A DNA stretch of 64,000 nucleotides from Ralstonia sp. UNC404CL21Col. GTDB lineage: Bacteria > Pseudomonadota > Gammaproteobacteria > Burkholderiales > Burkholderiaceae. The position numbers were made by a program, and so were the translations under genes. The notes beneath the pieces were generated by a model that was not told the origin of the DNA, made no database searches, and worked only from the letters and a program-made list of their open reading frames with translations. Below are positions 1 to 64,000 of this stretch, in pieces (position 1 is the first letter of the stretch; each line of letters starts with the position of its first letter). The DNA lies in contig NZ_JIBE01000004.1 of assembly GCF_000620465.1 (NCBI RefSeq), forward strand, positions 1,240,001-1,304,000, read 5' to 3'.

Positions 1-1
1 G

Positions 2-61
2 GACTTTGTGGCCGATGTCAGCGACGAAGTGGAATCCGGTGGCGAGCTGGAATTGTTTTGA
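2..61 (+). CDS. C-terminal tail of an upstream gene (partial)
   Basis: The first 20 codons of the window read as an open, acidic C-terminus ending in ELELF and a TGA stop at 59-61. The gene starts outside the window. The response regulator that follows begins 32 bases later on the same strand, so the two probably share a transcript. A chemotaxis-type partner would fit the neighbour, but 19 residues are too few to name the family. Confidence 0.5.
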   Translation, partial: DFVADVSDEVESGGELELF

Positions 62-93
62 TTGGAAAGAGTGAGAGCGAGGAAAGAATAGTC

Positions 94-459
94 ATGAGCA
101 AGATTCTGGTTGTCGACGATTCGAGCACCGTGCGCGACGAGGTGGCGGGCTTTCTGAAGAAGCACGGCCTGGCGGTCGACACCGCGGTGGACGGCAAGGA
201 CGGTCTGGCGAAGATCAAGGCCAACCCGGGCGTCAAACTCGTCATCAGCGACGTGAACATGCCCAACATGGACGGTTTGACCATGGTCGAAAAGGTGCGC
301 GGCGAGCTGGGCAACAAGACCGTCAACGTCATCATGCTCACCACCGAAAGCAGCCCTGCCATGAAAGACCGCGGCAAGGCTGCAGGCGTGAAGGGCTGGA
401 TCGTCAAGCCGTTCAAGGGCGACGCCGTGCTCGAAACGTTCAAGAAGCTGGCAAGCTGA
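94..459 (+). CDS. CheY-like single-domain response regulator
   Basis: A 121-residue protein made only of a receiver domain. The acidic pair is D8-D9 (VVDDSS), the phospho-acceptor is D53 (ISDVNMPNMDG), the switch residue T84 lies in TTESS, and the conserved lysine is K105 (VKPFKG). There is no output domain, so it should act by protein-protein contact, as CheY and the PilG/PilH proteins do. I start it at ATG 94 because GAGGAAAG sits just upstream and the longer frame adds only a non-family extension. It directly follows the partial upstream gene and is probably co-transcribed with it. The cognate kinase is not in the window. Confidence 0.85.
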   Translation: MSKILVVDDSSTVRDEVAGFLKKHGLAVDTAVDGKDGLAKIKANPGVKLVISDVNMPNMDGLTMVEKVRGELGNKTVNVIMLTTESSPAMKDRGKAAGVKGWIVKPFKGDAVLETFKKLAS

Positions 460-576
460 AACGCCGGCAGCACAGCCGGGTGCGCGATGGTCGACCCGGT
501 GCGAGAGGGCATGGCGCCCGAGCGATTTTGGAGCCAAACTTGCTTGCCTGAAGCTCGTTTGGCCGAGGGAGCCATC

Positions 577-909
577 ATGCAAGAGCTCGCCTTTCGCACC
601 CTGCTGTATCGCTACTTCTTCTTCGGCTGGCTGTTCAAGGATGCCAGCCGTGGCAACCTGTTCGAACGGTCGGCGGCATGGCGTTTCAACCAGGCGCACG
701 CGCACTGGCTGCTGGCGTATATGCGGCGCTGGCTGTGGTGCGGGTTGCTGTGTTACGCACTGGGCGGCGTGCTTGAGCTTGGGCTCAAGACGCCGGGCCT
801 GTCGGTGCTGTTCTATGTGCCGAGCGCGCTGAGTGTGCCGGTCAACGTCGTCATCGTGGTGTTGTGGATCGGCCTGAAGGCGCTGCCCGGGCCGCTGCGC
901 GACCGGTAG
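577..909 (+). CDS. Small membrane protein of unknown function
   Basis: A 110-residue protein that I do not recognise. The N-terminal half is aromatic and basic (YRYFFFGWLFKDASRGN) and is followed by two likely membrane segments around residues 50-70 and 80-100, then a short basic tail. ATG 577 is preferred because GAGGGAG lies immediately upstream; the longer frame from 487 has no ribosome-binding site and an unconvincing N-terminus. It is 117 bases beyond the CheY-like gene and may be in the same transcript. It could be a phage-holin-like or envelope-stress membrane protein, but nothing here decides it. Confidence 0.6.
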   Translation: MQELAFRTLLYRYFFFGWLFKDASRGNLFERSAAWRFNQAHAHWLLAYMRRWLWCGLLCYALGGVLELGLKTPGLSVLFYVPSALSVPVNVVIVVLWIGLKALPGPLRDR

Positions 910-921
910 GCATTTGCGCGT

Positions 922-1782
922 CTAGACCATCGCCAGCAACAGTTCCTCTGCATTGCGCGGCGGGCGCAGGCCATCGGCCCGGCCCGCGAAGTAGCGCTCC
1001 GTCAACATGTCTGCCGAGATGTGCTGGGCATCGCGAAAACCGTTTTCGCGCGCCAGCGCGAGCATCTCCGGCGGCGTAAAGAAGCTGATGAACGGTGTGC
1101 CGCTTGCGCGCGCGCCTTTCTCCGCCATCTCGAGGCCGGGGCGGACATCCGGGTCGGCCATTTCGAGCGGCAGCAGGAACGTCATCGCCAGCATCGAGCC
1201 CGGCGCCAGCGACGCCACTTGCCGCAACGTGGCCGCATTGGCTTCCTTCGACAGATACATGCTCACGCCCGTGGACACCACGATGGCGGGCCGGCTTGCA
1301 TCAAACCCCGCCGCAACCAGCGCCTCCTGCCAGGATTCGCGCGCCTCGAAATCCACCGGCACGAAGCGCAGCCACTGTGGAACGCCAAAGTCCAGTTCTG
1401 CCAAACGTTGGCGCTTCCAGGCTTGCGGGCCGGGCTGATCGACTTCAAACACCGTCATGCGCGATGCCACATCGGGCCGGCGTTGCGCAAAGCTGTCCAG
1501 CCCGGCGCCAAGAATCACATACTGGGTCAAGCCACGGACCGCGTGTTCGATGACGAGGTCTTCGATAAAGCGCGCACGCGCCACGATGGACGCGCGAAAC
1601 GGCCGCGTGAATTGCGGGTCCATGTCGCCACGTTGTTGCCAGCCCGGTTCCGGGGCGAGCAGCTTCAGGCCAACCTCGTCTTCCAGCACGTGCGGCGGTG
1701 CATCGCTGTGCACGTGCAAGGCGCGCCACAACGCGACGCGCGCTGCGGTGCTGTCGGGGGATGCTGTCTGTGGGTCGTTCAT
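922..1782 (-). CDS. SAM-dependent methyltransferase, leucine carboxyl methyltransferase-like family
   Basis: A 286-residue class I methyltransferase. The motif VILGAGLDSFAQRRPD is the hallmark of the LCM/TcmP-like branch of SAM enzymes, and a second block (VFEVDQPGPQAWKRQRL) carries the acidic residue expected to hold the ribose of SAM. The start is ATG 1782, ten bases after GGAGG; the GTG nine bases earlier is too close to that site. It is convergent with the small membrane gene and 48 bases downstream of the GST-like gene on the same strand, so the two may be co-transcribed. The methyl acceptor cannot be read from the sequence. Confidence 0.8.
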   Translation of the reverse strand: MNDPQTASPDSTAARVALWRALHVHSDAPPHVLEDEVGLKLLAPEPGWQQRGDMDPQFTRPFRASIVARARFIEDLVIEHAVRGLTQYVILGAGLDSFAQRRPDVASRMTVFEVDQPGPQAWKRQRLAELDFGVPQWLRFVPVDFEARESWQEALVAAGFDASRPAIVVSTGVSMYLSKEANAATLRQVASLAPGSMLAMTFLLPLEMADPDVRPGLEMAEKGARASGTPFISFFTPPEMLALARENGFRDAQHISADMLTERYFAGRADGLRPPRNAEELLLAMV

Positions 1783-1830
1783 TGCACACACGCCTCCATT
1801 GGTGGACCTGCCGGTGAGCTGGTCAGTCGA

Positions 1831-2496
1831 TCAATCGGGTTGGTGATACTCCGGAAACACGGCAACGGCCTGCACGGGCTGCTTCGTCATGCACACCTCG
1901 AACAGGCGGCTGGCGAGCCACTCGGCCAGCCAGGCTTGCACAGCGGGCAGTGGCTGGGCAGCAAACCAGTCCGGCTCCACCGCCGCAAACTGCCGCACGA
2001 ACGGGAAGATCGCCAGATCGGTGGCGCACGGCGTCGCGCCACCAAGATAGCGTTGCGCCAGCAAGCGGGATTCCAGCGGTCTCAGCAGCGTTTCGGTTGC
2101 CCGGGCACGGGCCGTCTCGCGCGGTGCGGTCTCTTGCGGATAGCGATCGGGGTATTTGTAGCGATCGAGCTGGTGCTTGAACTCGCCGTCGTTGGTGCGC
2201 AGCAGCGCGAGGTTCTCGTCGGATTGCGCGCGGCTCCACCAGCCTTGTGGGTCGCGTGCTTCGAAGGCCCACTGCATGATGTCGAGGCTCTCTTCCAGCA
2301 CGCTGCCGTCGGTCAAACGCAAGACGGGAACGGTGCCTTTTGGGGACAGCGCCAGCAGTTCGGCAGGCTTGTCGCGCATGACGATCTCGTAGGTCTGGAA
2401 GCGCCGATTGGCTTGCAGCATCGCCAGGCGCGCACGCATGGCGTAGGGGCAGCGGCGATAGCTGTAGAGCAGGGGCAGGGCTGGATTGTCGGACAT
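1831..2496 (-). CDS. Glutathione S-transferase family protein
   Basis: A 221-residue cytosolic protein with a thioredoxin-like N-terminal domain beginning LYSYRRCPYAMRAR. The Cys-Pro-Tyr motif resembles that of omega/GrxB-like transferases, in which the cysteine rather than a tyrosine or serine is the catalytic residue. A cis-Pro loop (GTVPVLRL) and the glutathione gamma-glutamyl site (LEESLDIMQW) follow. The C-terminal half is the all-alpha substrate domain. Its normal role would be thiol transfer or deglutathionylation. It lies between a GlxA-type regulator and a methyltransferase, all on the minus strand, and the substrate is unknown. Confidence 0.85.
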   Translation of the reverse strand: MSDNPALPLLYSYRRCPYAMRARLAMLQANRRFQTYEIVMRDKPAELLALSPKGTVPVLRLTDGSVLEESLDIMQWAFEARDPQGWWSRAQSDENLALLRTNDGEFKHQLDRYKYPDRYPQETAPRETARARATETLLRPLESRLLAQRYLGGATPCATDLAIFPFVRQFAAVEPDWFAAQPLPAVQAWLAEWLASRLFEVCMTKQPVQAVAVFPEYHQPD

Positions 2497-2560
2497 CGGT
2501 ACGAATGCGGGGCTACGGATTTCAGGCGCGTCAGGGTAGCGGATTCATGGGCGCGGCGTG

Positions 2561-3523
2561 CTACGCGGCCAGACGCGTGTGCCCCGACCGCCCCGAGCGG
2601 CGCACCGATTGCGGCGGCTGCCCGAATACGCGAATGAACGCACGCCGCATGCGTTCGGGGTCGGCAAAGCCCACGGCGCGCGCGATGTGCTCCAGCGATT
2701 CATCGCCGGCTTCCACGCGCGGCCGGGCGATTTCGGCACGGAGTTTTTCGATGGCCTTGGCGGGCGTCTGGCCGGTCTCCGCCACGAAAGCGCGGTCGAA
2801 CTGGCGGCGGCTCAGGTGGGCCACTTCGGCGAGGCGGTCGACGTCCAGCGCTTCGTGCAGGTGTTCGCGCGCGTAGCCCAGCGCACGCGCGATGCGGCTC
2901 GATGCCGGGTCTAGCTCCAGCAAGGTCGAGAACTGCGATTGCCCGCCGGGCCGCCGGTGGTAGACCACCAGCTCGCGGGCCACGGCGCGCGACACGTCGA
3001 CGCCCAGATCTTCCTCGATGAGCGCCAGCGCCAGGTCGATGCCCGACGAGATGCCGGCCGACGTCCACACCGGCCCGTCGTGGATGAAGATGTGGTCGCT
3101 CTGCACCTGCACGCGCGGATAGCGCCGCTGCAGCAGTGCTGCCATGCGCCAATGCGTGGTGGCGCGGCAGCCATCGAGCAGGCCTGCCGCCGCCAGGGCA
3201 AACGCGCCGGAGCACACGCTCGTCATGCGTCGCGAGTGTGCTGCCGCTTCCCGCACGAAAGCGATCAGCCGCGGCGAGAACGCGTCTTCACGCGGGCCAT
3301 TGCCGCCCGAAATGATCAACGTATCGAAGGCCGGATCGTCCAGGCCCTGCGTCTGCATGACGAGGCCGGGCGCGCTTTGCACCTGCGCGCCGCCTTCGGA
3401 CAGCACGTCGATCCGGTACGCCGGCTGGGGTGCCAGGCGGTTCGCCACGTCAAAGGCCGTCAGCGGGCCGGTGAAATCGAGCAGGCTGCAGCCCGGAAAC
3501 ACCAAAAAGCCGATTCTGCGCAT
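2561..3523 (-). CDS. GlxA-family transcriptional regulator (DJ-1/PfpI plus AraC-type HTH)
   Basis: A 320-residue protein with an N-terminal DJ-1/PfpI domain (residues about 4-185) and a C-terminal AraC/XylS double helix-turn-helix (about 220-310). The nucleophile-elbow region reads SVCSGAFALAAAG, so the cysteine of the DJ-1 fold is kept. The DNA-binding part contains VDRLAEVAHLSRRQFDRAF and ends with the AraC signature region FADPERMRRAFIRVFG. It is divergent from an MFS transporter with an 89-bp gap holding an inverted repeat, which suggests that it controls that pump and perhaps itself. The inducer is unknown. Confidence 0.88.
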   Translation of the reverse strand: MRRIGFLVFPGCSLLDFTGPLTAFDVANRLAPQPAYRIDVLSEGGAQVQSAPGLVMQTQGLDDPAFDTLIISGGNGPREDAFSPRLIAFVREAAAHSRRMTSVCSGAFALAAAGLLDGCRATTHWRMAALLQRRYPRVQVQSDHIFIHDGPVWTSAGISSGIDLALALIEEDLGVDVSRAVARELVVYHRRPGGQSQFSTLLELDPASSRIARALGYAREHLHEALDVDRLAEVAHLSRRQFDRAFVAETGQTPAKAIEKLRAEIARPRVEAGDESLEHIARAVGFADPERMRRAFIRVFGQPPQSVRRSGRSGHTRLAA

Positions 3524-3532
3524 GATGTCTTG

Positions 3533-3554
3533 AAATGAGGGATTAACGTCATTT
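3533..3554. promoter_or_regulatory. Candidate operator between glxA-like regulator and MFS gene
   Basis: An inverted repeat AAATGA, ten bases, TCATTT lies in the middle of the divergent gap, just 10 bases upstream of the regulator's start codon. Its position fits a binding site for the GlxA-type regulator acting on both promoters. This is inferred from symmetry and position only. Confidence 0.35.
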
Positions 3555-3612
3555 AGGCCTGATGTTGCTCCGCCAGACTGCTGCTGTCAAACGCATTTCT
3601 GGAGAGACGATC

Positions 3613-4872
3613 ATGACAACCGCGATGTGCTTGCCGGCCACGGCGACGCCGATGTCGCGCCATCACCGCTGGAAGGTGCTGGGCGTGGGGGTGGCCGCCA
3701 ATGCGAGTTTTTCGGCCGCGTTTTCGGGCATCCCGACGACGGCCGTGTTCATCCGCTCGGCGTATCACCTGGGCAATGCGGAGCTGGGTGTGGCGCTGGG
3801 CGCGCTGGGGCTGGGCATTGCCATCAGCGAGCTGCCGTGGGGCTTGCTGACCGACCGCTGGGGCGATCGCACGGTGCTGCTGGCGGGGCTGGGGCTGACC
3901 GCGCTGGCGCTGTTCGTGATGGCATGTTGCGTGGTGCCGCTGCATGGCAACGTGCCGCCGCTTGCGTGGCTGGTGGGCGGCATGCTGAGCGTCGGCCTGC
4001 TGGGCGGCAGCGTGAACGGATCGAGCGGCCGCGCGGTCATGGGATGGTTTCGCGAAGGCGAGCGCGGATTGGCCATGAGCATCCGCCAGACCGCCGTACC
4101 GCTGGGCGGCGGCATTGGGGCGCTCGTGCTGCCGAGCCTAGCCGCGCACGCCGGGTTTGCCGCCGTCTACGGCGTGCTGGCGGCGGCGTGTGCATTGACT
4201 GCGGTGCTGACGTGGCTGTGGGTGCATGACGCGCCGGATATGGTGAATGCCGTTGCGCAAGCAGCCACGCCGGGCAAGACTGGCCCGCTGCGCGATCCAA
4301 CGCTGTTGCGCATGGCGCTGGCCATTGGGCTGCTGTGCGTGCCGCAAGGGGCCGTCGTCGCGTTCGCCACGGTGTTCCTGCGCGACTTTGCGCATGCCAA
4401 TGTGCTGACGCTCAGCCTGACCATGGCCGCGGTGCAGGGCGGAGCGGCTGTCATGCGCGTGTGGAGCGGCCGCTGGACCGACCGCCACGGCAATCGCCGC
4501 GCCTATCTGCTGGCGTGTGCGCGGTTGAGCGTCGCGCTGTTCGTCGTGCTGGCCGGCGTGGCGTGGATGACCTCGGCGCTGTCGGTCGATCTGTCGGTCA
4601 TGCGGGTGGCGCTGGTGGCGGCCGTGGTGGCGGGCGGCATTTGCGTATCGGCGTGGCATGGCGTGGGCTATACGGAACTTGCCACGCTGGCCGGCGCGCA
4701 GCGCGCAGGTACGGCGCTGGGGCTTGGCAATACAGGCGCGTTTGCGGCGCTGGGGCTCACGTCGCTGTGTCTGCCGCAGGTGCTGGCGTGGTCGTCGTGG
4801 CCGGTGGTGTGGCTCGTGGCGGCGGGCAGCGCGCTGATTGCGTGGCGTGTGCTGCCGGCGCAGCGTCCATAG
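3613..4872 (+). CDS. Major facilitator superfamily transporter
   Basis: A 419-residue inner-membrane protein with about 12 hydrophobic segments. The cytoplasmic loop between helices 2 and 3 reads GLLTDRWGDRTVL, the MFS signature (GxLaDrxGrkxxl), and a related sequence (WSGRWTDRHGNRRAYL) recurs at the start of the second half, as expected from the internal duplication. ATG 3613 follows GGAGAG; the longer frame has no such site. The divergent GlxA-type gene is probably its regulator. The substrate could be a drug, a sugar acid or an amino-acid derivative; nothing in the sequence decides it. Confidence 0.85.
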   Translation: MTTAMCLPATATPMSRHHRWKVLGVGVAANASFSAAFSGIPTTAVFIRSAYHLGNAELGVALGALGLGIAISELPWGLLTDRWGDRTVLLAGLGLTALALFVMACCVVPLHGNVPPLAWLVGGMLSVGLLGGSVNGSSGRAVMGWFREGERGLAMSIRQTAVPLGGGIGALVLPSLAAHAGFAAVYGVLAAACALTAVLTWLWVHDAPDMVNAVAQAATPGKTGPLRDPTLLRMALAIGLLCVPQGAVVAFATVFLRDFAHANVLTLSLTMAAVQGGAAVMRVWSGRWTDRHGNRRAYLLACARLSVALFVVLAGVAWMTSALSVDLSVMRVALVAAVVAGGICVSAWHGVGYTELATLAGAQRAGTALGLGNTGAFAALGLTSLCLPQVLAWSSWPVVWLVAAGSALIAWRVLPAQRP

Positions 4873-4980
4873 GCGCACGCAGCGCCAATCCCCTCGTTTC
4901 TTCCTATAGTGAGCCGCAGGGCGCCGCCCGGCGCGGCGGCCCCGCAAAACGAAGCAACACAATGAAACGAGGGGGCCACC

Positions 4981-6387
4981 ATGGCAGGCTTGGGCGCAAT
5001 CGACCACGTGGTCGTGCTGATGTTGGAGAACCGGTCGTTCGACAACCTGTTCGGCACGCTGTATTCAAAGAGCGCGGAGTTCGACGGCCTGTCGGGCGAA
5101 GAGACCAACCCCGACGGCGGTGGCCAGCCGATCCGTGTATGGACGACGCCCGCGCCGGCCAACGTGATGACGCTGCCCAATCCCGACCCGGGCGAACTCT
5201 TCACCGACATCAACCAGCAGCTCTTCGGCCAGCAGATACCGCTGGGGCAGACGCCCACCATGCAGGGCTTCACCACCAACTACGCCAAGAACGGTGGCGA
5301 CCCGCGCGACATCATGCATTTCTTCACGTCGGACCAGCTGCCCGCGCTCAGCACGCTGGCACGCAATTACGCCGTGTGCGATGCGTGGTTTGCCTCGGCG
5401 CCGTGCCAGACATGGCCCAACCGGTTCTTTGTCCACACCGGCACCGCGCACGGTTATCCGAACAACTCGCCGGTGCATTTTCCGTACTTGATGCCGACGC
5501 TGTTCAACGCGCTCGACGGCGTGGTGCCCGACGACTGGGCCGTCTACTACCACGACTTCGCGCAATCGCTCACGCTCACGCGGCTGTGGCTGCATCTGGA
5601 CCACTTTCATCTGTTCGACGATTTTCTCGACGATGCATCCAGCGGCAAGCTGCCCTCGTACAGCTTTATCGAGCCCCGCTACTTTGCCGATCTGGACTGG
5701 CCCAACGATATGCATCCGCCGCACGATGTCGGCTACGGCGATGCCCTCGTCGCGCAGGTGTACAACGCGCTGCGCAGTTCGCCGCAATGGCATCAGACCC
5801 TGTTCGTCATCACCTTTGACGAGCACGGTGGCTGCTTCGACCACGTGCCGCCGCCCGCCGTGGTGCCGCCCAGCCCGCCGCAGCCGGGGCAGCTTTTCGC
5901 GTTCGACCGGCTGGGCGTGCGCGTGCCGGCGGTGGTGGTGTCGCCGTGGATTCCCAAGGGCACGATCTTCCGCTCGAATGTGGCGCAGCCGTATGATCAC
6001 ACCGCCATCATCAAGACACTGCGCATGCGCTACAACATCCGGACTCCCCTCACCGCCCGCGACGCCAGTGCGCCGGATCTCGGCCACGTGCTCGAATTGA
6101 GCGCGCCCGATGACGATCGCGAGCCCGTCGTGGCCCGTGTCATGGCCGCGAACCCAGCCGGTTTGCAGGCCGCCCGCAACGCCCCGCTCAACGACTTCCA
6201 ATGGGCCATGCACGAGTCGGCGTCGATGCTGGCGCCGCTGGGCACCGGCATCAGCATTGACGACCACGTGCGCAACCTCTCGACCGATCAGCAGCCGCCG
6301 GTGCCTGCTGCGCAGAATGCCCAGCAGGCGGCGCAGCACATCAAGGACGTGCTGGCATCGATGGATCTGCCGCACTCGGGGCAATGA
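4981..6387 (+). CDS. Phosphoesterase-family protein (phospholipase C / acid phosphatase type)
   Basis: A 468-residue member of the phosphoesterase family that includes bacterial phospholipases C and AcpA acid phosphatases. The N-terminus IDHVVVLMLENRSFDN carries the family's metal-binding Glu-Asn and the following Asp. Further conserved blocks are FVHTGTAHGYPNN and FVITFDEHGGCFDHVPPP. The second of these holds the acidic and histidine metal ligands. ATG 4981 follows a purine-rich AACGAGGGGG site. Family members are usually exported with a Tat signal, but this protein begins directly at the catalytic domain with no signal peptide. Its stop overlaps the start of the next gene (ATGA), so the two are translationally coupled. 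Confidence 0.85.
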   Translation: MAGLGAIDHVVVLMLENRSFDNLFGTLYSKSAEFDGLSGEETNPDGGGQPIRVWTTPAPANVMTLPNPDPGELFTDINQQLFGQQIPLGQTPTMQGFTTNYAKNGGDPRDIMHFFTSDQLPALSTLARNYAVCDAWFASAPCQTWPNRFFVHTGTAHGYPNNSPVHFPYLMPTLFNALDGVVPDDWAVYYHDFAQSLTLTRLWLHLDHFHLFDDFLDDASSGKLPSYSFIEPRYFADLDWPNDMHPPHDVGYGDALVAQVYNALRSSPQWHQTLFVITFDEHGGCFDHVPPPAVVPPSPPQPGQLFAFDRLGVRVPAVVVSPWIPKGTIFRSNVAQPYDHTAIIKTLRMRYNIRTPLTARDASAPDLGHVLELSAPDDDREPVVARVMAANPAGLQAARNAPLNDFQWAMHESASMLAPLGTGISIDDHVRNLSTDQQPPVPAAQNAQQAAQHIKDVLASMDLPHSGQ

Positions 6388-6881
6388 TCATGAACGCACC
6401 GCTTCCGCATCCGCCTGTCGTCATACGCGCTTTCCGACCTGGCGACGAGCCGCTCCTGCACGCTGTCTTTCACTCCGCCGTGCACGGTATCGCCGCCCAC
6501 CGATACACGCCCGAACAATGTGAAGCCTGGGCCCCGACCGACTACGACGTGGCCCAATGGAATGAGCGTATCCGCCGCATCCAGCCCTTCGTGGCGGAAC
6601 TCGACGGGCAGCCTGTCGCTTATGCCGATTTGCAGGCGAACGGCTATATCGATCACTTCTTCGTATCAGCCGCGCATGCGCGACGAGGCATCGGCCAACA
6701 ACTCATGCATCACATCCTGGAGCTGGCGGCGCAGCGTGAGGTGTCGCGCATGCAAGCGCATGTGAGCTTGAGCGCCGAGCCGTTCTTTGCGAGCAACGGG
6801 TTTCGCGTGGTCGTGCGCCAGACCGTGACGGTGCGCGGTGTTCCGCTGGATAACGCGTTGATGGAGTGGACGCAGGCGTGA
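6384..6881 (+). CDS. GNAT-family N-acetyltransferase
   Basis: A 165-residue acetyltransferase. The acetyl-CoA pyrophosphate loop is seen as ARRGIGQQLM (the R/Q-x-x-G-x-G/A motif), preceded by the beta-strand YIDHFFVSAAH and followed by a helix of typical spacing. The N-terminal part (VIRAFRPGDEPLLHAVFHSAVHGIAA) matches the YafP/PhnO-like branch. The start overlaps the phosphoesterase stop by four bases; an alternative ATG lies six bases on. The acceptor amine is unknown. Confidence 0.85.
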   Translation: MIMNAPLPHPPVVIRAFRPGDEPLLHAVFHSAVHGIAAHRYTPEQCEAWAPTDYDVAQWNERIRRIQPFVAELDGQPVAYADLQANGYIDHFFVSAAHARRGIGQQLMHHILELAAQREVSRMQAHVSLSAEPFFASNGFRVVVRQTVTVRGVPLDNALMEWTQA

Positions 6882-6932
6882 GCCAAGAGTCGCATGGGCC
6901 GTTGCTCTTCGGGGAAACCCTCGCAATGTGGT

Positions 6933-6959
6933 TAAAGATTGCTGAGGATCTGTCGTTAG
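6933..6959 (+). promoter_or_regulatory. Candidate sigma-28 (FliA) promoter for the chemoreceptor gene
   Basis: TAAAGATT at 6933-6940 is followed after exactly 11 bases by GTCGTTAG at 6952-6959. The flagellar sigma-28 consensus is TAAAGTTT, 11 bases, GCCGATAA; the upstream box matches 7 of 8 and the downstream box 5 of 8. It lies 63 bases before the chemoreceptor start, as expected for a late flagellar-class gene. Confidence 0.5.
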
Positions 6960-7022
6960 TTTTGCTGAACTCGGTTCCCCCAGAGGAACCACCTCACGCT
7001 CCCCCAACTTCGCGCGACAGAT

Positions 7023-8570
7023 ATGAAGACGCTCTCCATCAAGGCACGGCTGGCGCTGGTGCTGTTTGTTCTGGCTGTGTTCCTGACGGGTGTCGGTGTC
7101 CTGGGACTGGTCGGTAACCTGCGCTCCAACGCGGCGCTCAAGGAAACCTTCGCCAACAACCTTCCCTCCACGCGCGCGCTGGGGCAGGCTGAATCCAAGC
7201 TTGCGCAAGCACGCACTGCACTGGATCGCGCCATCTTTGATCCCGATTCTGCCAAGAGTGCAGACGCACTCGGCCGCGTTGAAGTGCAGATTCAGAACAG
7301 CGAGAAAGCATGGAAAAGCTATCTGGCCCTGCCGTTCTCGACGCCGGAGGAAGAGCGTATCGCTGGCGAGGCCGGGAAGCAGCGCAGCCTCATCATCAAG
7401 GATGGGATCGGTGGTGCGATTGATGCGCTCCGTCGTGGCGACAAGGACGCGGCGCGCGTGCTGGCACTGGAAAAAATCCCGACGCAGTTCCGTGTCTATG
7501 CAGAGCAGTCCGATCGCCTGAATGCGATTCAGGAGGAAGTGTCTTCGGTCGCCTACGCGGCATCGCAGTCGTTCTTCAATGGGCTGCTGTGGACCTTCGG
7601 TATCGTGATTGCCATCGGGCTTGCGCTGGCCGCGGGTTGCTATTTCGTCCTGTCGCGCGCCATCTCGCGCCCGCTCGCAGAGATGCTCGTGCACTTCCAC
7701 GAAATTTCAGGTGGCAACCTGACCACGGACGTGCGCATCCACTCGCGTGACGAGATGGGCCTGCTGATGGAAGGCCTGCAGCAGATGCAAGCCAAGCTGA
7801 AGGAAACCGTGGTGACGGTGCGTCGCGGCAGCGAGTCGATTGCCTCCGCCACGCAGCAGATCGCCGCGGGCAACACCAATCTGTCGCAGCGCACGGAAGA
7901 GCAGGCCAGCTCGCTGGAGGAAACCGCATCGAGCATGGAAGAGCTGACGAGCATCGTGAAGCAGAACGCCGACAACGCGCGCCAGGCGAGCACGCTGGCC
8001 GTCAACGCCTCCGAGATTGCCGTGCAGGGCGGTGCCGTGGTGCAGGACGTGGTGACCACCATGGGCGAGATCAGCGAATCGTCGCGCAAGATCACCGACA
8101 TCATCGCCGTGATCGAAGGCATTGCGTTCCAGACCAACATCCTGGCGCTCAACGCCGCGGTGGAAGCGGCGCGTGCCGGTGAACAGGGTCGCGGCTTTGC
8201 CGTGGTGGCCGGTGAAGTGCGCACGCTGGCACAGCGCAGCGCAGGTGCCGCCAAGGAAATCAAATCGTTGATCGAAGATTCCGCCACGCGTGTGGAATCC
8301 GGCTCGACGCTGGTGGCACGTGCGGGCAAGACGATGGAAGAGATCGTCGTGGCCGTGAAGCGCGTGACCGACATCATGGGCGAGATCAGCGCGGGCTCGG
8401 CTGAGCAAAGCACCGGTATCGAGCAGATCAACGAAGCCGTCACGCAGATGGACGACGTGACGCAGCAGAACGCTGCGCTGGTTGAAGAAGCCGCGGCCGC
8501 TGCGCAGGCGCTGGAAGAACAGGCGGATGAGTTGCGTCGTGCGGTGGCGGTGTTCCGCGTGGCGATGTAA
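7023..8570 (+). CDS. Methyl-accepting chemotaxis protein (Tar-type four-helix sensor)
   Basis: A 515-residue inner-membrane chemoreceptor. A first membrane helix (residues about 10-30) precedes a periplasmic four-helix-bundle sensor rich in Ala and Lys, then a second membrane helix (about 187-210), a HAMP domain, and the long cytoplasmic signalling coiled coil. The hairpin tip [20 protein letters not shown] is intact and binds CheA and CheW. The methylation helices ([17 protein letters not shown]) are also present. It ends FRVAM, without the NWETF-type CheR/CheB tether. A sigma-28-like promoter precedes it and a strong terminator follows, so it is a single-gene unit. Confidence 0.95.
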
Positions 8571-8625
8571 AGCAGGTTCCTGAGGGGTTGCCCCGGCAGC
8601 GAAATGGCTGCCGCGGCGCTACACT

Positions 8626-8661
8626 GCGGGGTCGGCCTTCGGGTCGGCCCCGCTTTGTTTT
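8626..8661 (+). terminator. Rho-independent terminator after the chemoreceptor gene
   Basis: A 12-bp stem (8626-8637 with 8642-8653, two G-U pairs) closes a TTCG tetraloop and is followed by TTTGTTTT. It is about 56 bases past the chemoreceptor stop and separates that unit from the M20 peptidase. Confidence 0.9.
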
Positions 8662-8759
8662 ATGCGGTGCATCCAGAAGCCGCTCATGCTCCTGCTACGC
8701 CCCCGAGCCACTCGCCAAGAGCCATGAGCCGGTTCACATAACGATTATCCGGAGGTGTC

Positions 8760-10196
8760 ATGCGTTTCCAGTGTCGTCGTGTTCCCGTTCGCGTCTTGGT
8801 GTCTGCTGCCGTGTTGGCATGCAGCGCCGGCGCGTTCGCTCAGACCATTCCCGCCAGCAAGCCCGCGCCCACCACGCTCACGCCCGAGCAGCAGCGCTAC
8901 CACGACATCTATAAAGAGCTGGTCGAGATCAACACGACGCATTCGGCCGGTGACACGACCCAGGCCGCGCGCGCGATGGAAAAACGCTTGCGCGATGCTG
9001 GCTTTGCTGCTGCCGACATGCAGGTGCTGGAGCCTTTCCCGAAAAAGGGCAATCTCGTACTGCGCTGGAAGGGCTCGGGCGGCAAGAAGCCGATGCTGCT
9101 GCTTGCCCACATCGACGTGGTCGAAGCCAAGCGCGAAGATTGGAAGACCGACCCGTTCAAGCTGCAGGAGACCGACGGCTATTTCACCGCACGGGGCGCG
9201 ATCGACGACAAGGCCATGGCCTCGGCCTTCGTGTCGGTGCTGGGCCAGCTTAAACAGGAAGGCTTCAAGCCGTCGCGCGACATCATCCTGGCGTTGACCA
9301 CCGACGAGGAGCGCGGCGATGTGCCGACCAACGGCGCGTACTGGATCGTCAACAACAAGCCGGAGCTGGTGAAAGCCGAGTTCGGTATCAATGAAGGCGG
9401 TGGCGGCGAGCTGCGCAACGGCAAGCCGGTGCTGCACCGCATTCAGGTGGCCGAGAAGATGTACACGACGTATGAGCTGGAAGTGCGCGACGTGGGCGGA
9501 CACAGTTCGGTGCCGACGAAGACGAACCCGATCTATGCACTGTCGGCGGCGCTGGATCGGCTGGGGGCGTATCAGTTTCCCGTCAAGCTGGCCGACGTGA
9601 CCCAGACGTACTTTGCCCGCAGCGCGCCGCTGGCCACGGGGCAACTGGCGGACGACATGCGTTCGGTCGGCACCGGCAAGCCGGACCAGGCGGCGATCGA
9701 TCGGCTCTCGGCCATTCCGTTCTACAACGCGCAGTTGCGCACGACGTGCGTGGCGACCATGGTCAACGCCGGCCACGCCGAAAACGCGCTGCCGCAATCG
9801 GCCAAGGCCACCGTCAATTGCCGCATCCTGCCGCACGATGATCCGGCCGATATCGATCGTCAGTTGAAGCAGGTGATCGGCAACGAGAAGATCAGCGTGC
9901 GCTACGTCAACAAGCCGCTGGCGAGTCCTGCGTCGCCGCTCAATGGCGACTTGGTGAAGACGGTGGAAGCGCTGACGCAGCAGATGTGGAATGTGCCGGT
10001 CATTCCCGCCATGAGTACGGGTGCGACGGACAGCCGGTTCATGCGCAACGCCGGTATTCCGATGTATGGCGTGTCGGGGTTGTTTACCGAGCCGGCTGAC
10101 CTCCGCACGCATGGTCTGGATGAGCGTATCGAGATTGCGCGGTTGTATGACGGGCGGGAGTTTCTTTATCGGCTTGTGAAGCAGTTGGCTGAGTAA
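8760..10196 (+). CDS. Secreted or periplasmic M20-family metallopeptidase
   Basis: A 478-residue zinc peptidase of the M20/M25/M40 clan with a cleavable signal peptide (basic RRVPVR, hydrophobic core, cleavage near AFAQ). The metal and catalytic residues are seen in LLAHIDVVEA (His, Asp), AIDDKAMA (bridging Asp), TTDEERGD (general-base Glu and metal ligand) and the C-terminal LRTHGLDER (His). The dimerisation lid domain lies between them, around residues 230-360. ATG 8760 follows CCGGAGG. It probably trims peptides or N-acyl amino acids in the periplasm. It stands alone between a terminator and a repeat element. Confidence 0.92.
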   Translation: MRFQCRRVPVRVLVSAAVLACSAGAFAQTIPASKPAPTTLTPEQQRYHDIYKELVEINTTHSAGDTTQAARAMEKRLRDAGFAAADMQVLEPFPKKGNLVLRWKGSGGKKPMLLLAHIDVVEAKREDWKTDPFKLQETDGYFTARGAIDDKAMASAFVSVLGQLKQEGFKPSRDIILALTTDEERGDVPTNGAYWIVNNKPELVKAEFGINEGGGGELRNGKPVLHRIQVAEKMYTTYELEVRDVGGHSSVPTKTNPIYALSAALDRLGAYQFPVKLADVTQTYFARSAPLATGQLADDMRSVGTGKPDQAAIDRLSAIPFYNAQLRTTCVATMVNAGHAENALPQSAKATVNCRILPHDDPADIDRQLKQVIGNEKISVRYVNKPLASPASPLNGDLVKTVEALTQQMWNVPVIPAMSTGATDSRFMRNAGIPMYGVSGLFTEPADLRTHGLDERIEIARLYDGREFLYRLVKQLAE

Positions 10197-10239
10197 ATTG
10201 TTGGGCGCGGCTTGTTCGTGCTGGTTTTTGTTGGGTTTC

Positions 10240-10423
10240 GGCCCCTGGCGGGGCCGACTTACTTTCTTTGTCTTGCCAAAGAAAGGTAAGCAAAGAAAGG
10301 CGCGCCCGAGATGGCGACTTCCCCTTGGATTTTCGTCACGGGGAGGGAGGGGAGGCAAACTCGCTGCGCTCAGACAGCCTCCCCTCTTTTTCCTCCCCGC
10401 GACAAAAATCCAAGGCGCCATCT
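10240..10423. repeat. Palindromic repeat element between M20 and SDR genes
   Basis: The 301-bp gap after the peptidase is filled by nested inverted repeats. GGCCCC-TGGC-GGGGCC is at 10240-10255. At 10258-10290 a CTTAC-TTTCTTTG arm faces CAAAGAAA-GGTAAG with one bulge. The outer arms AGATGGCG (10309-10316) and CGCCATCT (10416-10423) enclose TTGGATTTT (10325-10333) with AAAATCCAA (10405-10413), and AGGGGAGGC (10348-10356) with GCCTCCCCT (10377-10385). From memory, sequences with the CTTTCTTTG/CAAAGAAAG core recur in intergenic regions of many Burkholderiales. It could serve as a bidirectional terminator for the two convergent genes. Confidence 0.7.
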
Positions 10424-10497
10424 AGGGCAGGGGACGGCCACACCCACTGTGTACCTGGGCTGGTGTCTTAGCCGGCCTCGGTCGGAGGGACGGGTTG

Positions 10498-11271
10498 TTA
10501 GATGAAGCCGCCGTCGGTCATCAGGGTGCGGCCGGTGATCCAGCGGGCGTCGTCCGAGGCCAGGAAGGCGATGGCGTCGGCGATGTCTTCCGGCTCGGCC
10601 AGGCGGCCCATCGGGGTTGATTCGCGCATGCGCGCTTTCACTTCATCGGGAATCGGGGCGGTCATGTCGGTGCGCGTGAGGGCGGGGGCCACGGCGTTGA
10701 CGGTGATGTTGCGGGGGCCCAGTTCTATGGCAAACGCGTGGGTGAGGGCGCTGACGGCCGCCTTGCTTGCCGCATACACCGCCAGCCCTGCGCGGGGCCG
10801 GTACACCAGGCTGGAAGACACATTCACGATATGCCCGCCGCGTGCCGGCACATGCGGCAGCACCGCTTGCGTGACGAGAATCGTCGAGAACGCATTGGTG
10901 CGGAACTGCGTGTCGAACGATGCGAGGTCGATGCTGCCGACCGGCTGGTTTTCCAGAATGCCGGCATTGTTGACGAGGATGTCGATGGCGCCGAAGGCTT
11001 CGCGCACGATGCTCACCATTGCGTCAACGGACGGCGCGTCGCTCACGTCGGCTTGCACGGCAATGGCTTGTGCACCGGTGGTGCGGATGCTGTTGACCAC
11101 GGCATCGGCTTCTGCGGCGTTGCTGCGATAGACCACGGCCACGCGCGCGCCGTCGGCGGCCAGTCGATGCGCTACGGCGGCGCCGATGCCGCGTGATCCT
11201 CCGGTGACGATGGCGGTGCGGCCTGCCAGGCGTTGCGCGTTCGTCGATGGGGTGGTTTGAGTTTCGGACAT
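10498..11271 (-). CDS. Short-chain dehydrogenase/reductase (SDR)
   Basis: A 257-residue classical SDR. The cofactor loop is TGGSRGIG (residues about 24-31), the NNAG structural motif is VNNAG, and the catalytic Ser-Tyr-Lys are in VNVSSSLVYRP and YAASKAA. The arginine-containing strand VVYRSN after beta-2 suggests preference for NADP. The C-terminus MTDGGFI is typical of the family. ATG 11271 follows AGGAGAA. The family is too broad to name a substrate; quinone, beta-keto or sugar reductases are all possible. It faces the M20 gene across the palindromic repeat. Confidence 0.9.
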   Translation of the reverse strand: MSETQTTPSTNAQRLAGRTAIVTGGSRGIGAAVAHRLAADGARVAVVYRSNAAEADAVVNSIRTTGAQAIAVQADVSDAPSVDAMVSIVREAFGAIDILVNNAGILENQPVGSIDLASFDTQFRTNAFSTILVTQAVLPHVPARGGHIVNVSSSLVYRPRAGLAVYAASKAAVSALTHAFAIELGPRNITVNAVAPALTRTDMTAPIPDEVKARMRESTPMGRLAEPEDIADAIAFLASDDARWITGRTLMTDGGFI

Positions 11272-11388
11272 GCTGTTCTCCTGAATGGGTGCGATGTTTC
11301 GGGAGAACAGGTTACGAACCAGCCGCCTGGTGCGCAGCCCGTTTGGCCGCGACGCGGCGTTCCAGCATTGGAACGACCGAGGCTGCGA

Positions 11389-11970
11389 TCAGCCCTGCTG
11401 GCGTTTGCGGTATTCAGCCACCTTGTGCCGGTTGCCGCAGACGGCCATGCTGCACCAGCGGCGCTTGTGCGACTTGGTGCGGTCGTAAAACCACAGCGTG
11501 CATTCGGGGTGTTCGCACACGCGCACGAGCTGGAAATCGCCTTCGGCGAGCAGATGCGCGGCGGCTTCGGCCAGCGGCGCCAGACATTGCTCGACCGAAT
11601 CGGTGGGGCGCAGGCGCTCGACGCGCGGGGTGCCGTTTTCCCAGACCAACACAGGATGGCTTGGCGCCTGCCGCAGGAACACGTTCAGCGCATCGGCGTT
11701 GGCCGCACGGCCTGACTTGCGTGCTTCCACCAAGGTGCGAATCACTTCGCGCAGGTGCCGCGCCACGGCCAGCAGTACGCCAGGCGGATAGCGGCCTGTC
11801 ACGGGCTCCGCGAGCCAGCCGGCGCGCACCAGCCAATCGGAGACATCGACGTCGTTCTGCCAGAAATCGTGCGGCTGGCCGTTGACGTTGGCCACGGTGT
11901 TGAGCATGTCCAGCACCGGATCGTCGGCGATCAGCAGGGGAGCATCGGCGGCAGCAGCGGGTGCGGGCAT
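11389..11970 (-). CDS. CGNR zinc-finger (ABATE-type) putative regulator
   Basis: A 193-residue protein with an N-terminal ABATE-like stress-antagonist domain and a C-terminal CGNR zinc finger. The finger is CEHPECTLWFYD followed by RRWCSMAVCGN, which gives four cysteine ligands and the CGNR name motif (here CGNRHK). Such proteins are generally taken to be transcription factors. I prefer ATG 11970; a TTG 39 bases upstream is in frame but neither has a clear ribosome-binding site. It diverges from the nitronate monooxygenase gene with a 148-bp gap. That gap holds GTTACTTG and CAAGTAAC about 60 bp apart, which may be operator half-sites. Confidence 0.82.
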   Translation of the reverse strand: MPAPAAAADAPLLIADDPVLDMLNTVANVNGQPHDFWQNDVDVSDWLVRAGWLAEPVTGRYPPGVLLAVARHLREVIRTLVEARKSGRAANADALNVFLRQAPSHPVLVWENGTPRVERLRPTDSVEQCLAPLAEAAAHLLAEGDFQLVRVCEHPECTLWFYDRTKSHKRRWCSMAVCGNRHKVAEYRKRQQG

Positions 11971-12118
11971 GGCGATTTTCAAAAAGGCGGTGGGTTGAAT
12001 TGTAACCAATTTAATAAGCTATGCCAGTTACTTGTTGCGCGTGCGTTTCAACGGATCCGTCCGGTGAAAAGTCCGCCGCATTACCATGTGTCATCCAAGT
12101 AACTCGCCGGAGACGATC

Positions 12119-13189
12119 ATGAGCGCATGGCCCGATGCACGCGTGCTGGAGTTGTTCAACATCGAAGTGCCCATCGTGTTGGGACCGATGGCGGGCGTGG
12201 CCGGCGTGGAGCTGGCGATTGCCGTGGCGCGGGGCGGCGGCCTCGGTTCGCTGCCGTGCGCGATGCTCAACGTTGAGCAGATCCGCCAACAGGTCGAGCA
12301 GTATCGGGCGGCCGTGCGGGGCCCCATCAACCTGAACTTCTTCTGTCACACGCCGCCGCAGCCGGACCCCGAGCGCGATGCCAAATGGCGTGCTCATCTG
12401 GCGCCGTACTACGCCGAGTTCGGTATCGATTTGAATGCGCAAGCGCCGGCCGTCAACCGGGCGCCGTTCGACGAGGCGACCTGCGCGCTGGTGGAGGAAT
12501 TGAAGCCGGAGGTGGTGAGCTTCCACTTTGGCCTGCCGACACCGGAGCTGCAGGCCCGCGTGAAGGCCGCAGGCGCGAAGATCATCTCCGCTGCCACCAC
12601 GGTGGAAGAAGCGCGCTGGCTGGAAGCACGCGGCGTAGACGCCATCATCGCCATGGGCAACGAGGCGGGGGGCCACCGCGGCATGTTCCTCGCCAAGACG
12701 ATCGAATCGCAGGTCGGCACGTTCGCGCTGGTGCCGCAGGTGGCCGATGCGGTGAAAGTGCCCATCATTGCAGCCGGCGGCATCGGCGATGCGCGCGGCT
12801 TGGTGGCAGCGTTGGCGCTGGGGGCATCGGCCGTGCAGATCGGCACCGCCTACATGCTGTCGCCGGAGGCCAAGACATCGGCCATTCATCGCGCGGCGCT
12901 CAAGCAGGCAACGGATGCCGACACCGCGCTCACCAATTTGTTTACCGGCCGACCGGCGCGCGGCATCGTCAACCGGCTGATGCGCGAGATCGGCCCGATG
13001 AGCCCGTTTGCGCCGGCCTTTCCGACAGCCGGCGGCGCGTTGGCGCCGCTGCGCGCCAAGACGGAGCCGACCGGCTCGGGCGATTTCATCAATCTGTGGT
13101 CGGGTCAGGCCGGCCAGCTGGCCACGGAAGACTCGGCCGAGGCCATCACGCGGCGCATTGCGGCCCAGGCGCTCGAGCGACTCACCTGA
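12119..13189 (+). CDS. Nitronate monooxygenase (2-nitropropane dioxygenase family)
   Basis: A 356-residue FMN-dependent TIM-barrel enzyme that oxidises alkyl nitronates to carbonyl compounds and nitrite. The N-terminal flavin region is PIVLGPMAGVAGVELA, the catalytic histidine lies in GNEAGGHRG, and the phosphate-binding loops are IIAAGGIGDARG and GASAVQIGTAY. ATG 12119 follows GCCGGAGA; the longer frame adds an unrelated N-terminus. It is divergent from the CGNR protein, which may control it, and ends at a strong terminator. A second, different member of the family is at 31930-32934. Confidence 0.9.
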   Translation: MSAWPDARVLELFNIEVPIVLGPMAGVAGVELAIAVARGGGLGSLPCAMLNVEQIRQQVEQYRAAVRGPINLNFFCHTPPQPDPERDAKWRAHLAPYYAEFGIDLNAQAPAVNRAPFDEATCALVEELKPEVVSFHFGLPTPELQARVKAAGAKIISAATTVEEARWLEARGVDAIIAMGNEAGGHRGMFLAKTIESQVGTFALVPQVADAVKVPIIAAGGIGDARGLVAALALGASAVQIGTAYMLSPEAKTSAIHRAALKQATDADTALTNLFTGRPARGIVNRLMREIGPMSPFAPAFPTAGGALAPLRAKTEPTGSGDFINLWSGQAGQLATEDSAEAITRRIAAQALERLT

Positions 13190-13215
13190 GTTTTTCTGCT
13201 GCATCGTTTCCCGCG

Positions 13216-13248
13216 CGGGCACGCCAGACGGCGTGCCCGTTTTGTTTC
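13216..13248 (+). terminator. Rho-independent terminator after nitronate monooxygenase
   Basis: A perfect 10-bp stem (13216-13225 with 13230-13239) closes an AGAC loop and is followed by TTTTGTTTC. It isolates the monooxygenase gene from the hydrolase downstream. Confidence 0.9.
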
Positions 13249-13362
13249 ACATCACAAATCGGCATGCGAGCGATGGGAAAATTTCATGTAACTTGAAAAA
13301 CGTTGTTTACGTGGTTACGATGGTTTCGTTGCTTGTTCTCGAAACCCATCCGGAGCCTTGCC

Positions 13363-14271
13363 ATGAACGCCCCTGCCCGAACCGCTGATCTGGTTGTCGA
13401 TGCGTATGCCCCCAACGCTGTGCGTCATCGCACGGTGGATGTTGAAGGTGTACGCATGTTCTATCGCGAGGCCGGCCCCGCCGATGCGCCCACCGTGCTG
13501 TTGTTGCACGGCTTTCCGAGCGCATCGCATATGTTCCGCAACCTGATTCCGCAGTTGGCTGAGCACTATCGCGTGGTGGCGCCGGACTTTCCCGGCTTTG
13601 GCCTGACGCAGGTGCCGAGCGGTTTCCGCTACACGTTCGACAACCTTGCGCATGTGGTCGATGGCTTTACGCAGGCGATCGGCCTGTCGCGGTACGCAAT
13701 CTACGTGTTCGATTACGGCGCGCCGGTGGGCTGGCGCCTGGCGATGGCGCATCCGGAGCGCATCAGCGCCATCGTCACGCAAAACGGCAACGGCTATGAG
13801 GACGGGCTGGGCGAAGGTCCGTGGGCGCCAATCAAGGCGTATTGGAACCACCCCGACGAAGCGCATCGCCGCGAGTTGCATGCACTCGTCTCCGACGAAA
13901 TGACGCAGTGGCAATACCTGGATGGCGTGCCTGACCCGACGCGTGTGGCGCCGGATGGTTACCTGCTGGATCAGTATTTTCTGAGCCGTCCGGGCCAGCT
14001 CGACATCCAGATGGATCTGTTCCTGGATTACGCGAGCAACGTGGCGCTGTATCCGGCGCTGCATGCGTATTTCCGCGCGCATCGTCCGCCGCTGCTGGCA
14101 GTGTGGGGCCGCAATGACACCATTTTCATTCCGCCCGGCGCGGAGGCCTTCAAGCGCGACCTGCCGGATGCGGAGATCCACTTTGTCGACAGCGGCCACT
14201 TTGCGCTGGAGACGCACCATGCGGAAATTGGTGCCCGCATGCTCGACTTCCTTGGCCGCGTGGTGAAGTAA
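13363..14271 (+). CDS. Alpha/beta hydrolase of the haloalkane dehalogenase / epoxide hydrolase type
   Basis: A 302-residue alpha/beta-fold hydrolase. The oxyanion block is LLHGFPSASHMFRNL. The nucleophile elbow VFDYGAPVGW places an aspartate where esterases have serine, which points to the dehalogenase/epoxide hydrolase branch, and the C-terminal histidine is in DSGHFALETH. A cap domain occupies about residues 140-220. ATG 13363 follows CCGGAGC; upstream in-frame starts lack a site. It is convergent with a LysR gene 9 bases downstream. The natural substrate is unknown; many soil bacteria carry such enzymes without a known haloalkane role. Confidence 0.88.
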   Translation: MNAPARTADLVVDAYAPNAVRHRTVDVEGVRMFYREAGPADAPTVLLLHGFPSASHMFRNLIPQLAEHYRVVAPDFPGFGLTQVPSGFRYTFDNLAHVVDGFTQAIGLSRYAIYVFDYGAPVGWRLAMAHPERISAIVTQNGNGYEDGLGEGPWAPIKAYWNHPDEAHRRELHALVSDEMTQWQYLDGVPDPTRVAPDGYLLDQYFLSRPGQLDIQMDLFLDYASNVALYPALHAYFRAHRPPLLAVWGRNDTIFIPPGAEAFKRDLPDAEIHFVDSGHFALETHHAEIGARMLDFLGRVVK

Positions 14272-14280
14272 CGCGCAGCG

Positions 14281-15198
14281 TCAAGGCATCGGCTGCATGG
14301 TGGCTTCGGCGGCAAAGCGTTCGCGCAGGAACGCCACCAGGGCCTTCACTGAAGGCGGCACACCTGCGCGCGACGGATAGAGCGCGTGCAGGTCGGCCGG
14401 TTCAGGCGTCCAGCCGCGCAGCACCCTGCGCACTTGGCCACTGGCAAGCGCCGCATGGCAGCAATGCTGCGGCAGGATGGTCAGGCCCAGGCCCGCGATG
14501 GCGGCTTCACGCAGGGCGATGATGTTGTCGCTGGCAAAGCGCGGGCGAATCGGCAGCGACAGCCGATGGCCGCGCGCATCCTGCAGCACCCAATCGCGGC
14601 TGCGGGTGAGCGAGCCCTGCCCCAGGCAGGGAAAGTCTTCCAGCGAAGCCGGCGTGTCCGGCTCGCCCACACGCGCAATCAACGCGGGGCTGGCCACCAG
14701 CACGCGCGGCGAGATCACCAGATGCCGCGCCACCACATCGCGCGAAGGCAGCGGCCCGGTGGCCGCGCGGATCGCCACGTCAATGCGCTGCTCGATCAGG
14801 TCGACGTATGTGTTGGACAAGTCCAGCTCGATGCGCAGCTTCGGATGCGCATCGGCAAATTCGGCCAGCCAACCCGCCAGCAGCGTTTCTGCCAGCAACG
14901 GCGAGGTGCCGACGCGCAGCACGCCGGCCGGTTCGCTGCGTGCTGCACCGGCCAGCGCTTCAATGGCCGCAGAGGCATCGGCCATGTCGCGGGCATGCCG
15001 ATACACCGCCTCGCCAACCGGCGTGACCGATACGCGATGGCTCGAGCGCTGCAGCAGCCGCGTGCCGAGCTGCGCTTCCAGTTCGGCAATGCGCCGGCTC
15101 AGGCGCGACTTGGGGATGCCCGTGGCGCGCTCGGCGGCGGAAAAGCCGCCGGCTTCCACCACGCGCGTGAAGAGGTACAGGTCGTCGAAGCGCTTCAT
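14281..15198 (-). CDS. LysR-family transcriptional regulator
   Basis: A 305-residue LysR regulator. The winged helix-turn-helix covers residues about 1-60 (FTRVVEAGGFSAAERATGIPKSRLSRRIAELE, read in two parts), followed by the linker helix and a periplasmic-binding-fold effector domain with the typical VRVG/LRVGTSPLLAE strand. I choose ATG 15198 because MKRFDDLYLF is the usual start of this CrgA-like branch; the longer frame adds 38 non-family residues. It diverges from the serine hydrolase gene with a 159-bp gap, which makes that gene its likely target. Confidence 0.88.
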   Translation of the reverse strand: MKRFDDLYLFTRVVEAGGFSAAERATGIPKSRLSRRIAELEAQLGTRLLQRSSHRVSVTPVGEAVYRHARDMADASAAIEALAGAARSEPAGVLRVGTSPLLAETLLAGWLAEFADAHPKLRIELDLSNTYVDLIEQRIDVAIRAATGPLPSRDVVARHLVISPRVLVASPALIARVGEPDTPASLEDFPCLGQGSLTRSRDWVLQDARGHRLSLPIRPRFASDNIIALREAAIAGLGLTILPQHCCHAALASGQVRRVLRGWTPEPADLHALYPSRAGVPPSVKALVAFLRERFAAEATMQPMP

Positions 15199-15357
15199 AT
15201 CGGGACGGGGTTGCGGTCGAACCGCATTGAAGCATAGCCGCCGGCAGGGGGCTCTCGCGGCCCATGGTTCGGCGCTGTACAGTGTCGCTGGGCGCGCTGT
15301 GCGCGTCAGCATCGGCGCAGGCCGGATCGGAGTCTGGCATCAATGCAAGGAGAAGGC

Positions 15358-16623
15358 ATGGACAGGCAATGCACGCAAACGCAGGGGATGTCCCGCGATC
15401 GGCTCGATCGCGTCGAGTGCTTCATCGATGACGCCTACATTGCGACCGGCAAGCTGCCCGGTACGCTCACCCAGGTGTGGCGGCGCGGCGAACTGGCGTT
15501 GAACTCCGTGCTGGGTTGGGCCGACCGCGAGCGCCAGGTGCCGCTGGCTGAAGACTCGATCTTCCGCATCTATTCGATGACCAAGCCGATCACGTCGGTG
15601 GCGTTCATGATGCTGGTGGAGGAATGCAAGGTCGCGCTGGACGATCCGGTCAGCAAATTCATCCCCGCATGGAAAAACCTGGGCGTGTACGTCGGCGGCT
15701 TCATGGAAGGTTTCCAGTCGCGCCCGGTCAAGCGCCCGATGCGCATGGTCGACCTGCTGCGCCACACCTCCGGCCTGACTTACGGCTTCCACCAGAACAC
15801 CAACGTCGATGCAGCCTATCGGCGGCTGAAACTGGGTGACGTCGTCACCGGTGGCACGCTCGACGAGATGATCGAGAAGCTGGCCGGCGTGCCGCTGGAG
15901 TTCTCGCCCGGTGAGGCGTGGAACTACTCCGTTTCCACCGATGTGCTCGGCTACCTTGTCGGCAAGATCAGCGGCATCCCGTTCGAGACGTTCCTGAAGG
16001 AACGGATCTTCGATCCGCTGGGCATGGTCGATACGGCCTTCCATGTGCCGGAGGAGAAGGCATCGCGCTTCTGCGCGTGTTATGCCGTGGGGGCGCTCGG
16101 CACGAACGCGGTGTCCGATCGCGCGCCGGTCTTGCAGGACGATCCACGCACCAGTCCGTATCTGAAGCCGCCCAGTTTCGTGTCGGGCGGCGGTGGCTTG
16201 CTCTCGACGGCGGCCGACTACCTGCGCTTTTCGCGCATGCTGCTGCAGGGCGGTGAGCTGGACGGCGTGCGCCTGCTGGGGCCCAAAACGGTGGCGCTGA
16301 TGACTGCCAACCATCTGCCGGGCGGGGCTGACATGTCGAGCCTGTCGCCGCATTCGATGTTCAGCGAGGCCGCATATGACGGCGTCGGGTTCGGACTGGG
16401 CTTCGCGACCACGATCTCGCAGGCCGCTACGTTGATTCCCGGTAGCACAGGCGATTTCTTCTGGGGCGGCGCGGCTGGCACCTTCTTCTGGGTGGATCCG
16501 CAGGAAGACCTGATCGGCCTGTTCCTGACGCAGGTGCTGCCTTCGTCTGCCTACCCTGTGCGGCGGCAATTGCGCACGCTGGTCTACAGCGCGATCACCG
16601 ATGTGGGCGGCGCGGCGTGTTGA
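15358..16623 (+). CDS. Serine hydrolase of the class C beta-lactamase fold (EstB-like esterase)
   Basis: A 421-residue protein of the beta-lactamase/penicillin-binding fold. The nucleophile motif S-x-x-K is SMTKP at about residue 74, and the second catalytic element is WNYSVSTDVLGYL, where class C enzymes have Tyr-x-Asn. RHTSGLTYGFH and GGGGLLSTAADYLRFS are typical of the EstB/carboxylesterase branch. No signal peptide is seen, so a cytoplasmic esterase or transesterase is more likely than a beta-lactamase. ATG 15358 follows AAGGAG; the ATG 15 bases earlier precedes that site. It is divergent from the LysR gene. Confidence 0.88.
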   Translation: MDRQCTQTQGMSRDRLDRVECFIDDAYIATGKLPGTLTQVWRRGELALNSVLGWADRERQVPLAEDSIFRIYSMTKPITSVAFMMLVEECKVALDDPVSKFIPAWKNLGVYVGGFMEGFQSRPVKRPMRMVDLLRHTSGLTYGFHQNTNVDAAYRRLKLGDVVTGGTLDEMIEKLAGVPLEFSPGEAWNYSVSTDVLGYLVGKISGIPFETFLKERIFDPLGMVDTAFHVPEEKASRFCACYAVGALGTNAVSDRAPVLQDDPRTSPYLKPPSFVSGGGGLLSTAADYLRFSRMLLQGGELDGVRLLGPKTVALMTANHLPGGADMSSLSPHSMFSEAAYDGVGFGLGFATTISQAATLIPGSTGDFFWGGAAGTFFWVDPQEDLIGLFLTQVLPSSAYPVRRQLRTLVYSAITDVGGAAC

Positions 16624-16694
16624 GCGCCTGTTGACCATCAAGGCGGCGGAGCATCGCGCGCCGCCGCCCGAACATCACATCGATCAGACGCGGA

Positions 16695-18227
16695 TCAAAC
16701 GTCGAATCGAACGCCCTGCGCCAGCGGCAGCGCGCCGCTGTAGTTGACGGTGTTGGTGGCGCGGCGCATGTAGCCCTTCCACGCGTCCGAGCCGGATTCC
16801 CGGCCGCCGCCGGTTTCCTTCTCGCCGCCGAATGCGCCGCCGATCTCGGCGCCCGACGTGCCGATGTTGACGTTGGCGATGCCGCAGTCGCTACCTGCCG
16901 ACGACATGAAGCGTTCGGCGTCGCTCAGGTTGGCTGTGAAGATCGCAGACGACAGACCCTGCGGCACGCCGTTCTGGATCGCGATGGCCTGTTCGGTGTC
17001 GCCGTCGTACGTCACGACATAGAGGATCGGCGCGAAGGTTTCGCTTTCCATCACCTTGGTCGGCTTCGGCATCTTGACCAGCGCAGGACGGACGTACCAG
17101 GCGTCGGCGCCGAGGTCTTCGCGCACGCGCTCACCGCCCAGCACTTCGCCGCCTTCGGCCCGGGCTTGCGCGAGTGCCTGCTGCATGCCGTCGAAGGCGG
17201 CCTGGTCGATCAACGGGCCGACCAGCGTGCCCTCAGCCAGCGGGTCGCCAATCGCAATGCTCTGGTAGATCTTTTCCAGGCGAGCGAGCAGCGTATCGGC
17301 CACCGAGCGGTGCACGATCAAACGGCGCAGCGACGTGCAGCGTTGGCCCGCGGTGCCGACGGCGGCAAACGTGATGGCGCGCGCCGCCAGTTCCAGATCC
17401 GCCGACGGCGTGACGATCATCGCGTTGTTGCCGCCCAGCTCCAGGATGGAGCGGCCGAAGCGTTCCGCCACCTTCACGCCCACCTGGCGGCCCATGCGCG
17501 TCGAGCCCGTGGCGCTGACCACCGGCACCAGGTGGCTGGCGACCAGCGCTTCGCCCACGTCGCGCCCGCCGATCAGCAGTTGGCTCAGTCCGGCAGGAAT
17601 GGCGCCCGGCTTCTCTGCATTGAACGCGTCGACCACCTGTTGCATCAGGTGGTGGCATGCAATGGCGGTGAGCGGTGTTTTCTCCGACGGCTTCCACACG
17701 ATGGCGTTGCCGCACACCAGGGCGAGCGCGGCGTTCCACGACCACACCGCCACCGGAAAGTTGAACGCCGAAATGATGCCCACCACGCCCATCGGATGCC
17801 ACGTTTCCATCATCCGGTGCCCCGGGCGCTCGCTGGCGATGGTGAGGCCATGCAGTTGCCGCGACAGGCCGACGGCGAAGTCGCAGATGTCGATCATCTC
17901 CTGCACTTCGCCCAGGCCCTCGGAGGTGATCTTGCCCGCTTCGAGCGAGACCAGTTCGCCCAGCGCCGCCTTGTGCGTACGCAGCACCTCGCCCAGGCGG
18001 CGCACGAGTTCGCCGCGCACGGGTGCCGGCACGATGCGCCATGCCAGATACGCTTGATGCGCACTCTGGATGGCAGCCTCGGCCTGGCCGGCGGTATGCG
18101 ATTTCACGGTCGCCAATACCGTGCCATCGCGCGGGGCGCGGCTCGTCCAGTCCGTGCCTTCATAGGCCTTCAGGTCCAGGCCGAGGGCCTTCAGTACGGT
18201 CTGCAATCGTGTTCGGGAATCTGACAT
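16695..18227 (-). CDS. amaB: 2-Aminoadipate semialdehyde dehydrogenase-like aldehyde dehydrogenase (ALDH7 type)
   Basis: A 510-residue NAD(P)-dependent aldehyde dehydrogenase that most resembles the antiquitin/AmaB/PcD group, which oxidises 2-aminoadipate 6-semialdehyde to 2-aminoadipate. Catalytic residues are N156 (SAFNFP), K179 (VWKPSE), E263 (ILELGGNN) and C297 (GTAGQRCTSL); the C-terminus GGGRESGSDAWKGYMRR is characteristic of ALDH7. It is the last gene of the minus-strand run that begins with the ABC ATPase at 25005, 67 bases after the binding protein. In Pseudomonas putida AmaB acts directly after pipecolate oxidation, which matches the flavoenzyme genes upstream here. The substrate assignment is inferred. 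Confidence 0.8.
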   Translation of the reverse strand: MSDSRTRLQTVLKALGLDLKAYEGTDWTSRAPRDGTVLATVKSHTAGQAEAAIQSAHQAYLAWRIVPAPVRGELVRRLGEVLRTHKAALGELVSLEAGKITSEGLGEVQEMIDICDFAVGLSRQLHGLTIASERPGHRMMETWHPMGVVGIISAFNFPVAVWSWNAALALVCGNAIVWKPSEKTPLTAIACHHLMQQVVDAFNAEKPGAIPAGLSQLLIGGRDVGEALVASHLVPVVSATGSTRMGRQVGVKVAERFGRSILELGGNNAMIVTPSADLELAARAITFAAVGTAGQRCTSLRRLIVHRSVADTLLARLEKIYQSIAIGDPLAEGTLVGPLIDQAAFDGMQQALAQARAEGGEVLGGERVREDLGADAWYVRPALVKMPKPTKVMESETFAPILYVVTYDGDTEQAIAIQNGVPQGLSSAIFTANLSDAERFMSSAGSDCGIANVNIGTSGAEIGGAFGGEKETGGGRESGSDAWKGYMRRATNTVNYSGALPLAQGVRFDV

Positions 18228-18294
18228 GGCGTGAATCCTTGCTCTTCTCTCGTGTTCAATCGAAAAACTGTTGCGATGCGGTGAGGCGTAAGGC

Positions 18295-19359
18295 TCAACG
18301 CTCGACGATGCGGTTCCAGCGCTTGCTCCACTCGGGGCGCTCGGCGTTGATCACGTCCCAGTCCAGCGCAACGGCCGTCTTCAGGATGGTGTTCATCTTG
18401 TTCTGCTCTTCCGCCGCCTTGCCCTTGAGCGGGGCCTTGGGGTTGACTGGATTGTAGGAGCCGTTTTCCATGGCGAGCGCCTGAGCTTCGGGACTGATCA
18501 GATAGTCCGCCAGCTTCTGCGCCAGCTCGGCATCCGGATTGTTGGCCAGCACGCACTGCGCTGTGAGCAGAACGACGGCACCTTCCTTGGGCGCGACGAA
18601 TTCCATCGGGATGCCCTTGGACTTCATCAGCTCCACCTGCGTGAGCGTGTACGGGAACAGCGCCGCATCGCCGGCCTGCATCATCTCCACCACCTTCGAC
18701 GAGTTGGGGATGTACTCGACCACGTTCGGGCCGATGGTGGTCGGCCATGCCTTGAAGGCCGGGTCGACGTTCTTTTCCGTGCCGCCCTTCATGCGGTTGA
18801 ACATCAGGAAGGCATCGAGCCCGAACGACGAAGCCGGCATGGATTGCACGACCACCTTGCCCTTGTATTTCGGGTCAGCCAGGTCGCCCCACGAGGTGGG
18901 CGGCGTCCAGCCCTTGTCGGCAAAGATCTTGGTGCTGTAGGCCAGGCCCGTCAGGCCCATCGACAAGCCGACCGCGTAGTCCCCCTTGAGGTGCGCAATG
19001 GCGGGCACCGCCGACAGGTTGGCCGAGGGCTTGAGCTTTTCGCACAGCCCCATGCCGATGGCGCGGAACATGACACCGTCGTCCAGCGTCATCACGTGCA
19101 TCTGTGCCTTACCTTTGGTGGCTTGCGCCTTGGCGAGGATGTCGGTCGAGGTGCCGGGCACGACGACGACCTTGACGTTGTTGGCCTTCTCGAACGGCGG
19201 GAATACGAACTGCGTGTAGGTGCGCTCCATGTTGCCGCCGTTCATGCCGATGTACAGCGTCTTGGTGTCGGCGTGGGCGGCGCCCGCGGCGAGCAGGGCC
19301 ATACCGGCAGCCGCAGCAATGACGGACGTGAACGATGTTTTCGCGTGTTTCACAAGCAT
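18295..19359 (-). CDS. ABC transporter periplasmic substrate-binding protein (putrescine/iron type)
   Basis: A 354-residue type 2 binding protein with a Sec signal peptide (MLVKHAKT, then an Ala-rich core, cleavage after AAHA). The mature start TKTLYIGMNGGNMERTYTQF and later VVVVPGTSTDILAKAQ match the family-1/8 extracellular proteins that serve polyamine, iron and opine importers. ATG 19359 follows CAGGAG. It lies inside the flavoenzyme and dehydrogenase operon, apart from the permease genes but on the same strand, and should feed the permeases at 22282-23944. The ligand is not readable; pipecolate or another lysine-derived amino acid is the guess from context. Confidence 0.85.
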   Translation of the reverse strand: MLVKHAKTSFTSVIAAAAGMALLAAGAAHADTKTLYIGMNGGNMERTYTQFVFPPFEKANNVKVVVVPGTSTDILAKAQATKGKAQMHVMTLDDGVMFRAIGMGLCEKLKPSANLSAVPAIAHLKGDYAVGLSMGLTGLAYSTKIFADKGWTPPTSWGDLADPKYKGKVVVQSMPASSFGLDAFLMFNRMKGGTEKNVDPAFKAWPTTIGPNVVEYIPNSSKVVEMMQAGDAALFPYTLTQVELMKSKGIPMEFVAPKEGAVVLLTAQCVLANNPDAELAQKLADYLISPEAQALAMENGSYNPVNPKAPLKGKAAEEQNKMNTILKTAVALDWDVINAERPEWSKRWNRIVER

Positions 19360-19385
19360 GGTGATCTCCTGGGGCATCAAGTGCA

Positions 19386-20519
19386 TCAAGCTGCGGGTGG
19401 CAGAAAGCGTTGGATGGAAAAGGGCTCGATCGGCGTGGTGGTGCGGCCTTCGGCGATCAGCTCGGCCATGACATCGCCCACGCCGGGGCCGAGTTGGAAG
19501 CCGGCGCCGGCAAAGCCGAACGCGTGGAACAGGCCGGGGCGGCGGGCACTGGGGCCAATCACGGGCTGGTCGTCGGGCAGGTTGCCTTCAGTGCCGCTCC
19601 AGGTGCGGATGATGTGGGCACCGGTGAGCTGCGGCAGCAGCGCCGCCAGTTGCGGCAGCTGGCGCAGGATCGCCACGTGCGACGAGCGTGCGCGCTGGTC
19701 ATCCAGCACGTAGCCGCGCCCGCCGCCGAACACCACATTGCCCCGCCGAACCTGGCGGCAGTAAATGCCGCCGCCTTCCACGCCCAGGCTCCAGGGCAGG
19801 AAGAATGGCAGCGGCTCGGTCACGCCCATGGTGGGCGGGATGGTGAACATCGGTACGGGCTCGCCCCATTGCGCGGCAAACTGGGCGGCCCACGCCCCGG
19901 CGCAGTTGACGAGCGCAGAGGCTTTGACCTCCAGATCGCGATCATGCTGGCGCGCATGGACGACGAAGCGCGCACCATCGTGCTCGACCGATTGCACCGG
20001 CGCGTGCTCGCGTACATCGGCGCCGGCAGCCTGCGCGGCGCGAGCGAACGCGGGCGACAGCAGGCGCGGATTGGCTTGTCCGTCTTCCGGGCACAGCGAG
20101 CCGCCGACGATCTGTTCGCCGCCCATCGGAAAAACTCTCTGCAGCGCGGCCCGGCCCTCGATGAGCTTCAGCCCAAGGCCAAACCCCTCGCTGCGCGCTG
20201 CATAGCTGGCCAGCGATTCCATGTCCGCCACGCTGCGCGCGATCTTGAAGTGCCCGCTGCGTTCGTACTCGGCCTCGGTGCCGATCAGCTCGGTCAGGCG
20301 CCCCCAGATCTGGTGCGAACGCTGGGCCAGCGGCAGTTGCTCGATGGAGCGCCCCTGGCGCCGCACGCCGCCAAAATTGACGCCGCTGGAGCGCGAGCCG
20401 CACAGGTCGCGTTCGAGCAAGGTGACGGTCAGCCCGCGCCGCCGCAGGAACAGCGCCGTGGCGCTGCCCATGATGCCGCCGCCGATGATGGCCACGTCGC
20501 ATGCAAGCTGCTCACGCAT
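19386..20519 (-). CDS. FAD-dependent amino-acid oxidase/dehydrogenase, HcnC/OoxB-like beta subunit
   Basis: A 377-residue DAO-family flavoprotein. The FAD dinucleotide motif is AIIGGGIMGSATALFL at residues 10-25, with VTLLERDLCGSRSSG next, and the C-terminal flavin-binding block is HAFGFAGAGFQLGPGVGD. In HcnABC and in the opine oxidases OoxAB/NoxAB this kind of subunit removes a hydride from a C-N bond. Its start overlaps the end of the preceding HcnB-like gene by eight bases, so the subunits are translated together. The substrate proposed here is pipecolate or a related cyclic or secondary amino acid. Confidence 0.82.
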   Translation of the reverse strand: MREQLACDVAIIGGGIMGSATALFLRRRGLTVTLLERDLCGSRSSGVNFGGVRRQGRSIEQLPLAQRSHQIWGRLTELIGTEAEYERSGHFKIARSVADMESLASYAARSEGFGLGLKLIEGRAALQRVFPMGGEQIVGGSLCPEDGQANPRLLSPAFARAAQAAGADVREHAPVQSVEHDGARFVVHARQHDRDLEVKASALVNCAGAWAAQFAAQWGEPVPMFTIPPTMGVTEPLPFFLPWSLGVEGGGIYCRQVRRGNVVFGGGRGYVLDDQRARSSHVAILRQLPQLAALLPQLTGAHIIRTWSGTEGNLPDDQPVIGPSARRPGLFHAFGFAGAGFQLGPGVGDVMAELIAEGRTTTPIEPFSIQRFLPPAA

Positions 20520-21942
20520 GGTGGTCCTCCGGTTCGATCACCTCGGTCACATCCAGCGGCAGCGGCTTGATCGGCGCCTGACCGCGCAGTCGCCCCACCT
20601 GTGCCAGCGGCACGGACTGCGCGTGGGCCAGGATTTCTGCTGCCGACGCGCCGCACATCCGGCCCTGGCAGCGGCCCATGCCGACCCGGCACAGCGCCTT
20701 CAGGCGGTTCAGTTCATGCACGCCGCATTCCGCGGCCGTCTGGCGCAGGGTGCCCGCGGTGACGTTTTCGCAGCGGCACACCACCAGGTCGTCGCTGGCG
20801 TGCGCGGCCCAGTCATCGGGAAATGGGAAGGCGATTTCCAGCGCGTGGCGGAACCGCTCGATCTTCTGCAGGCGCTGGCGCAGCGCGTCCAGACGATCGG
20901 CATCGACGGTGATTTGCCGATCCTGCAACAGGGCGAGCGCGGCCAATTCACCGGAGTACTCGGCTGCGTCGGCACCCATGATGCCCGCGCCGTCGCCCGC
21001 CAGATACACGCCCGCGACGGAGCTGCGCCGCATCGCATCGATGCGCGGCACATGGCAGCGGTGGAGCGCAGAAAACTCGAACGCGCAGCCCAGCAGATCG
21101 GCGAGCTGCGTTTCGGGCCGCAGCGCGTAGCCCATGCCCACCGCGGAGCACGCCGTGCGCTGCTCGCGGCCGGCGCTGTCGTGCCACACGAGCTGTTCGA
21201 CCGCCGCATCGCCCTCGGCGCGCAGCAGTCGCACGCCATGATGCATGGGAATGCCGTGCAGCTTGAGCCAGGCGACCAGCGCCAACCCCTTGGCCATGAC
21301 GGCGGGCTGCCCCAGCATGGCCGGTGCCGCCTTGTAGCGCGCGGAGGCCGGTGCGGTGTCGAGCACCGCCACGACATTCGCGCCGGCCTTCGCGTACTGG
21401 CAGGCCACCAGATACAGCAGCGGGCCGGTGCCGGCAAACACCACGGCATCGCCAATTGCACAGCCCTGGTATTTGAGCGCGACTTGCGCACCGCCCAGCG
21501 TATAGACGCCGGGCAGCGTCCAACCTGGGATGGGCAGCACGCGGTCGGTGGCGCCGGTCGCGACGATCACATCCCGCCAGGGCAGGCTGCTGACCGCGCG
21601 CGTTGGCACGTGCAGCAGGTCGAGCAGATCGGGCTGCGCATTCCATACCAGGGTCTGCGGGTGGTAATCGATCTGCGGTTGGAGGCGGTCGAAGGTGGCG
21701 TGTATTGCCTGCGCACGTTCGGCTTCGGTGCCGTACAGATCGGCGGCGCTCCGGGCGAAGCCGTCCGGCTGGCGGCGATAGATCTGGCCGCCCGAGCGCG
21801 GCGCTTCATCCAGCACGATGGGTTTGAGGCCGTGCGCCAGCAGCGTCTGCGCCGCACGCACACCTGCCGGCCCGGCACCGATGATGACGGGCTGCAGATC
21901 CGCTTGCGACTGCCGCTGCAGCGTGGGGGCGGGTTGCGTCAT
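20512..21942 (-). CDS. FAD/[2Fe-2S] oxidoreductase, HcnB/OoxA-like alpha subunit
   Basis: A 476-residue pyridine-nucleotide-disulfide-fold flavoprotein. The first dinucleotide motif is VIIGAGPAGVRAA, with LDEAPRSGGQIYRR behind it; a second Rossmann loop is VVFAGTGPLLYLVA. The C-terminal domain carries CRCENVTAG and, 30-odd residues on, CRVGMGRCQGRMCG, which supplies the cysteines of a BFD-like [2Fe-2S] cluster. ATG 21942 overlaps the stop of the small ferredoxin-like gene by one base. It is the electron-transfer half of a multi-subunit dehydrogenase whose catalytic partner is the DAO-type gene immediately downstream. Confidence 0.85.
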   Translation of the reverse strand: MTQPAPTLQRQSQADLQPVIIGAGPAGVRAAQTLLAHGLKPIVLDEAPRSGGQIYRRQPDGFARSAADLYGTEAERAQAIHATFDRLQPQIDYHPQTLVWNAQPDLLDLLHVPTRAVSSLPWRDVIVATGATDRVLPIPGWTLPGVYTLGGAQVALKYQGCAIGDAVVFAGTGPLLYLVACQYAKAGANVVAVLDTAPASARYKAAPAMLGQPAVMAKGLALVAWLKLHGIPMHHGVRLLRAEGDAAVEQLVWHDSAGREQRTACSAVGMGYALRPETQLADLLGCAFEFSALHRCHVPRIDAMRRSSVAGVYLAGDGAGIMGADAAEYSGELAALALLQDRQITVDADRLDALRQRLQKIERFRHALEIAFPFPDDWAAHASDDLVVCRCENVTAGTLRQTAAECGVHELNRLKALCRVGMGRCQGRMCGASAAEILAHAQSVPLAQVGRLRGQAPIKPLPLDVTEVIEPEDHHA

Positions 21943-22268
21943 CACGCGGCCCCCTCGTTGCCGGCCGGCTGCGTGCAGATGTGCATGCCGGGTTCGATCA
22001 TGGTCTGGCAGGCGCGCAGCGATTTGCCGTCGGCCAGCCGCACCCAGCAGTCCTGGCATGCGCCCATCAGGCAGAAGCCGGCGCGCGGCTGCTGGCTGAA
22101 TTCATTGATGCGCAACTGGCGTGTGTGCGTGAGCACGGCTGTCAGGACGGTGTCCCCGGCGAGGGCTTCAGCGGGCTGGCCGTCCAGCACGAAGGCCACC
22201 GTGGGGCGGTTGCGCTCTTTGAGGCGCTGGAGCTGCGCGCGGGCAGAGCGGTTTGCAGGAGCATTCAT
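21942..22268 (-). CDS. Small [2Fe-2S] subunit, HcnA-like
   Basis: A 108-residue ferredoxin-like protein. After a basic N-terminus comes a beta-grasp region (VAFVLDGQPAEALAGDTVLTAVL) and the cluster residues in GFCLMGACQDCWV and RACQT, which gives four cysteines in the Cx4-5Cx2C..C arrangement of the HcnA and 2Fe-2S alpha-type subunits. Its stop overlaps the start of the HcnB-like gene by one base. Together with the next two genes it completes a three-subunit membrane-associated or soluble dehydrogenase in the gene order of hcnABC. Confidence 0.85.
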   Translation of the reverse strand: MNAPANRSARAQLQRLKERNRPTVAFVLDGQPAEALAGDTVLTAVLTHTRQLRINEFSQQPRAGFCLMGACQDCWVRLADGKSLRACQTMIEPGMHICTQPAGNEGAA

Positions 22269-22281
22269 CGTGATCTCTGTC

Positions 22282-23076
22282 TCAATGCTTGCCGATCAGG
22301 ATCCGGTCCAGGCCGTAGACCTTGTCCAGCAGCAGCATCAACGCGAGCGTGAGGAAGACGATCAGCGCCGAGACGGCGGCCATCATCGGGTCGAGCGATT
22401 CCGTGGCGTACATGTACATGCGCACCGGCAGCGTGACGGTGGCCGGCGACACCACGAAGATCGACATCGTCAGTTCATCAAAGCTGTTGATGAAGGCCAG
22501 CAGCCAGCCGCCCGTGATGCCCGGCAGGATCATCGGCAGCGTCATGCGGCGGAACACCGTCAAGCTGCTCGCGCCCAGCGAATAGGCGGCGTGCTCGACC
22601 GAGTGGTCAAAGCCCACCAGCGCCGCCATCACCAGCCGCATCGTGTACGGCGTGACGATCAGCGCGTGCGCGAAGATCAGCCAGCCGAAGCTGCCTTGCC
22701 CGCCCACCAGCGAGAACATGCGCAGCAGCGCCACGCCCAGCACAAGGTGCGGAATGATCAGCGGCGACAGAAACACGCCTTGCAGATACTGCAGCCCCGG
22801 CGCGCGGTAGCGGACGATGGCCATGGCTGCCGGCACCGCCAGTGCGGTCGACAGCGTGGCTGCCGCCAGGCCCAGCCAGAGGCTGTTCCAGAACGACTGC
22901 ACGAAGTCGGGGTGATGCAGCACCTGGTCGAACCAGCGCAGCGAGAAATGACTGGTGGGCAGCGTGAGCGTTTCTTCGGGCGTGAAGGCGACGATGCACA
23001 CGATCACCAGCGGGGCCAGCATGAAGGTGATGACGAGTGCGTTGAAGATGAGCGCGAGCGGTCCGTTCTTTTGCAT
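22282..23076 (-). CDS. ABC transporter permease (PotC-like)
   Basis: A 264-residue inner-membrane permease with six predicted helices. The EAA-type loop that contacts the ATPase is seen as HAAYSLGASSLTVFRRMTLP. Such PotC-type permeases form a heterodimer with a PotB-type partner, encoded here by the preceding gene ten bases upstream. The first helix (LIFNALVITFMLAPLVIVCI) and the periplasmic loop length fit the family. It is followed, 13 bases later, by the HcnA-like gene, so transport and oxidation are encoded in one transcript. Confidence 0.88.
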   Translation of the reverse strand: MQKNGPLALIFNALVITFMLAPLVIVCIVAFTPEETLTLPTSHFSLRWFDQVLHHPDFVQSFWNSLWLGLAAATLSTALAVPAAMAIVRYRAPGLQYLQGVFLSPLIIPHLVLGVALLRMFSLVGGQGSFGWLIFAHALIVTPYTMRLVMAALVGFDHSVEHAAYSLGASSLTVFRRMTLPMILPGITGGWLLAFINSFDELTMSIFVVSPATVTLPVRMYMYATESLDPMMAAVSALIVFLTLALMLLLDKVYGLDRILIGKH

Positions 23077-23086
23077 GTGCGCTCCT

Positions 23087-23940
23087 TCAGCCCAACGTCT
23101 TCTTGTAGCGGCCTTCGATCATGCGGTTCCAGCCCAGCATGATGACGAGGTTGGCCGCCAGCAGGATCAGCGCGATGGCTGCGCCCAGCGGCCAGTTCAG
23201 TTCGTTCAGGTATTCGTCGTAGATGAGCGTGGCGACCATCTTCACGCGGCGCCCGCCCAGCAGGCCCGGAATGGCGAACGAGCTTGCCGCCAGGCCGAAG
23301 ACGATGAGGCTGCCCGACAGAATGCCTGGCATGACCTGCGGCAGCACCACGCGGCGCAACGTCGTGAAGTGCGATGCGGACAACGACAGCGCGGCGTTTT
23401 CCACCCACGGGTCGAGCTTTTGCAGTGACGTCCACACCGGAATCACCATGAACGGCAGCATGACGTGCACCAGCGCAATCACCACGGCCGTCTCGTTGTA
23501 CAGCAGCTTGACCGGGCCGATGCCGACCGCCTTGAACGCCGCATTGATCAGGCCTTCGGGCCCGAGCAGCATGCTCCAGCCGAATGCGCGCACCACGACC
23601 GAGATCAGCAGCGGCGCCAGGATGATGAGCAGGAAAATCGAGCGCCAGGGCTTGCGCATCCGGCTCAGGATGTAGGCCTCGGGCGCGCCGATCACGATGC
23701 AGATCAGCGTCACGAGCGCCGAGACGCGCAGCGTGCGCCAGAAGATTTCGTAGTAGTACGGGTCTTGCACCACGTGCAGGTAGTGCGCAAACGTGAAGGT
23801 GCCCGCAATCGGGCCCTTGTCGGCGTCGAACGCGTTGAACGACAGCATCACGCTCAGCGCGAGCGGCACGAACAGCATCACGCCGAAGAGCGCCAGCGCC
23901 GGGCCGGTCATGCTCCACGGCACCCAGATCGGTCTGCGGC

Positions 23941-23944
<4 letters not shown>
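23087..23944 (-). CDS. ABC transporter permease (PotB-like)
   Basis: A 285-residue inner-membrane permease with about six helices and an EAA-type loop reading NAALSLSASHFTTLRRVVLP. ATG 23944 overlaps the stop of the ATPase gene as ATGA, so the two are coupled. The longer frame adds 71 Arg-rich residues that are plainly the ATPase gene read out of frame. It pairs with the PotC-like gene ten bases downstream to form the membrane channel of the importer. Confidence 0.87.
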
Positions 23945-25005
<1,061 letters not shown>

Positions 25006-25138
25006 CGGTGATCCTTTGCGACTGGGGGCGTCGCCAGACTCTTCCAATTGAACAATATGAATATGCTATTGCAACAGGCATGCCAAAACATCGATTTCGC
25101 CTAGGTGTATACGCTGTAGTTGGAATTTTTCTCATATT

Positions 25139-25157
25139 TATTCCGTTCATCGGAATA
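25139..25157. promoter_or_regulatory. Candidate IclR operator in the divergent gap
   Basis: A perfect inverted repeat TATTCCG, five bases, CGGAATA lies 36 bases before the IclR start codon and 134 bases upstream of the ABC ATPase start. Extra half-sites TGGAAT (25121) and ATTCCA (25182) flank it. TTCC/GGAA palindromes are usual IclR-family targets. A TTGAAC-rich, AT-rich stretch at 25049-25075 nearer the ATPase probably contains its promoter. Confidence 0.55.
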
Positions 25158-25192
25158 CAATCGATCAACCAAATTCAGTCCATTCCAGCTTT

Positions 25193-26035
25193 ATGTCCGT
25201 AGATTCCGACGACGACGCGCATCAGCGCAGCGCCATGCACCGCACCTTCCAGATCCTGCGCACCATGGCGGAGCAGCAGCACCAAGGTGTGCGCGTCACC
25301 TACCTGGCCAAGACGCTGGGAATGACGCCTGCCACCACACACCGCCTGCTGCAGGGGCTGACGCAGGAGGGCATGGTCGAGCAGGATCAGCAGAACAAGC
25401 TGTACCGGCTGAGCCTGGATCTTTTCTGTCTGGCGGCCCAGGCGGGAGCGGTGAACGACTTGCGCTCCGTCGCCCGGCCGGCCCTGCTGCGGTTGAATGC
25501 CAGCCTGGGCGACACGGTGCTGCTGCTGGTGCGCTCGGGCTTCGATGCGGTGTGCCTGGATCGCGTGGAAGGGCAGTACCCCATTCGCACCTTCACCGGC
25601 GATGTGGGCGGCCGGATCGAACTCGGCGTCGGCCAGGGCGCGCTGGTGATCCTTGCGCACCTGCCCGACGCCGAGCAGGAGGAAGTGCTGCGCTACAACC
25701 TGCCGCGCATCCGGCACTACAGCGTCTACGACGAGGTCTATCTGCGCTCCGAGGTCAGGAAGGCACGCCAGCGCGGCTACAGCGCCAAGACGGACGGGCT
25801 GCTCGAAGGCATGGCCGGTATTGCCGTGCCCGTGTTCGATCGCAACGGCAACGTCGTCGCCGCGCTTTCCGTGGGTACGCTCGCCAACCGCCTGAGCGCC
25901 GATCGCCTGCCCATCGTCTACGACATGCTGCTGCGCGAGGCCAATCGCCTGACCACGCAGATCAATCCGTTCGATCCGACGCTGCGCCGCCCGATGCAGT
26001 CGATGGCCGTGAGCGATACCTATCGCGCCATCTGA
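25193..26035 (+). CDS. IclR-family transcriptional regulator
   Basis: A 280-residue regulator. The N-terminal winged helix (residues about 14-75) contains VTYLAKTLGMTPATTHRLLQ as recognition region, and the C-terminal effector domain (about 95-260) contains GRIELGVGQGALVILA and GIAVPVFDRNGNVVAALSV, both IclR family blocks. It diverges from the ABC importer/dehydrogenase operon and runs convergently into the FAD oxidase gene with a 16-base overlap of coding ends. Position and the palindrome upstream suggest that it represses the importer operon until a pathway metabolite binds. Confidence 0.9.
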   Translation: MSVDSDDDAHQRSAMHRTFQILRTMAEQQHQGVRVTYLAKTLGMTPATTHRLLQGLTQEGMVEQDQQNKLYRLSLDLFCLAAQAGAVNDLRSVARPALLRLNASLGDTVLLLVRSGFDAVCLDRVEGQYPIRTFTGDVGGRIELGVGQGALVILAHLPDAEQEEVLRYNLPRIRHYSVYDEVYLRSEVRKARQRGYSAKTDGLLEGMAGIAVPVFDRNGNVVAALSVGTLANRLSADRLPIVYDMLLREANRLTTQINPFDPTLRRPMQSMAVSDTYRAI

Positions 26036-27459
26036 CCCGGCCGCCGTTCGAGCACGCGGCCCGGGTTCAGCAGGCATTGCGGGTCGAGTGCCTGCTTGAT
26101 CGTCTGCATCAACTGCAGGGCCACCGGCGCCTTGTAGTGCGGAAGGTGGTCGCGCTTGAGCGCGCCGATGCCGTGCTCGGCCGAGATCGAACCGCCAAAG
26201 CGGTGGACGGACTGGTACACCGCATCGCCAATCGCAGCCTCATGCGCGGCAACGAACGCCGCAGCGTCCGCCCCGGCCGGCGGCTGTACGTTGTAGTGCA
26301 GGTTGCCGTCGCCCAGGTGCCCGAAGTTGATGAGCCGCAGCCCCGGCGCGAGCGCCTGCAGTTGCGCATCGGTCTGCGCCACGAACTCGGGGATGCGCGA
26401 GATCGGCACCGAGACATCGTGCTTGATGTTGGGCCCTTCGGCTGCCTGGGCCAGGGTGATGCTCTCGCGGATGTGCCACAGGTCGTGCGCCTGCCGGATG
26501 TTTTCGGCAATGATCGCGTCCGTCACGATGCCGTCTTCCATCGCGGTTTCCAGCAGGTGTTCGAACTGTGCGCGGGCATGCGCCTCCGATTCACTGTCGG
26601 ACGCTTCCAGCAGCACGCACCACATCGTTTCGCGCCACATCGGCACGCGCAGTTGCGGATAGTGCGTGTCGACCAGCCTGAGCCCTTCCTGGCTCATCAC
26701 CTCAAAACCCGTGAGCGCCGCAGACAGATGCCGGTGCGACAACGCCAGCAATGCCGTGGCGGCTTGCAGTGACGGCACCGCGGCCCACGCCGTCAATTGC
26801 GCGGCCGGTTGCGGATACAGCCGCAGCGTGGCCGCCGTGATGATGCCCAGCGTGCCCTCGCTGCCGATGAACAGATTGCGCAGGTCATAGCCGGTGTTGT
26901 CCTTGCGCAGGCCTTGCAGGTTTTCCCAGACCTGGCCGTCGGCCAGCACGACTTCCAGCCCCAGGCACAGCTCGCGCGCATTGCCATAGCGCAGCACCTG
27001 CGTGCCGCCCGCATTGGTCGCCAGGTTGCCGCCGATGGTGCAACTGCCTTCCGCACCCAGGCTCAGCGGGAACAGCATGCCGGCTTCGCTTGCCACGCCC
27101 TGCAGCGACTGGAGTACGCAACCGGCGTCCACCGTCATCGTCATGTTGGCGGCGTCGATGGCGCGCACGGTCTGCATGCGGCGCAGGCTCAGGATGATTT
27201 GCTCGCCGCTGGCATCGGGCACCGAGCCTTCCACCAGCCCTGTATTGCCACCTTGCGGCACGATGGACACACCGGCTTGTGCGCACGCGCGCACGACCGC
27301 AGCCACATCGGCCGTGCAGCCGGGCCGCACCACGCACAGCGCCTTGCCGCGCACGCGCTGGCGCCAATCGGATTCGTATTCGGCGCAGTCGTCGCCGGTC
27401 AGAACATTGGCGGCCCCCACGATGTCGCGCAAGGCCGGAATCAGGTTGTCGGGTGTCAT
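26020..27459 (-). CDS. FAD-linked dehydrogenase, D-2-hydroxyglutarate dehydrogenase-like
   Basis: A 479-residue VAO/GlcD-fold flavoenzyme. The FAD-binding blocks are SIVPQGGNTGLVEGS and LGAEGSCTIGGNLATNAGG. The C-terminal domain has the metal-binding NFGHLGDGNLHYN and the SAEHGIGALKRD motif shared by D-lactate and D-2-hydroxyglutarate dehydrogenases. ATG 27459 opens the family N-terminus; a much longer frame through this point is the aminotransferase read out of frame. It lies 37 bases after the aminotransferase in the HglS operon. In Pseudomonas lysine breakdown an enzyme of this family turns D-2-hydroxyglutarate, the HglS product, into 2-oxoglutarate, so that role is inferred here. Confidence 0.83.
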   Translation of the reverse strand: MTPDNLIPALRDIVGAANVLTGDDCAEYESDWRQRVRGKALCVVRPGCTADVAAVVRACAQAGVSIVPQGGNTGLVEGSVPDASGEQIILSLRRMQTVRAIDAANMTMTVDAGCVLQSLQGVASEAGMLFPLSLGAEGSCTIGGNLATNAGGTQVLRYGNARELCLGLEVVLADGQVWENLQGLRKDNTGYDLRNLFIGSEGTLGIITAATLRLYPQPAAQLTAWAAVPSLQAATALLALSHRHLSAALTGFEVMSQEGLRLVDTHYPQLRVPMWRETMWCVLLEASDSESEAHARAQFEHLLETAMEDGIVTDAIIAENIRQAHDLWHIRESITLAQAAEGPNIKHDVSVPISRIPEFVAQTDAQLQALAPGLRLINFGHLGDGNLHYNVQPPAGADAAAFVAAHEAAIGDAVYQSVHRFGGSISAEHGIGALKRDHLPHYKAPVALQLMQTIKQALDPQCLLNPGRVLERRPGQMAR

Positions 27460-27496
27460 GGCAATGCGATGAAGGGGGTCTCTGTCTGAGGAGGCG

Positions 27497-28747
27497 TCAA
27501 CGCATGGCGAGCGCCACGGCGGCCGCCAGCCGCTGCACGGCCTGTTCGATCTGCGGCACCTCGGGCGCGGCAAACGACAGGCGCATGGTGTTGAGCTGCG
27601 CGTTGTCCGGGTAGAACGCCTTGCCGGGCACATACAGCACCTGCTGCGACACGGCGGCGTCGAAGAGCGCCTGCGGGTCGATCGACTGGGCGATCGTGGC
27701 CCAGACAAACATGCCGCCCGCCGGCGCGGCGCACTGCATACGGCCATCCAGCTGCGTGGCGATGCCTTGCACCAGCGCCTGCATGCGCCGCTGATATTCG
27801 ACGCGTGCGCGCTGCACCGTGGCCGGATAGCGGCCACTTTCCAGATAGCGCGCCGCCACCATCTGCGCCAGCGGAGACGTGCACAGATCCACTGTCTGCT
27901 TGGCGATGGCGCAGCGGCGCAGCAGGCTGGCATCGGCCAGCATCCATCCGATCCGCAGCGCAGGCGCGACGGTCTTGGAAAGGCTGGAGAGATACACCAC
28001 CGGGTTCGTGCCGTCGACGGCCAGCCGATCGCCCACGGTGCTCAGGGTTGGAGGCATGGCTGCGGCGCTGCCCTGTGGCGCATCAAAGCGCAGCTCGCCG
28101 TAGGGATCGTCTTCCACCACCCAGAAGCCGTGCGCGCAGGCCAGCTGCACCAGGGCTTCGCGCCGCCGGGCGGCGAGCAGCGTGCCGCGCGGGTTGGAAA
28201 AATTCGGGACGGTGTAGAGCAGCTTGGGGCGCTGCGTGGCAGGCAGTTGATGCAGCAGGTCGGCCAGTGCATCAGTCTGCAGGCCGTGCTCGTCCATCGG
28301 CACGGGCACGATGTGGGCCTGCGCCAAGCGCAAGGCTTGCAGCGTGGCAGGGTAGGCCGGCACTTCCACCAGCACCGTATCCCCCGGTTCGATCAACGCC
28401 CGCACCAGCAGGTCGAAGGCTTGCTGCGAGCCGGTGGTGACCATCACCTGTTCGGCGCTGGCCTGGATGCCGCGTGCTTCCATCAATGCGGCGAGGGCTG
28501 TGCGGAGGACGGGCAGCCCTTCAGTCGCACCGTACTGCAAGGCCTGCGCATCGCCCGTCATGGCTTGCGCGGCGGCGTGCGCCAGGCCTTCAGCGTCGAA
28601 CAGGCTGGGCGACGGGTAACCGCCCGCCAGCGAGATCATCCCCGGCTGGCTGAGGTACGGAAACAGTTCACGGATGGGCGAGCCGGCGGGGTTTGCAAAA
28701 GGGGCGGCAAAGCCGGGCATGGCCGCAGGCGTGTGCGGGCCGGTCAT
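27497..28747 (-). CDS. PLP-dependent aminotransferase, LysN/2-aminoadipate aminotransferase-like
   Basis: A 416-residue fold-type I aminotransferase without the MocR DNA-binding domain. The Schiff-base lysine is K258 in LSSLSKTVAPALRIGWM, D214 (VVEDDPYGEL) contacts the pyridine nitrogen, and YTVPNFSNPRGT and MISLAGGYPSPSLF match the LysN/ARO8-like group, which uses 2-aminoadipate, leucine and kynurenine. Its start overlaps the HglS stop as ATGA, so the two are coupled. Placed between AmaB chemistry and HglS it should make 2-oxoadipate from 2-aminoadipate. Branched-chain specificity remains possible. Confidence 0.83.
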   Translation of the reverse strand: MTGPHTPAAMPGFAAPFANPAGSPIRELFPYLSQPGMISLAGGYPSPSLFDAEGLAHAAAQAMTGDAQALQYGATEGLPVLRTALAALMEARGIQASAEQVMVTTGSQQAFDLLVRALIEPGDTVLVEVPAYPATLQALRLAQAHIVPVPMDEHGLQTDALADLLHQLPATQRPKLLYTVPNFSNPRGTLLAARRREALVQLACAHGFWVVEDDPYGELRFDAPQGSAAAMPPTLSTVGDRLAVDGTNPVVYLSSLSKTVAPALRIGWMLADASLLRRCAIAKQTVDLCTSPLAQMVAARYLESGRYPATVQRARVEYQRRMQALVQGIATQLDGRMQCAAPAGGMFVWATIAQSIDPQALFDAAVSQQVLYVPGKAFYPDNAQLNTMRLSFAAPEVPQIEQAVQRLAAAVALAMR

Positions 28748-30153
28748 GCGGCGTCCACCACGGGCGTGCCGCGCAGCACGGCGCGCACCTGATCGATGGA
28801 GCGCTGCTGCGCGGCTTCGTACAGCGCGATTTCGTCATGCACGCGTGCGCCCAGCGCGGCCTCGAAGGCCTGCTGCGCGGCGTGGGCCTGATACTGCTTC
28901 TGCTCTTCGCCGCCCAGGTTGGACTGGAAGATGCCGGCCGCGCTGACCGGCAGGAAATCTTCATACGTGATGGGGTCGGCTTGTACCCAGCCCTTGGCCA
29001 GGAGTTCATCCAACGACAAATCGGCTGCCGTGGCTGCGTCGGCCTCTGCCTGGCCCGACGGCGTAAGCGTGTAGCGATAGAACGCCAGCCCTTGGGCGCG
29101 CAGCGCGTCATGGCTGTCGGGAAAGGCGCGGAACGCCTGTGCCAATCGACTTCCGTAGTTGGGTGCGGCACTGCCGGCATTGCCCATGGTGCGCACCTCG
29201 GCCAGCAGTTGGTCATACAGCGCGCGACCCTTGCGCGTGAGGGCCACGCCGCGCTGCTCGATTTCGCCAAAGCGCGCCGTGTGGGCGCCTGCATCGTCAG
29301 TAAAGCGCACCGCTTCCTGCAGCGCCTTGAAGCTGGTCTGGCGCAGCAGGATGGGGCAGTCGCGGCGCGGCGGGCCTTCCACCACATCCTTGGCATCCAT
29401 GCCGCGTGCGGGCATGGCCGCCTGAGCGGCGTCGATGTCGAGCGTGCGCGGTGTCAGGTGGTTGATGTGCGGGCCGCGGAAGCACACGACGTCGGCCACA
29501 AGGCGGTGAGCGGCTTGCAGCGCGCGATACGTCTCGGCGTCGACTGTGGCGGTGCTGTGCCAGCGGAAGGTCTCCAGCGCCTCGCGTACGAACGCGTCGG
29601 CATCCGCATCGGCCAGACCGCCGTCGGCTTCGCATTGGGCGATCAATTCGAGCACGCGCGGGGTAAAGATCTGCCGGCGCGCCAGGATGGCAGCGGCCTT
29701 GTCGCGTAGGGCAGCGTCGGCAATCAACTCAAGCCGCAGCAGCGAGGTGAACACGCGAAACGGGTTGGCCAGCAACGCGGCGTCGGTCACTGGGCGGAAC
29801 GCCGTCGAATGCACGGGCACGCCGGCCACCGACAGATCGTAGTAACCCACCGGTTCCATCCCCATGACGGCAAACAGCCGGCGCAGCGTGGCCAGCTCGG
29901 CGGCCGTGCCGACGCGGATGGCGCCGTGGCGCTCGATATCCAGCCGCTCCAGTTCGCCCGACTGCGCCATCTGCGCGCGCAGCGCGGGCTGGGCGTCCAG
30001 CGTGCGCGCGTTGATGTCTGCCACCAACTCGACCAGCGTGCCGTATTGCGGCACCTCCTCCCGGTACATGGCCGACATGGCGCGCGAAAAGCGCGAGCGG
30101 ATTTCATTTGCGTGGATGAAGTTCGACGCGGGAAGTTGATGCGCAGCGCTCAT
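28744..30153 (-). CDS. hglS: HglS-like 2-oxoadipate dioxygenase/decarboxylase (DUF1338/YdcJ family)
   Basis: A 469-residue DUF1338 protein. The family's characterised member, HglS of Pseudomonas putida, is an Fe(II) enzyme that converts 2-oxoadipate and oxygen to D-2-hydroxyglutarate with loss of CO2. Conserved residues visible here are H76 and R80 in ERHGAIR, H229 and H232 in GPHINHLTPR, and E297 in FGEIEQRG. From memory these align with the metal ligands and substrate arginine of HglS. It is the first gene of a three-gene operon with the aminotransferase and the D-2-hydroxyglutarate dehydrogenase-like gene, exactly its pathway neighbours. A LysR gene diverges from it. Confidence 0.85.
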   Translation of the reverse strand: MSAAHQLPASNFIHANEIRSRFSRAMSAMYREEVPQYGTLVELVADINARTLDAQPALRAQMAQSGELERLDIERHGAIRVGTAAELATLRRLFAVMGMEPVGYYDLSVAGVPVHSTAFRPVTDAALLANPFRVFTSLLRLELIADAALRDKAAAILARRQIFTPRVLELIAQCEADGGLADADADAFVREALETFRWHSTATVDAETYRALQAAHRLVADVVCFRGPHINHLTPRTLDIDAAQAAMPARGMDAKDVVEGPPRRDCPILLRQTSFKALQEAVRFTDDAGAHTARFGEIEQRGVALTRKGRALYDQLLAEVRTMGNAGSAAPNYGSRLAQAFRAFPDSHDALRAQGLAFYRYTLTPSGQAEADAATAADLSLDELLAKGWVQADPITYEDFLPVSAAGIFQSNLGGEEQKQYQAHAAQQAFEAALGARVHDEIALYEAAQQRSIDQVRAVLRGTPVVDAA

Positions 30154-30183
30154 GACTGAGTTGGATTGGGCAGTGGTGAAGCG

Positions 30184-30213
30184 ATGCTAGGTTGGCCAAT
30201 GAGCGGCGGTCAA
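30184..30213 (-). promoter_or_regulatory. Predicted promoter of the hglS operon
   Basis: On the minus strand TTGACC (30213-30208) and TAGCAT (30189-30184) are separated by 18 bases and lie 30 bases before the hglS start codon. The adjoining LysR-type dyad sits just upstream of the -35 box, which is an activator position. Confidence 0.5.
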
Positions 30214-30224
30214 ACGATAATCCG

Positions 30225-30257
30225 GCCTGAGGTCATTCCAAATTAGAATGATCAGGC
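30225..30257. promoter_or_regulatory. Candidate LysR operator between hglS and lysR
   Basis: A two-part dyad: GCCTGA at 30225-30230 faces TCAGGC at 30252-30257, and inside it TCATTC (30233-30238) faces GAATGA (30246-30251). It ends 31 bases before the LysR start and lies upstream of the predicted hglS -35 box, the standard site for a LysR regulator that both activates a divergent operon and controls itself. Confidence 0.6.
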
Positions 30258-30288
30258 GACTTTCGCACCGCACAACTTCTGCGCTTCC

Positions 30289-31209
30289 ATGTTCCTGTCT
30301 CGCCGCTTTCTGCCGCCGATGTCCCTGCTATGCGCGTTCGAGGCCGCCGCGCGCCACCAAAGCTTCACGGCGGCCGCCGCCGAGCTGCATCTCACGCAAA
30401 GCGCCGTCAGCCGCCAGATCCGCGCGCTGGAAGAGCGCCTGGGCGCCGAACTCTTCGTGCGCGAACGCCAGACCGTGCGGCTGAGCGCGGCGGGCCAGGC
30501 GTATGCAGAGGAAATCCGCGGCGCGTTGATGCGCATCTCCAGTGCCACGGTGGGGTTTCGTACCAATCCGCAGGGCGGCAGCTTGAATCTGGCCATCCTG
30601 CCGACCTTCGGCACCCGTTGGCTGGCGCCGCGCCTGCCGGCGTTTTTTGACGAGCACCCCGGCATCACCATCAATCTGACGACGCGGCTGTCGCAGTTCG
30701 ACTTTCAACTGGAGGCGGTGGACGCGGCCATCCATTTCGGTACGCCGCACTGGCCAGGGGCGGAGCTGGCGTTGCTGATGAGCGAAACCGTCGTGCCCGC
30801 CTGCAGCCCGGCGCTGCTGGCCCGTTACGACTTTGCGCAGCCGCGCGATCTGCTGCATGCGCCGCTGTTGCATCTGGCCTCCCGCCCCGATGCCTGGCCG
30901 CGTTGGCTGGCGAGCCATCAGGTGGCAGGTGCAGAACCCCAAGGCATGCTGTTCGACCAATTTGCCACCGCCGCGCAAGCTGCAGTGGCGGGGCTCGGCG
31001 TGGCGTTGCTGCCGCGTTTTCTGATCACCCACGAACTGCAGCAAGGCGATTTGGTGCGTGCATTGCCGCATGTGCCCGAGATGGAAAGCGCCGAGCGCTA
31101 CTACCTCGCCTGGCCGACGAGCCGTGCCGACTACCCGCCGCTCCAGGCGCTGCGGACATGGCTTGTGAAAGCGGCACAGGACTTCATGCCGACGCAGGGC
31201 GCGGAGTGA
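30289..31209 (+). CDS. LysR-family regulator (GcvA-like), likely activator of the hglS operon
   Basis: A 306-residue LysR regulator whose N-terminus (RFLPPMSLLCAFEAAARHQS, SFTAAAAELHLTQSAVSRQI) is typical of the GcvA/AmpR branch, with the recognition helix at residues about 30-50. The effector domain follows from about residue 95 (LNLAILPTFGTRWLAPRLP). It diverges from hglS over a 135-bp gap with a double dyad. The pathway logic suggests an effector such as 2-aminoadipate or 2-oxoadipate, but that is inference. No clear ribosome-binding site precedes ATG 30289. Confidence 0.88.
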   Translation: MFLSRRFLPPMSLLCAFEAAARHQSFTAAAAELHLTQSAVSRQIRALEERLGAELFVRERQTVRLSAAGQAYAEEIRGALMRISSATVGFRTNPQGGSLNLAILPTFGTRWLAPRLPAFFDEHPGITINLTTRLSQFDFQLEAVDAAIHFGTPHWPGAELALLMSETVVPACSPALLARYDFAQPRDLLHAPLLHLASRPDAWPRWLASHQVAGAEPQGMLFDQFATAAQAAVAGLGVALLPRFLITHELQQGDLVRALPHVPEMESAERYYLAWPTSRADYPPLQALRTWLVKAAQDFMPTQGAE

Positions 31210-31355
31210 GGTGTGGCGTTTTCGCGAAGGGGGGAAACGCTAACGTTCGGCGCCAAACCAACGGTGGCCACGCAATGCATGACGGGTCCACCCGGGTTCT
31301 GTAAAGTTCGCACATCGAATCGGCCGGGTCGCGGTAGCAGTGCTCAAACCCGGTC

Positions 31356-31382
31356 AATACAACACGAAGCTGACGTTGTTTT
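31356..31382. promoter_or_regulatory. Candidate PadR autoregulatory site
   Basis: AATACAAC and GTTGTTTT form an imperfect inverted repeat (7 of 8) with an 11-base spacer, ending seven bases before the padR-like start codon. A site this close to the start would block transcription or translation when bound. The core CAAC/GTTG half-site recurs in the palindrome at 33506-33525. Confidence 0.4.
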
Positions 31383-31389
31383 CTCGCCT

Positions 31390-31926
31390 ATGTCCATCCA
31401 ACACGCGCTGCTGACATCCCTGCTGGAAAAGCCCTCGTCGGGCTACGAGCTTGCACGACGCTTTGACAAGTCGATGGGTTATTTCTGGAGCGCCACGCAT
31501 CAGCAGATCTACCGCGAACTCGGCCGCATGGCCGAAGCCGGCTGGGTGAGCGTGGAGGAAGAGGAAGATGGCCGCAAGAAGACCTACACCGTTCTGCCGC
31601 CGGGCCGGGACGAACTCGCGCGCTGGGTGCTGGAGCCCACCGTGTCGTCGGACAACCGCGAAGAAGTGCTGGTGAAGCTGCGCGCCGACGCCGTGATCGG
31701 CCCGCTCGGTTTTGCTGACGAGATGCAGCGCCTGATCGAGCAGCACCGCACGCGGCTGAACACCTTCCGCGAAATCGAGCAGCGCGATTTTGCGCGGCCC
31801 GATCTCACGCGTGCGCAGCAGTTGCAGCACGCGGTGCTTCAGCGCGGCATCGTTTACGAAGAAGGCTGGCTCGCGTGGGCAGACGATGTGCTGCCGTTGC
31901 TGGAGCCAGCCTCAGTGACTGCTTAA
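31390..31926 (+). CDS. PadR-family transcriptional regulator
   Basis: A 178-residue regulator with an N-terminal winged helix (residues about 1-80: QHALLTSLLEKPSSGYELAR, WSATHQQIYRELGRM) and a C-terminal helical dimerisation domain of the Vir-like PadR type. ATG 31390 begins the family N-terminus; the longer frame adds 59 unrelated residues. PadR proteins usually repress a nearby gene until an aromatic or toxic ligand binds. It is convergent with the nitronate monooxygenase, with only three bases between the two stops, and the monooxygenase operon has a palindrome with related half-sites upstream. Confidence 0.88.
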   Translation: MSIQHALLTSLLEKPSSGYELARRFDKSMGYFWSATHQQIYRELGRMAEAGWVSVEEEEDGRKKTYTVLPPGRDELARWVLEPTVSSDNREEVLVKLRADAVIGPLGFADEMQRLIEQHRTRLNTFREIEQRDFARPDLTRAQQLQHAVLQRGIVYEEGWLAWADDVLPLLEPASVTA

Positions 31927-31929
31927 GAG

Positions 31930-32934
31930 TTAAGCCGTTGCCGTGCTGCCGGCCGGGGCGCGCAGCGCTTCGATGTTGTTCAGGCGACGGCGCGCCACTT
32001 CAAACTCCTCGGCAAAGCGCTTGACGAGTTCCGCTGCCGGCACCACGCGCTTGACCGCGCCCACGCCCTGACCGGCGCCCCAGATGTCCTTCCATGCCTT
32101 GGCCTTCGCGCCGCCGCCCGAGCCGAAATTCATCTTGCTCGGGTCCGATTCCGGCAGCGCGTTCGGATCCAGCCCAGCGCTCTCGATGCTCTTGCGCAGG
32201 TAGTTGCCGTGCACGCCCGTGAAGAGGTTCGTGTAGACGATGTCGGTGGCGTTGGATTCGACGATGGCCTGCTTGTAGCCTTCCACCGCGTTGGCTTCTT
32301 CCGTGGCGATGAAGGCCGAGCCGACATAGGCCAGGTCTGCGCCGGCCGCCAGCGCCGCCAGGATGGCGTTGCCGTTGGCGATGGCGCCCGACAGCAGCAG
32401 CGGGCCATCGAACCACTCACGAATTTCATGGATCAGCGCAAACGGCGACGTCGTGCCAGCATGGCCGCCCGCGCCCGCCGCCACGGCGATCAGGCCGTCC
32501 GCACCCTTGTCGATCGCCTTCTTCGCGAACGTGTTGTTGATCACGTCGTGCAGCACGATGCCGCCGTAGCTGTGCACCGCGCGGTTCACGTCTTCGCGCG
32601 CGCCCAGCGAGGTGATGACGATGGGCACCTTGTACTTCACGCACAGCTCCAGGTCGTGCTCCAGGCGGTCATTCGACTTATGCACGATCTGGTTGACGGC
32701 AAACGGTGCCGACGGCTTGTCCGGGTGCTGCGCGTCGTATTCGGCCAGCTCCGTCGTGATGCGCTGCAGCCAGGTTTCCAGCAGTTCGGCCGGACGCGCG
32801 TTGAGCGCCGGGAACGAACCGACCACGCCCGCCTTGCACTGTGCAATCACGAGGTCTGGGTTGGAAATGATGAACAGCGGCGAGCCCACCACGGGCACGG
32901 ACAGGCGGTTTTGCAGGATCGGCGGCAGCGACAT
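31930..32934 (-). CDS. Nitronate monooxygenase family protein
   Basis: A 334-residue FMN TIM-barrel protein of the 2-nitropropane dioxygenase family. The flavin and catalytic blocks are PVVGSPLFIISNPDLVIAQ, IAVAAGAGGHAGTTSPFALI (with the catalytic histidine) and LLLSGAIANGNAILAAL, then AAGADLAYVGSAF. It differs from the gene at 12119 in length and N-terminus and belongs to another subgroup. It lies 57 bases after the SnoaL-like gene on the same strand and probably shares its promoter and the 20-bp palindrome there. Propionate-3-nitronate detoxification is the usual role. Confidence 0.88.
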   Translation of the reverse strand: MSLPPILQNRLSVPVVGSPLFIISNPDLVIAQCKAGVVGSFPALNARPAELLETWLQRITTELAEYDAQHPDKPSAPFAVNQIVHKSNDRLEHDLELCVKYKVPIVITSLGAREDVNRAVHSYGGIVLHDVINNTFAKKAIDKGADGLIAVAAGAGGHAGTTSPFALIHEIREWFDGPLLLSGAIANGNAILAALAAGADLAYVGSAFIATEEANAVEGYKQAIVESNATDIVYTNLFTGVHGNYLRKSIESAGLDPNALPESDPSKMNFGSGGGAKAKAWKDIWGAGQGVGAVKRVVPAAELVKRFAEEFEVARRRLNNIEALRAPAGSTATA

Positions 32935-32991
32935 GGCAGTCTCCGTTGGAATCGTTATGGAATGAGGTGACGAGGTGACGAGGTGAGCGGG

Positions 32992-33435
32992 TCAGGCTTC
33001 GGCCTTGAGCAGCGCGATCTTGTCGCCCAGCTTGGCGCCCATGGCCGCGCCGAGGGCCTGAAGGCCGGTGGCAGGACGGACCATGACTTCAAACTCGACG
33101 ATCTTGCCGTCGGCATTGAAGCGGACCATGTCGATGCCCTTGAGAGCCTTGCCGCTCAGGTTCGCGCTGAATTCGAGCACCACGCTGGCGCCGTCGTCGG
33201 TGGCGAAGCTTCGGTGGTAAGTGAAGTCTTCAAAGACGGTGTTGACGGTGCGCAGGACCAGTGTGGTGGCCGTGCGCCCCGGGTAAGGCGTGTGTGCCAC
33301 GGGTGAGCGGAAGACCACTTCGTCGGCGAACAGGCGGTCGAGATCGTCCATGTTGCCGCTCTCGAGCATGGCGTGCCAGGCCTCGAGCGTGGCCTGCGCG
33401 GGGGCGTTCAGTGTCTGGGGAATCGGCTGCGGCAT
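32992..33435 (-). CDS. SnoaL/NTF2-like fold protein
   Basis: A 147-residue protein with the cone-shaped NTF2-like fold: a helical N-terminus (TLEAWHAMLESGNMDDLDRLF), the strand FADEVVFRSPVAHTPYPGR and later strands ending FEVMVRPATGLQALG. Such proteins act as isomerases, hydrolases or ligand carriers. ATG 33435 starts the conserved region; the longer frame begins in the palindromic promoter. It is first in a two-gene unit with the nitronate monooxygenase. No catalytic residues can be assigned with confidence. Confidence 0.8.
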   Translation of the reverse strand: MPQPIPQTLNAPAQATLEAWHAMLESGNMDDLDRLFADEVVFRSPVAHTPYPGRTATTLVLRTVNTVFEDFTYHRSFATDDGASVVLEFSANLSGKALKGIDMVRFNADGKIVEFEVMVRPATGLQALGAAMGAKLGDKIALLKAEA

Positions 33436-33505
33436 GCTGGCTCCTGGGCAGAAAGTGCAACGGATTGCATCAACGTGGCATGCAACATAGCACAGCCAAC
33501 TTTCT

Positions 33506-33525
33506 CTATGCAACAAGTTGCATAG
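33506..33525. promoter_or_regulatory. Perfect 20-bp palindrome upstream of the SnoaL-like/nitronate monooxygenase unit
   Basis: CTATGCAACAAGTTGCATAG is fully symmetric: two 9-base arms around AA. Further ATGCAAC or TTGCAT half-sites are at about 33466 and 33479. It lies 71 bases upstream of the SnoaL-like start, in the right place for a repressor, most simply the PadR protein encoded beside this unit. Confidence 0.6.
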
Positions 33526-33550
33526 TAGAGCCATTCGACTTCAGCCGAGG

Positions 33551-34018
33551 TCAGCCGACAGTGCTTTGTGGGTGCTGCGCACGTACCACGATGACGGTGC
33601 GATGCGACAGGCGCGCCGTGCGCTCGGCCACGCTGCCCAGCAGAATGCGCGCGAGTCCGTGCTTGCCTTGCGAGCCCACGACGATGGTGTCGGCCTGCCA
33701 ACGCTCGGCTTCATGCTCGAGGGCGTTGCCGATGTCGTCGTCGGTGGCGTCGAGCATCAGCACGCCCGTTTCAGCAGCGGTGCCGTCAGCGTCGAACTGG
33801 CGCTGCAATTCGACCAGCGATGCGCTCGCCGTTCGGTGCGCCTCTTCGCGCAACGTGTCGACGCTGTAGATTTCGCGCGACTCCGGCATGGCCGGCGAGC
33901 CGATCGCCCAGACGACCCGGACCCGGCCGTTGAATGCGCGGGCGAGGGCAGCGGCTTCCTCGACCGCCAGGTGGGATTCATGGGTGCCGTCGAAGGCAGC
34001 AAGAATGCGCTGATGCAT
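33551..34018 (-). CDS. Universal stress protein (UspA family)
   Basis: A 155-residue UspA-fold protein. The N-terminal strand ILAAFDGTHESHLAVEEAA and the C-terminal nucleotide loop VVGSQGKHGLARILLGSVAERTARLS (the G-x2-G-x9-G-S/T motif that binds ATP, quoted as GSQGKHGLARILLGS) are both present. It probably acts in the cytoplasm in stress survival. ATG 34018 is the family start. It lies between the SnoaL palindrome and a LysR gene, all on the minus strand, and appears to be its own unit. Confidence 0.9.
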   Translation of the reverse strand: MHQRILAAFDGTHESHLAVEEAAALARAFNGRVRVVWAIGSPAMPESREIYSVDTLREEAHRTASASLVELQRQFDADGTAAETGVLMLDATDDDIGNALEHEAERWQADTIVVGSQGKHGLARILLGSVAERTARLSHRTVIVVRAQHPQSTVG

Positions 34019-34110
34019 GGGGCGCTCCGCAGAATCGGAATGGGAATGCCTCACTGTAGCAGCGCAGGTGGGCGATGCTGCACCCCGGATGTGCCCGGGG
34101 TTGCGCGTCG

Positions 34111-35010
34111 TCAAACGGGAGTTGTCGTGCGCGCTGGGTGCGCCAGCAGCAAGTCGAGCAGCCCTTGCGCCGCCACCGACAGACTGCGCCCGTCGCGCCG
34201 GATGACATACAGCGTGCGCACCAGCCCGGGCAGCGGCAGCGGCCGCACCACCAGCTCGGGCAGCCGGAACTGGAACAGCGCCAACGCCGGAATGACGGTG
34301 ATGCCCAGGTTGGCCGCCACCAGCGCGGCCGCCGTGGCCAGGTGCTCGACTTCCATGCCGCTGCGCAGCTTGGTCGGGTGCAGCGCCGCATCCAGGTATT
34401 GCCGGATGCTGGTGTTGCGCGCGAGGTGAATGAACGGTGTATCGACAAGATCGCCCACGGCCAGGGCCCGCTTTCGCGCCAACGGGTGCGCCTCGTGGCA
34501 GACGAGATGGAAGTCGTCCGCGCAGAACGGTTGTGCGGCCAAGCCCGCCATGTCGGCGCCCATGGCCGCGATGGCGAAGTCCGCCGCCCCGCGCCGGACC
34601 ATGTCGATGCATGAGTCGGACAGTTGATCGTGCAGCGCCAGCTGGATGCCCGGATGCTGCGCGGAGAACGCGGCCAGCACACCCGGCAGGATGCCCGCGG
34701 CAATCGACGGCAGCGCGGCCACCGTCACGCGCCCGGTGCGGGCTGCGGCGCGATCGCGCAGCTCGGAGAACGTCGCCTCGAAATCGGCCAGCAGGCGCAG
34801 GGCCGATTCGGCAAAGGCTTCGCCCTCCGGAGTCAATTCGACATGGCGCGTATTGCGGTCGAACAGGCGCACGCCGGCGTCGGCCTCCAGGTTCTGGATC
34901 AGCGCGCTGAAGGCCGATTGCGACAAGTGGCACGTCTGTGCCGCCTGCGTGAAGTTCTTGTGCTCGCGCAGCGCGGCAAAGGCGCGGAGCTGCTTGACGG
35001 AGAGGTTCAT
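34111..35010 (-). CDS. LysR-family regulator of the AtuA/citrate-type transporter operon
   Basis: A 299-residue LysR regulator. The helix-turn-helix (residues about 1-60) reads LRAFAALREHKNFTQAAQTC and LSQSAFSALIQNLE, and the effector domain begins at TGRVTVAALPSIAAGILP, a form typical of the CynR/CbbR-like branch. It is the last gene of the minus-strand run of CitMHS transporter, AtuA-like protein and small AtuA-like protein, starting 27 bases after the latter, so it is probably co-transcribed with the genes it controls. Confidence 0.86.
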   Translation of the reverse strand: MNLSVKQLRAFAALREHKNFTQAAQTCHLSQSAFSALIQNLEADAGVRLFDRNTRHVELTPEGEAFAESALRLLADFEATFSELRDRAAARTGRVTVAALPSIAAGILPGVLAAFSAQHPGIQLALHDQLSDSCIDMVRRGAADFAIAAMGADMAGLAAQPFCADDFHLVCHEAHPLARKRALAVGDLVDTPFIHLARNTSIRQYLDAALHPTKLRSGMEVEHLATAAALVAANLGITVIPALALFQFRLPELVVRPLPLPGLVRTLYVIRRDGRSLSVAAQGLLDLLLAHPARTTTPV

Positions 35011-35036
35011 GGCGATGCCGGGCGTGGTGCGCCAGC

Positions 35037-35357
35037 TTAGCCTGGAATCTCCAGCGTGAGCAGCGCGCTGGACAGCGACTTGCCATGCGCATCCAGCGCC
35101 AGCGAGCGCGTCACGCCGCCGGCCAGCGCCCCGTGCAGCACGAAGTTCAGCGCGCCCAGCTGCGGCAGCACGTAGCGCTCGACCTCGCCGTGGACAAGTT
35201 CAGCGAAATGCGCGCGCACGCGCTCGGCCGTGACGTGTTGTTCGAGCATGGCGAAGTCTTCGGCGCGGTCCGGACGAAGGGCGATCACGGAGATGCACGA
35301 GATGTCGCCCTTGTCGCCGGCGCGTGTGTGGGCGAGGTCGCGGAGGGTGCGGGGCAT
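35037..35357 (-). CDS. Small AtuA-like ferredoxin-fold protein
   Basis: A 106-residue protein beginning RDLAHTRAGDKGDISCISVIA, the conserved start of the AtuA-like ferredoxin-fold domain that in many bacteria is fused to or follows a DUF1446 protein. Here it is a separate gene, one base after the large AtuA-like gene, as a two-subunit version of the same unit. It has no recognised catalytic residues. The function of the pair is not established outside the acyclic terpene pathway. Confidence 0.82.
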   Translation of the reverse strand: MPRTLRDLAHTRAGDKGDISCISVIALRPDRAEDFAMLEQHVTAERVRAHFAELVHGEVERYVLPQLGALNFVLHGALAGGVTRSLALDAHGKSLSSALLTLEIPG

Positions 35358-35358
35358 G

Positions 35359-36714
35359 TCAGCTCTCCAGAATGTGCACGGCGTGCGGGGCCAGTTCTGC
35401 GGGAATCAACGTCGATGCCACGGCGATGATTTCGCGCGCGCTCTTCGTTGCGCCGCCGCCGCCGGACGGGCCGCAGGTCAGCAGTGTTTCGACTTCGTTG
35501 CCGATGCGGACGGCTTCGGCCATCGATTCAGTGCGTGCCGCCACGCGCACGCGCACTTCGTACGGTTCGGCATCGATGCGGGAGAGGGCTGCGCCATGCA
35601 GCGCATCCACACCAATCAGCTCGAAGCGTGTTTCTGTCATCTGCACGCCGGTAAGCGCCAACCGCTCGCGCACGATGTCGAGCGCCAGCTTGCCGCGCGC
35701 CACCGCGTTGGGGCCGGCATAGCTGATCTGGCCTTCGCCGATGTAGCTGTCGAGATAGCCGATGGAAACCTTCAACTGCCCCGTGCGCGGTGTGCCGGTG
35801 GCGCCTTCGATGACGACGCTGTCTTTGCCGTCGGCGTGCATGCGCACGTTGGAGAAGTCCGCCACCACATCGGGCGTAAGGTAGCGCGCCGGGTCATGGA
35901 TTTCGTACAGCAACTGCTCCTTGCACGTGGCTTCGCTGACGAGACCGCCGGCCGTGGCGACTTTGGTGATGCGCACCGAGCCGTCTTCACCGACTTCGCC
36001 AATGGGGAAGCCCAGACGTGCGAGGTCGGGTACGTCCTTGATGCCGGGGTCGGCAAAGTAGCCGCCCGTGATTTGTCCCGCGCATTCGAGCAGATGGCCG
36101 GCCAGCGTGCCGCAGCCCAGGCGGTGCCAGTCGTCCATGCGCCATCCGAAGGCATGGACCAGCGGCCCAAGCGCCAGCGCCGGATCGGCCACGCGCCCCG
36201 TGATGACGACATCCGCGCCCTGCGCCAGCGCGTCGACAATGCCCTGCGCGCCCAGATATGCATTGGCCGACACCATGCGCGCGTGCAGTGACGCGACCGG
36301 CGCGCCGCCATCCATGAGCGTGAAATCGTGGCCGCGGGCTTGCAGCAGGTCGAATACGTCGTCGCCCGTCACGGCCGCCACGCGCAGCTTGAGGCCCAGC
36401 TCGCGGGCGATGTCGCGCGTGCGCTCGGCCGCTGCCTGCGGGTTGGCTGCGCCCATGTTGGTGACGATGCGGATGCCGCGCGCCGCGCACGCCGGCAGCA
36501 CGGCCCGCATGCGCGCTTCGAGCAGCGGGTCGTAGCCGTGCGAGGGGTCTTTGCGGCGCACCTGCTGTGCGAGCGCGATGGTGCGCTCGGCCAGGCATTC
36601 GAACATCAGCACGTCGATGTCGCCGTGCTCTGCGAGTTCCAGCGCCGGTTCGATGCGGTCGCCCGAATATCCGGCGCCGCCGCCGATGCGGAGTTTTTTC
36701 AACGCGGTCTTCAT
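35359..36714 (-). CDS. AtuA-family protein (DUF1446)
   Basis: A 451-residue DUF1446 protein. The start RIGGGAGYSGDRIEPALEL and the block VITGRVADPALALGPLVHAFGW are characteristic. The family is named for AtuA of acyclic terpene utilisation in Pseudomonas, where its exact reaction is not settled; CoA-thioester hydration or hydrolysis has been suggested. Here there are no acyl-CoA carboxylase or dehydrogenase genes; instead it sits four bases after a CitMHS-family transporter gene, which points to a hydroxy di- or tricarboxylate substrate. The small partner gene follows directly. Confidence 0.85.
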   Translation of the reverse strand: MKTALKKLRIGGGAGYSGDRIEPALELAEHGDIDVLMFECLAERTIALAQQVRRKDPSHGYDPLLEARMRAVLPACAARGIRIVTNMGAANPQAAAERTRDIARELGLKLRVAAVTGDDVFDLLQARGHDFTLMDGGAPVASLHARMVSANAYLGAQGIVDALAQGADVVITGRVADPALALGPLVHAFGWRMDDWHRLGCGTLAGHLLECAGQITGGYFADPGIKDVPDLARLGFPIGEVGEDGSVRITKVATAGGLVSEATCKEQLLYEIHDPARYLTPDVVADFSNVRMHADGKDSVVIEGATGTPRTGQLKVSIGYLDSYIGEGQISYAGPNAVARGKLALDIVRERLALTGVQMTETRFELIGVDALHGAALSRIDAEPYEVRVRVAARTESMAEAVRIGNEVETLLTCGPSGGGGATKSAREIIAVASTLIPAELAPHAVHILES

Positions 36715-36718
36715 GCCA

Positions 36719-38017
36719 TCACCACGGAAGCACGCCCAGCACCACGGCCACTGCGGTCATCAGCAGCGAGGCACCGAACAGGAAAGGGATCGAGAATTTC
36801 TGATGGTCGGCCAGCTCGATGCCGCACAGGCCCACCACGAGGAAGGTCGCCGGTGTGAGCGGGCTGACCGGGAAGCCGGTGGTCATCTGGCCGAGCACGG
36901 CAGCCTGCGCGACATGCACCGGCGCCACCCCCAGCATCTTCGACGCTTCGGCCACGACGGGCAGCACACCGAAGTAGAACGAATCCGGATCGAACAGCAG
37001 CGACAGCGGCATCGACAGCACGCCCAGCACCACCGGAATGTGGTGCGCCATGGCGGGCGGAATGAAATCGACCGCCGTCTTCGCCATCGCCGTGAGCATG
37101 CCGGACTTGCTCATGATGCCGGTGAACACGCCGGCGGCCAGCAGAATGCTCGCCATCATCAATGCTGCCTTGGCGTGGGCGTCCACGCGCTGGCGTTGCT
37201 GATCGACGTTGGGGTAGTTGATCAGCAGCGCCGCCACGACGCCCAGCATGAACATCACCACCGGGTCGACCTTGCCGCTCACCATCACGCCCATCACGAC
37301 GACGGTGAGGATGAGGTTGATCCAGAAATTGCGCGGGCGGCGCAGCGCCTGTTCCGCATCTGAGAGCGGGCGCGCGACGACCTGCGCGCCATCGGCGTGG
37401 TGGGCGAGGCCCAGGCGTTTTTCTTCCCGCTTGCCCAGCAGCCATGCGCAGGCAAACACGAAAGCGAGCCCCGCAATCTGCACCGGGATCAGCGGGTTGA
37501 AGATGTCTGTCACGGGCATGTGCAGCGAGGCGGATGCGCGGATCATCGGCCCCGTCCACGGCAGGAAGTTCACGCCGCACGCCATCGACGTCACGCACGC
37601 CAGGATGCGGCGGTCCATGCCCAGCCGGTCGTACAGCGGCAGCATGGCCGGAATGGTGATCAAAAACGCCACCGCGCCCGAGCCGTCCAAATGAATCAGT
37701 AGCGCCAGCAGCGCCGAGCCGACCACGATGCGCGGCGGGCGGCTGCCCACGGTGCGCAGGATGCGGTCAATGATCGGGTCGAGCATGCCGGCGTCGGTCA
37801 CGATGCCGAAGTACAGGATGGCGAAGATGAACATCCCCGCGACGGGCGCGACGTCCTTGATGCCGCCGATGATGAACTTGCTGGTGTTCAGCCCGAAGCC
37901 GCCCACAAGCGCGGCGATGACGGGAATGGCGATGAGCGCGACCAGCGGCGACATGCGCTTCGTCAGGATGACGACAAACAGCGCGACGATGGTCAGCAGC
38001 CCGAGCAGTGCGAGCAT
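36719..38017 (-). CDS. CitMHS-family citrate:H+/divalent-metal symporter
   Basis: A 432-residue inner-membrane transporter with about 12 helices. The start LLGLLTIVALFVVILTKRMS and the blocks HLDGSGAVAFLITIPAMLPL and GQMTTGFPVSPLTPATFLVV match the CitMHS family, which imports citrate or related hydroxy-acids together with a metal ion. ATG 38017 follows GGAGGAGA, a strong site. It heads a four-gene minus-strand unit with the two AtuA-like genes and the LysR gene. The ligand may be citrate, but the AtuA partner suggests another hydroxycarboxylate. Confidence 0.88.
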   Translation of the reverse strand: MLALLGLLTIVALFVVILTKRMSPLVALIAIPVIAALVGGFGLNTSKFIIGGIKDVAPVAGMFIFAILYFGIVTDAGMLDPIIDRILRTVGSRPPRIVVGSALLALLIHLDGSGAVAFLITIPAMLPLYDRLGMDRRILACVTSMACGVNFLPWTGPMIRASASLHMPVTDIFNPLIPVQIAGLAFVFACAWLLGKREEKRLGLAHHADGAQVVARPLSDAEQALRRPRNFWINLILTVVVMGVMVSGKVDPVVMFMLGVVAALLINYPNVDQQRQRVDAHAKAALMMASILLAAGVFTGIMSKSGMLTAMAKTAVDFIPPAMAHHIPVVLGVLSMPLSLLFDPDSFYFGVLPVVAEASKMLGVAPVHVAQAAVLGQMTTGFPVSPLTPATFLVVGLCGIELADHQKFSIPFLFGASLLMTAVAVVLGVLPW

Positions 38018-38214
38018 GGTCTCCTCCGAGTTTTTTGGATTCGGAATCCCTGTTGGCGGGATTTCAGAGCGACTCTAGAAGTTGGCGATCTGCCTGTGAA
38101 ACAGAATATTTGGATCGATTGAGCGGTTTTGTCGATGAGTGATGCCGACGCCGCCCGTCAAATCGCGGCAGAATGTTCTGCATTCCTATCCAACCTTCCA
38201 CCGACGGAGCCACC

Positions 38215-38763
38215 GTGAGCGCCACCCCCACCGTCCTGATCCTGCCGGGCTGGCAGAACTCCGGCCCGGCGCATTGGCAATCGCGCTGGGAGCGCGCACA
38301 TGGCGATCGCCGTGTCGAACAGCGCGACTGGTTTGTCCCGAAGCGTGCCGACTGGGTGGCTGCGCTGGAAGCTGAAGTCAGCGCTGCGCCGGGCGATGTC
38401 GTGTTGGTGGCGCACAGCCTCGGCTGCGTGCTGACGGCACATTGGGCGGCCACTTCCGCCCGAGCGGTGCGCGTGCGCGGCGCCTTGCTGGTCGCGCCTC
38501 CGCAGCTCGATCGTGCCGACATGCCGCCGGAGCTGGCGGACTTTCGGCCCATTCCGCAGCAGCGGCTGCCGTTTCCCGCCGTGCTTGTTTTCAGCACCAA
38601 CGACCCGTTCAGCGACGCCGCCTGGAGCCACGCCCAAGCCCAAGCGTGGGGTGCGGAGCCCGTCGACGTCGGCGCGCGCGGCCATATCAATGCCGAATCG
38701 GGTTTGGGCGACTGGCCGGAAGCCCGCGCCATCGTCACCAAGTGGACGAAAGACCTCATTTGA
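38215..38763 (+). CDS. RBBP9/YdeN-family alpha/beta serine hydrolase
   Basis: A 182-residue small hydrolase. TVLILPGWQNSGPAHWQSRW is the family N-terminus, the nucleophile serine is in LVAHSLGC, the acid in STNDPF and the histidine in GARGHINAESGLGDW. I use GTG 38215, which follows CGGAG at normal spacing; an in-frame ATG 42 bases earlier has no site. It is divergent from the CitMHS operon and ends 19 bases before the -35 box of the metal ATPase gene. The substrate is unknown. Confidence 0.85.
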   Translation: MSATPTVLILPGWQNSGPAHWQSRWERAHGDRRVEQRDWFVPKRADWVAALEAEVSAAPGDVVLVAHSLGCVLTAHWAATSARAVRVRGALLVAPPQLDRADMPPELADFRPIPQQRLPFPAVLVFSTNDPFSDAAWSHAQAQAWGAEPVDVGARGHINAESGLGDWPEARAIVTKWTKDLI

Positions 38764-38782
38764 GGTCGCCGGAATGCGGGGC

Positions 38783-38813
38783 TTGACCCTGAAGCTTCTT
38801 TAGGGTTTTGAAT
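38783..38813 (+). promoter_or_regulatory. MerR-family (CadR-type) promoter with 19-bp spacer
   Basis: TTGACC (38783-38788) and TTGAAT (38808-38813) are 19 bases apart, two more than normal, which is the hallmark of promoters untwisted by MerR-type activators. Between and over them lies the dyad ACCCTGAAG, CTT... read as ACCCTGAAG facing CTTTAGGGT (8 of 9 symmetric), close to known CadR/PbrR operators. The predicted transcript start falls on the ATG of the ATPase gene. Confidence 0.85.
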
Positions 38814-38819
38814 GGAGGC

Positions 38820-41201
38820 ATGAAACCCGATCTCGCCTCCGCCCTGCCTATCCACGACCACGCCAAGCCGGAAGCCGCCGGCTGCGGCGGTTGCTGCGGT
38901 CATGCGCAACCGGTCGCCAGTGACGTCGCTGAACACGCCCATGACCATGACCATCATGATCACGACCATGACCACCACGATCATGGTCACGGCCACGCGC
39001 CGGTAGCGGCTGCCCCCGTCGACGCCGCCGCACGCGCAGCCGCCACCGGCCGCACCGTCGTGCGCATCGAACAGATGGATTGCCCGACCGAAGAGCGCAT
39101 GATCCGCGCCAAGCTGGGCAGTGCGGATGGCGTTGTCGCGCTGGATTTCAATTTGCTCGAGCGTCATCTCACCATCCACCACACCGTTGACGATGTGGCG
39201 CCCTTCCTGGAAGCGCTGCGCGCCATCGGCATGGACGGCGAGGTGCTCGAGCAGCGCGATCGCCTGGCCGCCACACCCGCTGAGCCGACCCGCATCTCGC
39301 GCCGCACGTGGCTGCTCGGCATCGGTGGCGTGACCGCATTCGGCGCCGAGGCCATCGCCTGGTCGCTCGGCGATCACGCGTGGCCGGTGCTGGCGCTGGC
39401 GTTAGCCTCCATTGCATTGGCCGGCGGCCCGACGCTGCGCAAGGGCTGGATTGCCGTGCGCGCGCTCACGTTCAACATCAACTTCCTGATGGCGGTGGCC
39501 GTCATCGGCGCGCTGCTGATCGGCAAGTGGGCCGAAGCGGCCATGGTGATCTTCCTGTTTGCAGTGGCAGAAGCCATCGAGGCCCGCGCGCTGGTGCGGG
39601 CTCGCGATGCTGTGCGCGCGCTGACGGCCATCGCGCCGGACACCGCAGAGTTGGCCGATGGCGTGGGCGGTTGGCGCGATGTGGCGGTCGACAGCGTTGC
39701 CGTCGGCGCGCGCCTGCGTGTGCGCACCGGCAGCCGCGTGCCGGTCGATGCGCGCATCGTGAGCGGCCGCGCCGCGCTGGACGAATCGCCCGTCACCGGC
39801 GAAAGCCTGCCGGTGGAAAAAACCGTTGGCGACACCATCCTCGCCGGCACGATCGTCACCGACGGCGTGGTCGAGGCGCAAGCCACGGCGTTGGCAGCGG
39901 ACAGCACGCTGGCGCGTATCGCCGGGGCCATCCAGCAAGCGCAGTCGCAGCGTGCGCCCACGCAGCGCTTTGTCGACAAGTTCTCTTCCATCTACACGCC
40001 CGCGATGATGTTGCTGGCGTTGGCGGTGGCTGTCATCGGCCCGCTCGTCACCGCCGATGGTTGGCTGGCGTGGACCTATCGCGCGCTCGTGCTGCTGGTG
40101 ATCGCGTGCCCGTGCGCGCTGGTCATCTCCACGCCGGTCACGGTCGTCAGCGGCCTAGCCGCCGCCGCAGGCCGCGGCATCGTCGTCAAGGGCGGTGTGT
40201 ATCTGGAAAGCGGCCGGCGCCTGCGCGCGCTGGCGCTGGACAAGACCGGCACGCTCACCGCAGGCCGCCCGGCGTTGGATGCGGTGATGTTGCCCGACGG
40301 CACACGCCGCGCCGTCGCGGATCTGAACGCCGCGACCGACGCGACGCCGTTGCATGCGCTGGCAGTGGCCGCAGCGCTCGATGCCAACACCACGCACCCG
40401 ATTGCCGTGGCCATCGTGCAGGCCGCGGCGGCGCATGGCGCGGTCGATGCGAACGCCGTGGAAGACCTGTCGGTGCTGCCGGGCCGTGGCGTGGCCGGCA
40501 CGCTGGGCGGCGTACGTTGGCATCTGGGCAACGCGGCGCTCGTTGCAGAGCGTGGCTTCGATACCTCCGCCTGGCGTGCCGCTGCCGAGTCGCTGCAAGC
40601 TGAAGGCATGTCTGCCGTCACCCTGTGCGATGCGAACGGCGCGGTGGCGCTCTTTGGCGTGCGCGACCGCGAGCGCCCCGAAAGCGCCGAGGCCATCGCC
40701 GCATTGCGCGCGCTCGACGTGACGCCCGTCATGCTCACCGGCGACGACCGCCGCGCGGCACAGGCCATCGCCAAGACAGTCGGCATCGAGAACGTGCATG
40801 CGGAGCAGCTGCCTGCCGACAAGCAACGCGTGGTGGGCGAGCTGGCCACGCAACACGGCTTCGTCGGCATGGTCGGCGACGGTATCAACGACGCCCCGGC
40901 GCTGGCGCGCGCCGACATCGGTTTTGCCATGGGCGCCGCGGGCACGGCCACCGCGCTGGAAGCCGCCGACGTGGCCATCATGGACGACGACCCGCGCAAG
41001 CTCGCCAGCTTTATCCGCATCAGCCGCCGCACGGTGGCGGTGCTGCGTCAGAACATCGTGCTGGCGCTGGGCATCAAGGCGGTATTCCTGGCGCTGGCCG
41101 TGATGGGCGACGCAACGCTGTGGATGGCCATCTTTGCCGATGTGGGCGCGAGCCTGCTGGTGGTGTTCAACGGGCTGCGGGTGATGCGCACGCGCGCCTG
41201 A
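38820..41201 (+). CDS. Cd2+/Zn2+/Pb2+-exporting P1B-type ATPase (CadA/ZntA-like)
   Basis: A 793-residue metal pump. Residues 39-59 are a His/Asp-rich tail, and one degenerate heavy-metal domain carries the acidic MDCPTEE site (Cys88) typical of Zn/Cd/Pb pumps. The membrane metal site is C430-P-C432, the phosphorylated Asp is D474 (DKTGTLT), and GDGINDAPAL is the hinge motif. It exports soft divalent cations from the cytoplasm at the cost of ATP. The promoter is of MerR type and a CadR gene is 1.7 kb away. GGAGG lies only one base before ATG 38820 and upstream of the predicted transcript start, so the mRNA may be leaderless. Confidence 0.93.
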   Translation: MKPDLASALPIHDHAKPEAAGCGGCCGHAQPVASDVAEHAHDHDHHDHDHDHHDHGHGHAPVAAAPVDAAARAAATGRTVVRIEQMDCPTEERMIRAKLGSADGVVALDFNLLERHLTIHHTVDDVAPFLEALRAIGMDGEVLEQRDRLAATPAEPTRISRRTWLLGIGGVTAFGAEAIAWSLGDHAWPVLALALASIALAGGPTLRKGWIAVRALTFNINFLMAVAVIGALLIGKWAEAAMVIFLFAVAEAIEARALVRARDAVRALTAIAPDTAELADGVGGWRDVAVDSVAVGARLRVRTGSRVPVDARIVSGRAALDESPVTGESLPVEKTVGDTILAGTIVTDGVVEAQATALAADSTLARIAGAIQQAQSQRAPTQRFVDKFSSIYTPAMMLLALAVAVIGPLVTADGWLAWTYRALVLLVIACPCALVISTPVTVVSGLAAAAGRGIVVKGGVYLESGRRLRALALDKTGTLTAGRPALDAVMLPDGTRRAVADLNAATDATPLHALAVAAALDANTTHPIAVAIVQAAAAHGAVDANAVEDLSVLPGRGVAGTLGGVRWHLGNAALVAERGFDTSAWRAAAESLQAEGMSAVTLCDANGAVALFGVRDRERPESAEAIAALRALDVTPVMLTGDDRRAAQAIAKTVGIENVHAEQLPADKQRVVGELATQHGFVGMVGDGINDAPALARADIGFAMGAAGTATALEAADVAIMDDDPRKLASFIRISRRTVAVLRQNIVLALGIKAVFLALAVMGDATLWMAIFADVGASLLVVFNGLRVMRTRA

Positions 41202-41231
41202 TCTGTCGGCGCGCGTGCGGGGCCGACGCGA

Positions 41232-42863
41232 TCAGCGCAGGCCGGTAATCCGCGCGTCCTTCGGGTAGGTGATGAGGTAGTCAGCCGAGAAGCGCGCGCT
41301 CTCGCCGGCCGGAATGGTCTGCTCCCACGCGATCACGCCGGCGCGGCGTTCCCAGTTGCGCTTGGCCGGTTCCGGCGTGAAGGTGGAACGCACCTTGATA
41401 TCGTCGGACTGGCTGACCGGCGTGGCCTCCAAAATCTGCACGTCGATAGCGTCGCGGTGGCGGTTGCGCACCGTGTAGAGCGCCGCCAACTGGCGCTCGT
41501 TGCGGTTGTCCAGCAGGCCCACGCTGCGCTGGAAAGTCTTCGGCGTTTCCACCACCACGCTGACGAGATCATCGCGGCCAAAGGGCAGCGTGACCTTCGG
41601 GTCTTCGCCGGCCGGATTCCACTGCGTGCTGCCAACCACCGCGCCATCGCGGCGCAACTGCATGTTGCCGGCGGGCCAGATGCCTTGCGGGCGGTCCACC
41701 GTGGCGACCAGGTAGGCGGTGGCGTCCATGCGCGGCGTACTGCGCGCAGCAAGTTTTGCGGGCAGCGTTTCGCTCGCCAACGTGAGCGTGATCTTCTGCG
41801 CGTCGGAGGGCAGTTCGGTTGCGCCCGCCACGTCGAACTCCGTGGCAAACGCAGTCTGGACGGCGTTCACTTCGAACAGCGGTTCGGCATCGGCCTCACG
41901 CTGTTCATTGTTCCGGCCGAAGCTGGCCTTGGGTGCTGGCGCCATCGCCGCTGCGGGTGCGGCGGGGTAGGGCATGGCCTGCGGCGGCGGTTGAATATCC
42001 AATTGCCATGCATACGGTTCCGGCCCGCGTGGCGTGTTGCGCGGCTGGCCGGTCGACAGGCGCAGATGCACGCCGCGCCAGTCCTCGCCGGTGGATTGCG
42101 CAAGCGTGGCTTGCCGCTCGACGACCACGTTCGAACGCACCGAATCCACGCTCGCCTGATACGCCGGCCGCCAGCCCGCACGCGATGTCTGATAGCTGAC
42201 GCGCAACTCACCGCCGCGCGGCGCCGCCACGGCAATGCGCACGGTGCGCAGCGTGCTGGACGCCGAGCCGTGCGTGCGTTGCAGCGCGTCAAGCTGCGCC
42301 TTCAATTCAGCGTCGCGCTTCTTCAGTTGGTCCTGGCGGGTGAAGACGTCTTGCGCATTACGGGCCAGCGCGTCGGTGGCGCGGCCCAGCGTGGAAAAAT
42401 CGGTGGCCGGCGCGCGGCCATCGCCGCCCGTGCGTTCGCTCACGGCCTTCAGGTAGCTGGCTGACAGCGCATTCGCCTGGATCTGCACGCCAAGCGCGGC
42501 GCGCTGGTCTTCCAGTGCGCGGATTTGTGTGTCCAGCGCTGTTCTGGCGCAGCCGCTGCCCTCGCTGGGAACGCTTTCCACGCGCACATCCCCAACGCGG
42601 ATGCTGCTATCGCCTTCCACGCGGAGGCTGTCTGCATCGAACGTCATGGGCAGGCAGGCCAGCTCTACGCTGCGGGCGCCCGGCGCGACTGTGGCCGTGC
42701 GCACGACGGTGGCGCTATCCGGATACAACGTGACATCGGTGATGCGCGAAGGCGTCGCTGCCTGCGCCATGACAGCCGCAGCAGACGCGATGGCGCCAAG
42801 CGCCGCGCATGCCACGCGTTGTCGATGCTGGAATCGTGCTGCCGCCGCTGGTTTTGTCTTCAT
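41232..42863 (-). CDS. MuiA-family protein (DUF4139/DUF4140)
   Basis: A 543-residue exported protein with a signal peptide (Arg/His-rich start, then an Ala-rich core, cleavage near AQAA). The N-terminal DUF4140 domain begins ITDVTLYPDSATVVRTATV, a coiled coil follows (about residues 105-200: IRALEDQRAALGVQIQ), and DUF4139 covers about 210-540 with LRVSYQTSRAGWRPAY. Homologues are called mucoidy inhibitor A; the biochemical role is unknown. It lies 88 bases downstream of cadR on the same strand. That gap has two tandem copies of CGCACGTCAAAG (42900-42923) which may carry its own promoter. Confidence 0.82.
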   Translation of the reverse strand: MKTKPAAAARFQHRQRVACAALGAIASAAAVMAQAATPSRITDVTLYPDSATVVRTATVAPGARSVELACLPMTFDADSLRVEGDSSIRVGDVRVESVPSEGSGCARTALDTQIRALEDQRAALGVQIQANALSASYLKAVSERTGGDGRAPATDFSTLGRATDALARNAQDVFTRQDQLKKRDAELKAQLDALQRTHGSASSTLRTVRIAVAAPRGGELRVSYQTSRAGWRPAYQASVDSVRSNVVVERQATLAQSTGEDWRGVHLRLSTGQPRNTPRGPEPYAWQLDIQPPPQAMPYPAAPAAAMAPAPKASFGRNNEQREADAEPLFEVNAVQTAFATEFDVAGATELPSDAQKITLTLASETLPAKLAARSTPRMDATAYLVATVDRPQGIWPAGNMQLRRDGAVVGSTQWNPAGEDPKVTLPFGRDDLVSVVVETPKTFQRSVGLLDNRNERQLAALYTVRNRHRDAIDVQILEATPVSQSDDIKVRSTFTPEPAKRNWERRAGVIAWEQTIPAGESARFSADYLITYPKDARITGLR

Positions 42864-42951
42864 CGCCCCGCCCCACGTGTCGTGAAATGCGGCGAGTATC
42901 GCACGTCAAAGCGCACGTCAAAGTGACGTGCCCCGCAGGGGAAAAGACCGT

Positions 42952-43428
42952 TCAGCGATGCACGCCGCGAATATGCCGGTGCGCGTGTTCGCCCTCGCCA
43001 TGTTCGTGGCTATGGCCTTGGTGAGGGGCGGCGAGCGGCTCTTCGTGCAGCGATTGCAGCACGCCGCATTCGGCCACGGACGCGGCCGTCGTGCAGCGTT
43101 GCCCGATCGCTTCGATCTGGCCTTTGAGATCGGTCAGCTCGGCGATGCGCGCTTCAACGTGGCGCAGGTGCTCGTCCAGCAGGTTGTTGATTTCTTCGCA
43201 GGAGGCCTGCGGATTGGCCTGCAGTTCAAGCAGCCGGCGGATTTCAGTGTGCGCCATGTCGAGCGACCGGCACTTCGCAATGAAGGCCAACTGCTCGACA
43301 TGCTCGGGCGTGTAGACGCGGTAGTTGTTGGCGGCGCGCGCAGCCGGGGGCAGCAGGCCCTGCGCTTCATAGAAGCGGATGGTCTCGATGCTGATGCCCG
43401 TGCGCTGGGCGAGTTCGCCAATTTTCAT
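42952..43428 (-). CDS. cadR: Cd(II)/Pb(II)-responsive MerR-family regulator
   Basis: A 158-residue MerR protein. The helix-turn-helix MKIGELAQRTGISIETIRFY is canonical. The metal-sensing cysteines fit CadR/PbrR: one in IAKCRSLDM (before the dimer helix), one in ASCEEINNLL and one in AECGVLQSL. The C-terminus is His-rich (HQGHSHEHGEGEHAHRH), as in several CadR proteins. It should bind the 19-bp-spaced promoter of the P-type ATPase 4.1 kb away and activate it when Cd, Pb or Zn rises. It follows the Cys-rich protein gene by 16 bases and is likely in its operon. Confidence 0.9.
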   Translation of the reverse strand: MKIGELAQRTGISIETIRFYEAQGLLPPAARAANNYRVYTPEHVEQLAFIAKCRSLDMAHTEIRRLLELQANPQASCEEINNLLDEHLRHVEARIAELTDLKGQIEAIGQRCTTAASVAECGVLQSLHEEPLAAPHQGHSHEHGEGEHAHRHIRGVHR

Positions 43429-43444
43429 ACGCGTTGAAAAAGAA

Positions 43445-43831
43445 TCAGAAGACAGTCGGCTCGGCGGTGATGGCTTCGACGCCGGCCACTTTCAGGCAGG
43501 CATCCAAGCAGGCGCGGCAGGCCGTTGCACAGGCGCTGCAATGGCCTTGGCCGTGATGATCGCATTCTTCGGCGCACTGGGAGCAGATCTCGGCGCAGTC
43601 TTCCAGCAGCAGTTCTGCAAATTCGCTGTTGCGCTCAAGGAATTTGCGCGTCAGAGCGCAGTATTCCGCGCAATCCGTACACACGCCGATGCAGCGCGCC
43701 ATGGCTTCGGCGTGGCCGTTCTTGCCGGATTCCGTCGCGCAGTGAGTGCAAGCGGCCTCGCATGCCTGCAGCGCCTGGATCACACTGGCAAAACGCTTGG
43801 CATTCTCTTTCGCGGTCGGACGAGTGGTCAT
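43445..43831 (-). CDS. Four-helix bundle Cys-rich metal-binding protein (DUF326, Csp-like)
   Basis: A 128-residue cytosolic protein with about 13 cysteines on helices: CEAACTHCA, CIGVCTDCAEYC, CAEICSQCAEECDHH and CSACATACRACLDAC. This is the pattern of the four-helix-bundle copper storage (Csp) and DUF326 proteins that hold many Cu(I) or similar ions inside the bundle. ATG 43831 follows CAGGAGAA; the longer frame adds 26 unrelated residues. It is encoded just before cadR, so it may store or buffer Cd/Zn/Cu at the same locus. Which metal it binds is not readable. Confidence 0.85.
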   Translation of the reverse strand: MTTRPTAKENAKRFASVIQALQACEAACTHCATESGKNGHAEAMARCIGVCTDCAEYCALTRKFLERNSEFAELLLEDCAEICSQCAEECDHHGQGHCSACATACRACLDACLKVAGVEAITAEPTVF

Positions 43832-43958
43832 GTCGGTTCTCCTGTGGCAGTGGATGTGCACGCGCGCGCGCTTGGGAAGGGATGCGCCCGGGCGTGGCCC
43901 GAGCGTCATCTCTCCAATTTAGCAACTCGCGCTCCACTGCGTGAGCCCGACTTGTGCT

Positions 43959-45671
43959 TTATACCGCTTCTGCCTCGCTCTTGCCGCTGCGCAGCATGCC
44001 GTTGCCGGCACGTGCAATGAGTTGATTGACGCCGCCCACTACGGCGCGGATCGACGCCGTCGTGAGGTTGGCATCCACGCCCACGCCGAACACGCTGCCC
44101 GCCACGCCCGGCGCGGCCATTTCGGCAAACGCGATGGCATCGGCATTGGCGCCCTGGCCCAACGCGCGCTCTTCGTAGTGATGGATCGACACGGGCGCTG
44201 CCAGCACGTGCGACAGCGCATGCACCAGCGCATCGAGCGGTCCGTTACCGGTGCCTTCGCAGATGTGCTCGCGGTCTGCAATGTTGACCACCAGGCGGAT
44301 GTGCTGGCTGCCGTCATCGCGCTCGGTCAGGCGGTGTGATACGTAGCCGATCGCGCCATCGCCGCGCAGATAGGTCTGCTGGAAGAGCGCCCAGATGTCG
44401 GCGCCCGTGGCTTCGCGGCCGCTCTCATCGGTCAGCTGCTGCACGGTGCTGCTGAATTCCACCTGCAGGCGGCGCGGCATGGCCACGCCATAGCCGGATT
44501 CCAGCAGGTACGCGATGCCGCCTTTGCCGGACTGGCTGTTCACACGAATGATCGAGTCATACGTGCGGCCCACGTCGGCGGGGTCGATCGGCAGGTAGGG
44601 CATTTCCCACAGCGCATCGGGCTTCTGCACTGCAAAGCCCTTCTTGATCGCATCCTGGTGCGAGCCGGAGAACGCCGTGAACACCAGGTCGCCCACGTAC
44701 GGATGGCGCGGATGCACCGGCAGCTGCGTGCAGTCCTCGCAGGTCCGTGCCACGTCATTGATGTGCGAGAAATCCAGCTCCGGATCCACGCCTTGCGAAT
44801 ACAGGTTCAACGCAAGCGTGACGAGATCCACGTTGCCGGTGCGCTCGCCATTGCCGAACAGGCAGCCTTCCACGCGATCGGCGCCGGCCATCACGGCCAG
44901 TTCAGCCGCTGCCACGGCAGTGCCGCGGTCATTGTGCGGATGCACCGAGAGGATGATCGAATCGCGGCGCGCCAGGTTGCGATGCATCCATTCGATCTGG
45001 TCGGCGTAGATGTTTGGCGTGGCCATCTCCACCGTGGCAGGCAGGTTGAAGATGATCTTGTGCTCGGGCGTCGGCTCCCAGACTTCGGTCACCGCGTTGC
45101 AGACCTCCAGCGCAAAATCCAGCTCGGTGCCGCTGAAGACTTCAGGGCTGTACTGATACGTCCACTGCGTCTCGGGCATCGTCTGCGCAATTTCGCGGAT
45201 CAGCTTGGCGCTTTGCACGGCAATGCGCTTGACGCCTTCGCGGTCGGTGTTGAACACCGTGCGGCGGAACACCGGCGCGGTCGCGTTGTAGACGTGGATG
45301 ATGGCGCGTTTGGCGCCGCGCAGCGATTCCATCGTGCGGCGGATCAGGTCTTCGCGGGCCTGCGTGAGCACTTCGATGGCCACGCCGTCGGGGATGTGTC
45401 CGCCCTCGATCAGTTCGCGGACAAAATCAAAATCGGTTTGGGAGGCAGCGGGGAAAGCGGCTTCGATTTCCTTGAAGCCGATCTGCACGAGCATCTTGAA
45501 CATGCGCATCTTGCGCTCGGCGTTCATGGGCTCGAACAAGGCCTGGTTGCCGTCGCGCAGGTCCGTGCTCATCCAGATCGGGGCACGGGTGATTGTCTTG
45601 TTGGGCCAGGTGCGATCGGCGAGGGCGATGGCGGGGAAGGGGCGGTACTTGGTGGCGGGGTTCTTCAACAT
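43959..45671 (-). CDS. leuA: 2-Isopropylmalate synthase, type 2 LeuA
   Basis: A 570-residue enzyme that condenses acetyl-CoA with 2-oxoisovalerate, the first committed step of leucine synthesis. The catalytic barrel opens with [16 protein letters not shown]; metal and base residues are in [16 protein letters not shown] and [13 protein letters not shown]. The C-terminal 130 residues are the LeuA dimer domain that binds leucine for feedback control. The length and N-terminus ([20 protein letters not shown]) are of the long LeuA2 type. The gene has no leuCDB neighbours. A long leader with two CTA-rich small ORFs precedes it, suggesting attenuation by leucine supply. Confidence 0.95.
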
Positions 45672-45841
45672 GGTGAGTGCGTCCTGTGAGATCGAGATCG
45701 GTTTCGTACAACGGGGACGGCCGCGCGGGCAGCGTCCGGGGTGGCCGGAATCGGGTTCGGGAGGTGGCGGCCAGACAGCCACGGGCGCGTGGTCTGGCAA
45801 CCGGTCGGTAGTCGTAGCGAAAGCGGGATCGAGGCAGACAT
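45665..45841 (-). CDS. Upstream ORF overlapping leuA, possible second leader peptide
   Basis: A 58-codon frame opening at ATG 45841, seven bases after GGAG. Codons 7-11 read CTT TCG CTA CGA CTA, so two rare CTA leucine codons stand close to the start. Its TGA ends inside the leuA start region (leuA ATG is at 45671), so ribosomes finishing it could re-initiate on leuA. A strong hairpin at 45770-45798 (GCCAGAC arms) forms within it. The rest of the peptide has no family resemblance. Real translation is unproven. Confidence 0.4.
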
Positions 45842-45953
45842 GAGGAAGCTCCAACGATTCGGCGCACGGACTGCGCCACACACAAGGCCCGTCGCCGCTT
45901 AGGGCACGGACCGGTCAAACACCGGAACGAGGGGGAAAGAGAGGTCTACGCGC

Positions 45954-46046
45954 TTACACGCGTAGTAGAGAAGCGGATAGCAGACCGCGCACGCACGAGA
46001 GGGTGCGGGCAGGAGCGGTACGGAGGGTGGTCTGCTGAGAATGCAT
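45954..46046 (-). CDS. leuA leader peptide with clustered rare leucine codons
   Basis: A 30-residue ORF beginning MHSQQTTLRT and ending LLSASLLRV. Near its end the leucines are CTG CTA ... CTA CTA, a cluster of a codon that is very rare in such GC-rich genomes. A perfect hairpin (CTACGCG and CGCGTAG, 45946-45965) overlaps the last codons, so a ribosome waiting on CTA for charged tRNA-Leu would keep it open. No terminator with a U-run is visible before leuA, so the switch may be Rho- or translation-based. A promoter places the transcript start at the ATG itself. Confidence 0.6.
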   Translation of the reverse strand: MHSQQTTLRTAPARTLSCVRGLLSASLLRV

Positions 46047-46052
46047 TTGGCG

Positions 46053-46082
46053 ATAGTGATGGGGAGGGCGGGGTGTTGTCAA
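46053..46082 (-). promoter_or_regulatory. Predicted promoter of the leuA leader
   Basis: TTGACA (46082-46077) is a perfect -35 box; CACTAT (46058-46053) lies 18 bases on. The expected transcript start is at or within a base of the leader ATG (46046), which would make the leader message leaderless. The rest of the 629-bp gap between leuA and the molybdenum hydroxylase holds no other gene that I can support. Confidence 0.55.
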
Positions 46083-46300
46083 GCTGCCTGGGCGGATTCC
46101 GGACCGTTTTTTTGGGGCAGATGAAACACCAGAGCCTGAGCCGACGAAAACGTGTGCAGCCCCGCCAAAAGCCATGTGATGTGGCGCCAGCAGAACCCAT
46201 CCGAACCTGCTTTAATACACCCCGTCCATGCCGCCAGCCCGCTATATCAATGGGTTTATAACGGCAAGACTCCCTCACGCCCCACAAGGAGAATCCCACA

Positions 46301-46759
46301 ATGGTCACGTTGAACATCAACGGCAAACCGGTGGAAGTTGATGCCGATCCGTCGACGCCGCTGCTCTGGGCGTTGCGCGACAACCTCGGCCTGACCGGCA
46401 CGAAATTCGGATGCGGCGTCGCATCGTGCGGCGCCTGCACGGTGCACCTGAACGGCCAGCCCACGCGCAGCTGCGTGCTGCCGATTTCTGCGGTGGCCGG
46501 CCAGCAGATCACCACGTCAGAACACATCGCCGATGACAAGGTCGGCAAGGCCGTGCTCGACGCCTGGGTCAAGCACGACGTGGCGCAATGCGGCTACTGC
46601 CAGAGCGGCCAGATGATGAGCGCGGTGGGTTTGCTGCGCACCAAGAAGAAGCCGACCGACGCCGATATCGACAGCGCGATGGCCGGCAATCTCTGCCGCT
46701 GCGCGACGTACCAACGCATTCGCGCGGCCATTCACGACGCCGCGAAATCGCTGGCCTGA
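46301..46759 (+). CDS. Molybdenum hydroxylase small [2Fe-2S] subunit (IorA-like)
   Basis: A 152-residue protein with an N-terminal plant-type ferredoxin domain (CGVASCGACTVHL) and a C-terminal four-helix domain with the second cluster (CGYCQSGQMM and NLCRCATYQRIR). This is the iron-sulfur subunit of the isoquinoline 1-oxidoreductase/aldehyde oxidase branch. It passes electrons from the molybdenum site to an external acceptor, as there is no FAD subunit gene. ATG 46301 follows AAGGAGAA, and the large subunit starts 19 bases after its stop. Confidence 0.92.
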   Translation: MVTLNINGKPVEVDADPSTPLLWALRDNLGLTGTKFGCGVASCGACTVHLNGQPTRSCVLPISAVAGQQITTSEHIADDKVGKAVLDAWVKHDVAQCGYCQSGQMMSAVGLLRTKKKPTDADIDSAMAGNLCRCATYQRIRAAIHDAAKSLA

Positions 46760-46778
46760 GTCCACCGGAGAATTCACG

Positions 46779-49022
46779 ATGCGTATTCGAAATCTTGAAG
46801 CGCTGGCCGGTGGCGGCGCGCAACATCAACCGGCGTCTGCGGAGGCCGGGTCGGCCACGCTTGACCGACGCAGCTTTCTGAAGCTCACGACGCTGGCCGG
46901 CGGCGGCCTGGCGTTGGGCGTGGTGCCGGTGTTGGCGGGCGCGCAGGACGCCAAGGCCAAGCCGCCATCGCCGCCGCAGGCATTCATCATCATTGCGCCG
47001 GACAACACCGTCACCGTGGCGGTGAACCGGCTCGAGTTCGGTCAGGGTGTGCACACGGCATTGCCGATGGCGCTGGCCGAAGAACTCGACGTGGATTGGC
47101 GCAACGTGCGCGGCATGTTGGCGCCCGCAGGCGATCCGTACAAGGACCCGGGCTTCGGCATCCAGATGACCGGCGGCTCGACGGCGCTGAATCACTCGTT
47201 CCAGCAATATCGCGAGCTGGGCGGTCGCGCGCGTGCCATGTTGATCTCGGCGGCGGCCGAGCGCTGGAAGGTCGATCCGTCGACATGCCGCACCGCCAAT
47301 GGCGTGGTCACGTCGGGCAGCCACCGGGCCACCTACGGCGAACTTGCTCAGGCCGCGATGGCGCTGCCGGTGCCGGCGCAGGTCACGCTCAAGAACCCGT
47401 CGCAGTTCCGCATTGTCGGCAAGCCCACGCCGCGCCTTGATGCGCGCGCGAAGCTCGACAGCTCGCTCAAGTTTGGTCTGGACACGCGTCTGCCCAACAT
47501 GAAAGTGGCCGTGCTGGCCCGCCCGCCGCGTTTTGGCGGCAAGGTGGCCAAGTACGACGCGGCGGCGGCCAAGGCGGTGAAGGGCGTGGTCGATGTGCTG
47601 CAGATCCCGACCGACCGGGGCGGCACGGGCGTTGCCGTCATCGCCGACGGATACTGGCCGGCCAAGCAGGGCCGCGACGCGCTGCAGGTCACGTGGGAAG
47701 ACGCCGGCTCGACGGTGTCCACGCCGGCGTTGATGGCGGAGTACAAGAAGCTCGCCGGCCAGCCCGGTACCGTGGCCAAGGCCGCGGACATGAGCGCCAT
47801 CCAATCCGCCGCAACGCGCATCCAGGCCGACTACGAGTTTCCTTACCTCGCGCACGCGCCAATGGAGCCGCTGAACTGCACGATCGATCTGCAGAAAGAC
47901 GGCGGCAAGACCACGGGCGCGAAGGTGTGGGTGGGCTCGCAGTTCCAGACCATCGATCAGGGCGCGATTGCCAAGGTGCTCGGCGTATCGCCCGAGAAGA
48001 TCGAGCTGAACACGATGATGGCGGGCGGTGGCTTTGGCCGGCGCGCGATCACCACGTCGGACTACGTGGTGGAAGCGGCCAACGTGGCGAAGGCCTATGC
48101 AGCCGCCGGACACAACGGCCCCGTCAAGGTGATCTGGAGCCGCGAAGACGACATCCGCGGCGGCTATTACCGCCCGATGCATCTGCACCGCGTCAACGTG
48201 GGCGTGGACAACAGCGGCAAGGTCGTCGGCTGGGACCACGTGATCGTCGGTCAGTCGATCCTCAAGGGCACGCCGTTCGAGGCCTTCATGGTCAAGAACG
48301 GGGTGGACGAGACCATGGTCGAGGGCGTGATCGAAAACGACTACGGCTTCCCGATGCAGCTGACGGTGCACCATCCGGACGTGAACGTGCCGGTGCTGTG
48401 GTGGCGTTCCGTGGGCCACACGCATACGGCCTACGTGATGGAAACGATGGTGGACGAGGTGGCGCACGCGGCCAAGCAGGACCCGGTCGCTTTCCGTCTC
48501 GCGCGCTTTACCGGCAAGGAGCATGAACGCCATCGTGCGGCGCTGCAGCTGGCTGTCGACAAGTCCGGCTACGGCAAGCGCAAGCTGCCCAAGGGCCAGG
48601 CCTGGGGCGTGGCGGTGCATGCGTCGTTCGAGTCGGTGGTGGCCTATGTGGTGGAGGTGTCGGTCGACCAGGGCAAGCCGCGCGTGCATCGTGTCACCGC
48701 AGGCGTGCATGCCAACCGCGTGGTCAACCCGATGGGCGCGGAAGCGCAGATCCAGGGTGCCTGCGTATTTGGCCTGGCGATGATCCAGCCGGGCTTTGCC
48801 ATCGACATCGAAAACGGTGCCACCAAGAACAGCAACTTCACCGACTTCCCGCCCGTGCGCATGCCGGACGCACCGCCGGTCAACGTGTTCTTCGTGCCGT
48901 CGGAAGATAATCCGACCGGCCTGGGCGAGCCCGGCACGCCGCCGATTGCACCGGCGGTTGCCAACGCGCTGTTCACCCTGACCGGCAAGCGTCAGCGCAA
49001 GCTGCCGTTCGACACGGTGTAG
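46779..49022 (+). CDS. Molybdenum hydroxylase large subunit (IorB-like), Tat-exported
   Basis: A 747-residue molybdopterin-binding subunit of the xanthine dehydrogenase family. A Tat signal (DRRSFLKLTTLAGGG, residues about 29-43) points to a periplasmic enzyme assembled with its small subunit. Blocks of the IorB group are GQGVHTALPMALAEELDVDW, MTGGSTALNHSF, FPYLAHAPMEPLNC and GGGFGRR. GEPGTPPIAPAVANAL at the C-terminus carries the general-base glutamate. The substrate could be an N-heterocycle or an aldehyde. A MocA-like gene that could finish its cytosine-type cofactor is 580 bases downstream. Confidence 0.9.
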   Translation: MRIRNLEALAGGGAQHQPASAEAGSATLDRRSFLKLTTLAGGGLALGVVPVLAGAQDAKAKPPSPPQAFIIIAPDNTVTVAVNRLEFGQGVHTALPMALAEELDVDWRNVRGMLAPAGDPYKDPGFGIQMTGGSTALNHSFQQYRELGGRARAMLISAAAERWKVDPSTCRTANGVVTSGSHRATYGELAQAAMALPVPAQVTLKNPSQFRIVGKPTPRLDARAKLDSSLKFGLDTRLPNMKVAVLARPPRFGGKVAKYDAAAAKAVKGVVDVLQIPTDRGGTGVAVIADGYWPAKQGRDALQVTWEDAGSTVSTPALMAEYKKLAGQPGTVAKAADMSAIQSAATRIQADYEFPYLAHAPMEPLNCTIDLQKDGGKTTGAKVWVGSQFQTIDQGAIAKVLGVSPEKIELNTMMAGGGFGRRAITTSDYVVEAANVAKAYAAAGHNGPVKVIWSREDDIRGGYYRPMHLHRVNVGVDNSGKVVGWDHVIVGQSILKGTPFEAFMVKNGVDETMVEGVIENDYGFPMQLTVHHPDVNVPVLWWRSVGHTHTAYVMETMVDEVAHAAKQDPVAFRLARFTGKEHERHRAALQLAVDKSGYGKRKLPKGQAWGVAVHASFESVVAYVVEVSVDQGKPRVHRVTAGVHANRVVNPMGAEAQIQGACVFGLAMIQPGFAIDIENGATKNSNFTDFPPVRMPDAPPVNVFFVPSEDNPTGLGEPGTPPIAPAVANALFTLTGKRQRKLPFDTV

Positions 49023-49045
49023 TTGTCATCATCGCGTGATGAGAT

Positions 49046-49079
49046 GAAAGCCGGCATGCAGTCCTGTGTGCCGGCTTTC
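49046..49079 (+). terminator. Possible terminator after the molybdenum hydroxylase genes
   Basis: A perfect 11-bp stem (GAAAGCCGGCA at 49046-49056 with its complement at 49069-49079) and a 12-base loop lie 24 bases past the stop. The following bases (TCTCGTTCTTG) are only weakly U-rich. Confidence 0.55.
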
Positions 49080-49166
49080 TCGTTCTTGCAGCCTCGTATC
49101 CCCCCAGTTTTGCGGACCGATTCTTGCGTCCGCGATTGCGTCGTTCACCCACCGGAGGAGCATGTC

Positions 49167-49601
49167 ATGGCATTGAATATCCTGTACACCGCCCACGCCA
49201 AGGCCACAGGCGGCCGCAACGGCCACACGCAAACCGAAGACGGCCAGGTCTCGCACGACCTGTCGGTGCCCAAGGCCATGGGCGGCCCCGGCAAGCCGAA
49301 TACCACCACGCCCGAAGACCTGTTTGCCGCCGGCTATGCCGCGTGCTTCGGCTCGGCGTGCGACTTTGTCGCCAAGAGCATGCTCAAGCTCAATCCCAGC
49401 AACATCGAGATCCACTGCGATGTCGGGATCGGCACGCGCGATGAAGGCGGTTTCGGCCTGAAGGTCGGATTGACCGCGCGGATCAGCGGGCTGTCGCAAG
49501 CCGATGCCGAGAAGCTGGTGGCCCAGGCGCATCAGGTGTGCCCGTATTCGAACGCCACGCGCAACAACGTGGAAGTCACCCTCAAGACCGAGGTGGTCTG
49601 A
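49167..49601 (+). CDS. ohr: Organic hydroperoxide resistance protein, Ohr/OsmC family
   Basis: A 144-residue thiol peroxidase that reduces organic hydroperoxides, normally with lipoyl proteins as electron donor. The peroxidatic cysteine is in AAGYAACFGSACDF and the resolving cysteine in AHQVCPYSNATR; the N-terminus LNILYTAHAKATGGRNG is typical of Ohr. The start is ATG 49167 behind GGAGGAG; an out-of-frame ATG is five bases earlier. Its stop overlaps the start of the MocA-like gene by one base (TGATG), an unusual pairing. No OhrR gene is nearby. Confidence 0.92.
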   Translation: MALNILYTAHAKATGGRNGHTQTEDGQVSHDLSVPKAMGGPGKPNTTTPEDLFAAGYAACFGSACDFVAKSMLKLNPSNIEIHCDVGIGTRDEGGFGLKVGLTARISGLSQADAEKLVAQAHQVCPYSNATRNNVEVTLKTEVV

Positions 49602-50197
49602 TGCTGCAGCGGCCTGCTGTTGGCGTGTTGCTGGCCGCGGGCCGCGGCAGCCGGTTTGATGCGGCGGGCGTGGCCAACAAGCTGCTTGCCCCGCTGCCCG
49701 ATGGAACGCCCGTGGCGGTGCAGGCCGCGCGGCACCTGAAGCAGGCATTGGGCGACGTGGTGGCAGTGGTGCCCGCCGCTGCCACGCATGGCGCGCAGGT
49801 CGATCAACTGGCCGCGCTGTTGACCGAGGCCGGTTGCGAAGTCTTGCGCTGCCCCGACGCTGCACGTGGCATGGGCGCCAGCCTGGCTGCCGGCGTAGCC
49901 GCACGCCCGCAAGCCAGCGGATGGATCATCGCCCTGGCCGACATGCCTTGGATTGCCCCTGACACCATCACCCAGATCGCAAGCGCAGTGGACCCACACC
50001 GTTGCGTTGCGCCCTTTCATGCCGGGCAGCGGGGCCACCCGATCGGCTTCGGCGCCGACTTCTTCGCGGGCCTGACATCGCTCGACGGCGACGAGGGCGC
50101 GCGGCGGCTGATCGATCCTGCCAAGCTCATCCGCATCGAGACTGATGACGCCGGCGTCCTGCGTGATGTCGATACGCCGGCCGATCTCGCCCGCTGA
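49601..50197 (+). CDS. MocA/MobA-like nucleotidyltransferase (molybdenum cofactor cytidylyltransferase)
   Basis: A 198-residue nucleotidyltransferase. VGVLLAAGRGSRFDAAGVAN is the nucleotide loop (LAAGxGxRF), ALADMPWI holds the metal-binding aspartate and GQRGHPIGFG the cofactor-binding region. MocA attaches CMP to the pterin for xanthine-oxidase-family enzymes, which fits the IorAB-like genes upstream. ATG 49601 overlaps the ohr stop by one base, so the gene is translated with ohr. No XdhC-type insertion chaperone is in the window. Confidence 0.85.
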   Translation: MLQRPAVGVLLAAGRGSRFDAAGVANKLLAPLPDGTPVAVQAARHLKQALGDVVAVVPAAATHGAQVDQLAALLTEAGCEVLRCPDAARGMGASLAAGVAARPQASGWIIALADMPWIAPDTITQIASAVDPHRCVAPFHAGQRGHPIGFGADFFAGLTSLDGDEGARRLIDPAKLIRIETDDAGVLRDVDTPADLAR

Positions 50198-50398
50198 CCC
50201 AACCACGTTGGCGTACAACGACGCACTGCAGAACATCACGATGTGCTGACCGGAGAGATCGTCTTCATCGACTTGGCCCGGAGTGCTCGGGAGCCCGAGC
50301 ACGGTGATCGACCATCGGCCAAGCAGGTCCAGCGCTACGCGCCACGTCGTCTTCCCCGAGAGCGCCGTGCGCGACGGCGTTGGATGCATGCGCCGCTC

Positions 50399-50736
50399 TC
50401 AAACATTCGATGTCCACAGTCCAACACCGGCGCGCCACCGTCAAACAGTGGCGCGCGGCCCTCAGAGGCCCGAACGCGGCCCAAAAACATCCGACCCATC
50501 GGAGCTTCGAGGGCCGAGCTTCGCCGTCAAAGACTCGACGTTGACCTGTTGAGGCTGAAGCGCCACCGTCCGAGGCTCGAAGGCGGCTGTCGGAGGTCGG
50601 AAATGTCGAGCTTCAAGAGCGGAGCGCGAGTGTTTGAGGCGCGTCTTCCACGCGCTGAGGGTCGATGCCGGATGTTGGAGGGGCATGTTCCGGCGTCAAG
50701 GGCTCGGGCACGGCGGTTTCAGGCTGACGTTTTCCC
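50399..50736. repeat. Degenerate 21-bp tandem repeat array (about 16 units)
   Basis: From 50399 the sequence can be cut every 21 bases into similar units. Examples are TCCAACACCGGCGCGCCAC (50420), TCAAACAGTGGCGCGCGGC (50441), TCAGAGGCCCGAACGCGGC (50462), TCCGAGGCTCGAAGGCGGC (50569), TCGGAGGTCGGAAATGTCG (50590) and GTTGGAGGGGCATGTTCCG (50674). The start TC/GT then GAGG/AAGG recurs best; one boundary near 50504-50526 is shifted by a few bases. Both strands stay open in one frame because 21 is a multiple of 3, giving a seven-residue pattern, but no start site or family supports a protein. The array fills a third of the 50198-51232 gap; I see no gene there. Confidence 0.6.
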
Positions 50737-50817
50737 GTAGGCATGGGTGTTCGCGGCTGATACACCTGATCGTGCGGGGAGGAGCAGACAAGGGCCGCGT
50801 TTCCAGCCGCTCCCCAC

Positions 50818-51032
50818 TTGTCCACAGCAACGCGCACACCGCTTGCAAAACCCACCGCAACCAGTTGACGGAAAAGGGTTTGTTGCACGATGTAACAGCC
50901 CCGTCCGATGTGGATAACTTTGTGCGGGTGCACCCGTTTCATTTGATCTGCATGTTTGCCCAAACCCGTCAAGCCCTTTTGTGACTTGGGTCTCGGCAGA
51001 CCGGGCGGGTTATGCACAGAACATGTGGATAA
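50818..51032. other. Cluster of four DnaA-box-like sites
   Basis: TTATNCACA-type 9-mers occur four times in 215 bp: TTGTCCACA at 50818 (one mismatch), TTATCCACA on the minus strand at 50909-50917, TTATGCACA at 51010-51018 and TTATCCACA on the minus strand at 51024-51032. The last two are five bases apart. They lie in the same gene-free gap as the 21-bp array. Such clusters mark replication origins or DnaA-titrating or reactivating sites; no rep, par or dnaA gene is in the window, so an origin is not claimed. Confidence 0.6.
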
Positions 51033-51232
51033 GTCTGTGGGAAACACCATCCGAGCCGCGTGGCGACGGCTTTCGGTCGGCGCTGCTTGCGAATGCGGCA
51101 CGGCTGCTCAGACGCCCCGGCGCTGCACATTGCAACGATTGATTACAACTTGAAACAGCATGTCGCGCACCCGTTGACCAAACTGCCGGTACGCGATTGC
51201 TGATCGCGACCGACGCATTCAAGGAGAAAAAC

Positions 51233-51436
51233 ATGGTTCGGGTACTGACGATTCTGCTGGCCGGTGCCACCTTGCTGAGCGCAACCGGCTGTGCCGATAT
51301 GACGGCACGTCAACGCAATACCGCCATCGGTGCGGGTGTGGGTGGGTTGGCCGGCGCTGCGCTGATTGGCGGCCCGGGTGCCACGCTGGGGGGTGCCGCA
51401 CTGGGCGGCCTGGTGGGCAACGTATCGACGCGTTGA
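51233..51436 (+). CDS. Small glycine-zipper outer-membrane lipoprotein (OsmB-like)
   Basis: A 67-residue lipoprotein. The signal peptide ends in the lipobox LLSATGC, and the mature part is mostly a glycine zipper (GAGVGGLAGAALIGGPG, then GGAALGGLVGN) of the kind found in OsmB and SlyB. ATG 51233 follows AAGGAG; the longer frame has no site. The protein is expected in the outer membrane as an envelope-stress component. It is followed by a strong terminator and is a single-gene unit. Confidence 0.85.
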   Translation: MVRVLTILLAGATLLSATGCADMTARQRNTAIGAGVGGLAGAALIGGPGATLGGAALGGLVGNVSTR

Positions 51437-51469
51437 TTTCGGTTCGACCTGAGCGTCGAGCCCAAAAGG

Positions 51470-51507
51470 AAACGGACCCGAGGTCAAACCTTTGGGTCCG
51501 TTTTTTT
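51470..51507 (+). terminator. Rho-independent terminator, shared by convergent genes
   Basis: A 10-bp stem (AAACGGACCC at 51470-51479 with 51494-51503) is followed by a run of T to 51507. The left side is preceded by AAAAGG, so it may also stop transcripts from the convergent GGDEF-EAL gene, whose stop codon sits in the T-run. Confidence 0.88.
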
Positions 51508-54184
51508 ATGCCTGTGCGCGGCTTCGGGTGCGCAGCAGATCTTCCACAGCCGACACCTCCAGCGGGCGTCCAAACAGAAAGCCCTGCACTTCGTCGCACG
51601 CATGCGCGGTCAGGAAGGCCGTTTGCTCGGGCGTTTCCACACCTTCGGCCGTGACGGTCATGTTCAGCGCGCGGGCCATCGCGATGATGGTCTTGGTGAG
51701 CGCCACGCAGTCCGCCACCCCAGGCACGCCGCTGATGAACGATCGATCGATCTTGATGTTGTGAATCGGCAAGCTGCGCAGATACGACAGCGATGAGAAC
51801 CCGATGCCGAAATCATCGAGCGAGATGCGCACGCCCCGCGCGGCCAGGCTCATCAGCAGCCGCTGTGTCGATTGACGGTCGGCCAGCAGCACGCTTTCGG
51901 TCAATTCCAGTTCCAGCCGGCCGGGCGCCATGCCCGAGGCCTTGAGCGCCTCGTCAACGTCGCGCTCGATCACGCCGGCATCGCATTGCCGCGCGGACAC
52001 ATTCACCGCCATGCGCCCCGTGAAGCCGAACTTGCGCGCCCAGGCTTCGCCCTGCGCGCAGGCCTGCATGAGCGCCCAGCGGCCGAGTTCGAGGATGTAG
52101 CCGGACTCTTCCGCCACGTCGATGAACTCGCTCGGTGATACGGCGCCCAGCTCAGGGTCGGACCATCGCATCAGCGCTTCAACTGCTACAAGCTCGCCTG
52201 AATGCAGCGCGTACTTGGGCTGATACACGAGCCGCACCTGACCGCGCCCCAGCGCGCGCCGCATGCGCTCGTTGAGGGTGAAGCGGCGCAGCATCTGCGT
52301 TTCCAGCGCACGCGAATACCGGGCGATGCGGTTGCGGCCGTGCTCCTTGGCGCGGTACATGGCGGCCTCGGCATGGCTGACGAGCGTGGCCGCATCGCCG
52401 CCGTCTTCCGGGTAGGCCGCCACGCCGATGCTGGCCGACAGATGCACTTCGCGGTCGCCGCCGGTAAAGGGGCGGGCCAGCGCGTCGAGCACCTGTTGCG
52501 CGAGCGTGTCAGCGGCGTTCGGATCGTCGATGGCCACGCAGAACTGATCGCCGCCCAGCCGGGCCAGCAGCGCACGCTGGCCCGCCTGGGCACGGATGCG
52601 TTGCGCCGCCGTGTTCAGCACCTGGTTGCCCATGTGGTGGCCGATCGCTTCGTTCACGGTCTTGAAGTGGTCCAGCCCGATATACAGCAGCGCCGATTCC
52701 CCGGTGGAGGGCAGCGCCAGCCGCGCATCGAGCCGCTCGATGAACGCGGCGCGATTGGGTAGCCCCGTGAGCGAATCCTTGGTTTCCAGCAGGCGCAGTT
52801 GCTCGTAGGCGGAGCGCTCGGCCGTGATGTCGGTAAAGATGACGAGCACCGCGTGCGGGGATGCGCTGTCCGGCGAGAACATCGGCAGCACCGATTCGCG
52901 CAGCCACACGATCTGGCCATTGCCTGCCGGCACGCCCACCACGACGTTGCTGATGGCGCGCCCCGTGCGCGCGGCCAGAGTGGAAGGCCATGCGGCGCGC
53001 GGCAAGATGGCCCCGTCTTCGCCCAGCATCATGTCGCTCAGCGCCACGCGCGGGCGGCCTTTCCATGAGGCGCCCGACATGCGCAGGATTTCGGCGGCGC
53101 TGCGGTTGTACGACAGCACGCGGCCATCGGTAGACAGCGTCAGCACACCCTCGCTCAGATGGTTGACGACCAGCCGATACTGATCGCGCAACTCGCGGGT
53201 CTGGCGATATTCGTTCTCCAGGCGCAGCAGCTTGACCAGCGCGGCGATATAGCGGCCGCACTCTGCGCGCAGCGTCGCGTCGTCGGGCGGGGTGGCAGGT
53301 TCAGCGGTGGGGAAGAAGAGGCAGAGGAGATCATCGGCGACGGCCATGCCGCCATGCTGGGCCGGGATGCGGCATAGCCATGCCGGCTGCGCGGTGTCCA
53401 ACACGCGGGTGAGCGCTTCGCGCAACGCAGCGGGCGCATTGGCCTCGCGAATCAGTTCGATCGGCGCCAGCTCATTGAGCAACGGTGCGATGCGGGCGAG
53501 CCCGATATCGACCTCGCCCTGCGCCGCGGGCGACAAATGCGCGGCATGGTCGTCCTGCAGCGCCAACCGCGCGCGGGCACGCTGGGTGCCATAGAGCCGC
53601 GCCCGGCCGGAAACGACACGCACCACCACACACAACGCCGATGGCAAGGCGGCTTCGAGCGCGCGCAACGCAGCATGCAGCCGCTCGCCCAGAGACGCGG
53701 CGGAAGGCAGCGTGGAAAGCAGATGATCGAGATGCTCGTGCGGCAACGCGGCACCGATGGCGTCGGCGCTCAGCACGCGCTCGCCCGCCTTGCCCGGCAG
53801 CTGCGCATCGAGCGGCAGCGGCAACCCGTGTACGACGACCTGCTGCGCGGGCAACCCGTCAAAGCGGGTCGGCGTGACCGTCAGGCGGACGCTGACAACC
53901 TCGTTGGAATCGCCGGCGGAGATGGCTGCGACGAGCTGCGCCGCAGGAATGACCCGTGCCTCTGACGGCATGGCATCGGCGTGTTCTTCGGTAGGGGGCT
54001 CCAGCCAAGCAGGCACATCCTGGAAGAAGCGCGAGAAGGGCTCGCCCAGCAGTTGGTCGGCCGAGAGCGCCCGCACCATGCAAACGCCTGCGGCATTGGC
54101 AAAGACGATGCGGCCTTCGAGCACCACATAGAGCGGAACCGGAAGGCTTTGCGCCGACAACGGGTAGGAAATTTCGTCTTGCAT
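51506..54184 (-). CDS. PAS-GGDEF-EAL cyclic-di-GMP protein
   Basis: An 892-residue cytoplasmic protein. An N-terminal PAS-like domain (PVPLYVVLEGRIVFANAAG) and a long linker are followed by a second PAS (about residues 315-440), GGDEF (about 450-610) and EAL (about 630-880). The GGDEF signature is GGDQF, a form that can be weak or inactive. The EAL domain has EALMRW, ELTESVLL, DDFGIGFSS and KIDRSFI; the loop-6 Thr of DDFGTG is replaced by Ile, so activity needs testing. ATG 54184 follows GGAGCGCGGG. It faces the lipoprotein gene across a shared terminator. It likely tunes motility or biofilm. Confidence 0.9.
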   Translation of the reverse strand: MQDEISYPLSAQSLPVPLYVVLEGRIVFANAAGVCMVRALSADQLLGEPFSRFFQDVPAWLEPPTEEHADAMPSEARVIPAAQLVAAISAGDSNEVVSVRLTVTPTRFDGLPAQQVVVHGLPLPLDAQLPGKAGERVLSADAIGAALPHEHLDHLLSTLPSAASLGERLHAALRALEAALPSALCVVVRVVSGRARLYGTQRARARLALQDDHAAHLSPAAQGEVDIGLARIAPLLNELAPIELIREANAPAALREALTRVLDTAQPAWLCRIPAQHGGMAVADDLLCLFFPTAEPATPPDDATLRAECGRYIAALVKLLRLENEYRQTRELRDQYRLVVNHLSEGVLTLSTDGRVLSYNRSAAEILRMSGASWKGRPRVALSDMMLGEDGAILPRAAWPSTLAARTGRAISNVVVGVPAGNGQIVWLRESVLPMFSPDSASPHAVLVIFTDITAERSAYEQLRLLETKDSLTGLPNRAAFIERLDARLALPSTGESALLYIGLDHFKTVNEAIGHHMGNQVLNTAAQRIRAQAGQRALLARLGGDQFCVAIDDPNAADTLAQQVLDALARPFTGGDREVHLSASIGVAAYPEDGGDAATLVSHAEAAMYRAKEHGRNRIARYSRALETQMLRRFTLNERMRRALGRGQVRLVYQPKYALHSGELVAVEALMRWSDPELGAVSPSEFIDVAEESGYILELGRWALMQACAQGEAWARKFGFTGRMAVNVSARQCDAGVIERDVDEALKASGMAPGRLELELTESVLLADRQSTQRLLMSLAARGVRISLDDFGIGFSSLSYLRSLPIHNIKIDRSFISGVPGVADCVALTKTIIAMARALNMTVTAEGVETPEQTAFLTAHACDEVQGFLFGRPLEVSAVEDLLRTRSRAQA

Positions 54185-54320
54185 CCCGCGCTCCAACCTG
54201 AGGTATTGCCGTCATGTCTTTAAGCAGGGACTTCGGGCGAGGGTGGCAACAACGTGCCGGCTGCCGGAAGTCGGGGGCAATGCTCTTCATGATGCGCAAA
54301 AGTCGTGCGCGGCGCAAAGT

Positions 54321-54680
54321 CTAGTTTGTGGTCGATACAACACATTTTGATTTCGTTTTGTCGACCGCGTCGTTGTCCGTTTGCAGCACGGGTTTCAAAA
54401 CGGGTGGTTCGGATGCTGAGGTATGCGCCGGTGGGCATTCAGCATTGGCGCCATGTTGACTTTCCCGCGCGGCGAAATGCTGATCCATCCAGCGATGCGC
54501 CAGCGTCAGGCCGATTGCACACATCAAAACGCATGTTCCCATTGTCAGGATGAAATAGGCGCTGATCCGTTCGACCGAACGTTCCGGAAAGAAGAAAGTC
54601 GCGGCGGCAAACAGGGTGCCTGCCAGCAAGCCAAAGAGCAAAAGCAGATAGTAAAAACGACGCGGCAAGAGCGAATTCAT
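54321..54680 (-). CDS. Small two-helix membrane protein of unknown function
   Basis: A 119-residue protein that I do not recognise. RRFYYLLLLFGLLAGTLFAAA and FILTMGTCVLMCAIGLTLA are membrane segments (about residues 7-28 and 42-62), separated by a short charged loop; the C-terminal half is hydrophilic and disordered, ending CVVSTTN. ATG 54680 is preferred since the first helix starts directly after it. It lies 136 bases upstream of the GGDEF-EAL gene on the same strand and is divergent from the H-NS gene. Confidence 0.6.
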   Translation of the reverse strand: MNSLLPRRFYYLLLLFGLLAGTLFAAATFFFPERSVERISAYFILTMGTCVLMCAIGLTLAHRWMDQHFAARESQHGANAECPPAHTSASEPPVLKPVLQTDNDAVDKTKSKCVVSTTN

Positions 54681-55055
54681 CGTTGTCTCATCCAACTGCA
54701 ACCAAGGGTGTGCTGTTTTGAATCGTTTTACCGCTGGGCCAAATCGACATGCCGCATCGCTGCGATCACGGTGCAATGGCATGCCGGCGCGCGGCGCCGT
54801 GCGGATGAATCGGTATTGCGTTTGCTGGACTGCTGCAGACTGCCGCCCGCGGCAAAAAACCAGAATTGCGGGACCCGGCTGCGCTTGCTATGGTGATGGC
54901 ACTGAAATGCAGTGCGATACGTGCTTGTAGCTTGAATGATCTCGTACGCTAATCCGACGCGTCAATCTGACTTTCCGGTTGAAACTGAGCATCGGGTGTG
55001 CCACAAGTTGATTCTTGGCGGAGTGGCGTTCTTTGAAGGGCCTCGATCAAAAACA
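54681..55055. other. Gene-free stretch between the membrane protein and H-NS genes
   Basis: About 375 bases, more A/T-rich toward the right end than the flanking genes. No frame with a ribosome-binding site or family resemblance was found. The region probably contains the promoter of the divergent membrane-protein gene, and its AT-rich end leads into the H-NS promoter. Confidence 0.5.
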
Positions 55056-55085
55056 TTGAAATTTGATTTCAGTTATGAATACAAT
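55056..55085 (+). promoter_or_regulatory. Predicted promoter of the H-NS gene
   Basis: TTGAAA (55056-55061) and TACAAT (55080-55085) with an 18-base spacer lie 55 bases before the start codon, in an AT-rich tract. Just downstream a perfect inverted repeat ATCTGGT, TCGC, ACCAGAT (55095-55112) stands between promoter and start and could be an operator or a 5-prime UTR hairpin; curved AT-rich DNA here fits H-NS autoregulation. Confidence 0.6.
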
Positions 55086-55140
55086 TGATCTAATATCTGG
55101 TTCGCACCAGATTTCACACCAGACTTTATCGGGAGCCCCT

Positions 55141-55431
55141 ATGGCGACATACAAGGAATTGATTGCACAAAAGGCCAAACTGGAAGAGCAGATCGAAACT
55201 GCGCGCGCCAAGGAGCTGGAAGCGGTGATCCAGCAAGTGCGCCAGACGGTTGCCGAATATGGCCTGACGGCTGAAGACCTGGGCCTGGCCCAGCGTCGTG
55301 GCCGTCGTGCCGGTGCCAAGGCTCCGGTGCCGGCCAAGTATCGCGACCCGAAGACGGGCGCGACGTGGTCCGGCCGCGGCCGCGCCCCGGCCTGGATTGG
55401 CAAGAACCGCGATAAATTCCTGATCGCCTGA
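55141..55431 (+). CDS. H-NS-family nucleoid-structuring DNA-binding protein
   Basis: A 96-residue short H-NS-type protein. The N-terminal half is an oligomerising coiled coil (LIAQKAKLEEQIETARAKEL), a basic linker follows (RRGRRAGAKAPVP), and the C-terminal DNA-binding domain has the conserved KYRDPKTGATWSGRGRAPAW, which inserts a short loop in the minor groove of AT-rich DNA. It silences AT-rich, often acquired genes. ATG 55141 is the family start behind CGGGAG. It is a single gene followed by a 24-bp perfect hairpin. Ralstonia genomes carry several such paralogues. Confidence 0.93.
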   Translation: MATYKELIAQKAKLEEQIETARAKELEAVIQQVRQTVAEYGLTAEDLGLAQRRGRRAGAKAPVPAKYRDPKTGATWSGRGRAPAWIGKNRDKFLIA

Positions 55432-55456
55432 TCTGTCGGCCCTGCCTGACGCGCAA

Positions 55457-55509
55457 GTGCCGCAATGCAAATGGCCCACCTGCCCGGTGGGCCATTTGCA
55501 TTGCGGCAC
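55457..55509. other. 24-bp perfect hairpin without T-run after the H-NS gene
   Basis: Bases 55457-55480 are exactly complementary to 55486-55509 around a five-base loop (TGCCC). The stem begins GTGCCGCAATGC and ends GGCCCACC. It lies 26 bases after the H-NS stop and 28 before the GntR start. Neither side has the T-run of an intrinsic terminator, so it may be a Rho-independent stop of atypical form, an RNase III target, a protein site or a remnant of a mobile palindrome. Confidence 0.75.
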
Positions 55510-55537
55510 GCGATGATCGTTCCTGTATAACGACGGC

Positions 55538-56266
55538 ATGACGCCCCGCCTGCCCAAATACCTCGAACTGGCCGATCGCATTCGGCTCGACATCCTGCAC
55601 GGAGCGCTGCCGGCCGGCAGCATCGCGCCCAGCGAGAACGAAGTCGCCCAACGCTACGGCGTATCCCGTTTGACCGCGCGCCGCACGCTGAACGAGCTGG
55701 CGGCGCGCGGTCTGCTCAAGCGCTCGCGGGGGCAGCGCAGTGTGGTGCTCGATCGCGTGGGGCCGCATCGGCCGGTGCTGTACGCGCCGGGCCAGTCCGA
55801 TGCGGCGCTGGAATATGTACCGGGCGCTGTCTATACGGTCAGCGCTTTTCGACTGGAGGCGGCCGACGCGATCGTGGCGGCCGCACTCGACCTGGCCGTG
55901 GGCGCGCAGGTGGCGTTTGTGGAGCGCCGTGCCCAGGTGGAGGGGCAGCCCATCATGCTGCTGCGTACCTGGCTGACGTCGCGGCTGGCGGCGATGCTTG
56001 AGGCGCGCGACTTTGAAGATCGCCTGTTCGTGCAGGTCTTCCAGCGTGCCAACCTGACCATCGCCCGCTCGCGCGAGGCGCCGCTGGCGTGTGTGGCCGA
56101 TGCCCACCAGGCTGCGCAGCTCGGTGTGGATGCGGGCGTGCCGCTGGTGCGCGTGCGTCGCATCGGTTACAGCGTCGCGGACACGCCGATTTCCCTCACG
56201 TACTGCGATTTTTCGCCCGAGCGTTATACGCGCGAAGTCGACATCCGCGTGCTTCAAAACGACTGA
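55538..56266 (+). CDS. GntR-family regulator with UTRA effector domain (HutC/PhnF-like)
   Basis: A 242-residue regulator. The winged helix (residues about 5-70) reads IRLDILHGALPAGSIAPSE, then NEVAQRYGVSRLTARRTLNEL, and the UTRA ligand domain (about 90-235) includes YTVSAFRLEAADAIVAAAL and ends with RIGYSVADTPISLTYCDFSP, which is the HutC-like fold. Such proteins sense histidine-pathway, sugar or phosphonate metabolites. It stands between the 24-bp hairpin and the porin gene, on the same strand, and the porin (260 bases downstream) is a possible target. Confidence 0.88.
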   Translation: MTPRLPKYLELADRIRLDILHGALPAGSIAPSENEVAQRYGVSRLTARRTLNELAARGLLKRSRGQRSVVLDRVGPHRPVLYAPGQSDAALEYVPGAVYTVSAFRLEAADAIVAAALDLAVGAQVAFVERRAQVEGQPIMLLRTWLTSRLAAMLEARDFEDRLFVQVFQRANLTIARSREAPLACVADAHQAAQLGVDAGVPLVRVRRIGYSVADTPISLTYCDFSPERYTREVDIRVLQND

Positions 56267-56526
56267 AAGCGCACTGCGCCAGACCGGTGCAGAAACGGCG
56301 CCACACACCCTGCAATGGGGACTTGTCCGCCTGGGGTATTCAAGCTAGTCTGCGCCCCTTCCCGAGAAAACACATTCATTTGTGAAGCGACGCTTTGCCG
56401 ACGGCGTATTGGCACGGCAGTTGCATTCACGGCGCCATCTCAGCGGCGGCGGGTTGAGCCACCTGCCGCCTCCACGCTGATTCAGTCGACTCAACACAAC
56501 GGAACCACAAGAGGGAGAACTCAACA

Positions 56527-57588
56527 ATGCAACTCAAGCGACGTTTTTCGCTGGCCGTGCTGGCTGCCGCCGCCGGTTTGACCGCAGGCGCAGCGCAAGC
56601 CCAATCGTCTGTGACGCTGTACGGCCAGGTGGATGCCTGGGCGGGCGCCACCAAGAACCTGGGCCAGGACCGCGCCTGGGGTGTCAATTCGGGCGGCATG
56701 TCGACGTCGTACTGGGGCCTCAAGGGCAGCGAGGATCTGGGCAACGGCCTGAAGGCGATCTTCACGCTCGAAGCGTTCTTCCGCCCCGATACGGGCAAGT
56801 CCGGCCGTTTTGACGGCGACCACTTCTTCGCACGTAATTCGTTTGTCGGCCTGCAGTCGAATAGCTGGGGCTCGATCAAGCTGGGCCGCAACACGCCGCC
56901 GTACTTCGTTTCGACGATCCTGTTTAACCCGTTCATCGATTCGTACACGTTCTCGCCGATGGTGTTCCACACCTACCTCGGCAACGGCCGTTCGGGCGCA
57001 GCGGGCATCTCGGGCCTGGTGGGCGATTCGGGCTGGGACAACTCGATCATGTATTCCACGCCGGACATGGGCGGCCTGACGGGCACCCTGATCTACGGCG
57101 CTGGCGAGCAAGCCGGCCACAACGGTCAGAACAAGTGGGGCGGCAGCCTGCTGTTCTTCCGCGGCAATTTTGCGGCCACGGCGGCGTTCCAGCAGGTGCG
57201 CTACGACGGCGCGCCGGGCGATCTGAACAGCCTGGTGGCGGGCTTTGCGCGCCAGACGGCGGGGCAACTGGGTGCGACGTATGACTTTGGCGTGGTCAAG
57301 CTGTACGGCCAATACCAGTACATCAAGAACACGATCAGCACCGGCGACGCCAAGAGCAACGGCGGCCAGCTGGGCGTGTCGATTCCGGTGGGCCCGGGCA
57401 GCATCCTGGCGTCGTACGCGTACACGAAGACCTCGGGTGCAGCCGACGTGAAGCGCAACACCTGGGCGGTCGGTTACGACTATTCGCTGTCCAAGCGCAC
57501 CGATGTGTATGCGGCGTATTTCCGCGACAAGGTGTCGGACCTGTCGACGGCCGACACCTTCGGCGTAGGCATCCGCGCAAAGTTCTAA
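56527..57588 (+). CDS. General porin (Burkholderiales OmpC-like trimeric type)
   Basis: A 353-residue outer-membrane porin. A Sec signal peptide (MQLKRRFSLAV, Ala-rich core, cleavage after AAQA) leads into SSVTLYGQVDAWAG, the standard start of this family. The loop-3 and barrel strands SRF-type patterns are seen in ARNSFVGLQSNSWGSIKLGR, and the C-terminus GVGIRAKF ends with the phenylalanine required by the Bam machinery. ATG 56527 follows GAGGGAG. It allows small solutes through. A strong terminator follows. The GntR gene upstream may regulate it. Confidence 0.92.
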   Translation: MQLKRRFSLAVLAAAAGLTAGAAQAQSSVTLYGQVDAWAGATKNLGQDRAWGVNSGGMSTSYWGLKGSEDLGNGLKAIFTLEAFFRPDTGKSGRFDGDHFFARNSFVGLQSNSWGSIKLGRNTPPYFVSTILFNPFIDSYTFSPMVFHTYLGNGRSGAAGISGLVGDSGWDNSIMYSTPDMGGLTGTLIYGAGEQAGHNGQNKWGGSLLFFRGNFAATAAFQQVRYDGAPGDLNSLVAGFARQTAGQLGATYDFGVVKLYGQYQYIKNTISTGDAKSNGGQLGVSIPVGPGSILASYAYTKTSGAADVKRNTWAVGYDYSLSKRTDVYAAYFRDKVSDLSTADTFGVGIRAKF

Positions 57589-57650
57589 GCCTTTCGCGTT
57601 CTGCTTTCCTTGTCACCGCCCGCGTCTCGACAGCGCGGGCGGCCATTTGC

Positions 57651-57684
57651 AACGGCGTCCGGATTCCGGGCGCCGTTTTTTGTT
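57651..57684 (+). terminator. Rho-independent terminator after the porin gene
   Basis: AACGGCG (57651-57657) pairs with CGCCGTT (57671-57677), an inner CCGG pairs with CCGG, and TTTTTTGTT follows. A second GC hairpin (CCGCCCGCG, about 57618-57642) lies just before it. Confidence 0.88.
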
Positions 57685-57711
57685 GTGCGGAAGACGGGTG
57701 AGGGCGGAGGG

Positions 57712-58434
57712 TCAGCCCGTGCGGGCCAGGCGCAGCGGCGGTGAAGGCAGCGAAGAGGACTCTGCCCCAATGTTCGGCTGATTCAGCAGCATGGCCCCGC
57801 GCTGCGTCGCCACGAAAACAGCCTCGGTACGGCTGCGCACTTCCAGCCGGCGATACAGCGCATTGATATGCGCCTTCGTTGTCGCCTCCGAAATGCTCAG
57901 CATGCGGCTGATGGTTTTGACCGGATGCCCGCGTGACAGCAAGACGAGAATTTCATATTGACGCTGCGTCAGGCCGAGCAAGGCGCAATCGTCATTACCA
58001 TTTCCGCTGGAAGCACCTGCCGCAATGGCTTCAGGTCTCGTCAGCACAATCGACGCCGGCACATAACGGCCGCCGGCGAGCACCAATTCCAATGCCGCCG
58101 CAATCAATTTGCCGGAATAGCTTTTCAGCAGATAGGCCGAGACATTCAATTGCATCAGCGTGCGGACATGTGCGGCGGAATCGGTTTCGCCCAGCACGGC
58201 AACATGTCGGGGATGTGGCTGTTGCAACAGCCGCGAGAGGGCGGGCAGATCGTCGATGCCCGGCAGGGGCAGGCCGATCAGGGCCAATTCGGCGTCCGCA
58301 TGCGCCGCGAGATTCTCAAAGAGGGCTTCGTCCGGCTCGACGCTGACCACCTCGGTAATGGCCGGCAAGGATTGCAACACATGGGTCGCGCCGGCACGCA
58401 CCAAAGGGTGTGCCTCCACTACGATTGATTTCAC
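57712..58434 (-). CDS. LuxR/FixJ-type regulator with degenerate receiver domain
   Basis: A 240-residue two-domain protein of NarL architecture. The receiver (residues 1-125) has lost its phospho-acceptor: the strand that should end in Asp reads ALIGLPLPG, with Gly at position 54, and the acidic pocket is reduced to a single Glu (VVEAHP). The lysine (YLLKSYSG) and the C-terminal LuxR helix-turn-helix (LTQRQYEILVLLSRG, then ISRMLSISEATTKAHINALY) are intact. It should bind DNA independently of phosphorylation or with another input. It is convergent with the porin and 458 bases from flgN. Confidence 0.88.
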   Translation of the reverse strand: MKSIVVEAHPLVRAGATHVLQSLPAITEVVSVEPDEALFENLAAHADAELALIGLPLPGIDDLPALSRLLQQPHPRHVAVLGETDSAAHVRTLMQLNVSAYLLKSYSGKLIAAALELVLAGGRYVPASIVLTRPEAIAAGASSGNGNDDCALLGLTQRQYEILVLLSRGHPVKTISRMLSISEATTKAHINALYRRLEVRSRTEAVFVATQRGAMLLNQPNIGAESSSLPSPPLRLARTG

Positions 58435-58891
58435 TGCGCCGCCTGTCTGGTTATGGTTTGTTTGTCCATTTCCGGAATCAGCCTGTTGCCGCGTCTATTT
58501 GAACTTGTGGTCCAAAATCAATGCAGCCGTGCCCTTGGAAATGCTTTTGGCGCGCGGTCTCGGTATATTTCCCCGTTCAACCGGCAGTCACCGCAGTACG
58601 GTGCCGCCGGGCCGAAACCTTGGCTCGCCATTCAGGCGCAATTTCCTTCCGGTTTTTCTTGTTTATGTCGCCAGGCGCGGAGGATTAACTCCGCCAAAAT
58701 CGCAGAATAAATCCCCAGCATGCTTGTTGCACCCATCAATGGGATGTAAACCTTTTTGTTTACCCCGATCGGTGGTGTGCTAGACCCCCCTATACATAGC
58801 AGGATCAGACGGCAGCAGCTAGCCCCACTTCACGCCCATTGACGTGAGCGTAAAGCGCGGCTTTTGTACCCAAAAAGCGTGTTTTGGTGGC
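58435..58891. other. Intergenic region between the LuxR-type gene and flgN
   Basis: About 457 bases with no supportable gene. It is upstream of the LuxR-type gene, so its promoter must lie here, and is downstream of flgN. A GTAAAC, six bases, GTTTAC inverted repeat lies at about 58746-58763, and a CCCCCCTATACATAG stretch at about 58785-58800 recalls a similar C-run upstream of the flgA/flgB divergence. Confidence 0.5.
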
Positions 58892-59353
58892 TTATTGCGC
58901 GACCACCGAGAAGCGCGGCATCGACAGCGGCTGTTTGCCGTCGCGGCCGTACGGTGTGCCGCCGCCGTTGTTGGCAGCATGCAGGACGGACAGTGCGTTC
59001 TGCGTGGCGCGCAGGCGCAGGTCGATCAGGGTGCCGTTGTCGATGTTGCGCTGGCGCAGCAGGCGGGCCAGCGCGAGGTTCTCGTCGAACAGGCGGCTGG
59101 CGGTTTCATCGGTGCGCAGGTATTTGACCAACCCGTACGGATCGGCACCGCCGTGCTGGGCCCACCACAGGCGGCGGTCACGGTCGGCTTCGCCCAGGGC
59201 GGCGAGCTGTTTTTGCTTGGTCTGGGTGATGCGCTCGAGTTCGACCATGTCGCCATCGCGCAACGCCTGCGCTTCTGCATCCAGGGTGAGGGTGGCGGCG
59301 CGCAGCAGTTCCTGCTCGTCGGCAAGGGTGCGGATCAGCAGTGTGTTGTCCAT
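58892..59353 (-). CDS. flgN: Flagellar export chaperone FlgN
   Basis: A 153-residue helical cytoplasmic chaperone for the hook-associated proteins FlgK and FlgL. It is mostly coiled coil, with LLIRTLADEQELLRAATLTL and LARLLRQRNIDNGTLIDLRL as the N- and C-terminal helices of the fold. ATG 59353 opens the family N-terminus; the longer frame adds 18 residues. It lies 127 bases after flgM on the same strand, the usual flgM-flgN order, and its position and length rather than strict motifs support the call. Confidence 0.85.
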   Translation of the reverse strand: MDNTLLIRTLADEQELLRAATLTLDAEAQALRDGDMVELERITQTKQKQLAALGEADRDRRLWWAQHGGADPYGLVKYLRTDETASRLFDENLALARLLRQRNIDNGTLIDLRLRATQNALSVLHAANNGGGTPYGRDGKQPLSMPRFSVVAQ

Positions 59354-59480
59354 GGTGACTACCTCAGGCTCAGGCTTGGAAGCTTGGGCAGCCGCCGGCT
59401 GGCACACCGCCCCGCCGCGATCAGTCCGAACGGACCGGCGGCGTCAGAAAATACAGGGGACGGACGACGGGAAACCCCCG

Positions 59481-59801
59481 TCAGACCTTCTTGGAGCGCG
59501 TGGAGAGCAGCGATTGCGCGTCGGAAAGCGCCGCATCGGCGATCTTGCCGGCGTCCATCTTGAGCGTGCCGTTCTGAATCGCACTGCGGATCTGCTCGAC
59601 GCGGGCGGCGTCGAAGTCGCCGCTGCCCACTTGGCGCGAGACTTGTTGGACCGACAGCGACGGCGAATCGCCGGTGTGGCGCGTGGGGCCCGAAGCCGTC
59701 GTAGCGGCCGGGGACGAACCGGTCGAGCGCGTCGACCCGGACGCAGCGTCCTTGGTCGGCGCGACGGCCGGCGTATTGTTCACGATATGGTTGATTTTCA
59801 C
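59481..59801 (-). CDS. flgM: Anti-sigma-28 factor FlgM
   Basis: A 106-residue secreted regulator that holds FliA inactive until the hook is complete and is then exported through the flagellum. The N-terminus KINHIVNNTP is disordered and Ser/Thr/Ala-rich up to about residue 50, as usual, and the C-terminal FliA-binding part is VEQIRSAIQNGTLKMDAGKI then IADAALSDAQSLL. A sigma-28-like promoter lies just upstream, so FlgM can be remade as FliA becomes active. flgA is upstream and flgN downstream. Confidence 0.92.
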   Translation of the reverse strand: MKINHIVNNTPAVAPTKDAASGSTRSTGSSPAATTASGPTRHTGDSPSLSVQQVSRQVGSGDFDAARVEQIRSAIQNGTLKMDAGKIADAALSDAQSLLSTRSKKV

Positions 59802-59836
59802 GGGTGTCTCCGAAGAGCGCGTTCATCCTAACACCC

Positions 59837-59864
59837 ATATCGGCCAACCCCGGCCCAAACTTTA
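59837..59864 (-). promoter_or_regulatory. Sigma-28 (FliA)-type promoter of flgM-flgN
   Basis: On the minus strand TAAAGTTT (59864-59857) is a perfect upstream box and GCCGATAT (59844-59837) matches 7 of 8 downstream bases. The spacer is 12 rather than 11 bases. It lies 36 bases before the flgM start codon. Confidence 0.75.
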
Positions 59865-59923
59865 GCGGCAGGTATCGATCACGCGTCACAGTAGAAAAGT
59901 GATCCGCCGTTATCAATCTGATC

Positions 59924-60802
59924 TTAAAACTGGATCGCCACGACGCCGGCGGACTGTGCAATGCCCGAGACGACATTGCCGTTGCCGGTGCGCACCTGCG
60001 CCACCTGGCCCACGGCGGCCTGGTTCAGGGCCCGGCCGTCGCTGCTGACCTGGAAGCCGCCGCCCTCGGCGACGATCTTGACGGTCTGGCCAGCCTGCAC
60101 CGCAACGGGCAGGCGCAGGCTTTCGGCGCGCAGCGGCTGGTTGGCGGCCACGCTGGTGAGCAGTACACGTCCCACCACATCGGCCGGCTGCTGCACGACC
60201 GACGCCGGCAGCGTGGAAAGATCGCCGGTGCGGGCCTCCAGATCGCCCATATCCAGCGTCTTGCCCGGCGGCAGCGGGTGCGAAGCGACGTAGTACGTCC
60301 CCGTGATCTGGATGGTGGCCGGCACCCAGGCGGCCCAGGCATGCGGCGAGCGGCAGCGCACGCCCACTTGTATACGGCCGCGCAGGCGGTTGGCCGCCGG
60401 CAGCATCAGGTCGATCTGGTCGCAGGGCTGATTGGCCACGCGTGGGTCAATGGGGCCGACTTCCACGGAGGCACGTGGCGCACCCGTCTCATTCGTGCCG
60501 CCCAGGATGTCCAGTTGCGATTGCAGCTGTTGCTGAATCTGCATCTGGATGGCGTTCGGCCCCTGGATGGTCGTGGCTTGCGGCTGTTGCGCGGCTTGGG
60601 CAGGCATGGGCGCGTTGGCAGCGGCCGGCGGATAGCCGACGCGCATCATGCCCTGGGCGTGCGCCAGGATCGGATGCATGAGGCTGGCCAGCAGGCCCAG
60701 CGCCAGGATCAGCAGCAGCTTGCGCTGACGCCCCGCCAGCGGCATGGCCGCAGTGACAGGTCGGATCGGGTGGTGCGTGCTGCGTGCAAACCGCGTGGAC
60801 AT
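59924..60802 (-). CDS. flgA: Flagellar P-ring assembly chaperone FlgA
   Basis: A 292-residue periplasmic protein needed to build the P ring around the rod. It has a long basic N-region then a signal sequence (LLLILALGLLASLMHPIL, cleavage after AHA), a Gln/Pro/Ala-rich linker to about residue 95, and a C-terminal SAF/ChapFlgA domain with HPLPPGKTLDMGDLEARTGD and QAGQTVKIVAEGGGFQVSSD. The linker makes it longer than the E. coli protein. ATG 60802 follows AAGGGG; upstream in-frame ATGs lack a site. It diverges from flgB. Confidence 0.92.
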   Translation of the reverse strand: MSTRFARSTHHPIRPVTAAMPLAGRQRKLLLILALGLLASLMHPILAHAQGMMRVGYPPAAANAPMPAQAAQQPQATTIQGPNAIQMQIQQQLQSQLDILGGTNETGAPRASVEVGPIDPRVANQPCDQIDLMLPAANRLRGRIQVGVRCRSPHAWAAWVPATIQITGTYYVASHPLPPGKTLDMGDLEARTGDLSTLPASVVQQPADVVGRVLLTSVAANQPLRAESLRLPVAVQAGQTVKIVAEGGGFQVSSDGRALNQAAVGQVAQVRTGNGNVVSGIAQSAGVVAIQF

Positions 60803-61230
60803 GGAAAGCCCCTTCATCAAAAGTCCGGTGAAGTGTAGCCACGCGTGCGCGAGGGCCAAATGCGGAAATGTCGGCCAATCCCCCCCTTATTCCAACGAAT
60901 GGTCTTGCACACCGGCCCCTAGACTTTGCAACGTGGTGAAGTCCCTGGCGTTGTGCGGTTCCTGGCCGTGCTGCCTGCCCCGGTAGATTGGTTTCCCGGC
61001 CAGATATCGGATTCGCAGACAGGTCTTTTCCACTGAGGTGCATGACGGCAACTCAGCATGACAAGCGGTTCAGCGGTTTTGGAGACGGCATCGGCGGTTT
61101 TGAAGGGGCCGCTGATGCCGAGTTCTCCTGCCCAAGGGAACGCGCAATACGCAAACGCAAACGCAAGACAGAACGCAACCCCGGCGGGTGGCAGCAATTA
61201 CCAGGACGCCACGCGCAAGGAATGACAGAC
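60803..61230. promoter_or_regulatory. Divergent flgA / flgB promoter region
   Basis: A 428-bp gap without a gene that I can support. It should hold the class II flagellar promoters for both directions, activated in Ralstonia by FlhDC, but I do not find a clear operator. A CCCCCCCTTATTCC run is at about 60889-60902. Confidence 0.5.
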
Positions 61231-61686
61231 ATGGTCGACAAGCTGGATCAGTTGTTCGGTTTTCAGGAGCAGGCGCTGCACCTGCGCTCGCAGCGCCACC
61301 AGGTTCTGGCCTCGAACATCGCCAACGCCGATACGCCCAACTACAAGGCGCGCGACTTCGATTTTCAGTCGGCGCTGCAGAAGGCGGTCGGCCAGCAAGG
61401 CGGTAACAGCCTGCCGATGACGGCAACGGCTGCGGGCCACCTGAGCGTGGATGGCGCGCCGGCCGGCGATGTGTCGCTGATGCAGGCATCGCTGTCGCAG
61501 CAGACCAAGGCGCTGCAGGGCGAGATGCAGTACCGCACGTCGCAGCAGCCGTCCATCGACGGCAACACGGTCGACATGGATGGCGAGCGCATGCGCTTTG
61601 CCGACAACACCGTGCGTTACGAGGCCGATCTGAGCATCGTGACGCAGAAGATCAAGTCGATGCTGGCGGCCATTCAGAACAGCTAG
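61231..61686 (+). CDS. flgB: Flagellar basal-body rod protein FlgB
   Basis: A 151-residue proximal rod subunit exported through the flagellar type III system without a cleaved signal. LASNIANADTPNYKARDFDF is the conserved N-terminal rod/hook signature (ANxxTPxYKA), and the C-terminal helix DLSIVTQKIKSMLAAIQ packs against the N-terminal helix. ATG 61231 is nine bases after AAGGA; ATG 61222 is too near that site, and the longer frame is spurious. It is the first gene of the flgBCDE operon. Confidence 0.93.
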   Translation: MVDKLDQLFGFQEQALHLRSQRHQVLASNIANADTPNYKARDFDFQSALQKAVGQQGGNSLPMTATAAGHLSVDGAPAGDVSLMQASLSQQTKALQGEMQYRTSQQPSIDGNTVDMDGERMRFADNTVRYEADLSIVTQKIKSMLAAIQNS

Positions 61687-61898
61687 CGCGCGATGTAGCA
61701 CCAGCAGCAACAGCAAGAGCAAGAGCAGCAGACAGGCATTAAGACGACCGCGCAGCGATCACGCGCGGCGAAAGAGGGGGCGGGAACTGTGTGGCGCTCC
61801 GGGCCGGGAAAGATCGGTCCGGAGCAAGCCGCCATACAGAACACCGGATCGGTCCGGCAGGCATGCCGGCAACAGTGTTTGAAGACATCGGAATCAAC
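61687..61898. other. flgB-flgC intergenic stretch
   Basis: A 212-bp gap, long for an operon, with a CAG/CAA/GAG-rich purine run at 61697-61735 (CACCAGCAGCAACAGCAAGA and on). No gene or terminator is seen; it should be transcribed through to flgC. Confidence 0.5.
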
Positions 61899-62306
61899 AT
61901 GTCGCTATTCAAGGTGATGGATGTAGCTGGCAGCGCGCTCACCGCGCAGTCCAAGCGCATGAACGTGGTCGCCTCCAACCTGGCCAACGCAGAAAGCGTG
62001 ACGGGCCCGGACGGCAAGGCGTATCGCGCCAAGCAGGTGGTGTTCTCGCCCGCGCAGGAGTCTGACGACTACGCCACCGGCGTGTCGGTCGATCGCGTGG
62101 TGGAAGACACCGTCACCCCCATGAAGCGCATGCACCAGCCGGGCAACCCGCTGGCCGATGCCGACGGCTACGTGACCATGCCGAACGTCGATGTGGTGGA
62201 CGAAATGGTCAACATGATTTCTGCGTCGCGCTCATACCAGGCCAACGTTGAAGTCGCCAACACCACCAAGACGATGGCTTCCAAGGCTCTGACCCTGGGC
62301 CAGTAA
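61899..62306 (+). CDS. flgC: Flagellar basal-body rod protein FlgC
   Basis: A 135-residue rod subunit. The N-terminal signature is [22 protein letters not shown], the D-domain motif is [20 protein letters not shown] and the C-terminal helix [20 protein letters not shown] completes the coiled-coil pair. ATG 61899 begins the standard [14 protein letters not shown]; the longer frame is spurious. It follows flgB by 212 bases and precedes flgD by 27 bases. Like its partners it is built into the rod between the MS ring and the hook. Confidence 0.94.
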
Positions 62307-62333
62307 GCGGCACCTTCCTAGCGAGACACGAAC

Positions 62334-62990
62334 ATGACCGTCAGCTCAACCACCAACACGACCAGCACCGCAGGCACGACCTCCGGCAACCAGCTGGCCA
62401 TCACCACCGGCAACGACCTGCAGAACACGTTCATGCAACTGCTCGTGGCGCAGTTGAAGAACCAGGATCCGCTCAACCCGATGGACAACTCGCAGATGAC
62501 CTCGCAGCTTGCGCAGATCAACACTGTGAACGGCATCCAGCAGTTGAACACCACGATGTCGAGCATGCTCACGCAGAACGCCGCAACGCAGGCGTCGTCG
62601 ATGATCGGCCGCACGGTGCAGGTGCCGACCAACAACCTGACGCTGGCCTCGGGCGCTGCCAACTTCGGCGTCTCGGTGCCCAACGGCGCCGACGACGTCG
62701 TCGTCACGATCACGAATGCGGCCGGCGTTGCCGTGCGCACCGTGGACCTCGGCCAGATGACGGCCGGCAGCGGCAACTACACCTGGAACGGCAAGGACGA
62801 CAAGGGCAACCAGCTCGCCGACGGCGCCTATTCCATCAAGGTGACGGCCACGCAGGGTGGGAAGGTCGTCACGGCAAACGCGCTGGGCACCGACAAGGTG
62901 GCCGGCGTCACGATCAACAACGGCACGATGCAGCTGGCGTTGGCGTCTGGCGGAACCGCCAGGCTGTCCGACGTTGCATCGATTCAGTAA
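62334..62990 (+). CDS. flgD: Flagellar hook capping protein FlgD
   Basis: A 218-residue scaffold that caps the growing hook and is removed on completion. The start is Thr/Ser-rich, followed by LQNTFMQLLVAQLKNQDPLN and PMDNSQMTSQLAQINTVNGI, the conserved FlgD N-terminus. The C-terminal tudor-like and FnIII domains include NYTWNGKDDKGNQLADGAYS, which is the FlgD Ig-like motif. It lies 27 bases after flgC and 54 before flgE. Confidence 0.94.
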   Translation: MTVSSTTNTTSTAGTTSGNQLAITTGNDLQNTFMQLLVAQLKNQDPLNPMDNSQMTSQLAQINTVNGIQQLNTTMSSMLTQNAATQASSMIGRTVQVPTNNLTLASGAANFGVSVPNGADDVVVTITNAAGVAVRTVDLGQMTAGSGNYTWNGKDDKGNQLADGAYSIKVTATQGGKVVTANALGTDKVAGVTINNGTMQLALASGGTARLSDVASIQ

Positions 62991-63044
62991 TCACCGGTCA
63001 ACTGCGGGCAGACCCCGCGCTTTTATCTTCTACGGGAGAACACA

Positions 63045-64000
63045 ATGGGATTCCAGCAAGGCCTGAGCGGTCTCGATGCCGCCGCTGCCAACCTCGACGT
63101 GATCGGCAGCAACGTGGCAAACGCCAACACTGTCGGCTACAAGAAATCGACCGCCGAATTTGGCGACGTGTACGCGCGTTCGCTGGTCGGTGCATCCGAC
63201 AACCAGATCGGCCAGGGCGTGAGCGTGACCAAGGTGTCGCAGTCGTTCACGCAGGGCAATGTGACCAACACCGGCAACCCGCTGGACATCGCGATCAACG
63301 GCACGGGCTTCTACCGGATGGTGGACGCGTCCAGCGGCCAGGTGTCGTACACGCGTAACGGCCAGTTCCAGACCGACAAGAACGGTTTCATCATCTCGGC
63401 GACCGGCCAGAACCTGACCGGCTACGGCGTGGATTCCACCGGCAAGGTCAACACCGCCGTGCTGACCAACCTGAAGATTCCCGTCAACGACCTGGCGCCG
63501 CTGGCCACCACCAACACCGCATTCGGTGTGAACCTGGATGCCGCGGCTACGGTGCCGACCACCACGCCGTTCTCGGCCACCAACTCGGCCACGTTCAACC
63601 ACTCCGTTTCGGAGCAGGTGTATGACGGCACGGGCACGGCCCACATGCTGACCAACTACTACGTGCGCACCGCCGCTGGCTGGGACGTGTATTCGCAGGT
63701 GGATGGCAACAACCCGACGGGCGGTAACCCGGTGACGTCGCTCACGTTCAACAGCAGCGGCCAGCTCACCTCGTCGCCCAGCAAGGTCAACGTGGCCTTT
63801 GGCGGCATGAGCATTGCCACCATGGATTTCACGGGCACCACGCAGTACGGCGGCGGCTACAACGACACCGCCCCGGGCGTGACGCAAGACGGTTACGCCA
63901 CCGGCCGCCTGGCCAGCTACGCGGTCGGGACCGATGGCACCGTCACCGCGCGCTACTCCAACGGCCGCACCTCGACGCTGGGCCAGATCGCCATGGCCAA
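63045..64000 (+). CDS. flgE: Flagellar hook protein FlgE (partial, cut at window end)
   Basis: The first 318 codons of the hook protein. The N-terminus GFQQGLSGLDAAAANLDVIG and the rod/hook signature SNVANANTVGYKKSTAEF are canonical, and LDIAINGTGFYRMVDASSG and VSYTRNGQFQTDKNGFIIS are the D0-D1 motifs. ATG 63045 follows CGGGAG. The frame stays open to the last base; the C-terminal domain is outside the window. It continues the operon after flgD. Confidence 0.94.
   Translation, partial: MGFQQGLSGLDAAAANLDVIGSNVANANTVGYKKSTAEFGDVYARSLVGASDNQIGQGVSVTKVSQSFTQGNVTNTGNPLDIAINGTGFYRMVDASSGQVSYTRNGQFQTDKNGFIISATGQNLTGYGVDSTGKVNTAVLTNLKIPVNDLAPLATTNTAFGVNLDAAATVPTTTPFSATNSATFNHSVSEQVYDGTGTAHMLTNYYVRTAAGWDVYSQVDGNNPTGGNPVTSLTFNSSGQLTSSPSKVNVAFGGMSIATMDFTGTTQYGGGYNDTAPGVTQDGYATGRLASYAVGTDGTVTARYSNGRTSTLGQIAMA

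Follow-up and report, generated by a model that had tools for sequence, protein, structure and literature searches.

A two-operon island in Ralstonia predicted to degrade a lysine-derived amino acid, most likely L-pipecolate

The D-lysine/pipecolate pathway of Pseudomonas putida comprises AmaA, AmaB, an aminotransferase, HglS and a D-2-hydroxyglutarate (D-2HG) dehydrogenase. PP5257 and PP5258, whose substrates are L-pipecolate and later compounds, are adjacent by number in the accessible part of the source (PMC6034422). Thus, the statement in an earlier note on this DNA that the P. putida genes are scattered is only partly right; in two Pseudomonas loci, AmaB-AmaA lies near HglS in one (L102), and HglS is not near AmaB in the other (L101). 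In other Burkholderiales, two loci (L083, L084) carry AmaA-AmaB-HglS clusters. Another group of related systems, OdhABC, D-hydroxyproline dehydrogenase, HCN synthase and archaeal L-proline dehydrogenase, consists of flavin-containing enzymes with three subunits. Opine dehydrogenases of this heterotrimeric family release an amino acid and a keto acid, and the characterised type-2 enzyme from B. japonicum is active on octopine (Km 19.5 mM) but not on L-proline, according to the accessible part of PMC4575208.

The window, that is, the whole 64,000-nucleotide stretch of Ralstonia DNA that was analysed, contains 13 genes, all of them intact, within the 14.5-kb stretch 16695-31209, where they form two operons under divergent control. 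Gene neighbours within an operon overlap or are at most 67 bases apart. All genes listed in the earlier note are found there, each in a recognised family. The features, with predicted functions, are as follows.

16695..18227, minus strand: P6C/2-aminoadipate semialdehyde dehydrogenase, AmaB/Pcd type, ALDH7 (NF050084, PDB matches, motifs)
18295..19359, minus strand: periplasmic substrate-binding protein (likely start ATG at 19359; open frame up to 19389)
19386..20519, minus strand: flavoenzyme beta subunit, catalytic, DAO-fold (GxGxxG at 13; R305, W307)
20512..21945, minus strand: flavoenzyme alpha subunit, FAD and BFD-type [2Fe-2S] (Pyr_redox_2, Fer2_BFD, SO_alpha_A3)
21942..22268, minus strand: flavoenzyme gamma subunit, [2Fe-2S], Fer2_4 (PF13510, 77.9 bits)
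22282..23076, minus strand: ABC permease, PotC-like (best NCBIfam PotC, 148 bits, cut-off 326)
23087..23944, minus strand: ABC permease, PotB-like (best NCBIfam PotB, 177 bits, cut-off 348; start ATG at 23944, overlapping the ATPase stop)
23941..25005, minus strand: ABC ATPase, PhnT2/PotA-like (373 bits, cut-off 458; PotA 365 bits, cut-off 482)
25139..25157, no strand: IclR operator candidate TATTCCG-N5-CGGAATA, a perfect palindrome between IclR and the cassette
25193..26035, plus strand: IclR-family regulator (IclR_C, HTH_IclR)
26020..27459, minus strand: D-2-hydroxyglutarate dehydrogenase-like FAD enzyme, GlcD/D2HGDH class (PF01565, PF02913)
27497..28747, minus strand: PLP aminotransferase, LysN/AADAT class (PDB matches; SLSK motif)
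28744..30153, minus strand: HglS, 2-oxoadipate dioxygenase/decarboxylase (NF049974, 743 bits, cut-off 550)
30233..30251, minus strand: LysR operator candidate TCATTC-N6-GGAATGA, between LysR and HglS
30289..31209, plus strand: LysR-family regulator (HTH_1, LysR_substrate), divergent from the HglS operon

We propose, with a probability of about 0.6, that this is a self-contained two-operon catabolic island whose substrate is a lysine-derived amino acid, with L-pipecolate the likeliest one. In operon 1, which is probably IclR-controlled, the PotABCD-like importer would take up the substrate and the alpha-beta-gamma dehydrogenase would oxidise its secondary amine to give P6C, with electrons presumably transferred to the respiratory chain. 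P6C would open to 2-aminoadipate semialdehyde, which AmaB would convert to 2-aminoadipate. In operon 2, for which LysR is the probable regulator, 2-oxoadipate would be produced by the LysN-type aminotransferase; HglS would use O2 to turn it into CO2 and D-2-hydroxyglutarate, from which the D2HGDH-like enzyme would make 2-oxoglutarate. The AmaB and HglS families are common to the window and P. putida, and the chemistry from P6C to 2-oxoglutarate appears alike. P. putida has AmaA, whereas the window has a heterotrimeric dehydrogenase instead; unlike the P. putida pathway, the window also has a dedicated ABC importer, and an aminotransferase and a GlcD/D2HGDH-class dehydrogenase (not YdiJ) within the cluster. 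Most parts are therefore of known kinds, and the first enzyme is a three-part type in place of the known pipecolate oxidase. The pipecolate/2-aminoadipate route suggested earlier has good support from homology from P6C/AASA to 2-oxoglutarate, while entry from pipecolate rests on the link to AmaB and the kind of flavoenzyme; on these two grounds L-pipecolate is the likeliest entry substrate, at slightly better than even odds.

The enzymes for P6C to 2-oxoglutarate are, from their sequences, very probably complete in the island. AmaB and HglS both exceed the cut-offs of curated equivalogs. AmaB scored 812 bits against the NCBIfam equivalog NF050084 (cut-off 730) and contains the GQRCT, ELGGNN and NIGTSG motifs; its top PDB row is the uncharacterised 6dbb (784 bits), and it also matches 6rtr (semialdehyde dehydrogenase Pcd, 685 bits) and 4x0t (alpha-aminoadipic semialdehyde dehydrogenase, 490 bits). 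It is predicted to be an NAD(P)-dependent oxidiser of P6C/AASA. HglS matches 6w1g (hydroxyglutarate synthase) with 550 bits, and its H76, R80, H232, E297, V403 and S404 align with H70, R74, H226, E294, V402 and S403. The His-His-Glu metal triad (H76, H232, E297) is intact, and R80 aligns with R74, the 2-oxoadipate-binding Arg for the distal carboxylate. The aminotransferase, a candidate LysN-type enzyme, matched 2egy (2-aminoadipate transaminase) with 228 bits and a kynurenine/aminoadipate aminotransferase with 160 bits, but three other aminotransferases scored higher (263-272 bits). For the D2HGDH-like enzyme, the top PDB row is the uncharacterised 3pm9 (457 bits), and the best characterised solved match is mitochondrial D2HGDH (6lpn, 329 bits), with lactate dehydrogenases at 192 bits or less. 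YdiJ (NF049975) was considered for this enzyme and rejected (102 bits, cut-off 1350).

Judged from its motifs and relatives, the enzyme of the first step is a heterotrimeric FAD/[2Fe-2S] dehydrogenase of the D-hydroxyproline/opine/L-proline dehydrogenase family, not AmaA. With the heterotrimeric dehydrogenases it shares the FAD motifs (ADP-binding GxGxxG at 13 in beta and 23 in alpha), the Arg-X-Trp FMN motif of beta (R305 and W307 kept in 35/35 aligned), the [2Fe-2S] cysteines of gamma (Cx4Cx2Cx11-12C, present as CLMGACQDC, then 12 residues and C, starting at residue 66) and a neighbouring ABC transporter. The alpha cysteines are at 390/392/426/431, forming C390-x-C392 and C426-x4-C431 with a spacing of 33; a search of alpha for CxCx15-20Cx4C, as printed in the accessible part of PMC4575208, gave no match at spacings of 15-22, and Fer2_BFD scored 29 bits (cut-off 26). 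The window flavoenzyme differs from the heterotrimeric dehydrogenases in forming a separate, AmaB-linked group, at least 53% identical to the orthologues in our genome sample. AmaA (NF050086) was also tried as an identity for the catalytic subunit and rejected (56.8 bits, cut-off 600).

The importer and the flavoenzyme form one cassette. The importer had been called putrescine-type; it is PotABCD-like, but every polyamine equivalog cut-off was missed, PotD (35 bits, cut-off 582) as well as PotA, PotB and PotC. Mannopine and agropinic acid receptors are among the relatives of the binding protein, and the flavoenzyme family holds opine dehydrogenases, with the C-A-B gene order common to the window and the type-2 cluster of B. 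thailandensis in the accessible part of the source. These points fit a different, unlikely reading, in which the cassette would import and oxidise saccharopine or another N6-substituted lysine directly to 2-aminoadipate semialdehyde, the rest of the island being unchanged, and AmaA-type enzymes, where present, would handle pipecolate. AmaA and the cassette do occur together: among 49 cassette genomes examined for AmaA, 12, all Pseudomonas, have AmaA over the cut-off beside AmaB, and AmaA and AmaB are adjacent in 12/12 named Pseudomonas genomes whose AmaA passes the cut-off. Because AmaA is also there, the cassette would be redundant in those Pseudomonas if it oxidised L-pipecolate, which keeps saccharopine or another lysine conjugate a candidate. 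A parallel is the island of Agrobacterium pRiA4b (L096), an Ri plasmid, which like the window has a three-subunit flavoenzyme, an ABC importer, HglS (60%), AmaB (65%) and an annotated aminotransferase; unlike the window, its flavoenzyme is divergent (33%), its importer is of another type, its aminotransferase is unmatched by that of the window, and it has in addition a FAD/Fe-S two-domain dehydrogenase and a saccharopine-dehydrogenase-family protein. However, cleavage of saccharopine by an opine dehydrogenase would yield lysine and 2-oxoglutarate, not the semialdehyde (PMC4575208, accessible part), alpha shares just 35% identity with an annotated OoxA and 33% with the Ri-plasmid protein, and the solved relatives nearest to the beta-subunit model are L-proline dehydrogenase, sarcosine oxidase and glycine oxidase. 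It is likewise doubtful that the cassette in Ralstonia, Variovorax, Herbaspirillum and the P. syringae group scavenges an opine-like lysine conjugate (e.g., saccharopine) from plants or fungi. If the substrate were a lysine conjugate, this would indicate an unrecognised nutrient.

Oxidation of L-pipecolate, our preferred reading, draws on the association of the cassette with AmaB. In a sample of 300 genomes of the order, with alpha orthologues counted at 53% identity or more, AmaB was present in 8 of the 9 genomes with an alpha orthologue (the exception being G171) vs 57 of the 291 others (Fisher p = 2.5e-5, a test that ignores genome size and kinship). AmaB serves other routes too, because an alpha orthologue and AmaA of at least 428 bits are both absent from 53 of the 65 genomes with AmaB. 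AmaA of 428-632 bits was found in 4/300 genomes, about 3 kb or less from AmaB, and the alpha orthologue is absent there. Among the named loci (the best 80 of 574), 42 contain AmaB at 60% identity or more within their flanks: upstream and oppositely oriented in 29, downstream in the same orientation in 12, and downstream but oppositely oriented in 1. For the 38 loci without AmaB in reach, 31 genomes were examined and 29 have AmaB elsewhere; the other two are both Herbaspirillum. In L087, AmaB lies upstream of the cassette on the same strand, and cassette, AmaB and aminotransferase are joined in an arrangement unlike that of the window. In two further loci (L092, L100), AmaB is lined up with an aminotransferase and a paralogue of the cassette binding protein (53-54%). 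Should the flavoenzyme be a pipecolate dehydrogenase, the step of AmaA would have two architecturally distinct solutions, and Burkholderiales that have AmaB and the cassette, but no AmaA, would be able to carry it out.

Less likely still, the flavoenzyme acts on D-pipecolate, N-methyl-pipecolate or a D-amino acid, feeding the same lower pathway by another upper step, and an AmaA-like protein elsewhere is the L-pipecolate oxidase. Kinship to D-hydroxyproline dehydrogenase is consistent with this (PMC4575208, accessible part). The window's own genome encodes an AmaA-like protein elsewhere (347 bits, cut-off 600), and genes of this weaker AmaA-like kind (290-369 bits) are enriched among genomes with the cassette (5/9 vs 3/291). 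However, this gene lies in a separate amino-acid importer operon, where the 16 kb read contain no AmaB, and an AmaA-like gene (E 1e-90) is found in only 4 of the 8 named Ralstonia genomes examined vs the cassette in all 8. Moreover, D-pipecolate oxidised at C2 would not give P6C. That the operons are unrelated, the importer and flavoenzyme serving another substrate and HglS-aminotransferase-D2HGDH general lysine breakdown, is very improbable: HglS is out of reach in 70 of the best 80 of 574 loci (some of them short) and each operon has its own regulator and operator-like sequence, but AmaB stands in the cassette operon, is repeatedly cassette-linked and would make the compound on which operon 2 acts, and L087 joins cassette, AmaB and aminotransferase differently.

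The cassette recurs in Burkholderiales and Pseudomonas, and its carriers include Ralstonia, Variovorax, Herbaspirillum and the P. syringae group. Co-occurrence of the whole gene set in Burkholderiales is limited: HglS lies beside the cassette in only 10 of the best 80 of 574 loci, and 8 of these keep the full set, whereas L009 is without the aminotransferase and D2HGDH genes and L011 without D2HGDH. In a survey of the genus, 14 of 16 genomes have both an alpha-subunit relative and HglS, the two being 4-7 kb apart on one contig in 13 and on different contigs in G361; G350 and G355 have neither. The complete clustering pointed out earlier is notable but not unique, since L083 and L084 have AmaB and HglS together as in the window, but with AmaA used, and L102 is similar. 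In the stretches read at L083, L084 and L102, nothing related to the cassette, to the aminotransferase or to D2HGDH was matched, except for a general ABC ATPase match in L083. The earlier suggestion that uptake of pipecolate, a plant immune signal, matters in a plant-associated Ralstonia is unsupported: no plant-pathogenic Ralstonia species name appears among the best 80 of 574 loci, where the Ralstonia-type carriers are R. pickettii, R. soli, Burkholderiaceae bacterium 26 and Ralstonia sp.

Two palindromes mark the IclR and LysR promoters and are candidate operators, which the regulators may bind in response to effectors. The IclR and ATPase genes are divergent across a short gap in 75 of the best 80 of 574 loci. 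The candidate IclR operator occurs with at most 2 mismatches in 51/60 non-redundant intergenic regions vs 0.17% of 1200 shuffles, and its 17-base core has one perfect copy in the genome. If our reading is true, the eight-gene cassette with its own operator-like site is a genetic handle on bacterial uptake of pipecolate-type compounds. The candidate LysR operator also has one perfect copy in the genome; it is perfect in the 7 cassette-plus-HglS loci scanned and has one mismatch in L084 and L089. In L084, this box precedes HglS-AmaA-AmaB, and the adjoining LysR is 64% identical.

The island holds 13 intact genes in two operons at 16695-31209 of the window, which corresponds to G000:C4:1240001-1304000 in a genome of 5.09 Mb. 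The membership of this genome in Ralstonia agrees with the names of the genomes in which its genes have close relatives. The operons are as follows.

Operon 1, divergent from the IclR gene: ATPase, two permeases, gamma, alpha and beta subunits of the flavoenzyme, binding protein, AmaB
Operon 2, divergent from the LysR gene: HglS, aminotransferase, D2HGDH-like enzyme

Stops and starts overlap within the operons, which suggests that their genes may be translationally coupled. A beta-lactamase/esterase-family protein gene (15343-16623) is convergent on the island end; its top NCBIfam match, methyl acetate hydrolase, is far under the cut-off. After the LysR gene come a PadR-type regulator gene and a nitronate-monooxygenase-like gene (31387-32934), which show no sign of island membership.

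Homology gives good support to the predicted route from P6C to 2-oxoglutarate, whose probability we put at about 0.9. AmaB, the aldehyde dehydrogenase of operon 1, reaches 812 bits against the curated P6C dehydrogenase family, where the cut-off is 730. Among characterised proteins of solved structure it is closest to the semialdehyde dehydrogenase Pcd (6rtr, 685 bits), followed by alpha-aminoadipic semialdehyde dehydrogenase (490 bits); its top structure match overall (6dbb, 784 bits) is a putative aldehyde dehydrogenase only. HglS scores 743 bits (cut-off 550), and its alignment with hydroxyglutarate synthase 6w1g, a P. putida protein, spans approximately 450 residues. The HglS of P. putida is presumably PP_5260. 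In the published description, the metal ligands of hydroxyglutarate synthase are His70, His226 and Glu294, and 2-oxoadipate is contacted by Arg74, Val402 and Ser403 (PMC7286885). In the alignment, the island HglS keeps all six of the binding residues given there. The aminotransferase belongs to the LysN/AADAT class, although some other aminotransferases outscore LysN/AADAT in the solved-structure search. The FAD enzyme has mitochondrial D2HGDH as its nearest relative among characterised solved proteins, and the NCBIfam cut-off ruled out a YdiJ-type D2HGDH. The specificities of these two enzymes are inferred. The D2HGDH and ALDH7 structures used for comparison are presumably human.

AmaB is tied to the eight-gene cassette (IclR, ATPase, two permeases, three flavoenzyme subunits and binding protein) beyond this genome. 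Our comparison covers 80 loci, the best of 574 relatives, a choice that favours close ones; the genera represented include Ralstonia, Acidovorax, Comamonas, Herbaspirillum, Variovorax, Curvibacter and Pseudomonas. All eight genes are present in 74 of these 80 loci, and four of the remaining six are short contigs. AmaB (at least 60% identity) was found within the fetched flanks of 42 of the 80 loci, and of 40 of the 71 longer than 20 kb, in three arrangements plus a fourth in a further locus (L087). Three relatives tested scored 804-809 bits against the AmaB family. Among 31 genomes searched of the 38 whose locus is without AmaB (L025, L026, L040, L048, L056, L062 and L073 were outside the search), 29 encode AmaB elsewhere over the cut-off; it was not found in two Herbaspirillum genomes (L044, L049). 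Of 300 genomes sampled evenly across the order, 65 carry AmaB (63 over the cut-off), 9 an alpha orthologue and 8 both. Here alpha matches were found in 23 genomes; the 9 with at least 53% identity were counted as orthologues and the 14 with 35-43% were excluded. The co-occurrence gives a Fisher p of 2.5e-5, which is a guide only because the sampled genomes are related and unequal in size. A stronger argument for the tie comes from the varied physical linkage.

The known L-pipecolate oxidase AmaA is ruled out inside the island (56.8 bits vs a cut-off of 600). A simple idea would be that the cassette replaces AmaA. The AmaA model matched 12 of the 300 genomes at E 1e-80 or better, one of them over the cut-off. 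In the four best-matching genomes (428-632 bits), AmaB lies no more than about 3 kb away and an alpha orthologue is lacking; in the other eight (290-369 bits), the coordinates place no AmaB near the match, and five of these eight genomes, including that of the window, carry the cassette. Of the 65 AmaB genomes, 53 have neither an alpha orthologue nor AmaA of at least 428 bits. AmaA was also searched for in 49 cassette genomes, 31 without AmaB at the locus and 18 others. True AmaA adjoins AmaB in 12 of them, all Pseudomonas, and 15 more contain a protein resembling AmaA (328-357 bits). In one further genome, P. syringae pv. cilantro (L077; G328, C33:561316-562583), there is an AmaA match adjoining AmaB split in two pieces. 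These findings stand against simple replacement. The AmaA-like protein of the window's genome (L082:6911-8371, match at G000:C3:1608111-1609346) scores 347 bits against the cut-off of 600; its gene lies in an amino-acid importer operon, adjoining a PcaR/IclR-type regulator gene.

The entry compound that explains the island most economically is L-pipecolate, with saccharopine-like conjugates as a less probable alternative. NCBIfam cut-offs ruled out polyamine importer as a family label. Structure searches with the binding protein were unspecific, matching iron, sugar phosphate, GABA, opine, thiamin and polyamine receptors alike, and therefore no ligand was chosen. The cassette neighbours tried in Comamonas, Herbaspirillum, Variovorax, Acidovorax and Pseudomonas, including a GhrA-like reductase, secretion genes, a CNNM/CorC protein, a chemoreceptor, a sodium/proton exchanger and a GMC oxidoreductase, did not point clearly to any metabolism. 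The earlier note had connected pipecolate uptake with plant immune signals, an idea for which we found no support here. Among the open-licence papers listed, none was on a heterotrimeric pipecolate dehydrogenase or on the cassette, judged by title and abstract opening, and the term 'pipecolate dehydrogenase' was absent from the seven papers of one such listing. This absence is weak evidence of novelty, because only open-licence papers, and of these only the leading matches, were covered.

Across the order HglS is rare, with 8 of 300 genomes carrying it, and it lies within reach in 10 of the 80 cassette loci; within the genus, 14 of 16 genomes contain both HglS and an alpha relative. Two further loci (L083, L084) have HglS together with AmaB and AmaA, and a third (L089) has LysR, HglS and aminotransferase at 87, 79 and 64% identity, respectively. 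Thus, the island is the cassette joined to a lower module that occurs elsewhere too. In Ralstonia sp. SET104 (L009:4452-6891), HglS directly adjoins IclR, and the island is without the aminotransferase and D2HGDH genes.

Each operon is preceded by a palindromic operator candidate. The IclR box, TATTCCG-N5-CGGAATA, has a single perfect copy between IclR and ATPase; at up to three mismatches, 0.75 chance matches are expected in the window, and the only match is this one, free of mismatches. At up to two mismatches it occurs in 51 of 60 non-redundant intergenic regions, the same regions from which it was derived, vs 0.17% of 1200 shuffles preserving base composition only. It is missing at this threshold from Pseudomonas loci L066, L070, L074, L076 and L078 and some others. 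Genome-wide, its 17-base core has one perfect copy and ten one-mismatch places vs one match of a control pattern. The LysR box, TCATTC-N6-GGAATGA, occurs perfectly only once in the genome, between LysR and HglS, and with one mismatch at five more places; its control pattern had no match in the genome, and 30 shuffles gave none at one mismatch. It also stands between LysR and HglS in L084 and L089, with one mismatch each, and at up to one mismatch upstream of AmaB in four loci (L102, L105, L106, L107), the last three of which have it at or close to the start of LysR. The presence of the same box before HglS-AmaA-AmaB in L084 suggests a common regulon. Outside the window, 25 loci were scanned at up to two mismatches, and 8 of them lack the box. 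It was found only away from the LysR/target promoter in L083, L087, L088 and L101, and is absent from other AmaB loci, namely L085, L092, L099, L100 and L103.

A parallel island lies near rolB-family genes on Agrobacterium pRiA4b (L096, 181116-198585).

First part: LysR, binding protein, three-subunit flavoenzyme, permeases, ATPase, RidA
Second part: LysR, HglS, AmaB, aminotransferase, FAD/Fe-S dehydrogenase, saccharopine-dehydrogenase-family protein

Its flavoenzyme is 33% identical to that of the window. Judging from this parallel, the combination of a three-subunit flavoenzyme, an importer and the AmaB-HglS route seems to have arisen more than once. In two other loci (L092:6721-10628, L100:7676-11567), a LysR gene is followed on the same strand by a row of AmaB, a paralogue of the cassette binding protein and an aminotransferase; the rest of the cassette is absent from the stretch read.
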